47,803 nucleotides of DNA from positions 1 through 47,803 of IMG/VR virus record IMGVR_UViG_3300042465_003683; one strand, given 5' to 3'. Position numbers and translations under genes: made by a program. A model generated the notes under the pieces. That model made no database searches. It was not told the origin of the DNA and saw only the letters and a program-made list of their open reading frames with translations. This DNA is from a virus. Shown piece by piece: positions 1 through 47,803 of this stretch; position 1 is the stretch's first letter; each line of letters begins with the position of its first letter.

Positions 1-111
1 GGCACGCTGTTCACCTCTGACATGCTCTACGGTGTCAAGGCAATGCGTACTGCTGCAACCGTCGGCGCTGCAACATCGTCCTCGGCCTTTGCACTGGCTG
101 TTCCAGCCTAA
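1..111 (+). CDS. Major capsid protein, C-terminal fragment
   Basis: The last 36 codons of the coat protein, cut by the window start. They are identical to the end of the complete gene at 36031-37002, ending ...ALAVPA and a stop at 109-111. A GC-rich hairpin terminator follows directly. The role is taken from the complete copy. Confidence 0.9.
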   Translation, partial: GTLFTSDMLYGVKAMRTAATVGAATSSSAFALAVPA

Positions 112-118
112 TTAAACT

Positions 119-141
119 CCCCGGCTTCGGCCGGGGGTTTT
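119..141 (+). terminator. Intrinsic terminator after the coat gene
   Basis: A 7-bp perfect stem (119-125 with 130-136) closes a TTCG loop, giving the very stable cUUCGg tetraloop, followed by GTTTT. It lies between the coat and decoration genes. The lap B equivalent at 37010-37032 keeps the stem but has a TTAG loop and one more T. It probably reduces readthrough so that coat protein is made in excess (inference). Confidence 0.8.
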
Positions 142-162
142 CAACCTAATTAGGAGAACTTC

Positions 163-489
163 ATGGCAAATGCAACTTCCGTCGTGGTTCGGGCTGGTAA
201 TGACCAGTTCCGTGGCCTCTACACTAATACTTTTCTGGTTCGCGCAACGCTAGACGCCGATACTTTGGCTGATGGCGCAGGCGACACCGATACCGTAGCC
301 GTTCCTGGCGTAGTCTTGGGCGATATGGTGCTGTCGGCTTCGTTGGCGGTTGATGTGGCGGGTCTGATCGTGACCGCCTACGTCAGCGCTGCTAACGTGG
401 TCAGTATCCGTTTCCAAAACGAAACAGGCGCTGAAGTCAATTTGGCTTCCGCTACACTTCGTTTGGTCGTAGTACGTTCATTGGCGTAA
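163..489 (+). CDS. Probable capsid decoration/head protein
   Basis: A 108-residue protein encoded directly downstream of the coat protein, preceded by a clear AGGAG site. It is rich in Val, Ala, Thr and Asp in alternating patterns typical of an all-beta fold and has no membrane segment or cysteine. Small beta-rich proteins in this position commonly trimerise on HK97-fold capsids as cement or decoration proteins; that assignment is by position and composition, not by a motif. The lap B homologue (37054-37380) has the same length, with substitutions clustered near residues 22-35 and 72-98, such as TNTF to TSTW. Confidence 0.6.
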   Translation: MANATSVVVRAGNDQFRGLYTNTFLVRATLDADTLADGAGDTDTVAVPGVVLGDMVLSASLAVDVAGLIVTAYVSAANVVSIRFQNETGAEVNLASATLRLVVVRSLA

Positions 490-515
490 AAATTGGGGGC
501 GCAAGCCCCCAATTT
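490..515 (+). terminator. Hairpin between decoration and AT-hook genes
   Basis: A perfect 11-bp stem (490-500 with 505-515) capped by a GCAA loop, a GNRA-type tetraloop. It has no long U-tract, so it may act as an attenuator or RNA-stability element rather than a full terminator. Lap B has a hairpin at the same place (37385-37402) with different stem bases that still pair, so the structure is kept while the sequence changes. Confidence 0.6.
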
Positions 516-531
516 GCCGTTCGGAGGTTTT

Positions 532-735
532 GTGGCGACTTTCAAATGCTTGACCAGTGGCCAGACGGTCACGTTTATCTATCAGCACGACATCGACAGC
601 ATGAAAGGCCATCAAGGCTACGTGCGTATCGATGTGGCAGAAGGCCAGCAGGAAGAAACGCCGGTGGTAATTAACTTAACACCCCCGACCAAACGGATGG
701 GGCGGCCAAGGAAAATAGACAATGTCGGAAATTGA
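532..735 (+). CDS. Small protein with an AT-hook-like tail
   Basis: 67 residues starting at GTG 532, which follows CGGAGG. The in-frame TTG at 493 lies inside the hairpin and has no ribosome site, and the lap B copy has ATG at the matching place (37423). The N-terminal half (ATFKCLTSGQTVTF) looks like a small beta unit. The C-terminus carries KRMGRPRK, the G-R-P core of an AT-hook, which binds the minor groove of A/T-rich DNA. It may be a virion or DNA-associated protein; the function is unknown. It overlaps the next gene by 14 bases. Confidence 0.65.
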   Translation: MATFKCLTSGQTVTFIYQHDIDSMKGHQGYVRIDVAEGQQEETPVVINLTPPTKRMGRPRKIDNVGN

Positions 736-928
736 TCCAAGAGAATTCGGCAAACTAGAGGCGCAAGTCGAGTCATTGCAGGCAGAAGTTCATGGCCTGC
801 GAGACGACGTCAAGCAGCTGCTGGAGATGGCCAATAAGTCCAAAGGCGGCTTTTGGATGGGCATGACCATCGCGTCCGCTTTGGGCGGCATACTGACTTT
901 TGCTGCAGATAGACTGTTTTTCAAATAA
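722..928 (+). CDS. Small coiled-coil membrane protein
   Basis: 68 residues. Residues about 8-40 form a heptad-like coiled coil (KLEAQVESLQAEVHGLRDDV), then a short linker (NKSKGG), then one membrane helix at about 44-64 and a short basic end (DRLFFK). The topology is a tail-anchored protein with a cytoplasmic coiled coil. Such proteins are common in phage head-tail regions and are sometimes called holin-like, but a holin role is not shown and lysis genes lie elsewhere. The membrane half is nearly unchanged in lap B (37613-37819), while the coiled coil varies. Confidence 0.75.
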   Translation: MSEIDPREFGKLEAQVESLQAEVHGLRDDVKQLLEMANKSKGGFWMGMTIASALGGILTFAADRLFFK

Positions 929-939
929 GGGGTGACATC

Positions 940-1104
940 ATGCCAATGGTTGACGGAAAGAAGTACCCATACACGAAAAAAGGCAAGCAGGAAGCTGCTT
1001 CGGCCAAGATCAGCAAACTGCGCAAAGAGGGTTACCCGCAGAAACAGGCGGTAGCGATCGGGCTTAGCATGGCCGGCATGGCTAAGAAAAAGGCCAAGAA
1101 ATGA
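940..1104 (+). CDS. Small basic Lys-rich protein
   Basis: 54 residues, starting after an AAGGGGTGA site. The sequence begins MPMVDGKKYPYTKKGK and ends MAGMAKKKAKK. It is very basic, with no cysteine or membrane segment. Proteins with this pattern recur beside adaptor genes in environmental podoviruses, function unknown. A DNA-associated or capsid-interior role fits the charge (inference). The amino-acid sequence matches lap B (37831-37995), and the stop overlaps the next start as ATGA. Confidence 0.7.
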   Translation: MPMVDGKKYPYTKKGKQEAASAKISKLRKEGYPQKQAVAIGLSMAGMAKKKAKK

Positions 1105-1253
1105 AGGCCGGCTTGTATGCCAACATCAACGCCAAACAGGCACGCATTAAGGCTGGCTCTGGCGAGAAGATGAGAAAACCTGGCTCCAAAGGCGCGCCAA
1201 CTGCCGCTGCGTTTAAGGAATCCGCTAAAACGGCTAAACCGAGGAAAAAATGA
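1101..1253 (+). CDS. Small basic protein, lap A allele of a swapped slot
   Basis: 50 residues with the motif YANINAKQARIKAGSG followed by EKMRKPGSKGAPTA, a pattern seen in many phage small proteins; function unknown. It is linked by ATGA overlaps at both ends (1101-1104 and 1250-1253). In lap B the same slot (37992-38147) holds an unrelated protein of nearly equal length, while both flanking genes are conserved. The weak upstream purine run suggests translational coupling to the gene before it. Confidence 0.65.
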   Translation: MKAGLYANINAKQARIKAGSGEKMRKPGSKGAPTAAAFKESAKTAKPRKK

Positions 1254-1552
1254 AGACACCCGCTTGGCAAAGAAAAGCCGGTCAAAATGCAAAAGGCGGC
1301 TTGAATGCCAAGGGCAGGGAGTCTTATAATGCAACAACTGGGGGCAACCTCAAAGCGCCGGTGAAATCCGGCGACAACCCACGACGAGCTTCTTTTCTTG
1401 CCAGGATGGGCAACATGCCCGGTCCAGAGCGTGTAGACGGTAAGCCCACCCGGCTGCTGTTGTCCTTAAACGCTTGGGGCGCTACATCCAAGGCAGATGC
1501 AAAGGTAAAAGCTAAAGCTATATCCGCAAGGAATAAGGCGAAAAGCAAATGA
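1250..1552 (+). CDS. Conserved phage small protein (DUF6321-like)
   Basis: 100 residues. Conserved blocks are GGLNAKGRESYN, GGNLKAPV, RRASFLARMGNMPGPE and LSLNAWGA, followed by a basic Ala/Lys tail. I recognise this block order from a phage domain of unknown function, probably DUF6321; the family name is from memory. Start ATG 1250 follows GAGGAAAAA and overlaps the previous stop. Lap B (38144-38446) encodes an essentially identical protein from a slightly different DNA sequence, so it is under strong protein-level constraint. Confidence 0.75.
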   Translation: MKTPAWQRKAGQNAKGGLNAKGRESYNATTGGNLKAPVKSGDNPRRASFLARMGNMPGPERVDGKPTRLLLSLNAWGATSKADAKVKAKAISARNKAKSK

Positions 1553-2199
1553 CCTACCTAGAACTCGTCAACGATGTGTTAGCTCGCCTGCGGGAGACGC
1601 AGGTAACGACCGTCAACTTGACTACCTATTCTTCCCTCATTGGCAAATTCGTCAATGACGCTAAGCGCCAGATCGAGGACGCTTACGATTGGAACGCGCT
1701 TGGCCAAGAAATCACCTTTACCACGACATCGGCTACATACGAATATTCGTTGACTGGCGCCGGTCAGAAATTTCGCGTTACCAGCGATCCGCTAAACACC
1801 ACCAGCAATGTCGTCATGGAAGTCATTCCTGTTGGCGAGATGCGCCGCAAGCAGAACTTGCAGCCGCAAGTGACCGCCGTGCCTACCGAATATTGCTTCG
1901 AAGGTGTTGATGGCAACGGAGACGCCAAGGTACAACTGTGGGGACGCCCTAACGGCGTCTACTCCATCAAGTTTTTCCTGTCTATACCACAAGCCGCGCT
2001 GACTTCGGATTCAACGTCGGTGTTGGTGCCGGATGTGCTGGTAGCGCAGAACGCTTACGCCCGCGCTTTGGTTGAGCGCGGCGAAGATGGCGGCCTGAAC
2101 TCTTCAGAAGCCTACGCGCTGTATAAATCCATGCTGTCCGACTACATTGCTTTGGAAGCCACACGGTTCCCAGAAATGCAGGAGTTCTACGCCTCATGA
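1549..2199 (+). CDS. Head-tail adaptor protein (P22 gp4 / SU10 adaptor type)
   Basis: 216 residues beginning MTYLELVNDVLARLRE, the usual N-terminal helix of podoviral adaptors, with FVNDAKRQIEDAYDWN in the next helical block. In P22-like virions such proteins form a ring under the portal and close the DNA channel before the tail nozzle attaches. The gene sits directly before the nozzle gene and overlaps it by ATGA at 2196. Lap B (38443-39093) differs at only a few residues, for example near 16-26 and at the C-terminus (FYAS versus FYPS). Confidence 0.75.
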   Translation: MTYLELVNDVLARLRETQVTTVNLTTYSSLIGKFVNDAKRQIEDAYDWNALGQEITFTTTSATYEYSLTGAGQKFRVTSDPLNTTSNVVMEVIPVGEMRRKQNLQPQVTAVPTEYCFEGVDGNGDAKVQLWGRPNGVYSIKFFLSIPQAALTSDSTSVLVPDVLVAQNAYARALVERGEDGGLNSSEAYALYKSMLSDYIALEATRFPEMQEFYAS

Positions 2200-3755
2200 G
2201 CCAGCCACTGCGCATCGATACGATCTCGGCGCCAGGCTTTTACGGCCTGAACACCCAAGATTCGCCGCTTGATTTGAACGCGGGGTTTGCTTTGGTGGCG
2301 ACGAATTGCGTCATCGATCAGTATGGCCGGGTGGGCGCGAGAGCCGGCTGGTCTAAGGTCAACAGCAGCTCTGGCAATCTCGGTGCGAACGACCCCGGCG
2401 TCATCCATGAGCTGGTGGTCGCCGATGGCACGTACACAATCCTGTTTGCCGGCAACAACAAAATTTTTAAGCTCGATGGCAGCAATGCAGTTGTCGAGTT
2501 GACCTACGGGGGAGGGGGTACCGCCCCAACCATCACGGCCAACAACTGGCAGTGCGCGTCCCTTAATGGCATCACGTATTTCTTTCAGACAGGCCATGAC
2601 CCGCTGATCTACGATCCGGCAGTTAGCACCACGACCTACCGCCGCGTCAGTGAGAAGACGGGATACGCTGGCACGGTGCCGTCTGGCAATATCGTCATCT
2701 CAGCGTACGGTCGTCTGTGGATTGCCAATACTGCGGCGGACAAGCAAACTCTGACGTTCTCTGACTTGCTGGCCGGCCACATCTATACGGGCGGCACATC
2801 TGGCACGCTGAATGTGAACAATGTATGGCCTGCAGGACCCGATGAGATTGTCGGCTTGGCTGCGCATAACAACTTCCTAATCATCTTCGGTAAGCGCCAG
2901 ATACTGGTTTACCAGGGTGCGACAGCACCAGCGACGATGTCGCTAAACGATACGGTGGTCGGCATTGGCTGCATCGCGCGCGACTCGATTCAGCCTACCG
3001 CTACGGACGTTTTCTTCCTGTCTAACAGCGGCGTGCGTTCATTGATGCGCACAATTCAAGAAAAGTCCGCGCCGTTCCGGGATATCAGTAAGAACGTGCG
3101 TAACGATTTGATGGGGATCGTGGCCGGCGAGACGGCGGCAAATATTAAAGCCGTGTACTCGGAACTCAACGCGTTCTATCTGCTGACGTTACCAACCAAT
3201 CAGTCTGTCTACGTGTTTGATACGCGTGGATACTTACCTGACGGATCTGCGCGTGTGACGCAGTGGACATCGATTACGCCGTCTGCATTACTATCGCGCC
3301 GCAATGGCGACTTGCTGCTTGGGCAGACTGGCTACATTGGAAAGTACGGCACGTATTTAGATGACACAGCTGAGTACCGATTCCAGTATTTTACAAACCA
3401 CAGCGACTTGGGCGATCAGAGCGTTACATCCATATTGAAGCGCATCGGCGTTGTTGTCATTGGCGGCACGAACCAGTTTGTGACTATCAAATGGGGCTTC
3501 GATTTTAACGAAAACTATCTGTCGCAAAACACGCAGATTCCGACACAGCGTGTGTCCGAATATGGGGTAGCCGAATATGGCGCTAATGGCGTTCCTGTTG
3601 CGCAATACTCCAACGGTATTGCACTACAAACGCTATACGCGCAAGGTACGGGTACTGGCCGTATTGTTCAAACGGGCTATGAGGCTGACATTAATGCTTC
3701 GCCGCTGTCGATTCAAAAAATTGAAATTCTGTCGAAAAACGGAAGGGTGACATGA
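2196..3755 (+). CDS. Tail nozzle / head-closure protein (P22 gp10-like)
   Basis: 519 residues, largely beta, starting MSQPLRIDTISAPGFYGLNT. Blocks such as NTQDSPLDLNAGFALVATN, GRVGARAGW and a string of short beta repeats (YDPAVSTTTYRRV, FGKRQILVYQG) are typical of the beta-propeller tail nozzle / phage stabilisation family. It would attach to the adaptor ring and form the distal channel of a short tail. The lap B product has the same length with few substitutions despite many base changes. Its stop overlaps a possible 14-codon ORF found only in lap A. Confidence 0.75.
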   Translation: MSQPLRIDTISAPGFYGLNTQDSPLDLNAGFALVATNCVIDQYGRVGARAGWSKVNSSSGNLGANDPGVIHELVVADGTYTILFAGNNKIFKLDGSNAVVELTYGGGGTAPTITANNWQCASLNGITYFFQTGHDPLIYDPAVSTTTYRRVSEKTGYAGTVPSGNIVISAYGRLWIANTAADKQTLTFSDLLAGHIYTGGTSGTLNVNNVWPAGPDEIVGLAAHNNFLIIFGKRQILVYQGATAPATMSLNDTVVGIGCIARDSIQPTATDVFFLSNSGVRSLMRTIQEKSAPFRDISKNVRNDLMGIVAGETAANIKAVYSELNAFYLLTLPTNQSVYVFDTRGYLPDGSARVTQWTSITPSALLSRRNGDLLLGQTGYIGKYGTYLDDTAEYRFQYFTNHSDLGDQSVTSILKRIGVVVIGGTNQFVTIKWGFDFNENYLSQNTQIPTQRVSEYGVAEYGANGVPVAQYSNGIALQTLYAQGTGTGRIVQTGYEADINASPLSIQKIEILSKNGRVT

Positions 3756-3797
3756 GCGCGCTTCAGTTAGTCGCATATTTGAAACAAGGGGATTGAT

Positions 3798-4487
3798 TTG
3801 TCAAACTACACAAAATCAACGGATTTCGCCGCCAAAGATGCGCTGGCGTCCGGCAATGCGGCCAAGATTGTTAAGGGCACGGAGATTGACACCGAGTTTA
3901 ACAATATCGCTACAGCTATTGCCACCAAAGCTGATCTGGCCAGCCCTACGTTTACCGGCACGCCTGCGCTGCCTACCGGCACAACGGCAGTTACGCAGTC
4001 AACATCCGACGACAGCACAAAGTTGGCAACCACGGCGTTTGTGCAAGATATCGCTGACGCCATTAAAAGCGCGTTGTATCCCGTAGGTTCTATCTACACC
4101 AACGCAACTAGCAGCACTAATCCTGGTACGTTGTTGGGATTTGGTACGTGGACGGCATTCGGTGCTGGCCGCGTCATGGTTGGTTTGGACGCAAGCAATT
4201 CGCTGTTTGATACCGCAGAAGAAACGGGTGGATCGGCAAACGCAATCGTAGTAAGCCACACGCACACTGCTACGGTGACTGACCCAGGCCACTCGCACAC
4301 ATTTAATTATGAGCCAGGGTTGGCGCAAAATGGTTCTGGTAGAAATGGTGTGGGTGGTACAACACCGCAGTCAACAAGTTCTCAAGTCACTGGTATTAGC
4401 GTATCTAACAGCACGACTGGTTCTTCGGGCACCAACGCTAATTACCAGCCGTACATTACGGTTTATATGTGGAAGCGCACAGCATGA
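3798..4487 (+). CDS. Tail tip / fibre protein with hypervariable end
   Basis: 229 residues from TTG 3798 (AAGGGG upstream). The N-terminal part (SNYTKSTDFAAKDAL, AAKIVKGTEIDTEFN) is a common phage fibre attachment region. Residues 94-130 (YPVGSIYTNATSSTNPG and following) are collar-like. Histidine clusters SHTHT (153-157) and GHSHT (164-168) resemble metal-coordinating sites of trimeric fibre tips. Residues about 169-207 are unlike lap B, while the last 20 residues (ending YITVYMWKRTA) are conserved. The likely role is receptor contact at the tail tip. Confidence 0.7.
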   Translation: MSNYTKSTDFAAKDALASGNAAKIVKGTEIDTEFNNIATAIATKADLASPTFTGTPALPTGTTAVTQSTSDDSTKLATTAFVQDIADAIKSALYPVGSIYTNATSSTNPGTLLGFGTWTAFGAGRVMVGLDASNSLFDTAEETGGSANAIVVSHTHTATVTDPGHSHTFNYEPGLAQNGSGRNGVGGTTPQSTSSQVTGISVSNSTTGSSGTNANYQPYITVYMWKRTA

Positions 4488-4807
4488 TCGTCAAAAATTT
4501 ACTCGATCATCAGATTATTCATCACTTCTCTGATGGTATGTACGCTAAAGAGATGCGTGTAGAAGCAGGGCAAACTATTTTGAAGCACACGCATAACTTT
4601 AGCCACTTGTCGATTTTGGCTAGAGGACGTGTGGCCATATTAATCGGCGATGAGATAGAAGTTATTGAAGCGCCTGCGTGTATAGATGTCAAGGCAGGTT
4701 TAGTACATGGCATAAAATCCATTGAAGATTGTGTTTGGTATTGCATCCACGCCACTGACGAGAAAGATCCGGCAAAGGTGGATGAAGTTTTGATAAAGGG
4801 GTACTAA
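4484..4807 (+). CDS. Small cupin-fold protein
   Basis: 107 residues from ATG 4484, which overlaps the tail-tip stop. The motif KHTHNFSH (H35, H37, H41), followed by LSILARGRVAILIGDE and a later AGLVHGI, is the cupin pattern of two histidine-bearing beta motifs around a metal or ligand site. Always next to the tail-tip gene in both laps, it may be a chaperone or assembly factor for the fibre (inference). Lap B (41347-41670) is about 90% identical by eye, with the histidines unchanged. Confidence 0.65.
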   Translation: MIVKNLLDHQIIHHFSDGMYAKEMRVEAGQTILKHTHNFSHLSILARGRVAILIGDEIEVIEAPACIDVKAGLVHGIKSIEDCVWYCIHATDEKDPAKVDEVLIKGY

Positions 4808-4808
4808 C

Positions 4809-5903
4809 ATGCCAGTAACGGCAGCACTTATCGGCGGCGGCGCCAGCCTTTTAGGTGGTTTTCTAGGTGGAAAATCACAAGAAAAAGCCGCAAGGACTTC
4901 CGCAGCAGCGCAACTAGAAGCTGCGCGCATTGCGGCGGATGCCGCTCGATTCCGCCCCGTAGGTGTAACTACCCGGTTTGGGCAGAGTCAATTTCAATTT
5001 GACCCCAGCGGTAATTTGACAGGTGCTGGGTATCAGATTGACCCACGTCTGGCCGCGTACCAAGAACGCTTAGATACGCTGGCTGGCCAGCGGCTGAGTG
5101 AAGCTGAGATGGCGCCACAAGCCTACGCCCCGCTGCAGCGGGCTGGGCAGCAGCTGTTTCAGCTGGGCGGTCAGTACCTAGCTGAGACGCCTGAACAGGT
5201 GGCCGAGCGCTACATGGCGCGTCAGATGGATTTGTTAGCACCCAGCCGTGAACGTCAGTACGCGCAGCTGCAGAACCAACTATTCCAGACTGGCCGTGGC
5301 GGCTTGTCTGTTGGCGCTACTGGCATGCGACCAGGCGGTGGTGCTGGGCTTGGCGCGTCTAATCCTGAGTTGGAAGCGTACTACAACGCCTTGGCGCAGC
5401 AAGATGCGCAGCTGGCAGCGCAAGCCCAACAGGAAGGCCAGCGTCAGCTGGCGTTTGGCACCGGTCTGTTTGGCCAAGGCGCAGGTTTGCTGGGTGGTTA
5501 CGAGTCGGGCGTCACGGGCGCGCTGAGTCCGTTCACGACCACAATAGGTGGCATCTCGACGCTAGAGAGCCTGGGTCAGCAGCCGCTGGATATCGGCGCT
5601 CAGCTGGGCGGTCGTGCAGCGCAGGCAGGCGCCAACGTGGGTCAGTCGTTGTTGCAGGGTGGTGTGAGCGCTGCTAAAACAACGCAGGCTGGGCAGTTTG
5701 ATCCAATGTCTGCGGCATTGATGGGTTTTGGTAGCAGCCGAGCATTGACTAGAGGGGCAGCAAATCTATTTGGTAAGCGTCAATTAACGCCTTCTGATTA
5801 CAGTAATTTGTCTTCATGGCAGGCAAGTCAATACGCTGATTATGGCCCCGATAGTTCGCAATACTACCAATACCCTAGCGTTTGGGGTGAGTTTGGCCCT
5901 TGA
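4809..5903 (+). CDS. Probable DNA-ejection (internal virion) protein 1
   Basis: 364 residues with a Gly/Ala-rich hydrophobic N-terminus (residues 4-22, glycine-zipper style, ALIGGGASLLGGFLGG), then an Ala/Gln-rich helical body with FRPVGVTTRFG, LAPSRERQYAQLQNQL, and a Gly-rich segment. The first of three consecutive Gln/Ala-rich genes after the tail proteins, matching the order of the three P22 ejection proteins (gp7, gp20, gp16), which leave the head with the DNA and form a channel in the host envelope. Assignment is by position and composition. The last 60 residues differ strongly from lap B. Confidence 0.55.
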   Translation: MPVTAALIGGGASLLGGFLGGKSQEKAARTSAAAQLEAARIAADAARFRPVGVTTRFGQSQFQFDPSGNLTGAGYQIDPRLAAYQERLDTLAGQRLSEAEMAPQAYAPLQRAGQQLFQLGGQYLAETPEQVAERYMARQMDLLAPSRERQYAQLQNQLFQTGRGGLSVGATGMRPGGGAGLGASNPELEAYYNALAQQDAQLAAQAQQEGQRQLAFGTGLFGQGAGLLGGYESGVTGALSPFTTTIGGISTLESLGQQPLDIGAQLGGRAAQAGANVGQSLLQGGVSAAKTTQAGQFDPMSAALMGFGSSRALTRGAANLFGKRQLTPSDYSNLSSWQASQYADYGPDSSQYYQYPSVWGEFGP

Positions 5904-5917
5904 TTTAAGGATAAGTT

Positions 5918-7780
5918 ATGGCAACCAGTGATATCTTAGGTCTGTTCATGTCGCCTGAACAATATCAGGCGCAGCAGTTAGCGCAGCAGCAAGCGGATGA
6001 ACAAACGCGCGCGATTAATTTCGCTAATCTTGACCCTAGAGGGCAAGCCAACTACGGCGTGTTTTTAGGCGCGCAGCAGCTGGGTCGCGGCTTTGGTGGT
6101 TTGCTGGGCGTGCAAGACCCACAGCTGCAACGCATCCGCCAGCGGCAGGAGATCATGCAGACGATCAACCCTGCAGACCCTGAGTCGCTCATGGCTGGTA
6201 TCCAGCGCGCGTCGCAAGCTAATGACCAAGAGCTGGCGCTGACGCTGGCTGATTATGCGCGTAAGGCGAGGGGTGACTTAGCGTTGGCTGAACAGCGCGA
6301 AAGAGAAAAAGTACCTGAAGCCATACAGATCGCTGAAGAAATTCGCAAATTGACTGTGAAGCGAGATGCTCTACCTGAAGGTCTGGAACGTAACTCTATT
6401 GACGCTAAAATAAAGCGCTTGCAACTAGCTCAAAAAGCCACTGGGTCAACGGAAACCGCAGAGTATAAGAACGCGTTTCAACTTACCGTTTCGGAAAATC
6501 CAGCGCTTGCTACTGATTCTGATGCGTTTAAGCAAAAACTTTCTTCTAACTACAATAAGTTATTGTTTAAAGACAAAGCTGATAAGACCACCGAACTTAA
6601 AGATTTACTTGAGAAGCGCGAAGTTGCTGTGCGCGAGTTTGGAGTAACTTCATACGCAGTACAATCCATTGAAAGGCTTATTGAATCTATAGCGCCGCTA
6701 AAAGGGACAGCGGATACAAAAACAGAAGCAGTGCGGACTGCTGAAGCTTTTGCAGATGTCGTGAGCCCCGACCGTAACTCAACAGAATGGAAAGAGGCGT
6801 TTAAATCACAGTTAGCCAAAAAAGACGATACACCTAAACAGTTTGAGAGCGATTTTATTGCAGATAAAATTGTCGAACTGCGTAAAAAAATACGTGAAGC
6901 TAAAGATCCTACGGCACCTGAAGTTTTGGAGGCTAAAGATAAACTCAGCGTATTAGAGGCGCAAATTAAAAAAGACAAACCTAACCTTACGGTTGTGGGT
7001 GAAGTTAGGTCTGGTCCAGATAAAGGAAAAACTGTCTATGCTGATGAAAATAAAGATCAACAGTTTATTTATTCCGCCGATTCAACTGGAAAACAAGTAC
7101 GTAAGTTAATATCTGACGCGGATGTTAGCCGCTTGACATCGCAAGTAACTGCAACCGCTAGTTCGTCTGGCTCGCTAACAGAAAAAACCATTGTTAAGGG
7201 CGTGGCGGAGTTGGATGTTGAAGACCTTAAAACAGCCAGAGCTAATAAGAAGGCAGCAAGCGCGTCTAATGACTCATTAAGACAACTACTCTCACTAAGC
7301 GATCAAGGTTTGATTAGCGGATCGTTTGCCTCTGGTAGGGTGGGTGCCACTAACCTTCTTAACACATTAGGCATACTTAATAAAACAAGCGCAGATAATC
7401 TATCTAGATCAGAGCAGTATCAGAAGATAGGAGCCGATCTGGTGTTTAATGCTTTGCAAGGTAAGCTTGGGCCTGGAGTATCGGAAGGCGATCGCGTATT
7501 TATTACCGAACTATTCCCCAAACTTGAAAATAGCGCTGCAGCGCGACGTGAACTTATACGATATGTAGCAGAAAAGAATAACAAGATAATATCTGAAGCT
7601 GACGCTGTAGAGGCTTACATACGTAAAAACCCAGACAAAGGGCTTTCAGGGTTTAAGTCGCTAAATAGCGGGGCGTTTCATGTCCCATCTAATAAAATTG
7701 ATTTGTCTACTATGTCTCCTCAAGACTTAAAAGCCTTGGAGCAAAAACTATTGAAAGATAAAAAAGGGGGTAGACAATAA
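5918..7780 (+). CDS. Probable DNA-ejection protein 2, lap A allele
   Basis: 620 residues. Residues 1-115 (DILGLFMSPEQYQAQQ..., GVQDPQLQRIRQRQEIM) are close to lap B; beyond that the two alleles diverge sharply and this part is visibly A/T-richer than the flanking genes. A helical module (YKNAFQLTVSENPALATDS) and a degenerate second unit (TEAVRTAEAFADVVSP) match tandem modules that are clearer in the lap B allele. There are no enzyme motifs. Probably an elongated helical protein ejected with DNA. The stop shares its final A (7780) with the next start. Confidence 0.5.
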   Translation: MATSDILGLFMSPEQYQAQQLAQQQADEQTRAINFANLDPRGQANYGVFLGAQQLGRGFGGLLGVQDPQLQRIRQRQEIMQTINPADPESLMAGIQRASQANDQELALTLADYARKARGDLALAEQREREKVPEAIQIAEEIRKLTVKRDALPEGLERNSIDAKIKRLQLAQKATGSTETAEYKNAFQLTVSENPALATDSDAFKQKLSSNYNKLLFKDKADKTTELKDLLEKREVAVREFGVTSYAVQSIERLIESIAPLKGTADTKTEAVRTAEAFADVVSPDRNSTEWKEAFKSQLAKKDDTPKQFESDFIADKIVELRKKIREAKDPTAPEVLEAKDKLSVLEAQIKKDKPNLTVVGEVRSGPDKGKTVYADENKDQQFIYSADSTGKQVRKLISDADVSRLTSQVTATASSSGSLTEKTIVKGVAELDVEDLKTARANKKAASASNDSLRQLLSLSDQGLISGSFASGRVGATNLLNTLGILNKTSADNLSRSEQYQKIGADLVFNALQGKLGPGVSEGDRVFITELFPKLENSAAARRELIRYVAEKNNKIISEADAVEAYIRKNPDKGLSGFKSLNSGAFHVPSNKIDLSTMSPQDLKALEQKLLKDKKGGRQ

Positions 7781-9930
7781 TGGCTGAACCCACACTGGAG
7801 CAAGTACAAGAAGAAATGCGTCGGCAGGGTATTCCTGTCAGTACCGAGTCTGTCATGGATGAACGCGGTACAACTTCTGGTGAGTTTTTAAAAGGTTTTG
7901 AGGCAATTGCTAAAGGAATACCTAAAGGTGTTCTTAATATGATTGGTGGGTGGGGTAATCTATATGATTTAGCGCGTAAATCCAAAGACCCTAATGTACT
8001 TTCAACTGCCGGTTTAGCGCGTCTTATAAAAGACGTGACCGGCGTTGATATATTAACTATTCCGGGCTATCGCGGTGCGTATGAGTTTGGCGAAGCGGGC
8101 GCGCCTGCTACTGCGTTTAGCTTGCTAGGCGTACCGGGTCTTTTTAGCCGCAGTCCTGCCGGTCTTGCCGGTGAATTCGGCGCTGCTGGAACGACTTCAA
8201 TGGCAGCACAACAAATTGCGCCCGAAAGCCCCTTAGTTCAGATGGGTTTGATGATGGCGCCTTACGGCGCAAAGGCGATGTACAAAGGCACGCAAGGCAT
8301 GATCACCAAGCCGCGCGGCACGTATCCGACAGAAGCCGAGATTAGCGAGCTGCTGCGCGTAGGCCGGATTACACCCGGCGAGGCCAGTCTGTTCCGCAAC
8401 CAGTTGGCTACAGAAGCACGCGTAGCGGCAGCGCCCGAGTCAGGACAAGCGCCAGTGCAATTCCGTATTGAACAGGCAAGGGATGTTGAGTCGTTCTTGA
8501 CTAATCTGTTTGAGCGCGCTGCTGGCGCGTCTGTTGATACAGCTCGCGCGCAGCAAGTTACGGGCACTATTGTGGATGCGTTTAAGAACTACGGCAAAAC
8601 GCTGTCCGGCAAATTGCGCTCCGACGCCAAGAAAGATTTTAACGCCGCCAAGGCATCTGGCGGGCAGGTAGATACGACACCGATTGTTGACCGTGTACGC
8701 GCGCAGTTGGCCAGCCTTGTACCTGAAGACCCGACATCTGGGTCATTGAGACAGTCGCTTGACAACATCTTAAAGGAATACGTAGACCCCGGCGCAGCAG
8801 CGTCGGTGACGCCGTCCGCTATAGTTGGCCCAACTGGCCAGCCTGCGTCGGTAAACATCACACCGGCTAGAGCGCCGTCGAACAAACCCATCAGCATTGG
8901 CCGTTTGCAAGACAATCTTGCTATCTGGGGTGAAGCGGCGTATTCCGGTAAAGCCGACTTTGGCAAAGGCAACATTTTTGAAAATGTGGCGCCTGGCAAA
9001 GCAAAAGGCATCGCATTGTCGGTGCTGCGCGGCTTCAAGGAATCGTTGGATGAGGCCATCAACAACAACATACCTGGCGCTGACAAGTTAAAAGCAGCGC
9101 GCGACAATTTCGCTGCCAATATCGACCGCGTTGAGGAGTTTGCTGAGCGTCCATTGACCAAGGCTTTTGATGTACAGAACGTCAGCCAGCTGGTGCCGGA
9201 AGACGTGTTGAATAAACTTAAACGGATGCCACCATCGCAACGCGCCGTCTTAATTGACGTCATGCAGAACAGTCCTAACTCGCAAGTCAATGGGGTGCTA
9301 GAGACATTGCGTCGCGCGCAGATGGACGACGTGTTGAGCCGTGGCCGTCAGGGCGCGGCGGGTGCATCGGCGCTAGATCCTGAATTTAGTCTTGGCCAAG
9401 CATTGCGCGCATTGCAGCGTAAAGGCGACTTAGCGGATCTATTCCCCAATCCCACTGATTTAGCAGACGCGCAGTTGGCTGTTAAATACCTACAGCGTGT
9501 GATGAGCAAAGAATCTGCAGCTGGGGCAGGTGGTGTATCGGGCGGCGCAGTGTTTGGTACAGCGCGAGGTGGAGGCGCTAACCCTCAACAAGCCTTGCTG
9601 TTGCGTGAAATAACAAACTTTGCACGCAGCATTATTGCTAGCCCCGAAGCGTTCTCGAAAGTCATCTTTGACCCAAATAACCGCAAGTTGATTACCGATC
9701 TGGCTAAAGGCAAAACCAAAGGCGACCGGGCGATAGACGCGCTAAACCTACTAAAACGCGGCACTCTCCAAGTAGGTACGCGCGGCGTTGCGTCGTCTGA
9801 AACCACGCCTACGGTTGTTGAAGAGCGATCCTTGCCGGCACTTGAATTTGGGTATGACCGTAATGAAGAACCTACATTAGAGCAGGTGCAAGAAATTATG
9901 CGCCAGCAAGGCATACCAACGGAGCAATAA
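7780..9930 (+). CDS. Probable DNA-ejection protein 3, lap A allele
   Basis: 716 residues, Ala-rich and mostly helical, with a hydrophobic Gly/Ala/Pro stretch at about 105-160. A short motif appears at both ends: EPTLEQVQEEMRRQGIP (residues 3-19) and EPTLEQVQEIMRQQGIP (near 697-713), so the chain begins and ends with the same tag. Lap B's counterpart is 907 residues and has an unrelated N-terminal tag, though both end just before the AUU-started gene. No peptidoglycan-hydrolase signature is visible. Third in the ejection-protein trio by order. Confidence 0.5.
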   Translation: MAEPTLEQVQEEMRRQGIPVSTESVMDERGTTSGEFLKGFEAIAKGIPKGVLNMIGGWGNLYDLARKSKDPNVLSTAGLARLIKDVTGVDILTIPGYRGAYEFGEAGAPATAFSLLGVPGLFSRSPAGLAGEFGAAGTTSMAAQQIAPESPLVQMGLMMAPYGAKAMYKGTQGMITKPRGTYPTEAEISELLRVGRITPGEASLFRNQLATEARVAAAPESGQAPVQFRIEQARDVESFLTNLFERAAGASVDTARAQQVTGTIVDAFKNYGKTLSGKLRSDAKKDFNAAKASGGQVDTTPIVDRVRAQLASLVPEDPTSGSLRQSLDNILKEYVDPGAAASVTPSAIVGPTGQPASVNITPARAPSNKPISIGRLQDNLAIWGEAAYSGKADFGKGNIFENVAPGKAKGIALSVLRGFKESLDEAINNNIPGADKLKAARDNFAANIDRVEEFAERPLTKAFDVQNVSQLVPEDVLNKLKRMPPSQRAVLIDVMQNSPNSQVNGVLETLRRAQMDDVLSRGRQGAAGASALDPEFSLGQALRALQRKGDLADLFPNPTDLADAQLAVKYLQRVMSKESAAGAGGVSGGAVFGTARGGGANPQQALLLREITNFARSIIASPEAFSKVIFDPNNRKLITDLAKGKTKGDRAIDALNLLKRGTLQVGTRGVASSETTPTVVEERSLPALEFGYDRNEEPTLEQVQEIMRQQGIPTEQ

Positions 9931-9931
9931 A

Positions 9932-10642
9932 ATTGACCCGCTCACCCTTCTGGCCGCAGCCAACGCGGCAGTGGCTGCAGTCAAGAAGGGATGCCAGCTC
10001 TACAAGGACATCAAGGGCGCCGCAGGCGAGGTTAAGGATGTACTGGATGATCTGAAGGCGCAGTTCGGGAAGATTCAAAACCCGACAAACGCACAGAAGA
10101 TCCAGTACAACGAAGAAGTACAGCGGGTTCAGGAGATTGGCAGGGCTGATCCCAACGACGTATTCATCCAGATCGGCACCGACTTAGGCGCCCTGATGGA
10201 CGAGTACGACAAGATCGGCAAGGTCTTTATCCAGCAGGAAGCGGAAGCGACGCAGGTCTACACAGGTACGGATTCGGTTGGCAAGCGGGCGCTAATGCGT
10301 GTCATCGTCCGGTCAAGGTTAGACGCCATGCTGGCGGAGCTGCGTGAGACGATGGTCTACAAAGCACCGCCCGAACTAGGCGCGTTGTGGACCAAGTACG
10401 AAGCGATGTGGAAGCAGATTGTCATTGAGCAGGATCAGGCACACAAGCGGGAAACCGCGAAGATGCAGATTGAAGCGGCGCGGCAACGCAGGTTGAGAAG
10501 GAAAAGGAAGGAAGAGGCGGTATGGGTTGGAGCAATCCTTTTCGTCGTGGCGTGGTACGTCGGAGTCCTCCTGCTTCTTCGTCTGAGTCAGACGTACCGT
10601 GGGCATTACTCGTCGCCGTGGTGGTCTTGTGTTTTGTGCTAG
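9932..10642 (+). CDS. Coiled-coil protein with C-terminal membrane helix, AUU start
   Basis: 236 residues if started at ATT 9932, which lies 7 bases after GGAG; reading gives M/I-DPLTLLAAANAAV. The alternative GTG 9971 has no ribosome site, and TTG 9933 is in another frame. Features are an amphipathic N-terminus, a long helical body (YNEEVQRVQEIGRADPNDV), a basic stretch (RQRRLRRKRK, about 184-193) and one membrane helix (196-217). The family is common in environmental phages, function unknown; the position suggests lysis or ejection. Its last 121 bases overlap the next gene in another frame. The lap B start region is nearly identical (47358). Confidence 0.65.
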   Translation: MDPLTLLAAANAAVAAVKKGCQLYKDIKGAAGEVKDVLDDLKAQFGKIQNPTNAQKIQYNEEVQRVQEIGRADPNDVFIQIGTDLGALMDEYDKIGKVFIQQEAEATQVYTGTDSVGKRALMRVIVRSRLDAMLAELRETMVYKAPPELGALWTKYEAMWKQIVIEQDQAHKRETAKMQIEAARQRRLRRKRKEEAVWVGAILFVVAWYVGVLLLLRLSQTYRGHYSSPWWSCVLC

Positions 10643-10773
10643 TGATCGCGCTGCCGGTGATGGGCGTCATGTACATGGACATGAATAACGCGTTGTACCG
10701 CGCGGCGGACGAAACCCGCAAGATGAAAGAATTACGGCTAAAAGTTTTACGGGAAATGAGGGGTGAAGAATGA
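10522..10773 (+). CDS. Small membrane protein overlapping its upstream neighbour
   Basis: 83 residues starting inside the preceding gene after AAGAGGCGG. A Ser/Pro/Arg-rich head (about 1-24) is followed by a strong membrane helix (about 26-52, WALLVAVVVLCFVLVIALPV) and a charged helical tail (ETRKMKELRLKVLREMRG). The 121-base overlap codes in two frames. It stands directly before the endolysin and overlaps it by ATGA, so a role in lysis, for example as a holin or holin regulator, is plausible but not shown. Confidence 0.6.
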   Translation: MGWSNPFRRGVVRRSPPASSSESDVPWALLVAVVVLCFVLVIALPVMGVMYMDMNNALYRAADETRKMKELRLKVLREMRGEE

Positions 10774-11408
10774 TCACGTTGCAGCAATTTAAGCAGTTAG
10801 TCCCCAACACCAAATACCCACAGCAGTGGTACGACGCCTTGTTCGGCAAGCAGACTGAGTTGGGCGGCAAGACCTTGCTTGCTGAGTACGAAATCACCAC
10901 CCCCAAACGCATCGCAGCGTTTATGGCGCAATGCGGGCATGAGTCGGGCGGGTTCGTCTGGCTGACCGAGAATCTGAACTACAGTGCGGCAGGGCTGCGC
11001 AAGACGTTTGCCAAATATTTCCCCGACGACGCTACCGCCAACGCTTACGCCCGCCAGCCGGACAAGATTGCCAACCGCGTCTATGCCAACCGCATGGGCA
11101 ACGGCGACGAGGCGTCCGGTGACGGCGCCCGGTACAAGGGCAGAGGTCTCATCCAGGTCACCGGCAAAGACAACTATTTCTGGTTTGCGTCGTCGCTGGA
11201 GATCACGCCAGAGGCGGCTGCCGAGTACATGCAGACCTTCGAGGGTGCAGCGCAGAGCGCCTGCTGGTACTGGGAGAATACGAGCTTGAACAAGCTGGCA
11301 GATGCTGGCGACATCTTGACTATGACTAAGCGGATTAACGGAGGAACCATTGGACTCGCAGATCGTCAAAAACATTACGCTCATGCTTTGCATGTGCTGG
11401 GCGCTTAG
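10770..11408 (+). CDS. Endolysin, glycoside hydrolase family 19
   Basis: 212 residues. GH19 hallmarks are AAFMAQCGHESGGF with catalytic-type E58, WLTENLNYSA with E67, and the substrate-loop motif YKGRGLIQVTGKDNY. Phage GH19 enzymes cut the MurNAc-GlcNAc glycan of peptidoglycan. The length is that of a single catalytic domain with no cell-wall-binding domain and no signal peptide, so it needs a holin to cross the membrane. The 3' end overlaps the lipoprotein gene starting at 11350. One of the most secure calls here. Confidence 0.92.
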   Translation: MITLQQFKQLVPNTKYPQQWYDALFGKQTELGGKTLLAEYEITTPKRIAAFMAQCGHESGGFVWLTENLNYSAAGLRKTFAKYFPDDATANAYARQPDKIANRVYANRMGNGDEASGDGARYKGRGLIQVTGKDNYFWFASSLEITPEAAAEYMQTFEGAAQSACWYWENTSLNKLADAGDILTMTKRINGGTIGLADRQKHYAHALHVLGA

Positions 11409-11544
11409 TGCGTGTAGTGATCGGTTCCGCTACCCGTGCCAAGACCCCGCGAATTGGGAAACCAAAGAGTGCAAGCCGCCCATTTGCACTGCAACCGGCA
11501 CCTGTCCTGACGATGTAACTCAACCTGAGAAGGCCAAGCCATGA
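11350..11544 (+). CDS. Small Cys-rich lipoprotein
   Basis: 64 residues from TTG 11350, five bases after GGAGGAACCA. The N-terminal hydrophobic stretch ends in LSAC (C22), a lipobox for signal peptidase II, so the mature protein would be about 43 residues attached to a membrane. It contains six further cysteines, some spaced like disulfides (CQDPANWETKECKPPIC). It lies inside the lysis cluster but is separate from Rz1. A superinfection-exclusion or envelope-modifying role is possible; the function is unknown. ATG 11383 is a weaker alternative start. Confidence 0.65.
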   Translation: MDSQIVKNITLMLCMCWALSACSDRFRYPCQDPANWETKECKPPICTATGTCPDDVTQPEKAKP

Positions 11545-11945
11545 TTCACCTAACCGAAGAACAACTTAACGCGTATCTCAAGTTCGCCATCGGCATCACG
11601 TTCTGCGCAATCCTGGGCATGATGGCGACGCTATCAATGTATTCGGTTGTGTTTGTGACGCAACCTATGTCCGGCATGGCGCCAGCAGACAAGCAGTTTT
11701 TCCTGTTGCTCTCCGACATGTCCAAGTACATCCTGGGCGCGCTGGCGACGTTGATCGCCGTCAAAGGCAAGGAAGCGCTGCCACAGTTCGTGCCGCCTAA
11801 CCTCAGTAAGCCAGAGCCAGAGCCGCCAAAGCCGGTAGTGACCACTACGGTTACCACCGTGCGTACGGAAGGTGAACCTGCGGCCACTGGCTACGGCGGA
11901 AAAGCAGCACCAGTTCAACCACCACATCCGGAGAGAGACGAATGA
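11541..11945 (+). CDS. Two-helix membrane protein, putative holin
   Basis: 134 residues. Two membrane segments (about 14-38 and 60-78, KYILGALATLIAV) are separated by a polar loop, followed by a long Pro/Thr-rich cytoplasmic-looking tail (PEPEPPKPVVTTTV). Size and topology fit class II holins, and it sits between the endolysin/lipoprotein and spanin genes. The long tail is unusual for a holin, so the call is tentative. It is coupled to the previous gene by an ATGA overlap at 11541. Confidence 0.5.
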   Translation: MIHLTEEQLNAYLKFAIGITFCAILGMMATLSMYSVVFVTQPMSGMAPADKQFFLLLSDMSKYILGALATLIAVKGKEALPQFVPPNLSKPEPEPPKPVVTTTVTTVRTEGEPAATGYGGKAAPVQPPHPERDE

Positions 11946-12106
11946 AAACCCTAATCGCGATTCTGGCCTTCGTGCCGCTGGTTCTGTTTGCTGCTGAGAC
12001 GAAGAAGGTCTGCCACAAAGAGAAGCAAAAGGGCAAAGAGGTTGAGGTGTGCAAGATGGTCAAGGTTCATAAGAAGTTGGACGGAACAAAAGTGCCACCC
12101 AAATGA
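11942..12106 (+). CDS. Short secreted or membrane-anchored basic protein
   Basis: 54 residues starting after GAGAGAGACGA. An N-terminal hydrophobic segment (KTLIAILAFVPLVLFAA) ends with a plausible AxA-like cleavage at about residue 18. The remainder is very Lys-rich with two cysteines (KKVCHKEKQKGKEVEVCKM), suggesting one periplasmic disulfide. Function unknown. Both ends overlap neighbouring lysis genes by ATGA, so it belongs to that transcription unit. Confidence 0.6.
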   Translation: MKTLIAILAFVPLVLFAAETKKVCHKEKQKGKEVEVCKMVKVHKKLDGTKVPPK

Positions 12107-12576
12107 ATCCTTGGTTCCTTTTAGGCGCTGCGCTGGCGGTAGCTGCTGCCGGCGCAGGCGGTCTGTACAAAGGCCACGAACTTGGCATGGCTGAAGTTCA
12201 GCAGGCTTGGGACAAGGAAAAGACCGAACAGTACGCCGCCTACGCTGCCGCGCAAGATGTCGCGCGCCAGAAAGAGCAGGCGTTGCAGGCCGGCGCCGAC
12301 CAACTGAGAAAGGAAAAAGACCGTGAGATCCGTGATCTTAACGCTCGCGCTACCGCTCTTACTAACAGCCTGCGCGACAGGCCGAGTCGCACCGCCAGCG
12401 TTGCCAGTGCCGTGCCCGACACCGCCAACGCTGGATGCGCCCCCACCAGCTGTACTGGAGCAGGACTTTCTAAAGAGGATGGAGAATTTCTTGCAGGGGA
12501 GGCTGCCAGAGCAGATCAGCTCCGCACCCTCCTCAAGCAGTGCCACGCCCAGTACGAAACCCTAAAGCAGAAGTAA
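12103..12576 (+). CDS. Rz: Rz-type inner-membrane spanin
   Basis: 157 residues. One N-terminal membrane helix (about 4-22), then a long periplasmic coiled coil rich in Ala/Gln/Lys/Glu (AWDKEKTEQYAAYAAAQD ... LRKEKDREIRDLNARA), and a C-terminal helix with cysteines. This is the i-spanin plan: it partners with the Rz1 lipoprotein to fuse inner and outer membranes in the last step of Gram-negative lysis. Rz1 is encoded inside it in another frame (12323-12565). The stop TAA (12574-12576) abuts the stop of the convergent gene. Confidence 0.85.
   Translation: MNPWFLLGAALAVAAAGAGGLYKGHELGMAEVQQAWDKEKTEQYAAYAAAQDVARQKEQALQAGADQLRKEKDREIRDLNARATALTNSLRDRPSRTASVASAVPDTANAGCAPTSCTGAGLSKEDGEFLAGEAARADQLRTLLKQCHAQYETLKQK
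12323..12565 (+). CDS. Rz1: Rz1-type outer-membrane spanin embedded in Rz
   Basis: 80 residues from GTG 12323 with AAGGAAAAAG upstream, wholly inside Rz in another frame. The signal sequence VILTLALPLLLTAC carries a lipobox with C17. The mature chain is proline-rich (PPALPVPCPTPPTLDAPPPA), the signature of o-spanins. Lipidated Rz1 sits in the outer membrane and binds the Rz C-terminus across the periplasm. The fully embedded arrangement resembles lambda Rz/Rz1. It is secure because lipobox, proline richness and location all agree. Confidence 0.85.
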   Translation: MRSVILTLALPLLLTACATGRVAPPALPVPCPTPPTLDAPPPAVLEQDFLKRMENFLQGRLPEQISSAPSSSSATPSTKP

Positions 12577-12759
12577 TTACAGGCGATGCTGTCGCAGCTG
12601 GCGGCACACCGCACGGTCTTGCGGCGACATGTCGGGAATGATTTCCGCGATCCCGCACTCAGCCGCTGTGGGCCGGCTAGGCGGCTTTGCAAAGAAGGCC
12701 AAGAAACTCAGCGTTGCTACGACAATCGCAGCGTAATAGAAGTAGACAAGTTCTTTCAT
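12577..12759 (-). CDS. Small membrane protein, last gene of leftward operon
   Basis: 60 residues. One membrane helix near the N-terminus (YFYYAAIVVATLSFLAFFA, about 6-24), then a polar segment with two cysteines and MSPQDRAVCRQL near the end. No family recognised. The start overlaps the upstream stop (12756-12759). Its stop is immediately back to back with the Rz stop, leaving no room for a terminator between the convergent operons. Confidence 0.5.
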   Translation of the reverse strand: MKELVYFYYAAIVVATLSFLAFFAKPPSRPTAAECGIAEIIPDMSPQDRAVCRQLRQHRL

Positions 12760-12971
12760 ACGCTTAATAACCTCCCGAAGAATTTAGTGATTGGTGACTC
12801 GCGCTGTGGCTTGTCACCTAGCACGATGTCCTGCACGAAACGCTCTTCAGGTGTAGATGCGCGTTGATATAAGGGTGGAGTGTAGAACTCGCCAATACGT
12901 ATCTTGCCTGTGTCATAGGGCGCGGGTTTTACTGTCTCGTAGGTCCTAACAAATTTACCGTTATAAAGCAT
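12756..12971 (-). CDS. Small hypothetical protein
   Basis: 71 residues from ATG at 12971, preceded by AGGAGG eight bases upstream. The in-frame ATG at 12992 has no such site. The sequence MLYNGKFVRTYETVKPAPYD is followed by charged and Pro-rich stretches and a C-terminal ITKFFGRLLSV helix. No membrane segment or known motif. It overlaps the upstream zinc-ribbon gene by 11 bases and the downstream gene by 4. Confidence 0.5.
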   Translation of the reverse strand: MLYNGKFVRTYETVKPAPYDTGKIRIGEFYTPPLYQRASTPEERFVQDIVLGDKPQRESPITKFFGRLLSV

Positions 12972-13206
12972 CGTCTTTCCTCCTATCTTCATTTGCGCGG
13001 CGAGTGTTGACTTCTTTCTTTTTTATCAACGCTGCCTCGTCGTTAGTATAAATCGATTTCCCCACCAAAACGTTACCCGCTATCCACACCTCGGCTGAGT
13101 AGGCATTGTTCTTGCATGATGGGCACTTGCGTTGCCGCCGGATGCCGCCTGGTTGCTGCGCAGTATTTACAACGTGCGTCTTGGTGCCACACTGCTGACA
13201 TTTCAT
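12961..13206 (-). CDS. Small zinc-ribbon protein
   Basis: 81 residues. CQQCGTKTHVVNT (CxxC, residues 3-6) and RKCPSCKNNAYSAEVW (CxxC, about 28-31) form a two-knuckle zinc ribbon similar to the NrdR/Ogr-type fold (KxxVVxT...RRxRxCxxC...T/A). This suggests nucleic-acid binding, perhaps transcription control, but the remainder is a basic tail without known domains. Neighbours are other small leftward genes of the helicase operon. Confidence 0.6.
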   Translation of the reverse strand: MKCQQCGTKTHVVNTAQQPGGIRRQRKCPSCKNNAYSAEVWIAGNVLVGKSIYTNDEAALIKKKEVNTRRANEDRRKDDAL

Positions 13207-13397
13207 GGACGTACCGCCTTACTCATGATCTCCATCCGCTCACGGGCGTCACGCAGGGCGCAGTAACGCTGGTGCAGGCGCTGCAGATGGGAGCTGCGGC
13301 GCTCGTTTAGCGTCTCATGTGTGAGCATCGCGAATACTTCATCTTCTGAGAGCAACGCGATTTTGTCATTTAGGGCGCGCCAGCTTAGCTTTTTCAT
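13203..13397 (-). CDS. Small helical hypothetical protein
   Basis: 64 residues. It begins MKKLSWRALNDKIALLSEDE, then a charged helical region with many Arg (NERRSSHLQRLHQRYCALRD). Reminiscent of short phage proteins that start with a 'WRALNDK..-LSE-EV..ML..E' pattern and carry a basic helical tail; function unknown. It overlaps the zinc-ribbon gene by 4 bases and the next upstream gene by 32 bases. Confidence 0.5.
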   Translation of the reverse strand: MKKLSWRALNDKIALLSEDEVFAMLTHETLNERRSSHLQRLHQRYCALRDARERMEIMSKAVRP

Positions 13398-13539
13398 CGT
13401 TTATCCTTTTCTGTATCTCATCAACTTGTTCCAGCGCTCGCTCGAATGCGCGCGCCATTTGGTTTAACTCTTTGCGGCGCTGTCGTTCCTCTGTTCGCGC
13501 TGCGGTGAGTTTGGCTTTCCAGTAATCTAGTCGGCGCAT
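13366..13539 (-). CDS. Short coiled-coil basic protein
   Basis: 57 residues, almost entirely one charged helix: MRRLDYWKAKLTAARTEE, then RRKELNQMARAFERALEQVD and a Lys-rich end. It fills what would otherwise be the only gap in the leftward operon and overlaps both neighbours (13203-13397 and 13527-13742). AAGGAGCGGCGT-like purines precede the start. No family recognised; supported mainly by its fit in the operon. Confidence 0.45.
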   Translation of the reverse strand: MRRLDYWKAKLTAARTEERQRRKELNQMARAFERALEQVDEIQKRINDEKAKLARPK

Positions 13540-13742
13540 ACGCCGCTCCTTGTCATCTTGTTTTTAATGCTTTGTGGAATCTTCGGCTTCGGGCACCAAC
13601 CCAAGCAGTCATCCGTCCAGTTGCCAACGATCAGCACGCCGCCTGGGTTTAACAACAGCAAACTGCACGCCCGTGGCGGTGGATCGAGGTCCGGATCGCG
13701 GAAGTAAAGCTGGTCGGTGGTGGCCTGTAAAAACTCAGTCAT
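13527..13742 (-). CDS. Hypothetical protein next to the helicase
   Basis: 71 residues. Contains DPDLDPPPRACSLLLLNPGG, VLIVGNWTDD and CLGWCPKPKIP, a block pattern I recognise from other phage genomes without an assigned function. The W..-..CLGWCPKPK motif is the most conserved-looking part. The start overlaps the helicase stop (13739-13742) as ATGA, indicating translational coupling. Confidence 0.55.
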   Translation of the reverse strand: MTEFLQATTDQLYFRDPDLDPPPRACSLLLLNPGGVLIVGNWTDDCLGWCPKPKIPQSIKNKMTRSGVCAD

Positions 13743-15076
13743 TTCAGTGCCTCCATCGCTATGTCGGAAATTGCTCGTTTGTCGTGGAGTGCGCCCCAGA
13801 TTTTTTCATCGACCGTTTTCGTGGCCATAAGGATATACACCCATACGTCGCGCAGCTGACCGGAACGATGCAGGCGTCCGACGGTTTGCTCAAACAACTC
13901 GAGCGACCAGGGCAAGGAGAGGAAGACCATGTGGCATCCTCCGTGCTGAAGGTTAAGACCGTGTCCGGCGGATTTCGGATGTACAGCAAGGAGCTGGACT
14001 TGGCCGGCGTTCCATCGCTCAATAGCGCGGTCGTCATCGAGCGTAACCAGTTTCGGATAGCGACGACGCAATTCCGCCACTTCCTCTTGGAACTGATAAA
14101 CAATAAGCGTATTCGCATGCTGGTTCTCCTCCAGTAGTTCGTCCAATCGATCAAACTTGTGACTGCTAAACCACACCGCCGTCTTGCTGGATGTGAACTG
14201 ACCCGGCGCGTCGCTCGCAACGCGGGTGCTGTCGTAAACAAAACCGGACGCCATCTGTTGCAGTTTGCTTGTCACCGCAGCAGCGTTTGCCGCCAGTATT
14301 TCGGCGGTCGGGAACTGCACCACGAAGTCTTTCTTCATCTTCTCGTAAGGCTTCTTGTCGTCCAGCTCGCACCGCAGCTCGACCACATGGCAGGGCGGCA
14401 GCTTGTCTTTGTACTCGCCAGGCTCCAAGACGAACGTCGCCGGTTTGATGCGTTGCATGACTAATGACAGCGCGTTTGGGCGTGGTGCCCACTCGCCGAA
14501 GTCGCGGTTCATACATACAAAGTATTGCTGCAAGAAGGCGCCCTTGGCACGGCCTAGCAGTTTCTCGTCGACGATCTTGCACTGGCCGAAGACGTCTTCC
14601 AAACCGTTGCTGGTGAACGACCCGGTCAGACCCCAGCGGATCTTAAACTGGTCGATCACCTTGTGCAGCGCTTTGAAGCGTGTGCCGGATGGGTTCTTCA
14701 ACTTCGTCAACTCGTCGAACACGATGGCGTCGAAGTCAGACAGATCCTGTTCGGCTAACCATTGAATGTTGTCGTAGTTGGTTGCAACGATGTGAGCGTC
14801 GGAGTCCAGCGCCTCGCCTCGACTGCGTGGTGTGCCCACCGCCATGCGACAGTGCAGCATCGGCGCCCACTTACGCGACTCGATCGGCCACACGTCCGTA
14901 CACACACGCTTGGGCGCCAAGACAAGGAAGCGACTTGCGTACCCGCCTCTAATCAGGGCGTCCATCGCGGTCAGCGTGATCGCCGTCTTGCCTGCGCCCA
15001 CGGGCGCTAAGATCATCGCCCGGTCACGTTCGTACAGGAAGTCAGCTGCTTCATCTTGGTATGGCCTGAGTTGCAT
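13739..15076 (-). CDS. SNF2/SF2-family helicase
   Basis: 445 residues. LRPYQ at the N-terminus (Q motif-like), Walker A APVGAGKT (24-31), DEAH-type box VFDELT (D121, E122), motif III TGSFTSN (151-157) and motif VI QTVGRLHRSGQ (397-407, R401/R404). This is the compact SNF2-like DEAD/DEAH helicase found in phage replication modules beside VRR-NUC, DNA polymerase and primase genes. It probably remodels or unwinds DNA during replication or recombination using ATP. The start at LRPYQ matches the family. It overlaps a small gene upstream. Confidence 0.85.
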   Translation of the reverse strand: MQLRPYQDEAADFLYERDRAMILAPVGAGKTAITLTAMDALIRGGYASRFLVLAPKRVCTDVWPIESRKWAPMLHCRMAVGTPRSRGEALDSDAHIVATNYDNIQWLAEQDLSDFDAIVFDELTKLKNPSGTRFKALHKVIDQFKIRWGLTGSFTSNGLEDVFGQCKIVDEKLLGRAKGAFLQQYFVCMNRDFGEWAPRPNALSLVMQRIKPATFVLEPGEYKDKLPPCHVVELRCELDDKKPYEKMKKDFVVQFPTAEILAANAAAVTSKLQQMASGFVYDSTRVASDAPGQFTSSKTAVWFSSHKFDRLDELLEENQHANTLIVYQFQEEVAELRRRYPKLVTLDDDRAIERWNAGQVQLLAVHPKSAGHGLNLQHGGCHMVFLSLPWSLELFEQTVGRLHRSGQLRDVWVYILMATKTVDEKIWGALHDKRAISDIAMEALK

Positions 15077-15180
15077 TGTCTACCCCAAAAATTGTCGTGT
15101 AGCCTACGGTGTAAATTTTTCTCGTCTTCTACTGCGCGTGCTTCGCGTTCGCGTTTTGCTCTAACTTCTTTCTTACCCAT
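15013..15180 (-). CDS. Possible short basic protein overlapping the helicase start
   Basis: 55 residues from ATG 15180, which overlaps the stop of the upstream gene (15173). It begins MGKKEVRAKREREARAVEDE, a strongly charged helix, and ends Ser/Thr/Cys-rich. It fills the 96-base space between two genes but overlaps the first 64 bases of the helicase in another frame. It could be real through translational coupling or a chance frame; the charge pattern favours a real protein. Confidence 0.35.
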   Translation of the reverse strand: MGKKEVRAKREREARAVEDEKNLHRRLHDNFWGRQCNSGHTKMKQLTSCTNVTGR

Positions 15181-15478
15181 TCTCTTGCTGCCCCCTTGCG
15201 CGGATATATGTTGCAGCCACTTCAAAGCATTCTTTAGCGTTGCCCATGCAAGTCAGCTCACCCATTAATTTTGCACACGCCTCGCGTTCTTCTGCTGCAA
15301 TCGAATGTTCGTATTCCGTCCAATGGTCTTGCGTCCATGTACGATTGCGTTCTGCTTTTACCGCCGCTTGCCATCCTTCCCACGCCCAGAACATAGGGGT
15401 TTCGGGGCTAAAAGGATTGTCTTTTGCCTCCGTACAGGAATCCCACCACTCGTTAAATTCTTTGTCTAATCCACTCAT
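15173..15478 (-). CDS. Conserved phage hypothetical protein
   Basis: 101 residues from ATG 15478, seven bases after AAGGAG. Contains EFNEWWD, PMFWAWEGWQAAVKAER and AAEEREACAKLMGEL, ending in YIRARGQQENG. This layout (a FWAWEGWQAA block plus an EREACAKL..IRARG helix) recurs in many phage genomes with unknown function. There is a two-residue CxxxxxECF feature, but I see no enzyme motif. It overlaps the VRR-NUC gene by 26 bases. Confidence 0.65.
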   Translation of the reverse strand: MSGLDKEFNEWWDSCTEAKDNPFSPETPMFWAWEGWQAAVKAERNRTWTQDHWTEYEHSIAAEEREACAKLMGELTCMGNAKECFEVAATYIRARGQQENG

Positions 15479-15728
15479 CAATCATCTCCTTCGACCATAA
15501 ACAGGCGTAGTTTTGTTTTAAGCGCAACACATCGTTGCGGAATATCTTTTGTAGTTCTGACAGCCGACCGCCTTTGGTTTTCAATTCGACAAACCATGTG
15601 CTGCCATCAGGCATACAAGCGATGCGGTCACTCACTCCGCGCTGGTTGACTGACCTAAACTTGTACGTCTTGCCGCCAGAGCGCTCGACTGTCCACACAA
15701 AGTATTTCTCGATTTCTTTTTCTAACAT
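15453..15728 (-). CDS. VRR-NUC domain nuclease
   Basis: 91 residues, a complete minimal VRR-NUC domain. Active-site pattern: N-terminal E5 helix, GVSDRI (D34), FVELKTKGG (E48, K50), Q60, the PD-(D/E)XK-type core. Stand-alone phage VRR-NUC proteins are related to structure-specific nucleases of the FAN1 superfamily and can act as Holliday-junction-resolving enzymes. It is the first gene of the leftward operon. The predicted start of transcription (about 15729-15730) is next to the ATG (15726-15728) and no ribosome site is visible, so translation may be leaderless. Confidence 0.85.
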   Translation of the reverse strand: MLEKEIEKYFVWTVERSGGKTYKFRSVNQRGVSDRIACMPDGSTWFVELKTKGGRLSELQKIFRNDVLRLKQNYACLWSKEMIDEWIRQRI

Positions 15729-15735
15729 GCTGCGA

Positions 15736-15764
15736 AATATAAGGCATCAAAAAGTATTTGACAA
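15736..15764 (-). promoter_or_regulatory. Leftward sigma70-like promoter of the helicase operon
   Basis: On the minus strand TTGTCA (15764-15759), a 17-base spacer and TATATT (15741-15736): five of six consensus bases in each hexamer. It overlaps the -35 of the rightward promoter by five of six bases. The expected start is near 15729-15730, essentially at the VRR-NUC start codon. Confidence 0.65.
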
Positions 15765-15786
15765 GGATTATTTTGTGCGGCATAGT
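15758..15786 (+). promoter_or_regulatory. Rightward sigma70-like promoter of the replication block
   Basis: TTGACA (15758-15763), a 17-base spacer and CATAGT (15781-15786): perfect -35 and four of six in the -10. The expected start is near 15793, leaving a 22-base leader before the GTG start with GGAGG at 15807-15811. The -35 is part of the heptamer TTGACAA that also serves the opposite promoter. Confidence 0.65.
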
Positions 15787-15814
15787 CGAGGCTCAAACAG
15801 TAAACGGAGGTAAA

Positions 15815-16933
15815 GTGAATCATTCCAATGTCGTCGGCGGCTCCACCGCCAAGCGCGTCATCAACTGCCCAGCGTCGGTCAAGCTGGTGCAACAGATGCC
15901 ACCACAAGCCGAGTCCGAACACGCAGCACGCGGAACTCTTCTGCACAACGTCATCGCCGAACTCTTGGAGTTCGACAAGAGGCCAACGCAAATGCTTGGT
16001 GCCCAGTACAAAGATCAGACACTCACACCGGAGCTACTCGATGAAAAGATTATTCCCGCTCTTGAAGCACTCGACGAAGTCGACCCCGAAAAGAAGATGG
16101 AGTACATGGTTGAGACCCGAGTTGGCTTTGGCGATTTTCTGCCTAGTGTCTTTGGTAGCACTGACTTACTTGGGCGTAAAGGTAAACGCGCGATCGTTCT
16201 TGATTGGAAATTTGGCGATGGCGTACTTGTGGATGCTGAAGACAACCCTCAGCTCTTATTTTACGCAGCCGCCGCCATGAGAACACCAGCAGCGCAATGG
16301 GTGTTTGAAGGCGCTGAAGAGATCGAGTGCATCATTGTGCAACCACCAGCGATGCGTCGCTGGGTGACGACACCCGAGCGCGTGAAGCAGTTCGAAGTCG
16401 AACTCGCCCGCGCTGTGCGTGAGTCATCATGGCCGAACCCAACGATGCAAACAGGCGACCACTGCCGCTGGTGTACAGCCAAGCCGATCTGTCCTGAGAT
16501 GACAGGCGCCGCTGAGAGCGCGTTGAAGGTACAACTCGCAGCGCTGCCCGTTGACCAGATCGCCATGCAGCTGCAGCAGGCCGATATGCTGGAGGATTAC
16601 GTCAAGAACCTGCGCGCGCTCGCGTTCCAGCTGCTGGAGAACGGACAGACAGTGCCAGGTTACAAACTGGTCGCCAAACGCGGCACACGCCAGTGGGTGG
16701 ACGAAGAGAAAGCGAAAGCATTTCTGTTGAAATCGCTTGTTGAGCCGTACAAAGAGCTGGAAGTTATTTCGCCGGCACAAGCCGAGAAGCTCTTAAAAAA
16801 GATTAAAATGGAATTACCGGCGGAGTTAGTCGTATCGATTTCGTCGGGTAGTACGTTGGCCACGGATGATGATGCACGGCCAGCGGTGTTGCAAATCGGG
16901 AAGCAGTTGTCTGCAGCCCTCTCTAAACTTTAA
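15815..16933 (+). CDS. Cas4-like PD-(D/E)XK nuclease (DUF2800)
   Basis: 372 residues from GTG 15815, five bases after GGAGG; the in-frame TTG at 15758 is the promoter -35, not a start. Nuclease core: H44 (GTLLH), GSTD (D117), VLDWKFG (D130, K132) and NPQL (Q146). Cysteines C217, C220, C226 in HCRWCTAKPICPEM suggest the iron-sulfur cluster of the Cas4/AddB-like group. Such proteins process DNA ends in phage recombination and replication. First gene of a block with an SSB-like protein, polymerase and primase. Confidence 0.82.
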   Translation: MNHSNVVGGSTAKRVINCPASVKLVQQMPPQAESEHAARGTLLHNVIAELLEFDKRPTQMLGAQYKDQTLTPELLDEKIIPALEALDEVDPEKKMEYMVETRVGFGDFLPSVFGSTDLLGRKGKRAIVLDWKFGDGVLVDAEDNPQLLFYAAAAMRTPAAQWVFEGAEEIECIIVQPPAMRRWVTTPERVKQFEVELARAVRESSWPNPTMQTGDHCRWCTAKPICPEMTGAAESALKVQLAALPVDQIAMQLQQADMLEDYVKNLRALAFQLLENGQTVPGYKLVAKRGTRQWVDEEKAKAFLLKSLVEPYKELEVISPAQAEKLLKKIKMELPAELVVSISSGSTLATDDDARPAVLQIGKQLSAALSKL

Positions 16934-16948
16934 GTAAAGGAAACTACA

Positions 16949-17575
16949 ATGTCATTCGCTATAGCAAACCTGCCAAACGTATCCGCGCTCACTACTGCGC
17001 TTCGTTCATTGGAACAAGATGTCGGCGCCGTTGGCTCCGTCATTCTGAAGATGGACAAGGGCGGCCACTGGGTCTACGGTGCGAACCAAAGCGAAGTTGA
17101 AGACGGCACCACATGGGCAGTCAATCCTATGTCGTTCGTTCACGGCTTCATCGCATGGGGTGAGGGTGAAGTGCTGGCCGAGAAGATGGTGCCAGTCACT
17201 GAGCCACGTCCTGAAGTCGGTGTTGCGCCGCCTGATGCGAAGAAGGGCTGGGAAGTGCAGGTTGGAATGGGGTTAAAATGCTTGAGCGGTCAGGACAAGG
17301 ACTTGGAGGTGCGCTACACCGTCACGTCTGTGGGTGGTAAGCGCGCTGTCCAGCAGCTGGGCGTTGCGATTGCTACGCAAGTCGAAACTGATCAAAGCAA
17401 GCCTGTGCCGGTTGTGCGTCTAAAAAAAGACCACTATCAGCACAAGTCGTACGGCAAGATCTACACACCGGTCTTTGAGATCGTTGAGTGGATCAGCATG
17501 GATGGCAAATCGACCGACGCAGTTGAAGAGACTGCTGACGCCGAAGCCGCACCTGCCCGCCGCCGTCGCGGCTAA
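16949..17575 (+). CDS. Probable ssDNA-binding protein (DUF2815-like role)
   Basis: 208 residues between the DUF2800 nuclease and the DNA polymerase, where phage modules of this type normally encode a DUF2815 or other single-strand-binding protein. Beta-rich with aromatic and basic residues (GHWVYGANQSEVEDGTTWAV, VNPMSFVHGFIAWGEGEV) and a low-complexity tail (ETADAEAAPARRRRG) rather than the acidic tip of classical SSB. The sequence family was not recognised with certainty, so the role rests mainly on gene order. AAAGGAAA precedes the start. Confidence 0.6.
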   Translation: MSFAIANLPNVSALTTALRSLEQDVGAVGSVILKMDKGGHWVYGANQSEVEDGTTWAVNPMSFVHGFIAWGEGEVLAEKMVPVTEPRPEVGVAPPDAKKGWEVQVGMGLKCLSGQDKDLEVRYTVTSVGGKRAVQQLGVAIATQVETDQSKPVPVVRLKKDHYQHKSYGKIYTPVFEIVEWISMDGKSTDAVEETADAEAAPARRRRG

Positions 17576-17594
17576 GTAGCATGGGGGAAAGCGG

Positions 17595-17714
17595 ATGCTG
17601 GGGAAGTCAGAATTCACCACTGACGACGAGAAAGAACCAGACGCAGCGAGTACCCCACCTTTCAATGGCTCCTGTCATTTAATCATCAGGTTTTCCTTGG
17701 TCGGTTCGGCCTGA
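17595..17714 (+). CDS. Possible leader ORF before the DNA polymerase
   Basis: 39 codons from ATG 17595, six bases after GGGGGA. The peptide starts MLGKSEFTTDDEKEPDAAS and ends in a hydrophobic segment. Its last third runs through the left arms of the nested hairpin and stops inside the inner right arm, so a translating ribosome would open the hairpin that covers the polymerase ribosome site. This could be a coupling leader or chance. A second ORF (17581-17682) reads another frame of the same stretch. Confidence 0.25.
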   Translation: MLGKSEFTTDDEKEPDAASTPPFNGSCHLIIRFSLVGSA

Positions 17715-17736
17715 TGCTGGCGGATGACAGGAGCCA
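17666..17736 (+). promoter_or_regulatory. Nested hairpin covering the polymerase ribosome-binding site
   Basis: Outer stem of 13 perfect pairs (17666-17678 with 17724-17736) and inner stem of 7 perfect pairs (17684-17690 with 17710-17716) around a 19-base loop. The only good Shine-Dalgarno for the polymerase, AGGAG at 17729-17733, is inside the right outer arm, 12 bases before ATG 17746. Folding would hide it. T4 DNA polymerase is known to repress its own translation through a hairpin next to its ribosome site; a similar control is inferred here. A replication-origin hairpin is an alternative. Confidence 0.6.
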
Positions 17737-17745
17737 CCCTCTACC

Positions 17746-19689
17746 ATGACAATACTTTATTGCGATTTCGAAACCCGGTCGAAGTGCGACCTATCCTCAC
17801 GGGGAGTCTATAACTATGCCCAAGATGGAACCACGGATGTACTGTGTATGTCCTACGCGTTTGACGACGATGAGGTTGTCACCTGGACTCCCGACCAGCC
17901 GTTCCCTGACGCTGTTCGGCATCACAAGGGGCCAATCTATGCTCATAACGCTGCGTTCGAGCGCCTTATATTCTGGTACGTCCTACAAGTTAATTTCGAT
18001 CTCACGCAGTTCTATTGCACAGCGGCACAAGCGCGTGCTAACTGCCTGCCTGGGTCTCTCGAAGACGTCGGACGCGCCATCTCCAGCGTCATGCGCAAAG
18101 ACCACCGAGGAAACCAACTTATTCGATTGCTTTCCATCCCACGTAGCGATGGAACTTTTAACAACGACCCAGCGTTGATGGCTGAGATGGTCCAATATTG
18201 CGAACAAGATGTCCGTGCCATGCGCGCGATTTCCAAGGCCATGCGCCCGCTCTCAGACGAGGAGCTAGCCGACTACCACACCAACGAGCGCATTAACGAC
18301 CGTGGCGTCTTGCTCGACCTGCCACTGGCGCACGCCGCCATCCGTTACGCGGAGGCCGAGAAAGCGGAGATTGAGAATCTTGTCGTCGAGTTGACCGAGG
18401 GTGAGATCGCGTCCGTGCGCAGCCCGAAGATGAAAAAGTGGGTGATGGATCGCATCAAACCGCAGGCGTTGAAGTTGATGGAGACTTACAAAGACGGCGA
18501 GTTGAAGTACAGTATCGACAAGACTGTACGCGCCAATCTGCTAACGTTTGCCAAGGAGAACCCCGATGAGATTCCGACCCATGTTGCGGACGTCATTCAA
18601 TGTGCAGATGATCTCTGGGCGTCGTCGGTTGCGAAGTTCGGCCGCCTTGCGAGCCTGGCAGATGAAGACGATCAACGAGTACGAGGTGCTTTTGTCTTTG
18701 CGGGAGGATCTGCCACTGGACGTGCTTCAAGCTATGGCGCGCAGGTTCACAACTTTAGCCGCGTCTGCGCCAAACAGCCCGACGATGTTAGGCACGCTAT
18801 GGTCAGAGGCCACAGCATCACCCCAGGATTTGGAAAACGCGTTACAGATGTTCTCAAGGGAATGCTCCGGCCCGCACTGATCGCAGCGCCCGGTAAGCAG
18901 TTCGTTGTCGCCGACTGGTCGGCCGTGGAGGCCAGAGTCACCGCATGGGCGTCAGCCGATCCACAGGCCGAGGACGTGTTGGACACCTTCCGCGCAGGCA
19001 AAGACATTTACATCCGCGAGGCCGCCGGTATCTACCGTGTGCCGTACGAGGACATCACCGACGAGCAGCGCCAGATCGGCAAGGTCGCCATCCTGTCGCT
19101 GGGCTTCGGTGGGTCGGTGGGCGCCTTCACGGCGATGGGTCGGGTCTATAAGGTCTACATGCCCGAGTCCGATTCGCGCCGCATTGTGGACGCCTGGCGC
19201 CGCGCAAACTCATGGGCAGTACGTTACTGGGGCAAGCTCGAAGAGGCGTACACAAGGGCGCTGCGCAATCCTGGGCGCGAATTCTCAGCCGGGCGGGTGA
19301 CGTACCTGTTCCAAGGACAGCATCTTTGGTACGCGCTACCGTCCGGTCGCATCCTGTGCTATCCATTTGCTAAGTTTGAGGGTGACGAGATCACCTACGT
19401 CAAAGCCGCCTGGAAACCTGCAGCGGATGCGAAGGAATGGCCACGCGCCCGCTTGTGGCGAGGGCTCGCCTGTGAGAACATAACGCAGGCGATCGCCAAC
19501 GATCTGCTGCGGCATGCTTTACGCCAATTAGATGACGTAGTGCTGCACGTACATGATGAGATCGTTCTGGAGACGGCCGACCCTGATGCACCCAATACCC
19601 TAAAGCGAGTAATGTGCACTGCGCCCGACTGGGCTGCAGGGCTTCCCTTGAACGCCGAAGTCGAAGTAATGAATCGATACGGCAAATAA
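17746..19689 (+). CDS. Family A DNA polymerase with 3'-5' exonuclease
   Basis: 647 residues. Exonuclease motifs: YCDFETRS (D7, E9), AHNAAFE (N68-E72) and YCEQD (Y151, D155). Polymerase motif A VVADWSAVEAR (D390, E395, R397), motif B RQIGKVAILSLGFGG (R442, K446, G455), motif C VHDE (H603, D604, E605). The residue aligned with E. coli Phe762 is Leu450; the one aligned with Tyr766 is Phe454. No 5'-3' nuclease domain, as usual for phage enzymes. It copies the phage genome together with the downstream primase-helicase. Start chosen because the exonuclease motif begins at residue 5. Confidence 0.93.
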   Translation: MTILYCDFETRSKCDLSSRGVYNYAQDGTTDVLCMSYAFDDDEVVTWTPDQPFPDAVRHHKGPIYAHNAAFERLIFWYVLQVNFDLTQFYCTAAQARANCLPGSLEDVGRAISSVMRKDHRGNQLIRLLSIPRSDGTFNNDPALMAEMVQYCEQDVRAMRAISKAMRPLSDEELADYHTNERINDRGVLLDLPLAHAAIRYAEAEKAEIENLVVELTEGEIASVRSPKMKKWVMDRIKPQALKLMETYKDGELKYSIDKTVRANLLTFAKENPDEIPTHVADVIQCADDLWASSVAKFGRLASLADEDDQRVRGAFVFAGGSATGRASSYGAQVHNFSRVCAKQPDDVRHAMVRGHSITPGFGKRVTDVLKGMLRPALIAAPGKQFVVADWSAVEARVTAWASADPQAEDVLDTFRAGKDIYIREAAGIYRVPYEDITDEQRQIGKVAILSLGFGGSVGAFTAMGRVYKVYMPESDSRRIVDAWRRANSWAVRYWGKLEEAYTRALRNPGREFSAGRVTYLFQGQHLWYALPSGRILCYPFAKFEGDEITYVKAAWKPAADAKEWPRARLWRGLACENITQAIANDLLRHALRQLDDVVLHVHDEIVLETADPDAPNTLKRVMCTAPDWAAGLPLNAEVEVMNRYGK

Positions 19690-19692
19690 AAA

Positions 19693-19716
19693 AGCCGCCT
19701 GGCAGGGCGGCTCTTT
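19693..19716 (+). terminator. Weak terminator-like hairpin after the polymerase
   Basis: A 7-bp stem (19693-19699 with 19706-19712) followed by CTTTC in the rightward direction. On the minus strand the same hairpin is followed by a run of six T, making it a better leftward terminator. It may trim polymerase-primase readthrough or stop antisense transcription. Confidence 0.5.
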
Positions 19717-19734
19717 CAACTACATAGGACAGCA

Positions 19735-22038
19735 ATGGAATTCCTTGATTATATACAGAATCTCGCGCCCGAGGGCGAAACAGCCTTAATCGTACGTCAA
19801 AAACCTATCCTAGCCGACAGCAAGCTACAGTTCCACGCGGATGGCGCCGTCAAGTGCACATGGCCAGCCTACCTGCCCACACACAAGCGCCGTGATGGCG
19901 AGAGCTGGTACGGCAACACGGCATCCTTCATCAAAGACCGCTTCAAAGATGGGCGCCCTAGCGCATCAGCTGCCAATTGCGAGTACATCTTGGTGATGAT
20001 GTTAGATGACATCGGCACCAAATCGAAGACACCACCGTTAGAACCCACCTGGATCATGGAGACGTCGCCCGGGTCGTTTCAGTGGGGCTACGCATTCTCG
20101 GAGCAGCCGACTAAGGCCGACTTCGCAGCCGCCATCCGTGCGATCGCTGACGCAGGTTACACAGATCCCGGTGCCTGCAACCCGGTGCGCAACTTCCGCC
20201 TGCCCGGCTCGGTCAACATCAAGCCAGGCCGCGAGAGCTTCAAGGCGCAGCTGGCACGCTTTAACCCAGAGCGCGAGTACACACTGGAGCAGATCTGCAA
20301 GGCGCTGGATGTGACGCCGGTTGCCGGTGTCGGTCTTGGACCGGTGCCCATCCGCCTGCAGGACGACGGCAACGACGACGTCATGGCCTGGCTCTCCGAG
20401 CAGGGATTATTTCTGCGCCACACGAACCCCGAAGGCTGGGCTGGCGTCATCTGCCCGAACCATGCCGAACACACGGACGGCAACCCTGAAGGGCGCTACC
20501 ACCCAGCGAACCGGGCGTATTGCTGCCTGCACTCGCACTGCATCGAACTCGGCTCGGCGGCTTTTCTGGAGTGGGTCGCAGCTAATGGCGGCCCACAGCA
20601 CACGCCTGGCCCACGTCAGGAGCTGCTCGCCGCCGTCATGACCGCAGCACTCGCTAAGCTGCCTGATTCGGGTATGTTTGAAGACACGGCTGCGCAGATC
20701 GTGCAGGCGACTGACGCGCGCTCTAAGCGCCGCGAGATAAATAAACTGGAAAAGTCCGACTGGTTCAAGAGGTTTGCCTATGTTCAGGAAGATGAGAGCT
20801 TTTTTGATCTGGACGATCGTCGGGAAATTTCTCGGTCTACTTTTAACGCACTTTTCCGGCATATCCCCTGCCGGTCCATACATAACGGCGCCAAAATTGA
20901 GGCGTCTACGTGCTTCGACGAGAACCGCACAGCGGAAGGCGCTCATGCGCTGGTCGGCATAACGTACGCCGCAGGCGATGATATTGTTGTGCACCGCAAC
21001 GGCCATCAGTACGGCAACCGCTGGCGCGACGCCCGGCCTGCAGGCGTCCCAGGTGACGTGACACCGTGGCTCGACCATGTCACACGCATGATTCCGACTG
21101 ATTTCGAGCGTGAGCATTTCTTGAACGCGCTGGCCTTCAAGGTGCAGCACCCTGACCGCAAGATCAACCACGCTATTTTGATCGGCGGCCACCCAGGGTC
21201 AGGCAAGGACACTATGCTCGCACCGTTTTTCTGGGCGGTCGGCGGGTTGACTAAGCAGAATTGCAGCCTGGTCAAGAACGAAGACTTGAACAGTCAGTGG
21301 GGCTACGCGCTCGAATGCGAAGTGATGGAAATCGCCGAGCTGCGCCAGAGCGAGGCGCGCGATAGGCGTGCGCTCGAGAACGCTCTAAAGCCCATCATTG
21401 CAGCACCGCCTGAGCTCTTGCAGGTGAACCGCAAGGGGCTGCACCCCTACATGGCCTTGAACCGCGTGTTCGTCGTGGCCTTCAGTAACGAGCGGGCAGC
21501 GATCTCGATCCCGTCAAACGACCGCCGCTGGTTCTGCCTGTGGGCAGAAGCTGGTCGCCTACCTGAAGCAGACGCGTCGCGCCTGTGGCGCTGGTATCAC
21601 AACGGCGGCTTTGAGGCGATCGCATCCTGGCTGCACACACGCGACGTGTCGGCCTTCAACCCTTCAGCGGCTCCACCGATGACCGAGGCCAAAGCGATTA
21701 TGATCGACCAGGGGCGCAGCACGGCCGAATCGTACCTGATCGACTTGATTGCCGGCCGGCTGGGTGAGTTCTCCAGCGGCGTGATTGCATCGCCCTTTTT
21801 CGCGCTCTGCGACCGCTTAGCCGGTGCAGCACCGGCGGGTGTGAAGATACCGCAGGCGGCGCTCCTGCACGCGCTTAGTGAGGCCGGCTGGGTCGATATG
21901 GGGCGCATTGGTTCCAGAGAGTTTTTGACCAAAAAGCAGATTTACTGCGCGCCAGAGCTGGCTACCTTGTCGAAATCGGAACTGCGCCGCATGGCGGAAG
22001 ACGTGCCGGCGCCTGCAGCGGTTCGGCTGGTGAAATAA
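19735..22038 (+). CDS. Primase-polymerase/SF3 helicase fusion protein
   Basis: 767 residues. N-terminal region resembles RepB-like archaeo-eukaryotic primases: acidic pair in MMLDDIG (D91, D92) and NPVRNFRLPGSVNIKPG (149-165). A zinc-type cluster lies at about 240-269 (CPNHAEH ... CCLHSHC). The C-terminal helicase has Walker A GGHPGSGKDT (484-493, K491), CEVMEIAELRQSE as the acidic Walker B region, and ALNRVFVVAFSNE as a sensor-like strand. The combination primes and unwinds DNA for the upstream polymerase. It is the last rightward gene before a convergent junction. Confidence 0.82.
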   Translation: MEFLDYIQNLAPEGETALIVRQKPILADSKLQFHADGAVKCTWPAYLPTHKRRDGESWYGNTASFIKDRFKDGRPSASAANCEYILVMMLDDIGTKSKTPPLEPTWIMETSPGSFQWGYAFSEQPTKADFAAAIRAIADAGYTDPGACNPVRNFRLPGSVNIKPGRESFKAQLARFNPEREYTLEQICKALDVTPVAGVGLGPVPIRLQDDGNDDVMAWLSEQGLFLRHTNPEGWAGVICPNHAEHTDGNPEGRYHPANRAYCCLHSHCIELGSAAFLEWVAANGGPQHTPGPRQELLAAVMTAALAKLPDSGMFEDTAAQIVQATDARSKRREINKLEKSDWFKRFAYVQEDESFFDLDDRREISRSTFNALFRHIPCRSIHNGAKIEASTCFDENRTAEGAHALVGITYAAGDDIVVHRNGHQYGNRWRDARPAGVPGDVTPWLDHVTRMIPTDFEREHFLNALAFKVQHPDRKINHAILIGGHPGSGKDTMLAPFFWAVGGLTKQNCSLVKNEDLNSQWGYALECEVMEIAELRQSEARDRRALENALKPIIAAPPELLQVNRKGLHPYMALNRVFVVAFSNERAAISIPSNDRRWFCLWAEAGRLPEADASRLWRWYHNGGFEAIASWLHTRDVSAFNPSAAPPMTEAKAIMIDQGRSTAESYLIDLIAGRLGEFSSGVIASPFFALCDRLAGAAPAGVKIPQAALLHALSEAGWVDMGRIGSREFLTKKQIYCAPELATLSKSELRRMAEDVPAPAAVRLVK

Positions 22039-22061
22039 AAAAGCCCGGCACTAGGCCGGGC
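22037..22061 (-). terminator. Strong intrinsic terminator of the leftward accessory cassette
   Basis: 7-bp GC-only stem (22043-22049 with 22055-22061). On the minus strand it is followed by six T (22042-22037), a textbook Rho-independent terminator. On the plus strand it is followed by AAAG, so it does not stop the primase transcript well. Confidence 0.85.
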
Positions 22062-22064
22062 AAA

Positions 22065-22087
22065 GCCCGTCGGAGGGATTGACGGGC
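22065..22087 (+). other. Second hairpin at the convergent junction
   Basis: Perfect 7-bp stem (22065-22071 with 22081-22087), loop GGAGGGATT, no T-run on either side. Together with the preceding terminator it makes a two-hairpin barrier between the convergent primase and accessory transcripts. Confidence 0.5.
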
Positions 22088-22114
22088 GGCTCAAGCGCGT
22101 GGAGATGACGCGCA

Positions 22115-22174
22115 CTACAATCGTCGCACAAGAACCCATAGTCCGACAATCAATTTAAATGCGAGCGCTAGCAT
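22115..22174 (-). CDS. 19-residue membrane micropeptide
   Basis: ATG 22174 lies seven bases after GGAGGG and overlaps the end of the upstream gene (stop 22168-22170). The product, MLALAFKLIVGLWVLVRRL, is a single short hydrophobic helix with basic residues at the C-terminus. The strong ribosome site and overlap with the neighbour argue for translation; the size is too small for family assignment. Likely membrane-active or a small regulator (inference). Confidence 0.4.
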   Translation of the reverse strand: MLALAFKLIVGLWVLVRRL

Positions 22175-22425
22175 GTTGGACCCTCCGCAAGCGCTTCAGC
22201 GGCTTCTTGTTCAATATTCTTGATGATAGGGTCCTTCAGCAAGTCGATAATATCCACGCCGCCGGCAAACGCGTGAATTAGCCATGCGCCGCCCGTCCAG
22301 CCTACAGACCTATCTGCGGGTTCCCAGTCAACGAAGCAGAGCAGCTCGGTGTCGCCGTGTGTGTAGGTGTACGGCCACAAGTGTTGCGGCCAATGGCCGC
22401 CGCTGATGTCAGTTTGCGTTTTCAT
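22168..22425 (-). CDS. Hypothetical accessory protein
   Basis: 85 residues. Aromatic-rich first half (GGHWPQHLWPYTYTHGDTELL), then GWTGGAWLIHAFAGGVDIID and an acidic helical end. No known motif. Start ATG 22425 has GGAGA ten bases upstream, inside the 3' end of the preceding gene with which it overlaps by 17 bases. Confidence 0.5.
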   Translation of the reverse strand: MKTQTDISGGHWPQHLWPYTYTHGDTELLCFVDWEPADRSVGWTGGAWLIHAFAGGVDIIDLLKDPIIKNIEQEAAEALAEGPTC

Positions 22426-22696
22426 CGGTCAAATTCTCCAGAAGTGGCATTGTGTAATCGTACTGCGCGGCGCTTTCGGTACTGGCGCCGATATAGTCGA
22501 CCGATTGCAGGAAATTCAAGGCATCAAACCGGCGAATGTAATCGGCCGTCGATACTGTCGGTGTCCAAGTAGGAAATTTGCGGATATCTTTCGGCTTTTT
22601 GGGTTTCCAGGCTTTGCGTGCCGCTTTGGCTAGTTCGACCGGATCCCGGTCAAATTTCACTTTGTACGTAGTGCCGTCAATTTTTATCATTTGCAT
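22409..22696 (-). CDS. Hypothetical accessory protein
   Basis: 95 residues. Opens MQMIKIDGTTYKVKFDRDP, a short beta hairpin, then a basic Pro/Lys helix (KAARKAWKPKKPKD) and an aromatic C-terminal half. Start 22696 is seven bases after GGAGA. It overlaps the upstream gene by 10 bases. Not recognised. Confidence 0.5.
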   Translation of the reverse strand: MQMIKIDGTTYKVKFDRDPVELAKAARKAWKPKKPKDIRKFPTWTPTVSTADYIRRFDALNFLQSVDYIGASTESAAQYDYTMPLLENLTDENAN

Positions 22697-22890
22697 AGTT
22701 CAGTCTCCAAAAGGTAAGTATTGATCAAGTGTAGCGCCCGTTCGGCGCTTGTCAGGCCCTCATCGGGCTCGCCCATGTTATACAGCGCGTCACTGAGCGC
22801 TGCGCGTGCTTGCCATAACAGCGCTTCATTCGAGCCGGTTATATCGGCGGTTTCCTGCGCGCGCAGGATCGCGGTTTTGAGTTTTGCCAT
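22687..22890 (-). CDS. Small helical hypothetical protein
   Basis: 67 residues from ATG 22890, eight bases after GGAGA. A longer in-frame version starting at 23043 would run through the next gene and lacks a ribosome site. Sequence MAKLKTAILRAQETADITG then LLWQARAALSDALYNMGEPD is a helical pair with a TPR-like look (A-L-Y-N-M-G-E), possibly a single helix-turn-helix repeat. Function unknown. Confidence 0.5.
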   Translation of the reverse strand: MAKLKTAILRAQETADITGSNEALLWQARAALSDALYNMGEPDEGLTSAERALHLINTYLLETELCK

Positions 22891-22906
22891 TGTTTTAGTC
22901 TCCAGG

Positions 22907-23134
22907 TTAAATAGTGCAACAGCCACAGCACGGCGCATCGATGCATCGGCCGCGTGCATTCTGATAGTAAGTATTCGGCCCGCTCTCGCCGTATAGCGTG
23001 ATTGTGTCGACGGCCGTTCGACGCCGCTCAAGTAACACGGCACGGCCCTTGGCCCATTGGATTAAATCGCCGGCCAATATGCGCGCGCCGGTAGCGGCGC
23101 ATGTGCCAGTATATTTTGCGGTTATCGTTTTCAT
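22907..23134 (-). CDS. Small Cys-rich accessory protein
   Basis: 75 residues from ATG 23134; the in-frame ATG at 23200 is inside the GP88-like gene. Begins MKTITAKYTGTCAATGARI, followed by LAGDLIQWAKGRAVLLE, and ends with a cysteine cluster (GRCIDAPCCGCCTI). The first Cys plus the C-terminal cluster could bind zinc. A related 'Y.G.CA.TG..I..GD.I.W..G....' layout is common in small phage/bacterial proteins. Function unknown. Confidence 0.5.
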   Translation of the reverse strand: MKTITAKYTGTCAATGARILAGDLIQWAKGRAVLLERRRTAVDTITLYGESGPNTYYQNARGRCIDAPCCGCCTI

Positions 23135-23135
23135 T

Positions 23136-23888
23136 TTAATAATCCCTTCCCTTAATTTGAACGAAACCGCCGGTGTCGCGTTTTGCTTTGCCCTTGGCAT
23201 ATAAAGCCACTACCACGCCGGCCGGCTCGATGTGACGTACGTCAGTGTCGTCGCCGTCAACGACCGGCCATCCGCGAAATTCGGCCGGTATATCGGCTTG
23301 GCGCTGAAATACGACGGCCGTGCGTTTATTGGCCGGATTAATCAGGCCTTTAATTGAAATCGGTTTCGGCGTGATAGCGCTGAACGAATAAGTCAAATCG
23401 TAGTTGCCGGCCGTTTTGCCTTCGAGCTTGCGGCTCGGGTGCTTTGTGTAATCGTAGAATTGAACGTCAGCGAAAATCTGAAAAATTGTCTTTCCGTCAA
23501 TCAGAATATTCTCAAACGGGATATCTGACGTGCCATTTGGGCGAACCAATGGAATCAAGCCTAGTTTTTCCGCACGGCGTGCGTGCGACCATACGTCCGC
23601 ACACATGGATAGCATAAACGCGCGTTGATTCTCACGGAAAAACGCGGTTTTGGCGGCTCTGGCGCGTTGCGTACTGTTAAACGCGCCACGGCCGGCCGAT
23701 TTTAGACAGCCGTCAAAACAACCGGCCATTATCGCAAACGGGCAGAGCTTTTCATCTGGTACCAGATAACATATGGCCGTCAGATATCCGATTTTCTCGC
23801 CCTTGATTGTTTTAGCGCTTGATTCACCTAAAACGCGGCGATATTCCAGGCCTTCACGTTTTAATTGTGCTTTAAATGGGTTTTGCAT
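23136..23888 (-). CDS. GP88-like phage protein
   Basis: 250 residues from ATG 23888, after AGGGAA. The key block is KIGYLTAICYLVPDE followed by KLCPFAIMAGCFDGCLKSAGRG, a C-x(n)-C-x6-7-C-x3-C series typical of the GP88 family first noted in mycobacteriophages; biochemical role not established. The cysteines could carry a metal or cluster. It is the largest gene of the leftward cassette and is unusually rich in GGCCGG/CCGGCC hexamers, reflecting Pro-Ala and Ala-Gly codon pairs (CCG GCC, GCC GGC). Confidence 0.65.
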   Translation of the reverse strand: MQNPFKAQLKREGLEYRRVLGESSAKTIKGEKIGYLTAICYLVPDEKLCPFAIMAGCFDGCLKSAGRGAFNSTQRARAAKTAFFRENQRAFMLSMCADVWSHARRAEKLGLIPLVRPNGTSDIPFENILIDGKTIFQIFADVQFYDYTKHPSRKLEGKTAGNYDLTYSFSAITPKPISIKGLINPANKRTAVVFQRQADIPAEFRGWPVVDGDDTDVRHIEPAGVVVALYAKGKAKRDTGGFVQIKGRDY

Positions 23889-23907
23889 GGCCGGTTCCCT
23901 TAGTTGA

Positions 23908-23994
23908 TTAATATGCAAGGCAAAGAAAAACAAATAGCGCGAGTAATGCAAAGCCGATTACGGCGCCAATAATGTCGATTAGTGTTGATTTCAT
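23908..23994 (-). CDS. 28-residue membrane peptide
   Basis: MKSTLIDIIGAVIGFALLAL plus a hydrophobic end; one membrane helix fills almost the whole chain. Start 23994 lies just after the stop of the preceding small gene, with AAGGGT upstream. No known family. Second in the leftward cassette. Confidence 0.45.
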   Translation of the reverse strand: MKSTLIDIIGAVIGFALLALFVFLCLAY

Positions 23995-24004
23995 ATCGTG
24001 ACCC

Positions 24005-24166
24005 TTAGTTATCATTTGCGAGATTGTAAAAACCGAAACCCATAATCGCGGCGCCGGCAAAACAAAGTACGGCGCAAGCGGGAATTGGCGCGCCAGTAAC
24101 GACGGCGGCAATAGTCAGGATGTTGAAGCAGAGCGATGTCAGGATTAGCGCTGTTGAGTCTTTCAT
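24005..24166 (-). CDS. Small two-helix membrane protein
   Basis: 53 residues with two hydrophobic segments (about 6-24 and 29-47) separated by a short Pro turn (GAPIPAC), ending NLANDN. First gene of the leftward cassette. ATG 24166 follows AAGGAAATAAA, a strong ribosome site, about 41 bases from the predicted transcription start. Small hairpin-type membrane proteins early in phage operons often act on host envelope or exclude superinfection; no direct evidence here. Confidence 0.55.
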   Translation of the reverse strand: MKDSTALILTSLCFNILTIAAVVTGAPIPACAVLCFAGAAIMGFGFYNLANDN

Positions 24167-24213
24167 TTTATTTCCTTCGCTTGAGTGAATAAAATATTGT
24201 GTTGCTGAAACCC

Positions 24214-24242
24214 ATGTTAGTCCATGTTTCGGAAAATGTCAA
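24214..24242 (-). promoter_or_regulatory. Sigma70-like promoter of the leftward accessory cassette
   Basis: On the minus strand a perfect TTGACA (24242-24237), a 17-base spacer and TAACAT (24219-24214, four of six). Expected start near 24207. It points into the cassette 24166-22115, and the 11-bp tandem repeats lie just upstream, so a repeat-binding protein could influence it. Confidence 0.6.
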
Positions 24243-24275
24243 ACAATCTTTTGCATTTATTTGCGGTGCGCGGTT

Positions 24276-24308
24276 TGTAGGTCATGCGTAGGTCATGTGT
24301 AGGTCATT
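24276..24308 (+). repeat. Three tandem 11-bp repeats
   Basis: TGTAGGTCATG, CGTAGGTCATG and TGTAGGTCATT in direct tandem, nine-base core GTAGGTCAT. The 11-bp period places every copy on nearly the same helix face, as expected for cooperative protein binding. Confidence 0.9.
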
Positions 24309-24494
24309 ATTTTGGCGTGATTGCCTACGTCAAAAGGCGCATACAGAGCGGCTTTTGGCCATTTGTAGGCAATGTAGTCATTTATTTTTAGATGTTAGGT
24401 AAGGTAATAGATATATGGGTATAAAGTGGCATATATGAGCGCGCCGTGTGCCAATTCGCGCAGATTGCGCTGGGGGTCAGAGCGATTTAAAATC

Positions 24495-24521
24495 GTTGCC
24501 TACATTGCCTACATTGCCTAC
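24495..24521 (+). repeat. Three tandem 9-bp repeats before the RHH-like gene
   Basis: GTTGCCTAC, ATTGCCTAC, ATTGCCTAC in direct tandem, ending 18 bases before ATG 24540. The core is the reverse complement of GTAGGCAAT, close to the upstream GTAGGTCAT units. The position suggests an operator for the downstream gene. Confidence 0.9.
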
Positions 24522-24539
24522 AATTTTCATTTTGATACT

Positions 24540-24749
24540 ATGCCAGCAGGTAGACCCGCATCAATTCGCACGCGCAATTTCCTGCGCCATTTAACGGATA
24601 CCGAAGCCGCGATATTGGCTCACGCCGGTGACGGCGATATCAGCGCCGGCTTCAAAAATCTACTCGACTGGTATCAGCAAATGCATTGTCAATCGGGCAA
24701 TGCTAACGATTTTGTTATATCTGATAGTGAGCCAAAGGGTAATAGTTGA
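24540..24749 (+). CDS. Small probable ribbon-helix-helix regulator
   Basis: 69 residues from ATG 24540. MPAGRPASIRTRNFLRHLTD forms a basic arm and strand; TEAAILAHAGDGDISAGFKNLL matches the 'L..-EAA.L...GDG..S.G.R.LL' pattern of small RHH-type DNA-binding proteins of phages and proteobacteria, with a short tail. No good Shine-Dalgarno is visible. An in-frame start further up (24435) would translate the tandem 9-mers as IAYIAY, which is less likely. It could bind the adjacent repeats and control itself, the cassette or replication (inference). Confidence 0.5.
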   Translation: MPAGRPASIRTRNFLRHLTDTEAAILAHAGDGDISAGFKNLLDWYQQMHCQSGNANDFVISDSEPKGNS

Positions 24750-24807
24750 CGGCTGTCAGGTACCTGGAAAATGGTGCCACACGCATTTACTTTCGCGCCA
24801 CTACTAA

Positions 24808-24850
24808 ATAGCCATACCCTATCAATCCTGGATATCGATAGCCATACCCT
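24808..24850 (+). repeat. Pair of 13-bp direct repeats, 30 bp apart
   Basis: ATAGCCATACCCT at 24808-24820 and again at 24838-24850, exactly 30 bp apart (about three helical turns). Both are perfect copies. Confidence 0.9.
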
Positions 24851-24857
24851 CCCGCTC

Positions 24858-24935
24858 ATAGCCGTCAGCTATCGGCGCGCATCATATGTTCCGTAACGTG
24901 CGTTATGTAAAATGCGACTGATAGCCGCTTGCTAT
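24858..24935. repeat. Two ATAGC-N5-GCTAT inverted repeats
   Basis: ATAGC/GCTAT arms with a 5-base spacer at 24858-24872 (spacer CGTCA) and 24921-24935 (spacer CGCTT), 63 bp apart, i.e. six helical turns. A spacing of whole turns fits a looped or cooperative operator. Confidence 0.7.
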
Positions 24936-24966
24936 TGATTTTGTTGCTTTTTTATTAATTATCTGG

Positions 24967-25007
24967 TTGACAACATAGGGGGGAGGGGGGTCCGGCCTCT
25001 ATATAAT
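24967..25007 (+). promoter_or_regulatory. Candidate late promoter with an overlong G-rich spacer
   Basis: Perfect TTGACA (24967-24972) and perfect TATAAT (25002-25007) but 29 bases apart instead of about 17; the spacer contains G6-A-G6 (24978-24990). Either only the -10 matters, with an activator bound at the upstream repeats, or the spacer is compacted by a protein or DNA structure. It faces the TerS-TerL-portal genes. Confidence 0.4.
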
Positions 25008-25126
25008 ATTCGGGGCAGCCTCCAACCCTCTGAAAAAAGGAAAACGGGAAAACGGCCCTAATAGCACCCACCTGCCAAAAAAGCCGCTACAATCGCGCTA
25101 ACAGCTTCCACCTTAGGAAAAAAGCT

Positions 25127-25429
25127 ATGCCAGCCCCGATTAAAGACCCACCGTACGTGCCGCCAGCGACGCTGCCAAAGACTGACACGCAGCGCATCAA
25201 AGAGTTGAAGCAGATGCTCATTGAGGGCAAGGGCGCTGACGTCGTGCAGAAGGTCATTACGATCGCGTTAGACGACGGCCACCCAGGCCAGATGGCCGCC
25301 CTGAAGATGTGTATGGATCGCGCACTGCCGGCGAGCCTGTTCGAGAAGACTGCCGCCCAGCGCAGCGCGATCAACATCACCATTACCGGCATCGGCCAGC
25401 CGGAGATCAAGGACATCGTCGATGGATAA
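25127..25429 (+). CDS. Probable terminase small subunit
   Basis: 100 residues preceding TerL by one gene. Pro-rich start (PAPIKDPPYVPPATLPKTD), then a helical block (RIKELKQMLIEGKGADVVQKV) and ALDDGHPGQMAALKMCMDRALP, a pattern of phage proteins in this slot. It would recognise the packaging site and stimulate TerL. No classical helix-turn-helix is obvious, so the call rests on gene order and resemblance. It overlaps the next gene by 8 bases. Confidence 0.6.
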   Translation: MPAPIKDPPYVPPATLPKTDTQRIKELKQMLIEGKGADVVQKVITIALDDGHPGQMAALKMCMDRALPASLFEKTAAQRSAINITITGIGQPEIKDIVDG

Positions 25430-25922
25430 CTGGATAGCTCAGTACGAAAAGTTTAGCGCCATGCCTTGGGCGCCGACGCAGCTCTCAGACAAAGAAGAGA
25501 AGCAGTTCCAGAAATGGCTGCAAGGCACCAAATTGTTTTCGTCCGTCAAGCCGTACTTGGCGCAGGACGCTGGCGTTCCGGTCGAAAAGTTGAGCAATAC
25601 CAAGGCGTTGCAGATGATGCTCGACAACGCCGACTATGACTACCGTGGCGCCTGGAAAGCTGGCATTACCGAAGTTATCAGTCCTTACGACAACCGCCCA
25701 CACTGGCCATCCGCCACGCCGGAAGGACGCATGCTGAAAGACCCCTCCCACCCCACCGCGTGGAAAGAGTTCTTTATGCGGCAGTACAACAAAGACCCAG
25801 ACGAGTTGGGGCTAGACACCCTAGACAAGGCGCGCATGTGGCAGCAACAGCAGCAAATGCCCGCGTCAGCGCCACCCCGACCAGCGTTTGTGTACCAAGA
25901 TCCGTTTGGCGTGCCGTTCTGA
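25422..25922 (+). CDS. Conserved phage protein between TerS and TerL
   Basis: 166 residues. Core motif DYDYRGAWKAG ... HWPS ... MLKDPSHPTAWKEFFM, seen in many phages in packaging or virion regions as 'YDYRG..K.......H.P...K.P.HPT', function unknown. It ends with a Gln/Pro-rich linker and DPFGVPF, an ending similar to the DPFEDTTR end of the 27183 gene. Possibly an internal virion or packaging accessory protein. Its last base overlaps the first of TerL. Confidence 0.6.
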   Translation: MDNWIAQYEKFSAMPWAPTQLSDKEEKQFQKWLQGTKLFSSVKPYLAQDAGVPVEKLSNTKALQMMLDNADYDYRGAWKAGITEVISPYDNRPHWPSATPEGRMLKDPSHPTAWKEFFMRQYNKDPDELGLDTLDKARMWQQQQQMPASAPPRPAFVYQDPFGVPF

Positions 25923-27181
25923 TGTCTGACCTTAACTTCCAGCTGCTGCCGTGGCAGCAAGAGGTCTTCAACGACAGCACACGCTTCAAGGTGGTCGCAG
26001 CCGGGCGCCGGTGCGGCAAGTCGCGACTAGCCGCCACCACCTTGCTGATCGAGGGGCTGCGCTGCCCGTCTGGCTCGGCTGTCCTGTACGTGGCGCCCAC
26101 GAACGGTCAGGCGCGCCAGATTATCTGGAACGTCTTGCTGGATCTGGGACGGGACGTGATCGCTGGCAGTCATGTGAACAACCAAGACATCACGCTCATT
26201 AACGGCGCGGTGATCTACGTTCGCGGCGCCGATCGGCCAGACACGCTGCGAGGCGTTAGCTTGACCTACGCCGTGCTGGACGAGGTCGCCGACATCAAAC
26301 CAGAAGCGTGGGAGCAGGTCATCCGCGCGTCGCTGTCCGACAAAAAAGGACGAGGTCTGTTTATCGGCACGCCCAAGGGCAGGAACTGGTTTAACGACTT
26401 GTACAAGTTGGGGCAGACCGGTGAAGACGAGGATTGGAAGAGCTGGCATTTCACGACCAAGGACAACCCGCTGATCGACCCAAAGGAAATCGAATCCGCG
26501 AAAAAGACGCTATCGACGTTTGCATTTAAGCAAGAGTACATGGCGAGCTTTGACAATGCGGGCTCCGACATCTTCAAGGATGAGTGGATCAAGTACGGCG
26601 AGGAGCCGGACTATGGCAGCTACTTCGTGGCGGTGGACTTGGCCGGGTTCGAGGAAGTGGCCAAGCAGGCAGCGAATTCGAAGAAGCGGCTGGACGAGAC
26701 GGCGATCGCGATCGTGAAAGTGACCGAGGATGGCAAGTGGTTCGTCAAAGAGATTCAGCACGGGCGCTGGGACATCCGCGAGACGGCGGCGAAGATTCTG
26801 ATGGCCATGCGGGACTACCGGCCTTTGAGCGTGGGGATCGAACGGGGCGCGTTAAAAAACGCGGTTTTGCCCTATTTGAGTGACTTAATGCGCAAGAATA
26901 ATGTATATTCTCACATAGTTGATCTCACGCATGGCAACCGGAAAAAGGCTGACCGGATCATCTGGAGCCTCCAGGGTCGGTTCGAGCATGGCAGGATCGT
27001 GCTGAACCAAGAAGGTGATTTTGATACCTTTTTAGACCAGCTGTTGATGTTTCCGGCGCAAGGCGTCCACGATGACCTACCCGACGCGCTCTCTTACATT
27101 GACCAGCTGGCGGTGACTTCCTACTTCGAAGGCGACGCCGACGATGAATGGGAGCCGATAGACGTAATTTCTGGGGTGTAA
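25922..27181 (+). CDS. terL: Terminase large subunit
   Basis: 419 residues from ATG 25922; longer in-frame reading from 25760 lies inside the previous gene. ATPase: Walker A AAGRRCGKS (26-34, K33), Walker B YAVLDE (D120, E121), coupling motif GTPKG (149-153). Nuclease: VAVDLAG (D239) and a C-terminal HDDLPDALSY with paired Asp. This is the packaging motor and end-cutting enzyme. The GRRCGKS type is common in headful-packaging phages, consistent with a circularly permuted genome (inference). Confidence 0.93.
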   Translation: MSDLNFQLLPWQQEVFNDSTRFKVVAAGRRCGKSRLAATTLLIEGLRCPSGSAVLYVAPTNGQARQIIWNVLLDLGRDVIAGSHVNNQDITLINGAVIYVRGADRPDTLRGVSLTYAVLDEVADIKPEAWEQVIRASLSDKKGRGLFIGTPKGRNWFNDLYKLGQTGEDEDWKSWHFTTKDNPLIDPKEIESAKKTLSTFAFKQEYMASFDNAGSDIFKDEWIKYGEEPDYGSYFVAVDLAGFEEVAKQAANSKKRLDETAIAIVKVTEDGKWFVKEIQHGRWDIRETAAKILMAMRDYRPLSVGIERGALKNAVLPYLSDLMRKNNVYSHIVDLTHGNRKKADRIIWSLQGRFEHGRIVLNQEGDFDTFLDQLLMFPAQGVHDDLPDALSYIDQLAVTSYFEGDADDEWEPIDVISGV

Positions 27182-27182
27182 G

Positions 27183-27911
27183 ATGGCGGATACTTTATTT
27201 AGCTCGGCGTATAAAAAAGCGGCCCCGCTTAACGCTCGTATCCTAATAGAAACTCTATTAGGTAAAACCACGCCTATAACTGAAAAAGACCTGACTCAAG
27301 ATGAGCTACAAGCACTATATAAACTCTATGAGTCCAAACAGGCGTCTAACCAGAAAAAATATCAGTCTTTAGTAGACCAGCTTAATATAACCAAAAAAGA
27401 ATGGTCTAAAGCACCTACTACAGTCGCAGAATATAAAGACGGCGCGATGGTAGAGCGTAAAGAAACTTTTTCGCAGTACCAAGCGCGTATCCGTAAACAA
27501 ATAGAAAGTTTTAATAAAACGCAAAACAAAACCAGCGTAAATTATTATGACTACACTGATAAAGGAACTTTTGGGGCACCTGTTAACGATAGCCTTCTAA
27601 AAGCCATTTATTCATCCTATACTGACCCCCAGTATAGATTAAAGACAACATTAGGGTCTTTTAATGTCCTGAATACGCCGCAAGGCGCAATGGTAAAGGA
27701 TAAATACAATTTTGATGCCGCGCGGTTTTACGACATAGAACCCGAAACGACAAATTTAGATTTGGTAACGCGGTTTTACAATAGGCCATTAAGTTTGGTT
27801 GACGCTTTACTTATAAAAAATTACCCGGCAATGAATCGTCCTGTAAATATCTCGTTGCCGCCTCGCGCACCAGTGATGTACTCTGACCCGTTTGAAGATA
27901 CAACGAGATAA
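27183..27911 (+). CDS. A/T-rich hypothetical protein between TerL and portal
   Basis: 242 residues, visibly more A/T-rich and Lys/Asn/Tyr-rich than its GC-richer neighbours, which suggests a later insertion. It has a helical charged first half (QDELQALYKLYESKQASNQK) and a second half with SVNYYDYTDKGTFGAP, TTLGSFNVLN, MVKDKYNFDAARFYD, the 'TLG.F......V.DKYDF' pattern seen in several phage proteins of unknown role. It ends SDPFEDTTR. It may be an internal virion protein or a moron. Confidence 0.55.
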   Translation: MADTLFSSAYKKAAPLNARILIETLLGKTTPITEKDLTQDELQALYKLYESKQASNQKKYQSLVDQLNITKKEWSKAPTTVAEYKDGAMVERKETFSQYQARIRKQIESFNKTQNKTSVNYYDYTDKGTFGAPVNDSLLKAIYSSYTDPQYRLKTTLGSFNVLNTPQGAMVKDKYNFDAARFYDIEPETTNLDLVTRFYNRPLSLVDALLIKNYPAMNRPVNISLPPRAPVMYSDPFEDTTR

Positions 27912-27913
27912 TT

Positions 27914-29962
27914 ATGGATCAAAACGATTTTGACGAACCCACGGAAAACGATAAAGAGCTTATCGCTTTCGTGGTTGATCATTGCGACCGCTGGCGTGAC
28001 TACCGCAATGTGAACTTCCTCCCGCAATGGGAAGAATATGAGCGCATCTTCCGCGGCGAGTGGGCTGTTGAAGACAAGACACGCGACTCTGAACGCTCCC
28101 GTATTGTGACCCCCATGACGCAGCAGGCCGTTGAGACGCGCCATGCAGAGATCATGGAAGCGATCTTCGGCTCTGGGGAATACTTCGACATCAAGGACGA
28201 CGTCCAAGACGTCAACGGCAATCCGATGGATGTTGAGATGTTGAAGATCCAGATGATGGAGGATCTGAAGAAAGACAAGTTTAGGAAGTACGTCGATCAG
28301 ATCGAGTTGTTGGCCGAGATCTATGGCACCGGTATTGCCGAGATCACGACGACGATGGAAAAGGAATACATCCCAGCGACCCAGCCGATCCCCGGCATGG
28401 CTGGCCAAGCGGCCATCGGCGTGCAAGAGGTGGAGCGCGTATCGGTCAAACCGATACCAGTGAACCCGAAGAATTTCTTGTGGGATCCGAACGGCACGTC
28501 GGTGGACGACTGCATGGGTGTGGCAATCGAAAAGTATGTGTCGATCCACAAGGTGGTGGCGAACATCGAGAAGGGCGTCTATCGTAAGGTCAACATCGTG
28601 CCGACCTACGACGACACCGACTTGGAGCCCACACAAGAGGTCAGTCAGTACCAGAACGAGAAGGTCAAGCTCCTGACGTACTACGGCCTAGTGCCCAAAG
28701 AGTACATCGCTAAGCTGAATAAAGAAGACGAGGAAATGGTCGAGTTGTTCCCCGACGACTCGCCTGCAGAGGACTACAGCGACTTGGTGGAAGCGATCAT
28801 CGTCATCGGTAACGACGGCATGCTGTTGAAAGCCGAAGAGAATCCGTACATGATGAAGGATCGCCCGGTACTGACCTACCAGGACGACACGGTGCCAAAC
28901 CGGCTGCCTGGCCGTGGTACGGTGGAGAAAGCCTACAACATGCAAAAGGCGATCGATGCGCAGGTCAGAACGCATCTGGACTCGCTGGCGTTGACTGCTG
29001 TGCCGATGGTGGCGATGGACGCCACACGCTTGCCCCGAGGGGCAAAGTTTGAAGTCCGTCCGGGCAAGGCGTTCATGACCAACGGCAACCCGAGCGAGAT
29101 TTTGTTCCCGTTCAAGTTCGGTCAGACCGATGGCAACAACCTGACGACTGCACAGGCGTTCGAGCGCATGCTCCTGCAAGCGACAGGCACACTGGACAGC
29201 CAAGGCATGGTGAGCCAAGTCGCCCGCGATGGCGGCAACGCTGGCATGTCGATGGCAGTCGCGACCATCATTAAGAAGTACAAGCGCACGCTGGTGAACT
29301 TCCAGGAAGATTTCCTGATTCCGTTCATCAAAAAAGCGGCTTTCCGGTACATGCAGTTTGATCCCGAGCGCTATCCATCGGTCGATCTGAATTTCATCCC
29401 GACCGCCACACTGGGCATCATTGCTCGCGAGTACGAGCAGGCGCAGTTTATTGCGCTCCTGCAGACGTTGGGTCCTGACACACCGGTGCTGCCACTGATT
29501 TTGAAGGGCATTGTGGCCAACAGCTCGCTGTCTAACCGCATGGAGTTGATGGAGTCCTTGACGCAGATGGCGCAGCCGAACCCTGAAGCGCAGGCAGCGC
29601 AGCAGATGCAGCAGCAGCTGGCCATGCAGGCGGCTCAGTCGCAGATTGCGGTCAATCAGACGCAGGCTGAGCGCAACCGGGCGGAAGCGATTAACACCAC
29701 GATCGAGACGAAATTGAAGCCAATCGAGGTGCAGAGCAAGATTATGGCGGCCAACACGCAGAATCTGCCCAATGATGCCGAATTGGCCTCCAAAGAGTTC
29801 GACAAACGGGTCAAGATCGCTGAGCTGATGCTAAAAGAAGCCGACATCAAGAACAAATCGAAGATTGTTGAGATGCAAATGGCGGAAAAGGCGAACAAGA
29901 TCAGCGGTATGGAAGAGGATTTCTTGGAAGAATTGACCAAGGAGCTGTCTGGTGGACGTTGA
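27914..29962 (+). CDS. Portal protein
   Basis: 682 residues, the length of podoviral (P22-like) portals. N-terminal LIAFVVDHCDRWRDYRNVN and RGEWAVEDKTRDSERSRIVTP (crown/wing start), EAIFGSGEYFDI, the long central region with NPKNFLWDPNGTSVDD, and a C-terminal coiled barrel rich in Gln and Ala (AQAAQQMQQQLAMQAAQ). It forms the dodecameric DNA gate between head and the gp4-like adaptor. It overlaps the fibre gene at 29952. Confidence 0.85.
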   Translation: MDQNDFDEPTENDKELIAFVVDHCDRWRDYRNVNFLPQWEEYERIFRGEWAVEDKTRDSERSRIVTPMTQQAVETRHAEIMEAIFGSGEYFDIKDDVQDVNGNPMDVEMLKIQMMEDLKKDKFRKYVDQIELLAEIYGTGIAEITTTMEKEYIPATQPIPGMAGQAAIGVQEVERVSVKPIPVNPKNFLWDPNGTSVDDCMGVAIEKYVSIHKVVANIEKGVYRKVNIVPTYDDTDLEPTQEVSQYQNEKVKLLTYYGLVPKEYIAKLNKEDEEMVELFPDDSPAEDYSDLVEAIIVIGNDGMLLKAEENPYMMKDRPVLTYQDDTVPNRLPGRGTVEKAYNMQKAIDAQVRTHLDSLALTAVPMVAMDATRLPRGAKFEVRPGKAFMTNGNPSEILFPFKFGQTDGNNLTTAQAFERMLLQATGTLDSQGMVSQVARDGGNAGMSMAVATIIKKYKRTLVNFQEDFLIPFIKKAAFRYMQFDPERYPSVDLNFIPTATLGIIAREYEQAQFIALLQTLGPDTPVLPLILKGIVANSSLSNRMELMESLTQMAQPNPEAQAAQQMQQQLAMQAAQSQIAVNQTQAERNRAEAINTTIETKLKPIEVQSKIMAANTQNLPNDAELASKEFDKRVKIAELMLKEADIKNKSKIVEMQMAEKANKISGMEEDFLEELTKELSGGR

Positions 29963-31856
29963 AAGCCTAGCTAAGCAGTTAATCCTGCAGAACATGACGC
30001 CAGAGCAGCAGACTGCTGTTCTGGAGTCGGTTCGTGCAACGCTCCAAGAGGCCAGAGGCAACCAGAAACGACGGGTCAGTGAGAACGTCGGCATGGTGGT
30101 CGATGCTTTGAAGAAGATTGAAGCCGATATTCGGGCGAAATACGACGATCTAGGCAACAAAATCACGGCTCGAGTCAACTCAATACGTGATGGACGTGAC
30201 GGCACCAACGGATCGGACGGTCGAGATGGCTTAGATGGCCGTCCAGGCCGCGATGGCGCTCAAGGACCGGCTGGTCCGGCAGGTCGAGACGGTGTGAATG
30301 GCGTAGATGGCGTCGATGGGGTGTCTGTCACGGACGCTAAGATCGACTTCGACGGCTCGCTGGTCATTTCGCTCTCAAACGGGCGTGAAATCAATGTCGG
30401 TGAGGTGGTCGCACCCGATTTGGCCGAGCGGATTAAGGTCATCACCAACGGTGGTGGCACCTCGCAGACGGTCATTGATGCTTTGGCGTCGTTACAGACG
30501 CAGATCAACAACTTAATTCCCAGCCAGACGGGGAACTCAGGTAAGTTTCTCACAACCAATGGGTCGGCATTGTCTTGGGCATCGGTAGTTGGTGGTTTAA
30601 CCTACCAAGGCACTTGGGATGCAAGCACGAACACCCCAACGCTGACTTCTAGCGTCGGTACCAACGGCTATTACTACATCGTAGCGACCGCTGGATCAAC
30701 GAATCTGAATGGTATTACCGATTGGCAAATTGGTGACTGGTTGATGTTTAACGGCACGGTCTGGCAGAAGATCGACCAGTCGAATTTAGTCACTTCGGTC
30801 AACGGCCAAACGGGTGCCGTTAGCCTTACGACGACCAACATCAACGAAGGCACGAACCTTTACTACACCGACACGCGGGCACGGGCCTCAGTCAGTGCGG
30901 GCACGGGCATCACTTATGATTCCGCCACGGGTGTCGTCACTAACGCGGCGCCCGATCAGACAGTTGCATTGACTGGCGGCACAGGCATTAGCACCAGCGG
31001 CACGTACCCTAGTTTTACAATTACCAACAGCGCGCCAGATCAGACAGTCGCATTGACTGCGGGCACTGGTATCTCTACGTCTGGTACGTACCCCAACTTT
31101 ACGATTACCAACACCAGCCCATCGTTAGGGGGCGACGTAGTTGGCCCATCTTCGGCAACAGATAACGCAGTAGCTCGCTATGATACGACCACCGGTAAGT
31201 TAATCCAAAACAGCTTAGTTTTGATAGGTGATACAGGAAACGTAACGGGCGTTAATGCTTTGACTGTTGAAAGCCTCACGGTAAACGACAACACTACATT
31301 AGGGTTTTCTAATACAGATACCTTAGATGTACGGGCTAGAATTATTTCTGATTTAGAACCTAATGCTAATAACGCGAAAGACATCGGCACCAGCGGTAGA
31401 AACTGGCGTGACGGGTTTTTTGGTAGAAACTTAAGTACCGTAAACCTTGAAGTCACCGGCACAACGAGTTTTGATGGACAACAGGGTACAAGCGGTCAAG
31501 TCCTTACATCGGCAGGCGCAGGGGCAACACCTACTTGGACAACGCTTACAGCAAGCACTACGGTGTCGGACGACACCACGACAAACGCAAGCTACTACCC
31601 AACGTTCTCAACAGCAACTAGCGGTACGTTCTCAACTGCTACGGTATCCAGCACTAAGCTGACGTACAACCCGTCGCTGGGTGATTTGAGAGCGACACAA
31701 TTAGCCGCTTCAAACGGCATTATGTTTACCAACCAGACGATTAACACGTCGGTGACGTTTCCCACTGGGTACGACGGTATCAGCGGTAAGAACTCAACGA
31801 TCGCCTCTGGCGTAACGGTGACGGTGCCAAGCGGCGCCACCTGGACGATTGTGTAA
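29952..31856 (+). CDS. Collagen-like phage fibre protein
   Basis: 634 residues from GTG 29952. Helical head (1-75), 15 Gly-X-Y triplets (81-125, GRDGTNGSDGRDGLDG...), then beta repeats: APDQTVALTGGTGISTSGTY and APDQTVALTAGTGISTSGTY in tandem, and a fibre core NAKDIGTSGRNWRDGFFG. Ends in PSGATWTIV, a common fibre tail. Collagen triplets give a trimeric rigid stalk. Overlap with the portal gene ties it to head-gene expression; it may be a head or tail fibre. Confidence 0.8.
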   Translation: MDVESLAKQLILQNMTPEQQTAVLESVRATLQEARGNQKRRVSENVGMVVDALKKIEADIRAKYDDLGNKITARVNSIRDGRDGTNGSDGRDGLDGRPGRDGAQGPAGPAGRDGVNGVDGVDGVSVTDAKIDFDGSLVISLSNGREINVGEVVAPDLAERIKVITNGGGTSQTVIDALASLQTQINNLIPSQTGNSGKFLTTNGSALSWASVVGGLTYQGTWDASTNTPTLTSSVGTNGYYYIVATAGSTNLNGITDWQIGDWLMFNGTVWQKIDQSNLVTSVNGQTGAVSLTTTNINEGTNLYYTDTRARASVSAGTGITYDSATGVVTNAAPDQTVALTGGTGISTSGTYPSFTITNSAPDQTVALTAGTGISTSGTYPNFTITNTSPSLGGDVVGPSSATDNAVARYDTTTGKLIQNSLVLIGDTGNVTGVNALTVESLTVNDNTTLGFSNTDTLDVRARIISDLEPNANNAKDIGTSGRNWRDGFFGRNLSTVNLEVTGTTSFDGQQGTSGQVLTSAGAGATPTWTTLTASTTVSDDTTTNASYYPTFSTATSGTFSTATVSSTKLTYNPSLGDLRATQLAASNGIMFTNQTINTSVTFPTGYDGISGKNSTIASGVTVTVPSGATWTIV

Positions 31857-31865
31857 GGAACGATT

Positions 31866-32390
31866 ATGCCAATGACATTAAGCGGAGATGGGACGATTAC
31901 AGGGCTAGCGGTAGGTGGTCTGCCTGATGCTACGGTTGTTCAAGCTGATTTGGCTACAGGCGTGGCTAGTAATGGGCCAGCATTTAGCGCTTATTTAGGG
32001 TCAAATCAAAGTCCAACAAATGCCACATATACAAAAGTTCAAATAAATACAGAATCTTTTGATACTGCTAGTTGTTTTGATACTTCACTATATAGATTTA
32101 CTCCTAATGTAGCTGGTTACTACCAAGTCCAAGCTACTTGTAGAATTTCAAGTACAGCACCGTCAACTTATGTTTGGGCTATATACAAAAATGGATCAAA
32201 CATAGCTGAATTAAATGTAGCTACTACGCCAGCTTCTTTTGATAATAGAGTAATTGCAAGTTTAGTTTCTATGAATGGCACAACTGACTATTTAGAATTT
32301 TATTGTTACTGCTCTGCTGCTTCTGGGCAAACTTTTAATGCTGGCTCGGCTACTACATATTTCCAAGCGTTTTTAGCGAGGGCAGCATGA
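31866..32390 (+). CDS. C1q/TNF-like fibre tip protein
   Basis: 174 residues. N-terminal tag MPMTLSGDGTITGL, widely used in environmental phage fibres, then a jelly-roll-like domain with SLYRFTPNVAGYYQVQATC, VWAIYKNGSNIAELN and a C-terminal YFQAFLARAA strand, the C1q/TNF pattern. Probably a trimeric receptor-binding knob. More A/T-rich than the preceding fibre gene. Confidence 0.65.
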   Translation: MPMTLSGDGTITGLAVGGLPDATVVQADLATGVASNGPAFSAYLGSNQSPTNATYTKVQINTESFDTASCFDTSLYRFTPNVAGYYQVQATCRISSTAPSTYVWAIYKNGSNIAELNVATTPASFDNRVIASLVSMNGTTDYLEFYCYCSAASGQTFNAGSATTYFQAFLARAA

Positions 32391-32554
32391 CACTCTACGA
32401 CAAAATCCTAGCCATATACCCTGAACTGCAACAGCAAGATTTTTATACCGTCATTACACTGCAAAACGACTCTGATGGTCGTGGTGATTACATAGCTAAA
32501 TGGGATCACCCGACACTGCCTCGCCCTACTGAGGATCAATTAAATGCCGCTTAA
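32387..32554 (+). CDS. Short XkdW-like tail protein
   Basis: 55 residues beginning MTLYDKILAIYPELQQQDF, then TLQNDSDGRGDYIAKWDHP and PTLPRPTEDQLNAA. This is the small phage protein often called XkdW-like and placed next to fibre genes; it may be a chaperone or a fibre linker. Overlaps both neighbours (32387-32390, 32544-32554). Confidence 0.65.
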   Translation: MTLYDKILAIYPELQQQDFYTVITLQNDSDGRGDYIAKWDHPTLPRPTEDQLNAA

Positions 32555-33062
32555 ACTAAATTCATCTGGTGGTGGTAGCGTACTATTGCAGGAGCCTAGT
32601 ACGGCTTCTAATCGCACCTTAACGCTGCCTGATGCAACTACTACAGCAGTCGGAACTGACGCTACTCAAACGCTATCAAATAAGACGTTTTCAGGGGCGC
32701 AGACATTTGGTACAGCTTCATTTCCAGAGCCTAGTGGATCAGCGCCATTGTATGCAGCTAGAGCATGGGTCAACTTTAACGGCACAGGTACAGTCGCTAT
32801 TACGGCAAGCGGTAATGTATCAAGCATCACTGATAATGCTGTAGGTGATTACACAGTTAATTTCACTACCGCAATGTCTGACGCAAACTATAGTTTCTTT
32901 GGGAATGGGTCTAATACAACTAACGCAAACATTTTGTGCGTTCCTTTGTTAAATTGGGATAATCCAACAAAGACCACAAGTGCATTAAGACTCTATAACA
33001 TTAAAACAACTAATGGCGCTGCGACAGACCAGAACACAATTTCTATCTCCGTTTTCCGATAA
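32544..33062 (+). CDS. Fibre protein
   Basis: 172 residues. N-terminal fibre tag (PLKLNSSGGGSVLLQEPSTAS, up to NRTLTLPDATT), NKTFSGAQTFG, then a domain ARAWVNFNGTGTVAITASGN with DYTVNFTTAMSDANY and ISISVFR at the end. This layout recurs in aquatic phage tail fibres and probably makes a trimeric beta domain. Start overlaps the XkdW-like gene; GAGGAT lies upstream. Confidence 0.7.
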   Translation: MPLKLNSSGGGSVLLQEPSTASNRTLTLPDATTTAVGTDATQTLSNKTFSGAQTFGTASFPEPSGSAPLYAARAWVNFNGTGTVAITASGNVSSITDNAVGDYTVNFTTAMSDANYSFFGNGSNTTNANILCVPLLNWDNPTKTTSALRLYNIKTTNGAATDQNTISISVFR

Positions 33063-33070
33063 GGACAACC

Positions 33071-33262
33071 ATGAACTCACGCATAATTTACCCAACAGAT
33101 GACGGCGGTGTCGCTGTCATAGTTCCAGCCGCTGAGTGTGGCTTAACCATTGAAGAAATCGCTGCTAAGGACGTACCAGCAGGTAAGCCTTACGAGATCG
33201 TAGACGTAGCGGATATTCCTTCAGATCGTACATTTAGAGGGGCTTGGTCATGGGTCTCGTAA
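33071..33262 (+). CDS. Small fibre-associated protein
   Basis: 63 residues: MNSRIIYPTDDGGVAVIVPA, then a Glu/Ala helix and DVADIPSDRTFRGAWSW. The ending DIPSDR(T/Y)FR.AW is common in short phage proteins paired with a following helical protein (as here). Possibly a fibre assembly factor. AAGGACAACC precedes the start, and it overlaps the next gene by 13 bases. Confidence 0.55.
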   Translation: MNSRIIYPTDDGGVAVIVPAAECGLTIEEIAAKDVPAGKPYEIVDVADIPSDRTFRGAWSWVS

Positions 33263-33483
33263 TCGACTTAACTAAAGCTAAAAACATTGGTCACGATATG
33301 CGTCGTGCTGCTAGGGCTGAAGAATTCAAGCCTTACGACGAAGCTATAGCCAAGCAGATACCGGGTGCATTAGACGGTGCAGAAGCTGCTCGTCAAGCTA
33401 TCCGTGACAAGTACGCAGCTATCCAGACTAGTATTGATGCAGCAGCCACACCTGACGAGATCAAAGCAGCATTGGGGATTTAA
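33250..33483 (+). CDS. Small helical fibre-associated protein
   Basis: 77 residues from ATG 33250 (MGLVIDLTKAKNIGHDMRRA). A two-helix layout with AIRDKYAAIQTSIDAAATPDE near the C-terminus, a pattern frequent in phage fibre-assembly or DUF4376-like proteins. It probably works with the 33071 product, since the two genes overlap and are often fused or adjacent in phages. It ends directly at the next start. Confidence 0.55.
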   Translation: MGLVIDLTKAKNIGHDMRRAARAEEFKPYDEAIAKQIPGALDGAEAARQAIRDKYAAIQTSIDAAATPDEIKAALGI

Positions 33484-34596
33484 ATGTCCGTATCAATTAA
33501 TGGCACTAATGGCTTAACTTTTAATGACGGTAGCGCACAGGCTACTGCTGCTACTGGCTTTGGCTTCAAAAACCGCATCATTAACGGTGCGATGGTGATC
33601 GACCAGCGCAATGCGGGGGCATCTATATCTGTCAGTAGTAATACTGGCAATCAATTTGGTGCAGATAGATTCTTAGTTCAAGGCACATCGGCTGAAGGAG
33701 TATTTTCAGCCCAACAGTTAAGCGCAACACCACCAACTGGTTTTAAAAACTATGTTCGCATTCAAACAACAACGGCATCTGCATCTCCAGCATCAGGTTC
33801 GTTATATGCAATGTCTCAAATTATTGAGGGCTTTAATATTGCCGATCTTGGATTTGGTGCTGCTGGCGCTTCCACGGTTACCTTTTCGTTTTGGATTCGC
33901 AGTTCATTGACAGGTACATTTTCGGGTTCTTTAAAAAACGGAAATGCTTACAACCGTTCATATCCGTTTACCTACGCAATCTCTGCCGCAAACACTTGGG
34001 AGTACAAGACCGTTACAGTTGCGGGTGATACATCAGGTACATGGCAAACGGGTAACTTGGGTGGGCTTATTGTTTATTGGGATTTAGGTTGTGGCAGTTC
34101 TTTGCTGTCTACCGCAAACTCTTGGCAAGGCGCTAACTATAACGGCGTAACAGGTTCAACACGTTTAATTTCTACGCTCAACGCAACCCTTGACATCACC
34201 GGCGTACAACTCGAAAAAGGCAGCACAGCCACCAGCTTTGACTACAGGCCGTATGGTACGGAGTTGGCGTTGTGTCAGCGGTATTATGAGAAGACATACA
34301 ACATTGATGTTGTTCCGGGCGCTGCTTCGGATTTGGGAGCTAGTCTTATTAGACCGCCAAGCACAAGCGTAAACATATCAGTACCTTTTAAGGTAACAAA
34401 AAGAGCAACGCCATCTGTTACTGTCTACTCACCCGTAACTGGGACATCGTCAAGATTCAGAAATTACTCAACCAGCGCCGACGTTACGATTGGTGGAGTA
34501 GCTTTTATCGGAACAAGCACAGCATCTCCGTATTACGACTCAGCAACAGCTAATAATCAATATGCTTTTCAAATGGTTACAGAATCGGAGTTGTAA
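33484..34596 (+). CDS. Tail fibre with carbohydrate-binding-like domain
   Basis: 370 residues. N-terminal tag SVSINGTNGLTFNDGSAQA, then FKNRIINGAMVIDQRNAG and GADRF, a widespread entry to a lectin-like jelly-roll in phage fibres. ITGVQLEKGSTATSFDYRP and TELALCQRYYEKTYN form the conserved end of that domain, followed by an extra C-terminal beta region of about 100 residues. A receptor-binding protein is likely. Confidence 0.7.
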   Translation: MSVSINGTNGLTFNDGSAQATAATGFGFKNRIINGAMVIDQRNAGASISVSSNTGNQFGADRFLVQGTSAEGVFSAQQLSATPPTGFKNYVRIQTTTASASPASGSLYAMSQIIEGFNIADLGFGAAGASTVTFSFWIRSSLTGTFSGSLKNGNAYNRSYPFTYAISAANTWEYKTVTVAGDTSGTWQTGNLGGLIVYWDLGCGSSLLSTANSWQGANYNGVTGSTRLISTLNATLDITGVQLEKGSTATSFDYRPYGTELALCQRYYEKTYNIDVVPGAASDLGASLIRPPSTSVNISVPFKVTKRATPSVTVYSPVTGTSSRFRNYSTSADVTIGGVAFIGTSTASPYYDSATANNQYAFQMVTESEL

Positions 34597-34740
34597 ATGT
34601 ATAAATTAACTCAATACCAAGTTGTCCACCGTCTTTCAGATGGCGCATTTATACCATTCGATCCAGCCAACACGGACTACCAAGCGTATTTAAAGTGGCT
34701 TGAAGAAGGCAACACACCGGAGCCAGCCGATGACGCCTGA
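34597..34740 (+). CDS. Short fibre-region protein
   Basis: 47 residues: [20 protein letters not shown] then [17 protein letters not shown] and a short acidic end. It is a frequent phage small protein in fibre clusters ('RL.DGA.IP.D..N.DY..YL.W...GN'). Role unknown, possibly assembly. It overlaps the next gene by 11 bases. Confidence 0.6.
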
Positions 34741-34969
34741 ACTGCAGCGCTATTACGAAGATCGGTTCGCCATGATGACCCACCAGGGCTGGCGCGATCT
34801 GCTGGAAGATATTGACTTAATGATAACGTCTTTAAACAATGTTGCTACAATCCAAGACGAAAAAGATTTACAATTTAAAAAGGGTGAGTTATCTATTCTA
34901 AATTGGCTGAAAACCTTGAAACAGGTCAGCGAAGAGGCATACGAGGCACTCAATGAGAAAGATATTTGA
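34730..34969 (+). CDS. Small helical phage protein
   Basis: 79 residues from ATG 34730; an in-frame TTG upstream (34700) lies inside the previous gene and has no ribosome site. [37 protein letters not shown] and [20 protein letters not shown] form three helices. The pattern is common beside scaffold genes in environmental phages. Overlaps the zinc-ribbon gene by 17 bases. Confidence 0.6.
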
Positions 34970-35180
34970 ATTTCTCTGCGAAAGCGGGGAGCGCATCGAA
35001 CGATTTGTCGAGTATGAAGACAAGGTAGTTCGTTGCAATTGCGGCAAGACGGCCAGCCGCACCATATCTGCGCCGGCGTTTAAATTGGAAGGGTGGTCGG
35101 GAGCGTTTCCTACAGCTCACGCAAAGTTTGGTAAAAGCCACCGAGACAAGCTAAAATCCGAGCAGAAGGCGAACAGATAA
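34953..35180 (+). CDS. Small zinc-ribbon-like phage protein
   Basis: 75 residues: [20 protein letters not shown], then VVRCNCGKTASRTISAPAF with CxC and a lone N-terminal Cys, then KLEGWSGAFPTAH and a Lys-rich tail. It resembles small FmdB-type single zinc-ribbon proteins that occur just before scaffold genes in environmental podoviruses. Role unknown. Confidence 0.6.
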   Translation: MRKIFEFLCESGERIERFVEYEDKVVRCNCGKTASRTISAPAFKLEGWSGAFPTAHAKFGKSHRDKLKSEQKANR

Positions 35181-35244
35181 GCAGAAATGCCCTGTTCATG
35201 TTTAATCCTGAGAACCAAAAGATGGCAGGAAAAGGAACTTCGAC

Positions 35245-36003
35245 ATGTTGATTGATAAAGAACCAGAGATGCCTAGTGAGTTAGAGGCAGAGGAAGCAAA
35301 ACTACCTGAGTACGCAGCGCCAGAGATACCCGAACTACCTGACCGCTATCGCGGCAAGTCGATCGAGGATGTTGTCAAGATGCACCAAGAGGCCGAAAAG
35401 GTCATTGGTCGCCAGGCGCAGGAAGTCGGGGAAGTGCGAAAACTTGCCGATGAGCTGATTAAGCAGAATCTCTCGTCAAAATCTCAACCTGTTGAGCAGG
35501 TAGAGCCTGAAGTAGACTTTTTTGAGAACCCTCAGAGGGCGATTCAAAAAACCGTTGAGACACATCCGGACGTTATCGCTGCCCGCCAAGCGGGTGTCGA
35601 GTTCAAACGGATGCAAACTCAGCAACGTCTGGCGCAAGAACACCCGGATTTCATGGAAATCGGGGCCGACAAGGACTTTGAGACATGGATTAAATCGTCT
35701 CAGGTACGACTCGAACTCTACGCCAGAGCCGATGCGCAGTTTGACTTCGATGCGGCCAATGAATTGCTAAGCACCTACAAGCAGTTGCGTGGCATTAAGC
35801 AAAAGCAGGTCGAGCAATCCGGTAAGGAGGCTCGCCAGCAGTCGCTAAAAGCAGCGCAAGTGGATACAGGTGGCACCGGGGAAAGTTCGAAACGTGTCTA
35901 CCGCAGAGCTGACCTTATTCGGCTGAAAATGACCGATCCAGCTCGATATGACGCGCTGTCCGATGAAATTATGGCGGCGTATTCAGAAGGCCGGGTCAAA
36001 TAA
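35245..36003 (+). CDS. Capsid scaffolding protein
   Basis: 252 residues located directly before the coat gene. Acidic, Pro-rich start (EPEMPSELEAEEAKLPEY), long charged helices (GKSIEDVVKMHQEAEKVIGR, ARADAQFDFDAANELLST) and a basic C-terminus (SSKRVYRRADLIRLKMTD ... YDALSDEIMAAYSEGRVK), which in P22-like phages binds the coat protein. It guides procapsid assembly and exits before packaging. Confidence 0.8.
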   Translation: MLIDKEPEMPSELEAEEAKLPEYAAPEIPELPDRYRGKSIEDVVKMHQEAEKVIGRQAQEVGEVRKLADELIKQNLSSKSQPVEQVEPEVDFFENPQRAIQKTVETHPDVIAARQAGVEFKRMQTQQRLAQEHPDFMEIGADKDFETWIKSSQVRLELYARADAQFDFDAANELLSTYKQLRGIKQKQVEQSGKEARQQSLKAAQVDTGGTGESSKRVYRRADLIRLKMTDPARYDALSDEIMAAYSEGRVK

Positions 36004-36030
36004 ATTTACTTTTGACTTTAGGAGTTAGAC

Positions 36031-37002
36031 ATGGCAACCGCATTTAGCCCATCAAACAGCGTAACGACAACGACAGCAGCAACGTTCATTCCAGAGATTT
36101 GGAGTGATGAAATTGTTGCGGCCTACAAAAAGAACCTGGTTCTGGCCAACATCGTTATGAAGATGAACTTCAAAGGCAAGAAAGGTGACACCGTTCACGT
36201 TCCTGCCCCAACCCGTGGTAGCGCCTCGGCCAAAGTGGCAACTAATGCCGTCACGCTGATCGCTGCAACTGAGTCTGAAGTCCAGATTCTGATCAACAAG
36301 CACTACGAGTACAGCCGTCTGATCGAAGACATCGTCGAAGCCCAGGCTCTGAACTCACTGCGTCAGTTCTACACCAACGACGCCGGCTATGCGCTGGCTC
36401 GCCAAGTAGATACCGATCTGGTGCAGCTCGGTCGTGCATTCAACGGCGCAACCGTTGGTACCGACGACTACGCAACCAGCAACACCACCACCAAGGCTTT
36501 CATTGGTTCGGACGGCACGACTGCGTACAACAGCACCAGCTCCAACGCTGCTGCGCTGACTGACGTTGCTATCCGTCGTACCATCCAGCGTCTGGATGAC
36601 AACGACACCCCAATGGACGGTCGTTTCTTCATCATCCCACCATCAAGCCGTAACACGCTGATGGGTCTGGCTCGTTACACCGAACAGGCCTTTGTCGGCG
36701 ACGGCAATGCTATTCGTAACGGCGAGATCGGCAACCTGTACGGTATCCCTGTGTTCGTGACTTCCAACGCTGATACTGGCGCTGGCAACTCGGGCGCTGA
36801 CCGTATCTGCCTGATGGGTCACAAGGAGTCGATGGTGCTGGTTGAGCAGATGGGCGTTCGTTCGCAGACCCAGTACAAGCAGGAATATCTGGGCACGCTG
36901 TTCACCTCTGACATGCTCTACGGTGTCAAGGCAATGCGTACTGCTGCAACCGTCGGCGCTGCAACATCGTCCTCGGCCTTTGCACTGGCTGTTCCAGCCT
37001 AA
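36031..37002 (+). CDS. Major capsid protein
   Basis: 323 residues with an AGGAG site at the start. Blocks: ATTFIPEIWSDEIVAAYKKN, VHVPAPTRGSAS, a helical spine (YEYSRLIEDIVEAQALNSL), ARQVDTDLVQLG, RRTIQRLDDNDTP, RFFIIPPSS and RSQTQYKQEYLG. This is the recognised coat protein of environmental podoviruses with an HK97-type fold. Its C-terminal 36 codons also form the window start. Terminator follows at 37010. Confidence 0.9.
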   Translation: MATAFSPSNSVTTTTAATFIPEIWSDEIVAAYKKNLVLANIVMKMNFKGKKGDTVHVPAPTRGSASAKVATNAVTLIAATESEVQILINKHYEYSRLIEDIVEAQALNSLRQFYTNDAGYALARQVDTDLVQLGRAFNGATVGTDDYATSNTTTKAFIGSDGTTAYNSTSSNAAALTDVAIRRTIQRLDDNDTPMDGRFFIIPPSSRNTLMGLARYTEQAFVGDGNAIRNGEIGNLYGIPVFVTSNADTGAGNSGADRICLMGHKESMVLVEQMGVRSQTQYKQEYLGTLFTSDMLYGVKAMRTAATVGAATSSSAFALAVPA

Positions 37003-37009
37003 TTAAACT

Positions 37010-37032
37010 CCCCGGCTTAGGCCGGGGGTTTT
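37010..37032 (+). terminator. Terminator after the coat gene, lap B
   Basis: Same 7-bp stem as at 119, TTAG loop, followed by a longer T-run (GTTTTT). The first difference between the laps (37019) lies in this loop. Confidence 0.8.
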
Positions 37033-37053
37033 TAACCTAATTAGGAGAACATC

Positions 37054-37380
37054 ATGGCAAATGCAACATCCGTCGTCGTCCGCGCTGGCAATGACCAGTT
37101 TCGCGGTCTTTACACTAGCACCTGGCTGGTTCGTGCCACTCTCAACGCTGACAGCTTGTCTGACGGCGCTGGTGACACCGATACCGTAGCTGTTCCCGGT
37201 GTGGCACTCGGTGACATGGTTTTGTCGGCTTCTCTGGCAGTGGATGTGGCGGGTCTTATCGTCACAGGCTATGTCAGCGCAGCAGACACCGTTAGCATCC
37301 GGTTCCAGAACGAAACCGGCGGCACCGTTGATCTGGCGTCGTCCACACTTCGTCTCGTAATCGCACGTTCATTGGCGTAA
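37054..37380 (+). CDS. Probable capsid decoration protein, lap B
   Basis: 108 residues, same start context as 163-489 and the same beta-rich composition. Differs at about 15 positions, mostly surface-type (NTF/STW, ADT/SDG, TAYVSAANV/TGYVSAADT, AEVN/GTVD). The framework NATSVVVRAGNDQFRGLYT and DTDTVAVPGV is unchanged. Confidence 0.6.
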   Translation: MANATSVVVRAGNDQFRGLYTSTWLVRATLNADSLSDGAGDTDTVAVPGVALGDMVLSASLAVDVAGLIVTGYVSAADTVSIRFQNETGGTVDLASSTLRLVIARSLA

Positions 37381-37384
37381 AAGC

Positions 37385-37402
37385 CGGGGGCTTTGGCCCC
37401 CG
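37385..37402 (+). terminator. Hairpin between decoration and AT-hook genes, lap B
   Basis: 7-bp stem (37385-37391 with 37396-37402), TTTG loop. Its outer pairs differ from those of lap A (490-515) yet still pair. Confidence 0.55.
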
Positions 37403-37422
37403 TCTTGCCATCAGGAGGTTTC

Positions 37423-37626
37423 ATGGCAACTTTTAAGTGTCTATCCAGTGGCCAAACAGTCACGTTTACTTTGCAGCACGACATCGACAGCATGAAAGGC
37501 CATCAAGGATACATCCGCGTCGATTTACCCGAGGATACGCACAGCGAAGAGGCTAGTTTGGTAACCATACCCCCGCCAGCAAAACGGCAGGGGCGGCCAA
37601 GGAAAATGGAAAATGTCGGAAATTGA
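37423..37626 (+). CDS. Small AT-hook-tailed protein, lap B
   Basis: 67 residues from a regular ATG with AGGAGG, confirming the matching GTG start in lap A. The core HDIDSMKGHQGY and the AT-hook (KRQGRPRK here) are conserved; the Glu/Pro linker between them differs. Confidence 0.65.
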   Translation: MATFKCLSSGQTVTFTLQHDIDSMKGHQGYIRVDLPEDTHSEEASLVTIPPPAKRQGRPRKMENVGN

Positions 37627-37819
37627 CCCGAGAGAGTTTGGCAAATTGGAAGCGCAAGTAGAACTCATGCAGTCAGAGATCCATGCGCTGCGCAATGACG
37701 TCAAGCAGTTGCTGGAAATGGCTAATAAGTCCAAAGGCGGCTTTTGGATGGGTATGACGATCGCGTCTGCTTTGGGCGGCATACTGACTTTTGTTGCAGA
37801 TAGACTGTTTTTCAAATAA
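37613..37819 (+). CDS. Small coiled-coil membrane protein, lap B
   Basis: 68 residues. The membrane part differs from lap A by one residue (FAAD/FVAD), while the coiled coil has several changes (ELMQSEIHALRNDV), all keeping the heptad pattern. Confidence 0.75.
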   Translation: MSEIDPREFGKLEAQVELMQSEIHALRNDVKQLLEMANKSKGGFWMGMTIASALGGILTFVADRLFFK

Positions 37820-37830
37820 GGGGTGACATC

Positions 37831-37995
37831 ATGCCAATGGTTGACGGAAAGAAGTACCCATACACGAAAAAAGGCAAGCAGGAAGCTGCTTCGGCCAAGA
37901 TCAGCAAGCTGCGCAAAGAGGGCTACCCGCAGAAACAGGCGGTAGCTATCGGGCTTAGCATGGCCGGCATGGCCAAGAAAAAGGCCAAAAAATGA
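37831..37995 (+). CDS. Small basic Lys-rich protein, lap B
   Basis: 54 residues identical to 940-1104 at the protein level, with only a few silent base changes. It is the last conserved gene before the swapped slot. Confidence 0.7.
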   Translation: MPMVDGKKYPYTKKGKQEAASAKISKLRKEGYPQKQAVAIGLSMAGMAKKKAKK

Positions 37996-38147
37996 AGCCG
38001 GTCTGGGAGGCCAAACGGCCTAAAAAGCTGGGTGAGTCTAAGCCCTTGACCCCAGCGAAAAAGGCGTCGGCCAAGCGTATGGCCAAGGCAGCTGGACGGC
38101 CCTATCCGAATTTGATCGACAACATGAGGGCAGCGAGGAAGAAATGA
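37992..38147 (+). CDS. Small basic protein, lap B allele of the swapped slot
   Basis: 51 residues: MKPVWEAKRPKKLGESKPLT, then AKRMAKAAGRPYPNLIDNMR and a Lys/Arg end. The ending GRPYPN(L)xDNMRAA is a recurrent phage motif of unknown role. Unrelated to the lap A protein in the same place, although both are basic, about 50 residues long, and joined by ATGA overlaps. Suggests exchange of functionally similar small proteins. Confidence 0.65.
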   Translation: MKPVWEAKRPKKLGESKPLTPAKKASAKRMAKAAGRPYPNLIDNMRAARKK

Positions 38148-38446
38148 AAACACCCGCTTGGCAAAGAAAAGCCGGTCAAAATGCAAAAGGCGGCTTGAAT
38201 GCCAAAGGCCGGGAGTCTTATAATGCAGCAACTGGGGGAAACCTCAAAGCGCCGGTGAAATCCGGCGACAACCCACGACGAGCTTCTTTTCTTGCCAGGA
38301 TGGGCAATATGCCCGGTCCGGAGCGTGTAGACGGCAAGCCCACCCGGCTGCTGTTGTCCTTAAACGCTTGGGGCGCTACATCCAAGGCAGATGCAAAGGT
38401 AAAAGCTAAAGCTATCTCCGCAAGGAATAAGGCGAAAAGCAAATGA
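38144..38446 (+). CDS. Conserved phage small protein (DUF6321-like), lap B
   Basis: 100 residues that differ from 1250-1552 by about one residue (TTGG/ATGG) over a nearly identical DNA sequence, so this gene is either under strong constraint or was recently shared by recombination. Confidence 0.75.
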   Translation: MKTPAWQRKAGQNAKGGLNAKGRESYNAATGGNLKAPVKSGDNPRRASFLARMGNMPGPERVDGKPTRLLLSLNAWGATSKADAKVKAKAISARNKAKSK

Positions 38447-39093
38447 CCTACTTAGAACTCGTCAACGATGTGTTAGCCCGCTTGCGGGAACAACAGGTCA
38501 CAACCGTTGGCCTGACTAGCTATTCTTCCTTGATTGGTAAGTTTGTTAATGATGCCAAACGCCAGATCGAGGACGCCTACGATTGGAATGCGCTAGGCCA
38601 AGAAATCACTTTTACTACGACATCCGCCACGTACGAATACTCGTTGACCGGCGCAGGTCAGAAGTTCCGCGTTACCAGCGATCCACTAAACACCACCAGC
38701 AATGTCGTCATGGAAGTCATTCCTGTGGGCGAGATGCGGCGCAAGCAGAACCTGCAGCCACAAGTGACCGCTGTTCCTACCGAATACTGCTTTGAAGGTG
38801 TAGACGGCAACGGCGACGCCAAGGTGCAGCTGTGGGGGCGGCCTAATGGCATCTACACCATCAAGTTTTTCCTGTCGGTTCCACAAGCCGCGCTATCGTC
38901 GGACTCCACATCTGTGTTGGTGCCGGATGTGTTGGTAGCGCAAAACGCTTACGCCCGCGCTTTGGTTGAGCGCGGCGAAGACGGCGGTCTGAACTCTTCG
39001 GAAGCCTACGCGTTGTATAAGACCATGCTGTCGGATTACATTGCTTTGGAAGCCACGCGGTTCCCAGAAATGCAGGAGTTTTACCCCTCATGA
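38443..39093 (+). CDS. Head-tail adaptor, lap B
   Basis: 216 residues, same domain plan as 1549-2199. Substitutions include REQQVTTVGLTSYSS and YTIKFFLSVP; core helices are unchanged although third positions differ often. Confidence 0.75.
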   Translation: MTYLELVNDVLARLREQQVTTVGLTSYSSLIGKFVNDAKRQIEDAYDWNALGQEITFTTTSATYEYSLTGAGQKFRVTSDPLNTTSNVVMEVIPVGEMRRKQNLQPQVTAVPTEYCFEGVDGNGDAKVQLWGRPNGIYTIKFFLSVPQAALSSDSTSVLVPDVLVAQNAYARALVERGEDGGLNSSEAYALYKTMLSDYIALEATRFPEMQEFYPS

Positions 39094-40649
39094 GCCAGCC
39101 ACTGCGCATCGATACGATCTCGGCGCCAGGCTTTTACGGCCTGAACACCCAAGATTCGCCGCTCGATTTGAACGCGGGGTTTGCTTTGGTGGCGACGAAT
39201 TGCGTCATTGATCAGTATGGCCGGGTAGGTGCGAGAGAGGGTTGGGCTAAAGTCAACAGCAGCTCTGGCAATCTAGGCGCCAATGATGTGGGCGTCATCC
39301 ATGAGTTGGTGGTGGCTGACGGTACGTACACGATTCTGTTTGCCGGCAACAACAAGATTTTCAAACTCGACGGCAGCAATGCAGTTGTCGAGTTGACCTA
39401 CGGGGGAGGGGGCACCGCCCCGACCATCACAGCCAACAACTGGCAGTGCGCGTCGCTTAATGGCATTACGTATTTCTTCCAGACAGGCCATGACCCGCTG
39501 ATTTACGATCCAGCTGTTAGCACGACCACGTACCGCCGCGTCAGTGAGAAGACAGGCTACGCCGGCACGGTGCCGTCGGGCAATGTTGTCATATCAGCTT
39601 ACGGTCGTCTGTGGATTGCCAGCACTGCGGCGGACAAGCAAACACTGACGTTCTCTGATTTGCTGGCTGGCCATATTTACTCGGGCGGCACCTCCGGCAC
39701 GTTGAATGTGAACAACGTATGGCCTGCTGGACCAGACGAGATTGTCGGTTTAGCTGCGCACAACAATTTCTTGATTATCTTTGGTAAGCGCCAGATATTG
39801 GTTTACCAAGGCGCGACAGCACCGGCAACGATGTCGCTAAGCGATACGGTGGTCGGCATTGGCTGTATCGCGCGCGACTCGATCCAACCTACTGCGACTG
39901 ACGTTTTCTTTTTGTCTAACAGCGGCGTGCGATCACTGATGCGAACGATCCAAGAAAAATCAGCGCCGTTCCGTGATATCAGCAAGAACGTGCGAAACGA
40001 CTTAATCGGCATTGTTGCAGGTGAAACGCTGGCTAATATTAAGGCCGTGTACTCGGAAATCAATGCATTTTACCTGCTGACGTTGCCGACCAATCAGTCT
40101 GTCTACGTGTTTGATACGCGTGGCTACTTGCCTGATGGATCTGCGCGAGTGACGCAATGGACGTCGATTACGCCGTCGGCTTTGTTGTCGCGTCGCAATG
40201 GTGATTTGCTCTTAGGCCAAACTGGCTACATTGGTAAATACGGCACGTATCTGGATGATACAGCTGAGTATCGATTTCAGTACTACACGAATCATAGTGA
40301 CTTAGGTGATCAAAGCGTCACATCCATACTAAAACGCATTGGTGTGATTGTGATTGGTGGCACAAATCAATACATCACCATTAAGTGGGGTTTTGATTTT
40401 AACGAAAACTATTTGTCGCAAAACACGCAAATTCCTACACAAAGCGTGTCGGAATATGGCATTGCTGAATATGGCGCTAATGGGGTTCCTGTTGCGGAGT
40501 ATGCTGATGGTATTGCACTACAGACGCTATATGCGCAAGGTACGGGCACTGGCCGTATTGTTCAAACGGGCTACGAAGCTGACATCAATTCTTCGCCGTT
40601 GTCGATTCAAAAAATTGAGATTCTGTCGAAAAACGGGAGAGTAACGTGA
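39090..40649 (+). CDS. Tail nozzle protein, lap B
   Basis: 519 residues, same length as 2196-3755 with about 20 substitutions by eye, for example AREGWAKVN, NDVGVIHE, LIGIVAGETLANIKAVYSE. The gene stops two bases after the start of the tail-tip gene, without the extra 43 bases present in lap A. Confidence 0.75.
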   Translation: MSQPLRIDTISAPGFYGLNTQDSPLDLNAGFALVATNCVIDQYGRVGAREGWAKVNSSSGNLGANDVGVIHELVVADGTYTILFAGNNKIFKLDGSNAVVELTYGGGGTAPTITANNWQCASLNGITYFFQTGHDPLIYDPAVSTTTYRRVSEKTGYAGTVPSGNVVISAYGRLWIASTAADKQTLTFSDLLAGHIYSGGTSGTLNVNNVWPAGPDEIVGLAAHNNFLIIFGKRQILVYQGATAPATMSLSDTVVGIGCIARDSIQPTATDVFFLSNSGVRSLMRTIQEKSAPFRDISKNVRNDLIGIVAGETLANIKAVYSEINAFYLLTLPTNQSVYVFDTRGYLPDGSARVTQWTSITPSALLSRRNGDLLLGQTGYIGKYGTYLDDTAEYRFQYYTNHSDLGDQSVTSILKRIGVIVIGGTNQYITIKWGFDFNENYLSQNTQIPTQSVSEYGIAEYGANGVPVAEYADGIALQTLYAQGTGTGRIVQTGYEADINSSPLSIQKIEILSKNGRVT

Positions 40650-41350
40650 GTAACTATGTAAAGAGTACGGACTTCGCGGCCAAAGACGCATTGGCGTCTG
40701 GTAACGCGGCTAAGATTGTTAAAGGCACGGAGATTGACACCGAATTTAACAATATCGCCACTGCCGTTGCGACCAAAGCCGATCTTGCCAGTCCCACGTT
40801 TACTGGCACGCCCACGCTTCCGACAGGCACGATAGCTGTTACGCAATCAACGTCTGACGATAGCACCAAGATAGCTACCACTGCGTTTGTGCAAGATGTT
40901 GTTGATGCCATAAAACAGTCACTTTACCCAGTTGGCTCTATCTATACCAATGCGACTAGCAGTACCAATCCTGGCACGTTATTAGGGTTTGGTACGTGGA
41001 CCGCATTTGGCGCGGGTCGTGTCATGGTTGGTTTTGATTCTGGTAATTCGCTATTTGATACAGCAGAAGAAACGGGTGGTTCTGCAAATGCAGTTAATGT
41101 AAGCCACACGCACACTGCCACATCTACGGTTACTGACCCTGGCCACAGCCATACAGTAAAAATTGGCGAAAGTTTTAGCGGCGGGAATAGTGTTCAGTAC
41201 ACAAATTCTATAACAGGAAACGCGTCTGTAGTTAATAGCAATACAACAGGAATTACTGTTGCTACTAGTGTTTCAACGGAAGGTTCATCTGGCACCAATG
41301 CAAACTACCAGCCGTACATTACGGTCTATATGTGGAAGCGGACAGCATGA
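40646..41350 (+). CDS. Tail tip protein, lap B allele
   Basis: 234 residues from GTG 40646. Identical plan to 3798-4487 up to GHSHT, with two added residues in the histidine region (HTHTATSTVTDP). The next 45 residues (KIGESFSGGNSVQYTNS...) are unlike lap A; the shared end GTNANYQPYITVYMWKR is retained. The variable block is the probable receptor-contact part. Confidence 0.7.
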   Translation: MSNYVKSTDFAAKDALASGNAAKIVKGTEIDTEFNNIATAVATKADLASPTFTGTPTLPTGTIAVTQSTSDDSTKIATTAFVQDVVDAIKQSLYPVGSIYTNATSSTNPGTLLGFGTWTAFGAGRVMVGFDSGNSLFDTAEETGGSANAVNVSHTHTATSTVTDPGHSHTVKIGESFSGGNSVQYTNSITGNASVVNSNTTGITVATSVSTEGSSGTNANYQPYITVYMWKRTA

Positions 41351-41670
41351 TTGTCGAAACCTTACCAGACCATCAGATTACGCATCATTTCTCTGATGGT
41401 ATGTACGCCAAAGAGATGCGTGTAGAAGCAGGACAAGCTATTTTGAAGCACACGCATGACTTTAGCCACTTGTCTATTCTGGCTAGAGGTCGTGTGGCCA
41501 TGCTGATTGGCGATGAGATAGAAGTTATTGAGGCACCTGCTTGCATAGATGTCAAAGCAGGTTTGGTACATGGCATAAAAGCCATTGAAGATTGTGTTTG
41601 GTATTGCATCCACGCCACCAACGAGAAAGATCCGGCGAAGGTGGATGAAGTTCTGATAAAGGGGTACTAA
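41347..41670 (+). CDS. Small cupin-fold protein, lap B
   Basis: 107 residues from ATG 41347, overlapping the tail-tip stop. Cupin histidines (KHTHDFSH) are conserved with lap A; changes are few (N/D, I/M, S/A). Confidence 0.65.
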   Translation: MIVETLPDHQITHHFSDGMYAKEMRVEAGQAILKHTHDFSHLSILARGRVAMLIGDEIEVIEAPACIDVKAGLVHGIKAIEDCVWYCIHATNEKDPAKVDEVLIKGY

Positions 41671-41671
41671 C

Positions 41672-42748
41672 ATGCCAGTAACGGCAGCACTTATCGGCGG
41701 CGGCGCCAGCCTCTTAGGCGGCATATTAGGTGGTAATTCGCAGAAACGTGCTGCGCAAATATCCGCTGACGCGCAACTAAAAGCCGCGCAAATTGCTGCC
41801 GAAGAGCAGCGTTTCCGCCCCGTTGGGGTAACGACACGGTTTGGCCGAAGCCAGTTCCAGTTCGATCCTAGTGGTCGTCTGATGGGTGCTGGATACCAGA
41901 TCGATCCGCGTCTGGCAGCGTATCAAGATCGTTTGGATACGCTGGCGGAACAGCGGTTAGCCGAAGCCGAAATGGCGCCGGAAGCCTACGCGCCTTTGCG
42001 CCGTGCTGGGGAGCAGTTGTTTGGGTTAGGTGGTCAGTATTTAGCACAAAGTCCGGAACAAGTTGCGCAACAATACATGCAGCGCCAGCTCGATTTGCTC
42101 GCGCCTAGCCGCGAACGTCAGTACGCCCAGCTGCAAAATCAACTGTATCAAACTGGCCGTGGCGGCTTGGCCGTTGGTGGTACTGGTATGCGACCAGGCG
42201 GCAGCCCCGGTCTGGCTGCAGCCAACCCTGAGATGGAGGCGTATTACAACGCATTAGCCCAGCAGGACGCAGCACTAGCAGCGCAAGCGCAGCAAGAAGG
42301 CCAGCGTCAGCTGGCGTTTGGCACCGGTCTGTTTGGCCAAGGTGCTGGTTTGCTGGGCGGCTACGAGTCGGGTGTCACCGGCGCGCTAAACCCGTTCACG
42401 ACCACAATAGGCGGCGTCTCAACGTTGGAGAGCTTGGGCCAGCAGCCGCTGGACATCGGCGCGCAGTTGGGCGGCCGTGCGGCAACCGCAGGCGCCAACG
42501 TAGGCCAGACGTTGTTCCAAGGCGGGCTGAGCGCAGCGCGTACAACACAGGCGGCTGCGTTTGACCCTGTGTCTGCGGCGTTGATGGGTTTTGGCAGCAA
42601 CCCAGCATTGGTTAGCGGCGTGGCGGGTATGTTTGGGCAGCCTAACGCGGCGGATTACGATTGGGGTGCCGGCAACGTAAACAATCAAAGTTCAAGTTAT
42701 TTTTCGCCCAACACTAGCGCAAGGTCTCAAGGTTATGGCTACTACTAA
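41672..42748 (+). CDS. Probable ejection protein 1, lap B
   Basis: 358 residues, same glycine-zipper start and Gly/Ala/Gln body as 4809-5903, but the last 45 residues are unrelated (FGQPNAADYDWGAGN... ARSQGYGYY) and the gene overlaps the next one by 14 bases rather than leaving a 14-base gap. Confidence 0.55.
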   Translation: MPVTAALIGGGASLLGGILGGNSQKRAAQISADAQLKAAQIAAEEQRFRPVGVTTRFGRSQFQFDPSGRLMGAGYQIDPRLAAYQDRLDTLAEQRLAEAEMAPEAYAPLRRAGEQLFGLGGQYLAQSPEQVAQQYMQRQLDLLAPSRERQYAQLQNQLYQTGRGGLAVGGTGMRPGGSPGLAAANPEMEAYYNALAQQDAALAAQAQQEGQRQLAFGTGLFGQGAGLLGGYESGVTGALNPFTTTIGGVSTLESLGQQPLDIGAQLGGRAATAGANVGQTLFQGGLSAARTTQAAAFDPVSAALMGFGSNPALVSGVAGMFGQPNAADYDWGAGNVNNQSSSYFSPNTSARSQGYGYY

Positions 42749-44621
42749 TATCTTAGGTCTGTTCATGTCGCCTGAACAATATCAGGCGCAGCAAATGGCG
42801 CAGCAGCAAGCCGGCGAACAGCAACGCGCTATAAATTTTGCGGGGCTTACCCCATTGCAGCAGGCCAATTACGGCGTGTTCATGGGCGCGCAGCAGCTGG
42901 GTCGCGGCATAACTGGTCTGTTGGGCGTGCAAGACCCACAACTGCAACGCATCCGCCAGCGGCAGGAGATCATGCAGTCGATCAACCCTGCAGACCTTGA
43001 GTCTCTCATGGGCGGCATCCAGCGCGCGTCGCAGATGGGTGACCAAGAACTGGCGCTGACGTTAACTGACTTCATGAATGAGCAGGGCAGCAAAATGGCG
43101 TTGGCGCGTCAACGGCAAGCCCAGGCCGACCGCGAACGTGCCCAAGCGTTGCCTGCGGGGATTCAAGAAGCAGCGCGTATCAGAGAAATTACGCTGCTAC
43201 AGGCTAATTTGGATCCAGAAAGTATTGAGTGGAAATCGTTAGAGGACGAAAAAATTCGCTTGCAAAAAACAGGCCGCGCGAAATCGGATACTGAAGCGTA
43301 TAAAAATGCGTTTCAACTTACTGTTGCGCAAAACCCAACTCTTGATACTGAATCACAAGAATTCCAAGGATTTCTTGCTACTAACCTGCAAAGCCTACTG
43401 CTTAAAGATAAGCCAGAGTCTAAGACAGAAGCGCAACGAAATGCGTATGACATCACCCTTGCCAGATATCCAAATCTTTCCACTGATTCTCCTGAGTTTA
43501 AGACCGAATATGGAAAGATATTGGATAGTTTAGTCAGTAAAAAAGACGGCGAAAAACGAAGCCCAGAAGCACAATTGGCGATTGACGCTGGCTACATACC
43601 AGGATCACCAGCTTATGCGGATGTAATGGATAAAATGATCGCCGGTAAACTGCCCGGCGGTAGACAAATCGAGAAATTAGTTATTAACAGTGAAATTGTA
43701 CGACTTAAAGAGTTGCAGGCAGGTCTCGAAAAAGATTCGCCTGAATATAAATCTTATCAAGAACAAATTGAGTTCTTGGGCGGCGGCGCAGGTAAAAATA
43801 AAGTAAGCGCATTCGGGCAACTTTTGATAGATAAGGGTATAGACCCAGGATCTAGCGAATGGAATTCTAAGATGGATGCGTACATCGCCAAAGAATTGGC
43901 GGGTAAAGAGGAAAGAGATCAGATTGTAACTATTGGCGAGACAGTCGCCGGTAATAAAGAAGGGCTACCAGCTGGTCTAAAAGTATATTCTAATAAAACA
44001 AACAAAACGCAGTATGTATTACGTGATGGTAAAGAAGTGTCCTATTACGGTTCTGTTGAGCCGCCAGGTAAAACTACAGTTGAAGTTAAAAATATTATGC
44101 CCGGTCAAGGTAAAGACGGTTTGACGGGCATTGGTAAATTTCGCAATGAAGTTGGCGAGTCTATTAAGCCGTTTAGAACTACGGTTAACGCTGCTGATGC
44201 GGCATTGCAAAATATTAATGATTCAATAAAGAGTAATAATTTCACCTCCTTTAACGCAGCGCGCGTTCAATTGGCTAGGGCTTTGGGTGATAGCACATTA
44301 AGCCGCCGTGATATAGAACAAGCGGGTGGGGATCCATCGCTTATTGGCGGATTTTTTGACGCTACATCGACGTTGTTTACCGGCACTCCAACTGTAGATA
44401 CTCAGCGTAAAATAAAAGCCACGTTGCAAGCTATTCGATCTGTAGCGCGTAAGAAAGCCCAAGATGAATTGGCAGTTCAGCGGCAACTTGGACTCCGTGC
44501 GGGTTATTCAGATCAAGATATCAACATGGCGTTTAATTTCCCTGAAATTACTGGCGCGGGTGGCGGTGGGGCTAAACCCCCGCCTAAAAAAGCGGTTCCA
44601 TATAACGCGTTACCTAAGTAA
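42735..44621 (+). CDS. Probable ejection protein 2, lap B allele
   Basis: 628 residues. 1-115 match lap A (GVQDPQLQRIRQRQEIM). Then tandem helical modules: units at 186-228 and 231-272 share TEA..NA...T.A..P.L.T.S.EF.....L.SL..K; units at 277-306 and 358-388 share .G..PGS..(Y/W)...MD..IA..L. The C-terminal region ends with a Gly/Pro/Lys-rich segment (GGGAKPPPKKA). No enzyme motif seen. Fits a long helical protein translocated with DNA. Confidence 0.5.
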   Translation: MATTNILGLFMSPEQYQAQQMAQQQAGEQQRAINFAGLTPLQQANYGVFMGAQQLGRGITGLLGVQDPQLQRIRQRQEIMQSINPADLESLMGGIQRASQMGDQELALTLTDFMNEQGSKMALARQRQAQADRERAQALPAGIQEAARIREITLLQANLDPESIEWKSLEDEKIRLQKTGRAKSDTEAYKNAFQLTVAQNPTLDTESQEFQGFLATNLQSLLLKDKPESKTEAQRNAYDITLARYPNLSTDSPEFKTEYGKILDSLVSKKDGEKRSPEAQLAIDAGYIPGSPAYADVMDKMIAGKLPGGRQIEKLVINSEIVRLKELQAGLEKDSPEYKSYQEQIEFLGGGAGKNKVSAFGQLLIDKGIDPGSSEWNSKMDAYIAKELAGKEERDQIVTIGETVAGNKEGLPAGLKVYSNKTNKTQYVLRDGKEVSYYGSVEPPGKTTVEVKNIMPGQGKDGLTGIGKFRNEVGESIKPFRTTVNAADAALQNINDSIKSNNFTSFNAARVQLARALGDSTLSRRDIEQAGGDPSLIGGFFDATSTLFTGTPTVDTQRKIKATLQAIRSVARKKAQDELAVQRQLGLRAGYSDQDINMAFNFPEITGAGGGGAKPPPKKAVPYNALPK

Positions 44622-44633
44622 TAAGGATGTGCA

Positions 44634-47357
44634 ATGGACGTCACACTCCCTAATGGCGTAGTTGTAGAAGGCGTGCCTGAAGGCACGACGCAAACCGAAC
44701 TTATGCGCCGTGCAGTTGCAGGTGGGCTTATTACGGAAGAGGAAGCTAGACAAGCGTTGGCCGGCCCACGTCGTCAACCTTTTGCGCCTACGCTAACCGA
44801 TTTAACGGCTGAAGAAGCGCGTCGTGGCTTAACTAACACGCCCGCCTTATTGTCTGGCTTTGGAAATATTTTATCTAATTACGGGATCAACCCGATTAGC
44901 CCTAGTGGATATGTTAGCCAGAAACAACCAAGATTTGCTACGGCTGGCGAAGCATTCGCGCAGGGTGAGGCAGCCGTTCGCAAACCATTGATGGAAATGC
45001 TGGGTAGCACAGGCGTGCAACCTTCAACTACCGGCGAAGCTATTTTTGGTGGTGGTGTTCAGGCAGTGACGGATCCGTTTAGTTATATGCTTGGCGGCAC
45101 GGGTTTATTTCGTGGTCCATTTGCGCGTGTTGTAGGCGCGCCGGTTGAACAGTTTGGCATCGGTACAGGAGCCCAAGCTGGCGTCGAACTTGGACGTGCG
45201 ACTAACTTACCCGGTGCGGATATTGTCGGTGGTTTACTAGGTGGTGCAGGAACAAGTTACGCCTTGGGTCAAAGCCGTCGTCTAGTTGATTTAACGGGTA
45301 AAGGTTTATCTGCTGCCAATAAAAAAGTTAAAGATTTGACGGGTACAGTGCCGCAAGACGAGATGATGCGCGACGTCAATACGCGGATTAACAACATCTT
45401 TGCCGCTGCCGCAGCCGCTGATCCTAACTTCATGACTGTGCTGGAGAAAGCCGCTAAAGCACAGCAGAGCGTGTCGCTTAAAGCGCCAGGCGCGCCGTCC
45501 GTGCAATTGCCATTGAACGCGCTGTTGATGGACAACCCCGTCATCAACAGTTTTATCCAAAACTTGTCTTCGCGCGACCCTAAGTTTCAAGCGCTGTATG
45601 GTTCGCAGTTTGAGGCCGCCAAACAAGCATTGCGGGAAAATCAGATTCGTTTGTTTGGAGATCCAAGCAAAGTACAGCTGACCGGCGTATCCCGTGCCGA
45701 CACTGCTGCGCAAGCAAGGGCTACTGAAAAGTCAGTAGCAAGACAAGTTCGCAATTTAGATCAGCAAATCGCTGACGCTTACAAAGGTCAATCTATTGAC
45801 CCTACAACGTTTGGTACGCGGGTTGAAGCCTTGCTTAACCAAAAAGAGAAAGCAGCTCGCGAATCTACTAAACCACTATACAAAGAAGCGTTTGATCTGG
45901 CAGCCAAGAATAACGTCGTGCTGCCTGCGACAGCGGTAGACGATATTTATTCGTTCGTTACAAGTCAGACCAACAAAGAAATATTCAACAAGTTTCCCGT
46001 GCTGTATAGCTTAGTTGAGAAACGATTCCGCCCTAAGACTACAGAACCAAGCGCCATTTTGACTGCAGAAGGTCGTCCTGCCACGCCTGGCGGCGTGGAG
46101 TTCTCGGACGTCAGTCCTGAAGCGTTGGATTCATTGAAACGCCGTATTAACGCTGATTTGCGCACGACCAACAACACGGATCAGATTCGATTCCTGACTA
46201 TGCTCAAAGAGAAAGTCTCAGGACATATCGATAATCTTAACCCTGAATTTGTTAACGCTTACCGCAACGCAGATAACGCTTATTTGCAGCGTGTTGGTTT
46301 GCCGTACAACAGCGAAACCATCAAAAATATCGACCGCAAAAAGTTTGTTGAACAGGTGGCGCCAGCCATTATTGGCAACCGCACGAACGTCGATGAATTG
46401 ATCCGCGCAACAGGCGCTGAAGGTGAACGTCTGGCACGCGATGCGTTCTACGACAGCTTCACTACAGCAGCGGTGAAAGATGGCGTTCTTGATCCTAGAG
46501 CGGCGAATAAGTGGTTGGCTAAAAACGCAACCAAGATGGCGTCTATTTCCGGTTTGGAAGCTGAGCTGCGCAATTCGGTTAACGATGTGCAACAACTGAT
46601 CAATCGTCGCACAGCGCTGGATGCTAATTTCCGGCGTGTAACAGGCAACCAAGTCGTTCGTGAAGGCGGGTTTGCTAATGCTGGCGATTTGGTGGCTAAG
46701 CTATATGGTGATCTTGATTTTACTAATCGATTCTTAAAACAGTACGGCGGTAACACAGACGCTATCAACGCGGTTCGCGCGTTCATGTTGGACGATTTGC
46801 TTACTGCCAGCAATCCAAAAGCCATGCTGTCTGACCGTACAAAAGCAGCTGTGTTCAACCGCGTCTTTGGCCCAACCTATGCGCAGAAAGTTGGTGATTT
46901 TGTAGAGGTGGCCCAACGCTTGAACCGAGATCCGTCTGACGTGTCTTTCCGTGGTGAGACGATACCTAAGACACCGATTGAGGAGGCGCTTGGCATACCA
47001 CCTGAAATGATTTTGTCGCGTTTTAATAACCCGGTATCGGGTAAATTCTACGCCATGACATCGTTGATTAGTAAATGGTGGGCCGGCAGCGTGGCTAGGT
47101 CTACAGAGGAAAAACTCAAGAATATTTTGCTAAATCCAGCGGACGCGCAGAAGATTTTTGCATCTTTACCAAAGAAAGATGGCGCGTTTGACCCAAATAA
47201 GATTAACGAAGCTGTGCGAATCGGCAAGAAATACGGCTTAGATTGGGTTGCTGAAGCAACAAGCAATCTTATGACAGGCGCAGCCAGAGGCGCGTATCGT
47301 GCAGGCGTGTCAGAGCCGCCGGTGCCTGTGGCAGAACCTGTTGATATGGAGGAATAA
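44634..47357 (+). CDS. Probable ejection protein 3, lap B allele
   Basis: 907 residues. N-terminal tag VTLPNGVVVEGVPEGTTQTE followed by LMRRAVAGGLITEEEARQAL, a short tag seen at the start of many phage virion proteins. Hydrophobic Gly-rich zone at about 160-220, then long helices. Much longer than and largely unlike the lap A allele, though similar in position and composition. Ends PVAEPVDMEE; its TAA stop is followed directly, in the same frame, by the AUU start of the next gene. Confidence 0.5.
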   Translation: MDVTLPNGVVVEGVPEGTTQTELMRRAVAGGLITEEEARQALAGPRRQPFAPTLTDLTAEEARRGLTNTPALLSGFGNILSNYGINPISPSGYVSQKQPRFATAGEAFAQGEAAVRKPLMEMLGSTGVQPSTTGEAIFGGGVQAVTDPFSYMLGGTGLFRGPFARVVGAPVEQFGIGTGAQAGVELGRATNLPGADIVGGLLGGAGTSYALGQSRRLVDLTGKGLSAANKKVKDLTGTVPQDEMMRDVNTRINNIFAAAAAADPNFMTVLEKAAKAQQSVSLKAPGAPSVQLPLNALLMDNPVINSFIQNLSSRDPKFQALYGSQFEAAKQALRENQIRLFGDPSKVQLTGVSRADTAAQARATEKSVARQVRNLDQQIADAYKGQSIDPTTFGTRVEALLNQKEKAARESTKPLYKEAFDLAAKNNVVLPATAVDDIYSFVTSQTNKEIFNKFPVLYSLVEKRFRPKTTEPSAILTAEGRPATPGGVEFSDVSPEALDSLKRRINADLRTTNNTDQIRFLTMLKEKVSGHIDNLNPEFVNAYRNADNAYLQRVGLPYNSETIKNIDRKKFVEQVAPAIIGNRTNVDELIRATGAEGERLARDAFYDSFTTAAVKDGVLDPRAANKWLAKNATKMASISGLEAELRNSVNDVQQLINRRTALDANFRRVTGNQVVREGGFANAGDLVAKLYGDLDFTNRFLKQYGGNTDAINAVRAFMLDDLLTASNPKAMLSDRTKAAVFNRVFGPTYAQKVGDFVEVAQRLNRDPSDVSFRGETIPKTPIEEALGIPPEMILSRFNNPVSGKFYAMTSLISKWWAGSVARSTEEKLKNILLNPADAQKIFASLPKKDGAFDPNKINEAVRIGKKYGLDWVAEATSNLMTGAARGAYRAGVSEPPVPVAEPVDMEE

Positions 47358-47803
47358 ATTGACCCGCTCACCCTTCTGGCCGCAGCCAACGCGGCAGTGG
47401 CTGCAGTCAAGAAGGGATGTCAGCTCTACAAGGACATCAAGGGCGCCGCAGGCGAGGTTAAGGATGTACTGGATGATCTGAAGTCGCAGTTCGGGAAGAT
47501 CAAGAACCCGACCAACGCGCAAAAGATCCAGTACAACGAAGAAGTACAGCGGGTTCAGGAAATTGGCAGGGCAGACCCGAACGACGTGTTCATCCAGATC
47601 GGCACCGACTTAGGCGCTCTGATGGACGAATACGACAAGATCGGCAAGGTGTTTATCCAGCAGGAAGCGGAAGCGCAGCAGGTCTACACAGGCACGGAAT
47701 CGATCGGCAAACGGGCGCTAATGCGTGTCATCGTCCGGTCAAGGTTAGACGCCATGCTGGCGGAGCTGCGCGAGACAATGGTCTACAAGGCACCGCCCGA
47801 ACT
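47358..47803 (+). CDS. Coiled-coil membrane protein with AUU start, lap B, truncated
   Basis: First 148 codons of the lap B copy of 9932-10642, cut by the window end. GGAGG at 47348-47352 is five bases before ATT 47358. The first 39 bases match lap A exactly, and the first ~100 with one difference. Differences then rise to the usual level (TDSV/TESI). Confidence 0.65.
   Translation, partial: MDPLTLLAAANAAVAAVKKGCQLYKDIKGAAGEVKDVLDDLKSQFGKIKNPTNAQKIQYNEEVQRVQEIGRADPNDVFIQIGTDLGALMDEYDKIGKVFIQQEAEAQQVYTGTESIGKRALMRVIVRSRLDAMLAELRETMVYKAPPE

What the first reader, a model, noticed from the sequence alone, without database searches (positions are those of the whole stretch)
17666..17745. Nested hairpin hides the DNA polymerase ribosome site
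A 13-bp perfect outer stem and a 7-bp inner stem stand in the 170-base gap before the polymerase, with AGGAG inside the right arm. A 39-codon ORF (17595-17714) ends within the inner right arm, so its translation would open the stem. T4 polymerase is controlled by a hairpin at its ribosome site; this is a candidate independent example in a family A polymerase, possibly with a leader peptide.
Basis: partly seen in the sequence, partly recalled or inferred. Interest (0 to 1): 0.7.

Follow-up and report, generated by a model that had tools for sequence, protein, structure and literature searches.

The report
Conserved mRNA hairpin before phage polymerase
In a group of phages known mainly from metagenomes, the messenger RNA just before the DNA-polymerase gene carries a hairpin that evolution has clearly kept; it probably controls how the next gene is translated or processed, and it sits beside a second, apparently undescribed RNA structure found once per genome in many unrelated phages.

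Summary
The hairpin is real and exactly where described (arms 17666-17678/17724-17736; inner 17684-17690/17710-17716). Forty-six distinct relatives show 97.9% of pair cells paired, 10 of 20 pairs with changes on both sides, and 59 G·U against 2 A·C cells. It is therefore a selected mRNA-strand RNA structure, not a DNA origin. Its apical loop CCUUGGUCGG is invariant. The 39-codon ORF is not conserved (2-52 codons in relatives). The right arm keeps GG(A/G)G in 46/46 (1 parsimony change against 7 in its partners), 11-13 nt before the next start in about three quarters, but 22-25 nt in the rest. In 15/46 loci the next gene is a methylase, HNH endonuclease or other gene, not polA, so a polymerase-specific T4-type operator is unlikely. 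Best reading: a clade-specific cis element that limits or times expression of the gene after the ssb-like gene, by hiding its start region and/or as an RNA-processing site; function is untested. Next to it lies a second structured RNA (17583-17656) that matches no Rfam family: 30 of 32 whole phage records have it, 29 once, usually just after a stop codon, often of an ssDNA-binding-protein gene. That neighbour is the more novel discovery.

The parts
17666..17678 (+). Hairpin B, left arm of outer 13-bp stem (TGGCTCCTGTCAT)
   Evidence: covaries with right arm in 46 sequences
17684..17690 (+). Hairpin B, left arm of inner 7-bp stem (CATCAGG)
   Evidence: 100% of cells paired, 3 of 7 pairs with changes on both sides
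17695..17704 (+). Invariant apical loop of hairpin B, CCTTGGTCGG (possible CC/GG mini-stem around UUGGUC)
   Evidence: 46/46 identical; zero parsimony changes; fold
17710..17716 (+). Hairpin B, right arm of inner stem (CCTGATG)
17724..17736 (+). Hairpin B, right arm of outer stem (ATGACAGGAGCCA)
17730..17733 (+). GGAG in right arm; GG(A/G)G in 46/46 relatives; candidate sequestered Shine-Dalgarno, 12 nt before polA ATG
17665..17682 (+). Mini-ORF MAPVI* starting at the foot of hairpin B (candidate, weak)
   Evidence: ATG in 45/46 relatives; third-position bias p=0.006 by entropy but 0.10 by parsimony
17583..17656 (+). Element A: second structured RNA. P1 17583-17586/17653-17656, core AAAGCGGATG 17588-17597 and CAGCGAGTA 17644-17652, variable hairpin P3 between
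17595..17714 (+).
16949..17575 (+). Upstream gene, probably an ssDNA-binding protein (OB-fold-like model, weak matches to SSB structures)
   Evidence: PHROG 9528
17746..19689 (+). polA, family A DNA polymerase

Best explanation
Hairpin B is a cis-acting RNA element of the polycistronic mRNA between the ssb-like gene and the next gene, usually polA. SHOWN: the structure is under selection as RNA on the sense strand, has an invariant loop, is confined to this phage clade, always follows element A, and ends about 9 nt before the next start codon in roughly three quarters of cases. INFERRED: with its right arm (GGRG) and foot inside the 30S landing zone, the folded hairpin keeps translation of the next gene low compared with the upstream ssb-like gene. 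Opening of the left arm raises it; this could come from ribosomes translating the mini-ORF that starts at its foot, from a factor that reads the invariant loop, or from RNA cleavage. It acts on whichever gene stands downstream, not on polymerase alone.
For: Covariation in 46 distinct sequences: 97.9% of cells paired, 10/20 pairs with changes on both sides, 0/500 shuffles, slid controls collapse. G-U 59 cells against A-C 2 means sense-strand RNA. Fold -38.7 kcal/mol, z -6.0. GGRG in the right arm has 1 parsimony change against 7 in its left-arm partners. Next start is 11-13 nt after GGRG in 32-35/46, and inserted genes take over the same position. In most loci where another gene separates B from polA, polA has an ordinary strong SD, whereas directly after B no SD stands outside the stem. 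B-less relatives start polA about 10 nt after element A.
Against: No expression or probing data. In 11-14/46 loci GGRG is 22-27 nt from the start, often with an A-rich spacer, so hiding of an SD cannot be the only role. A 12-nt SD spacing is already long. The invariant loop is not explained by simple occlusion. Relatives that lack B manage polA without it, so it is not essential.
Confidence: 0.45

Rival explanations
1. RNA-processing or stability site: hairpin B (about 20 bp in two helices with an internal loop), with element A beside it, is cut by RNase III or a similar enzyme, separating an abundant ssb mRNA from the polA mRNA, as at T7 intercistronic RNase III sites or the lambda sib retroregulator (both from general knowledge).
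For: Two-helix length and internal loop resemble an RNase III substrate; intercistronic position; retained whichever gene follows; element A lies a fixed 6-10 nt after the stop codon in most cases.
Against: RNase III needs no conserved loop, yet CCUUGGUCGG is invariant; GGRG is constrained on one side only. No cleavage data.
Confidence: 0.25
2. A and B together form a phage-encoded functional RNA acting in trans or with a host factor; B is a clade-specific add-on to A, and its position before polA is incidental.
For: A is present in 30 of 32 whole records of unrelated phages, once in 29 of them, with an invariant core and exchanged variable arms; B always follows A.
Against: B starts and ends at the boundaries of the coding genes, and its distance to the next start is constrained; A in other phages occurs without B.
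Confidence: 0.12
3. Autogenous operator: the family A polymerase binds the hairpin and represses its own translation, an independent analogue of T4 gp43.
For: polA is the next gene in 31/46; an invariant loop suggests a sequence-reading ligand.
Against: B is kept when another gene lies between it and polA (15/46); relatives with 70-80% identical polymerases lack B.
Confidence: 0.08
4. Leader-peptide control by the 39-codon ORF proposed by the first reader.
For: The frame exists in the window and ends in the inner right arm.
Against: Length 2-52 codons and unrelated sequence in relatives, because it starts in the core of element A and runs through its hypervariable arm.
Confidence: 0.02
5. DNA-level hairpin: replication origin, recombination or homing-endonuclease target.
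For: Perfect palindromic arms; the junction is a slot for HNH endonucleases and methylases.
Against: G-U pairs are tolerated and A-C are not on the mRNA strand (59 against 2), which DNA function does not predict; no clear GC-skew switch at the site.
Confidence: 0.05

Closest known systems
T4/RB69 gene 43 (DNA polymerase) translational operator
   Same: Hairpin with a conserved loop in the leader of a phage DNA-polymerase gene, near its ribosome site (PMC3014915).
   Different: Family A, not the T4/RB69 type polymerase; 20 bp and a different loop (CCUUGGUCGG, not UAAC); not tied to polA; polymerase binding untested.
Phage hairpins that sequester a ribosome-binding site (general kind)
   Same: Purine GGRG held in a stem just before a start codon.
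   Different: Spacing 11-13 or 22-25 nt; invariant apical loop; preceded by a second structured RNA.
T7 intercistronic RNase III sites and lambda sib (own knowledge)
   Same: Two-helix hairpin with internal loop between genes of an operon or after a stop codon.
   Different: Sequence-invariant loop and one-sided constraint on GGRG; cleavage untested.
STAXI motif (PMC2864571)
   Same: Conserved structure near genes of ssDNA-binding proteins.
   Different: STAXI is a repeated pseudoknot in tandem; A and B are single hairpins, once per genome; no Rfam match in the stretches scanned.
L17 downstream element (PMC2864571)
   Same: A structured RNA proposed to act from the 3' UTR of the gene before it, as element A may.
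   Different: Other genes, organisms and sequence; no Rfam match.

Membership tests
T4 gp43-type autogenous polymerase operator | Hairpin in the leader of the DNA-polymerase gene | tested here: met
   31/46 loci
T4 gp43-type autogenous polymerase operator | Tied to the polymerase gene it regulates | tested here: not met
   15/46 have another gene next; close relatives lack it
T4 gp43-type autogenous polymerase operator | Bound by its own polymerase | not testable with these tools
   Needs purified protein
RBS-sequestering translational attenuator | Structure conserved as RNA on the mRNA strand | tested here: met
RBS-sequestering translational attenuator | SD-like sequence in the stem, conserved beyond pairing need | tested here: met
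   GGRG 46/46; 1 against 7 parsimony changes
RBS-sequestering translational attenuator | SD at functional distance from the start | tested here: inconclusive
   11-13 nt in 32-35/46, 22-27 nt in the rest
RBS-sequestering translational attenuator | Stem disruption raises expression | not testable with these tools
   Needs a reporter
Leader-peptide attenuator (39 codons) | Conserved leader ORF | tested here: not met
Leader-peptide attenuator (mini-ORF MAPVI*) | Conserved leader ORF with coding signature | tested here: inconclusive
   Start 45/46; codon-position bias p 0.006 (entropy) or 0.10 (parsimony)
RNase III processing site | About two turns of dsRNA with cleavage | tested here: inconclusive
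   About 20 bp present; cleavage not testable here
Intrinsic terminator | Hairpin followed by a T run | tested here: not met
   None called at 17576-17745
Any Rfam 15 family | Score at or above gathering threshold | tested here: not met
   permissive searches gave only chance-level matches

The most novel reading that the evidence does not exclude
The ssb-polA leader carries two new RNA families. Element A is a trans- or host-directed structured RNA kept as a single copy by many unrelated phages just behind an ssDNA-binding-protein gene, and its hypervariable arm is swapped between phages. Element B is a lineage-specific switch inserted after A that uses a five-codon ORF to open the stem and pass ribosomes on to the replication genes.
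Probability: 0.2. Interest if true: 0.8.

Novelty: new variant of a known kind. Interest (0 to 1): 0.5.

Why it matters
It shows by comparison, not by folding alone, that a family A phage polymerase gene has a selected RNA structure at its start. That gives a testable case of post-transcriptional control of replication genes outside the T4 group. The neighbouring element A looks like an undescribed RNA class shared once per genome by unrelated phages, which points to a common function in phage replication or host takeover that can now be tested.

Tried and rejected
The 39-codon leader ORF was rejected by comparison. A DNA origin was rejected by strand asymmetry of non-Watson-Crick pairs and lack of a clear skew switch. 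An intrinsic terminator was rejected because none was called there. Known RNA families were sought with curated and permissive cut-offs and gave nothing. Element A was sought in cultured phages with one A sequence (chance matches only). In bacterial genomes only a handful of credible copies turned up among 38 pattern matches, in a betaproteobacterial, a Limnohabitans, a Pelomonas, a Comamonas and one Armatimonadetes-labelled contig. Proof that the upstream gene is an SSB by profile comparison or sequence search of solved structures failed; the predicted structure gave mostly SSB folds but only weakly (E 0.015 or worse). Literature searches found no description of either element in the open library.

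Full report
WHAT IS THERE. Between the stop of an ssb-like gene (16949-17575) and the start of polA (17746-19689) lie 170 nt. They hold two structured elements. Hairpin B is the one reported: outer arms 17666-17678/17724-17736 (13 bp, perfect), inner arms 17684-17690/17710-17716, AGGAG at 17729-17733. It folds at -38.7 kcal/mol, z -6.0.

B IS A SELECTED RNA. Relatives of the polymerase in IMG/VR and a loop-pattern scan gave 46 distinct hairpins. On these, 97.9% of cells pair, 10 of 20 pairs show changes on both sides, no shuffle of 500 reaches the observed values and sliding the partners destroys the signal. Neighbouring inner-stem pairs are swapped (C-G/A-U to U-A/G-C). Non-Watson-Crick cells include 59 G-U and 2 A-C, so the sense strand as RNA is the selected molecule; this argues against an origin or DNA recognition site. 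The loop CCUUGGUCGG is identical in all 46. A covariance model finds B only at this place: in the window's clade, and in none of 99 other loci, nearly all from other phages that carry A.

WHAT LIES DOWNSTREAM. B always follows A. The next gene is polA in 31 of 46; in 15 it is another gene, among them C5 methylases and NUMOD4/HNH endonucleases, mostly starting at the same distance from B. GG(A/G)G in the right arm is invariant and has one parsimony change against seven in its four left-arm partners, so it is held by more than pairing. Its distance to the next start is 11-13 nt in 32-35/46 and 22-27 nt in the others (the range reflects three loci where an upstream ATG is the likelier start). When a gene separates B from polA, polA usually has an ordinary SD; directly behind B it has none outside the stem. 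A start 14 nt or less behind element A likewise lacks an SD (median -2.2 kcal/mol, as random sequence), while starts 15-35 nt behind it have normal ones (-5.4).

LEADER PEPTIDE. The 39-codon frame starts at the ATG of the element A core and runs through its variable arm; in relatives it is 2-52 codons. A mini-ORF at the foot of B, M[A/T][P/L]V[I/T] and stop in most, has its start in 45/46. Third codon positions vary most (p 0.006 by entropy), but only p 0.10 by parsimony on a tree, and the ATG flanks are equally conserved. It is a possible opener of the stem, not a shown one.

MECHANISM. The simplest reading of position, one-sided GGRG constraint and free exchange of the downstream gene is a cis element that holds down translation of the gene after the ssb-like gene until the left arm is opened. 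What opens it (ribosome, factor reading the loop, nuclease) is not shown. RNA processing is the main rival. Autogenous repression by the polymerase, as in T4 (PMC3014915), is possible but unlikely since the hairpin is not tied to polA.

ELEMENT A. Core gAAAGCGGAUG...(ACG|UG)CAGCGAGUA; the four P1 pairs covary strongly (99.5% paired, all four with changes on both sides). In 32 whole virus records of 36-90 kb, chosen from polymerase relatives and A-bearing contigs, 30 have it; 29 have one copy and one has a second weak match. It begins 6-10 nt after the upstream stop codon in most cases. Of 67 upstream proteins, four separate PHROG ssDNA-binding families account for up to 22 (6+5+4+7 by family counts; per-protein examples show no overlap), far above the one or two in a hundred expected if A fell behind a random phage gene (inference). 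Identical 28-34-nt variable arms occur in phages with unrelated upstream genes, so the element is exchanged. No Rfam match. Credible host-genome copies are few and mostly in Burkholderiales contigs.

LIMITS. All evidence is comparative; function was not tested. The 46 sequences are related, though the sliding control keeps relatedness. The identity of the upstream protein as an SSB in this window rests on gene order and weak fold matches. Novelty is judged against Rfam 15 and the open literature library only.

Noticed in passing
window 17583-17656: Element A: a structured RNA with no Rfam match, present in 30 of 32 whole phage records (once in 29), directly behind a stop codon and often an ssDNA-binding-protein gene of unrelated families.
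   Followed up: yes
L001, L116, L198; L084, L117; L093, L134: Identical 28-34-nt variable arms of element A in phages whose upstream genes are unrelated, suggesting exchange of the element or its arm.
   Followed up: partly
window 1-11000 and 36900-47803: Head and tail of the window are homologous at 82-94% identity but not identical; the contig probably joins two related, circularly permuted genomes of about 36.9 kb.
   Followed up: partly
L202, L215, L246, L264, L010 between B and polA: The junction before polA is a cargo slot for C5 methylases and NUMOD4/HNH endonucleases, placed behind hairpin B.
   Followed up: partly
L020, L047, L053, L058, L062, L076, L078 upstream of polA: Polymerase relatives without A and B have other, dissimilar hairpins in the same ssb-polA gap (some strongly stable, others not), hinting at convergent structure there.
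   Followed up: partly
L081, L146, L165 downstream of A: A second, shorter structure ending in AGTACCCCC follows A in these phages, perhaps a diverged second copy.
   Followed up: no
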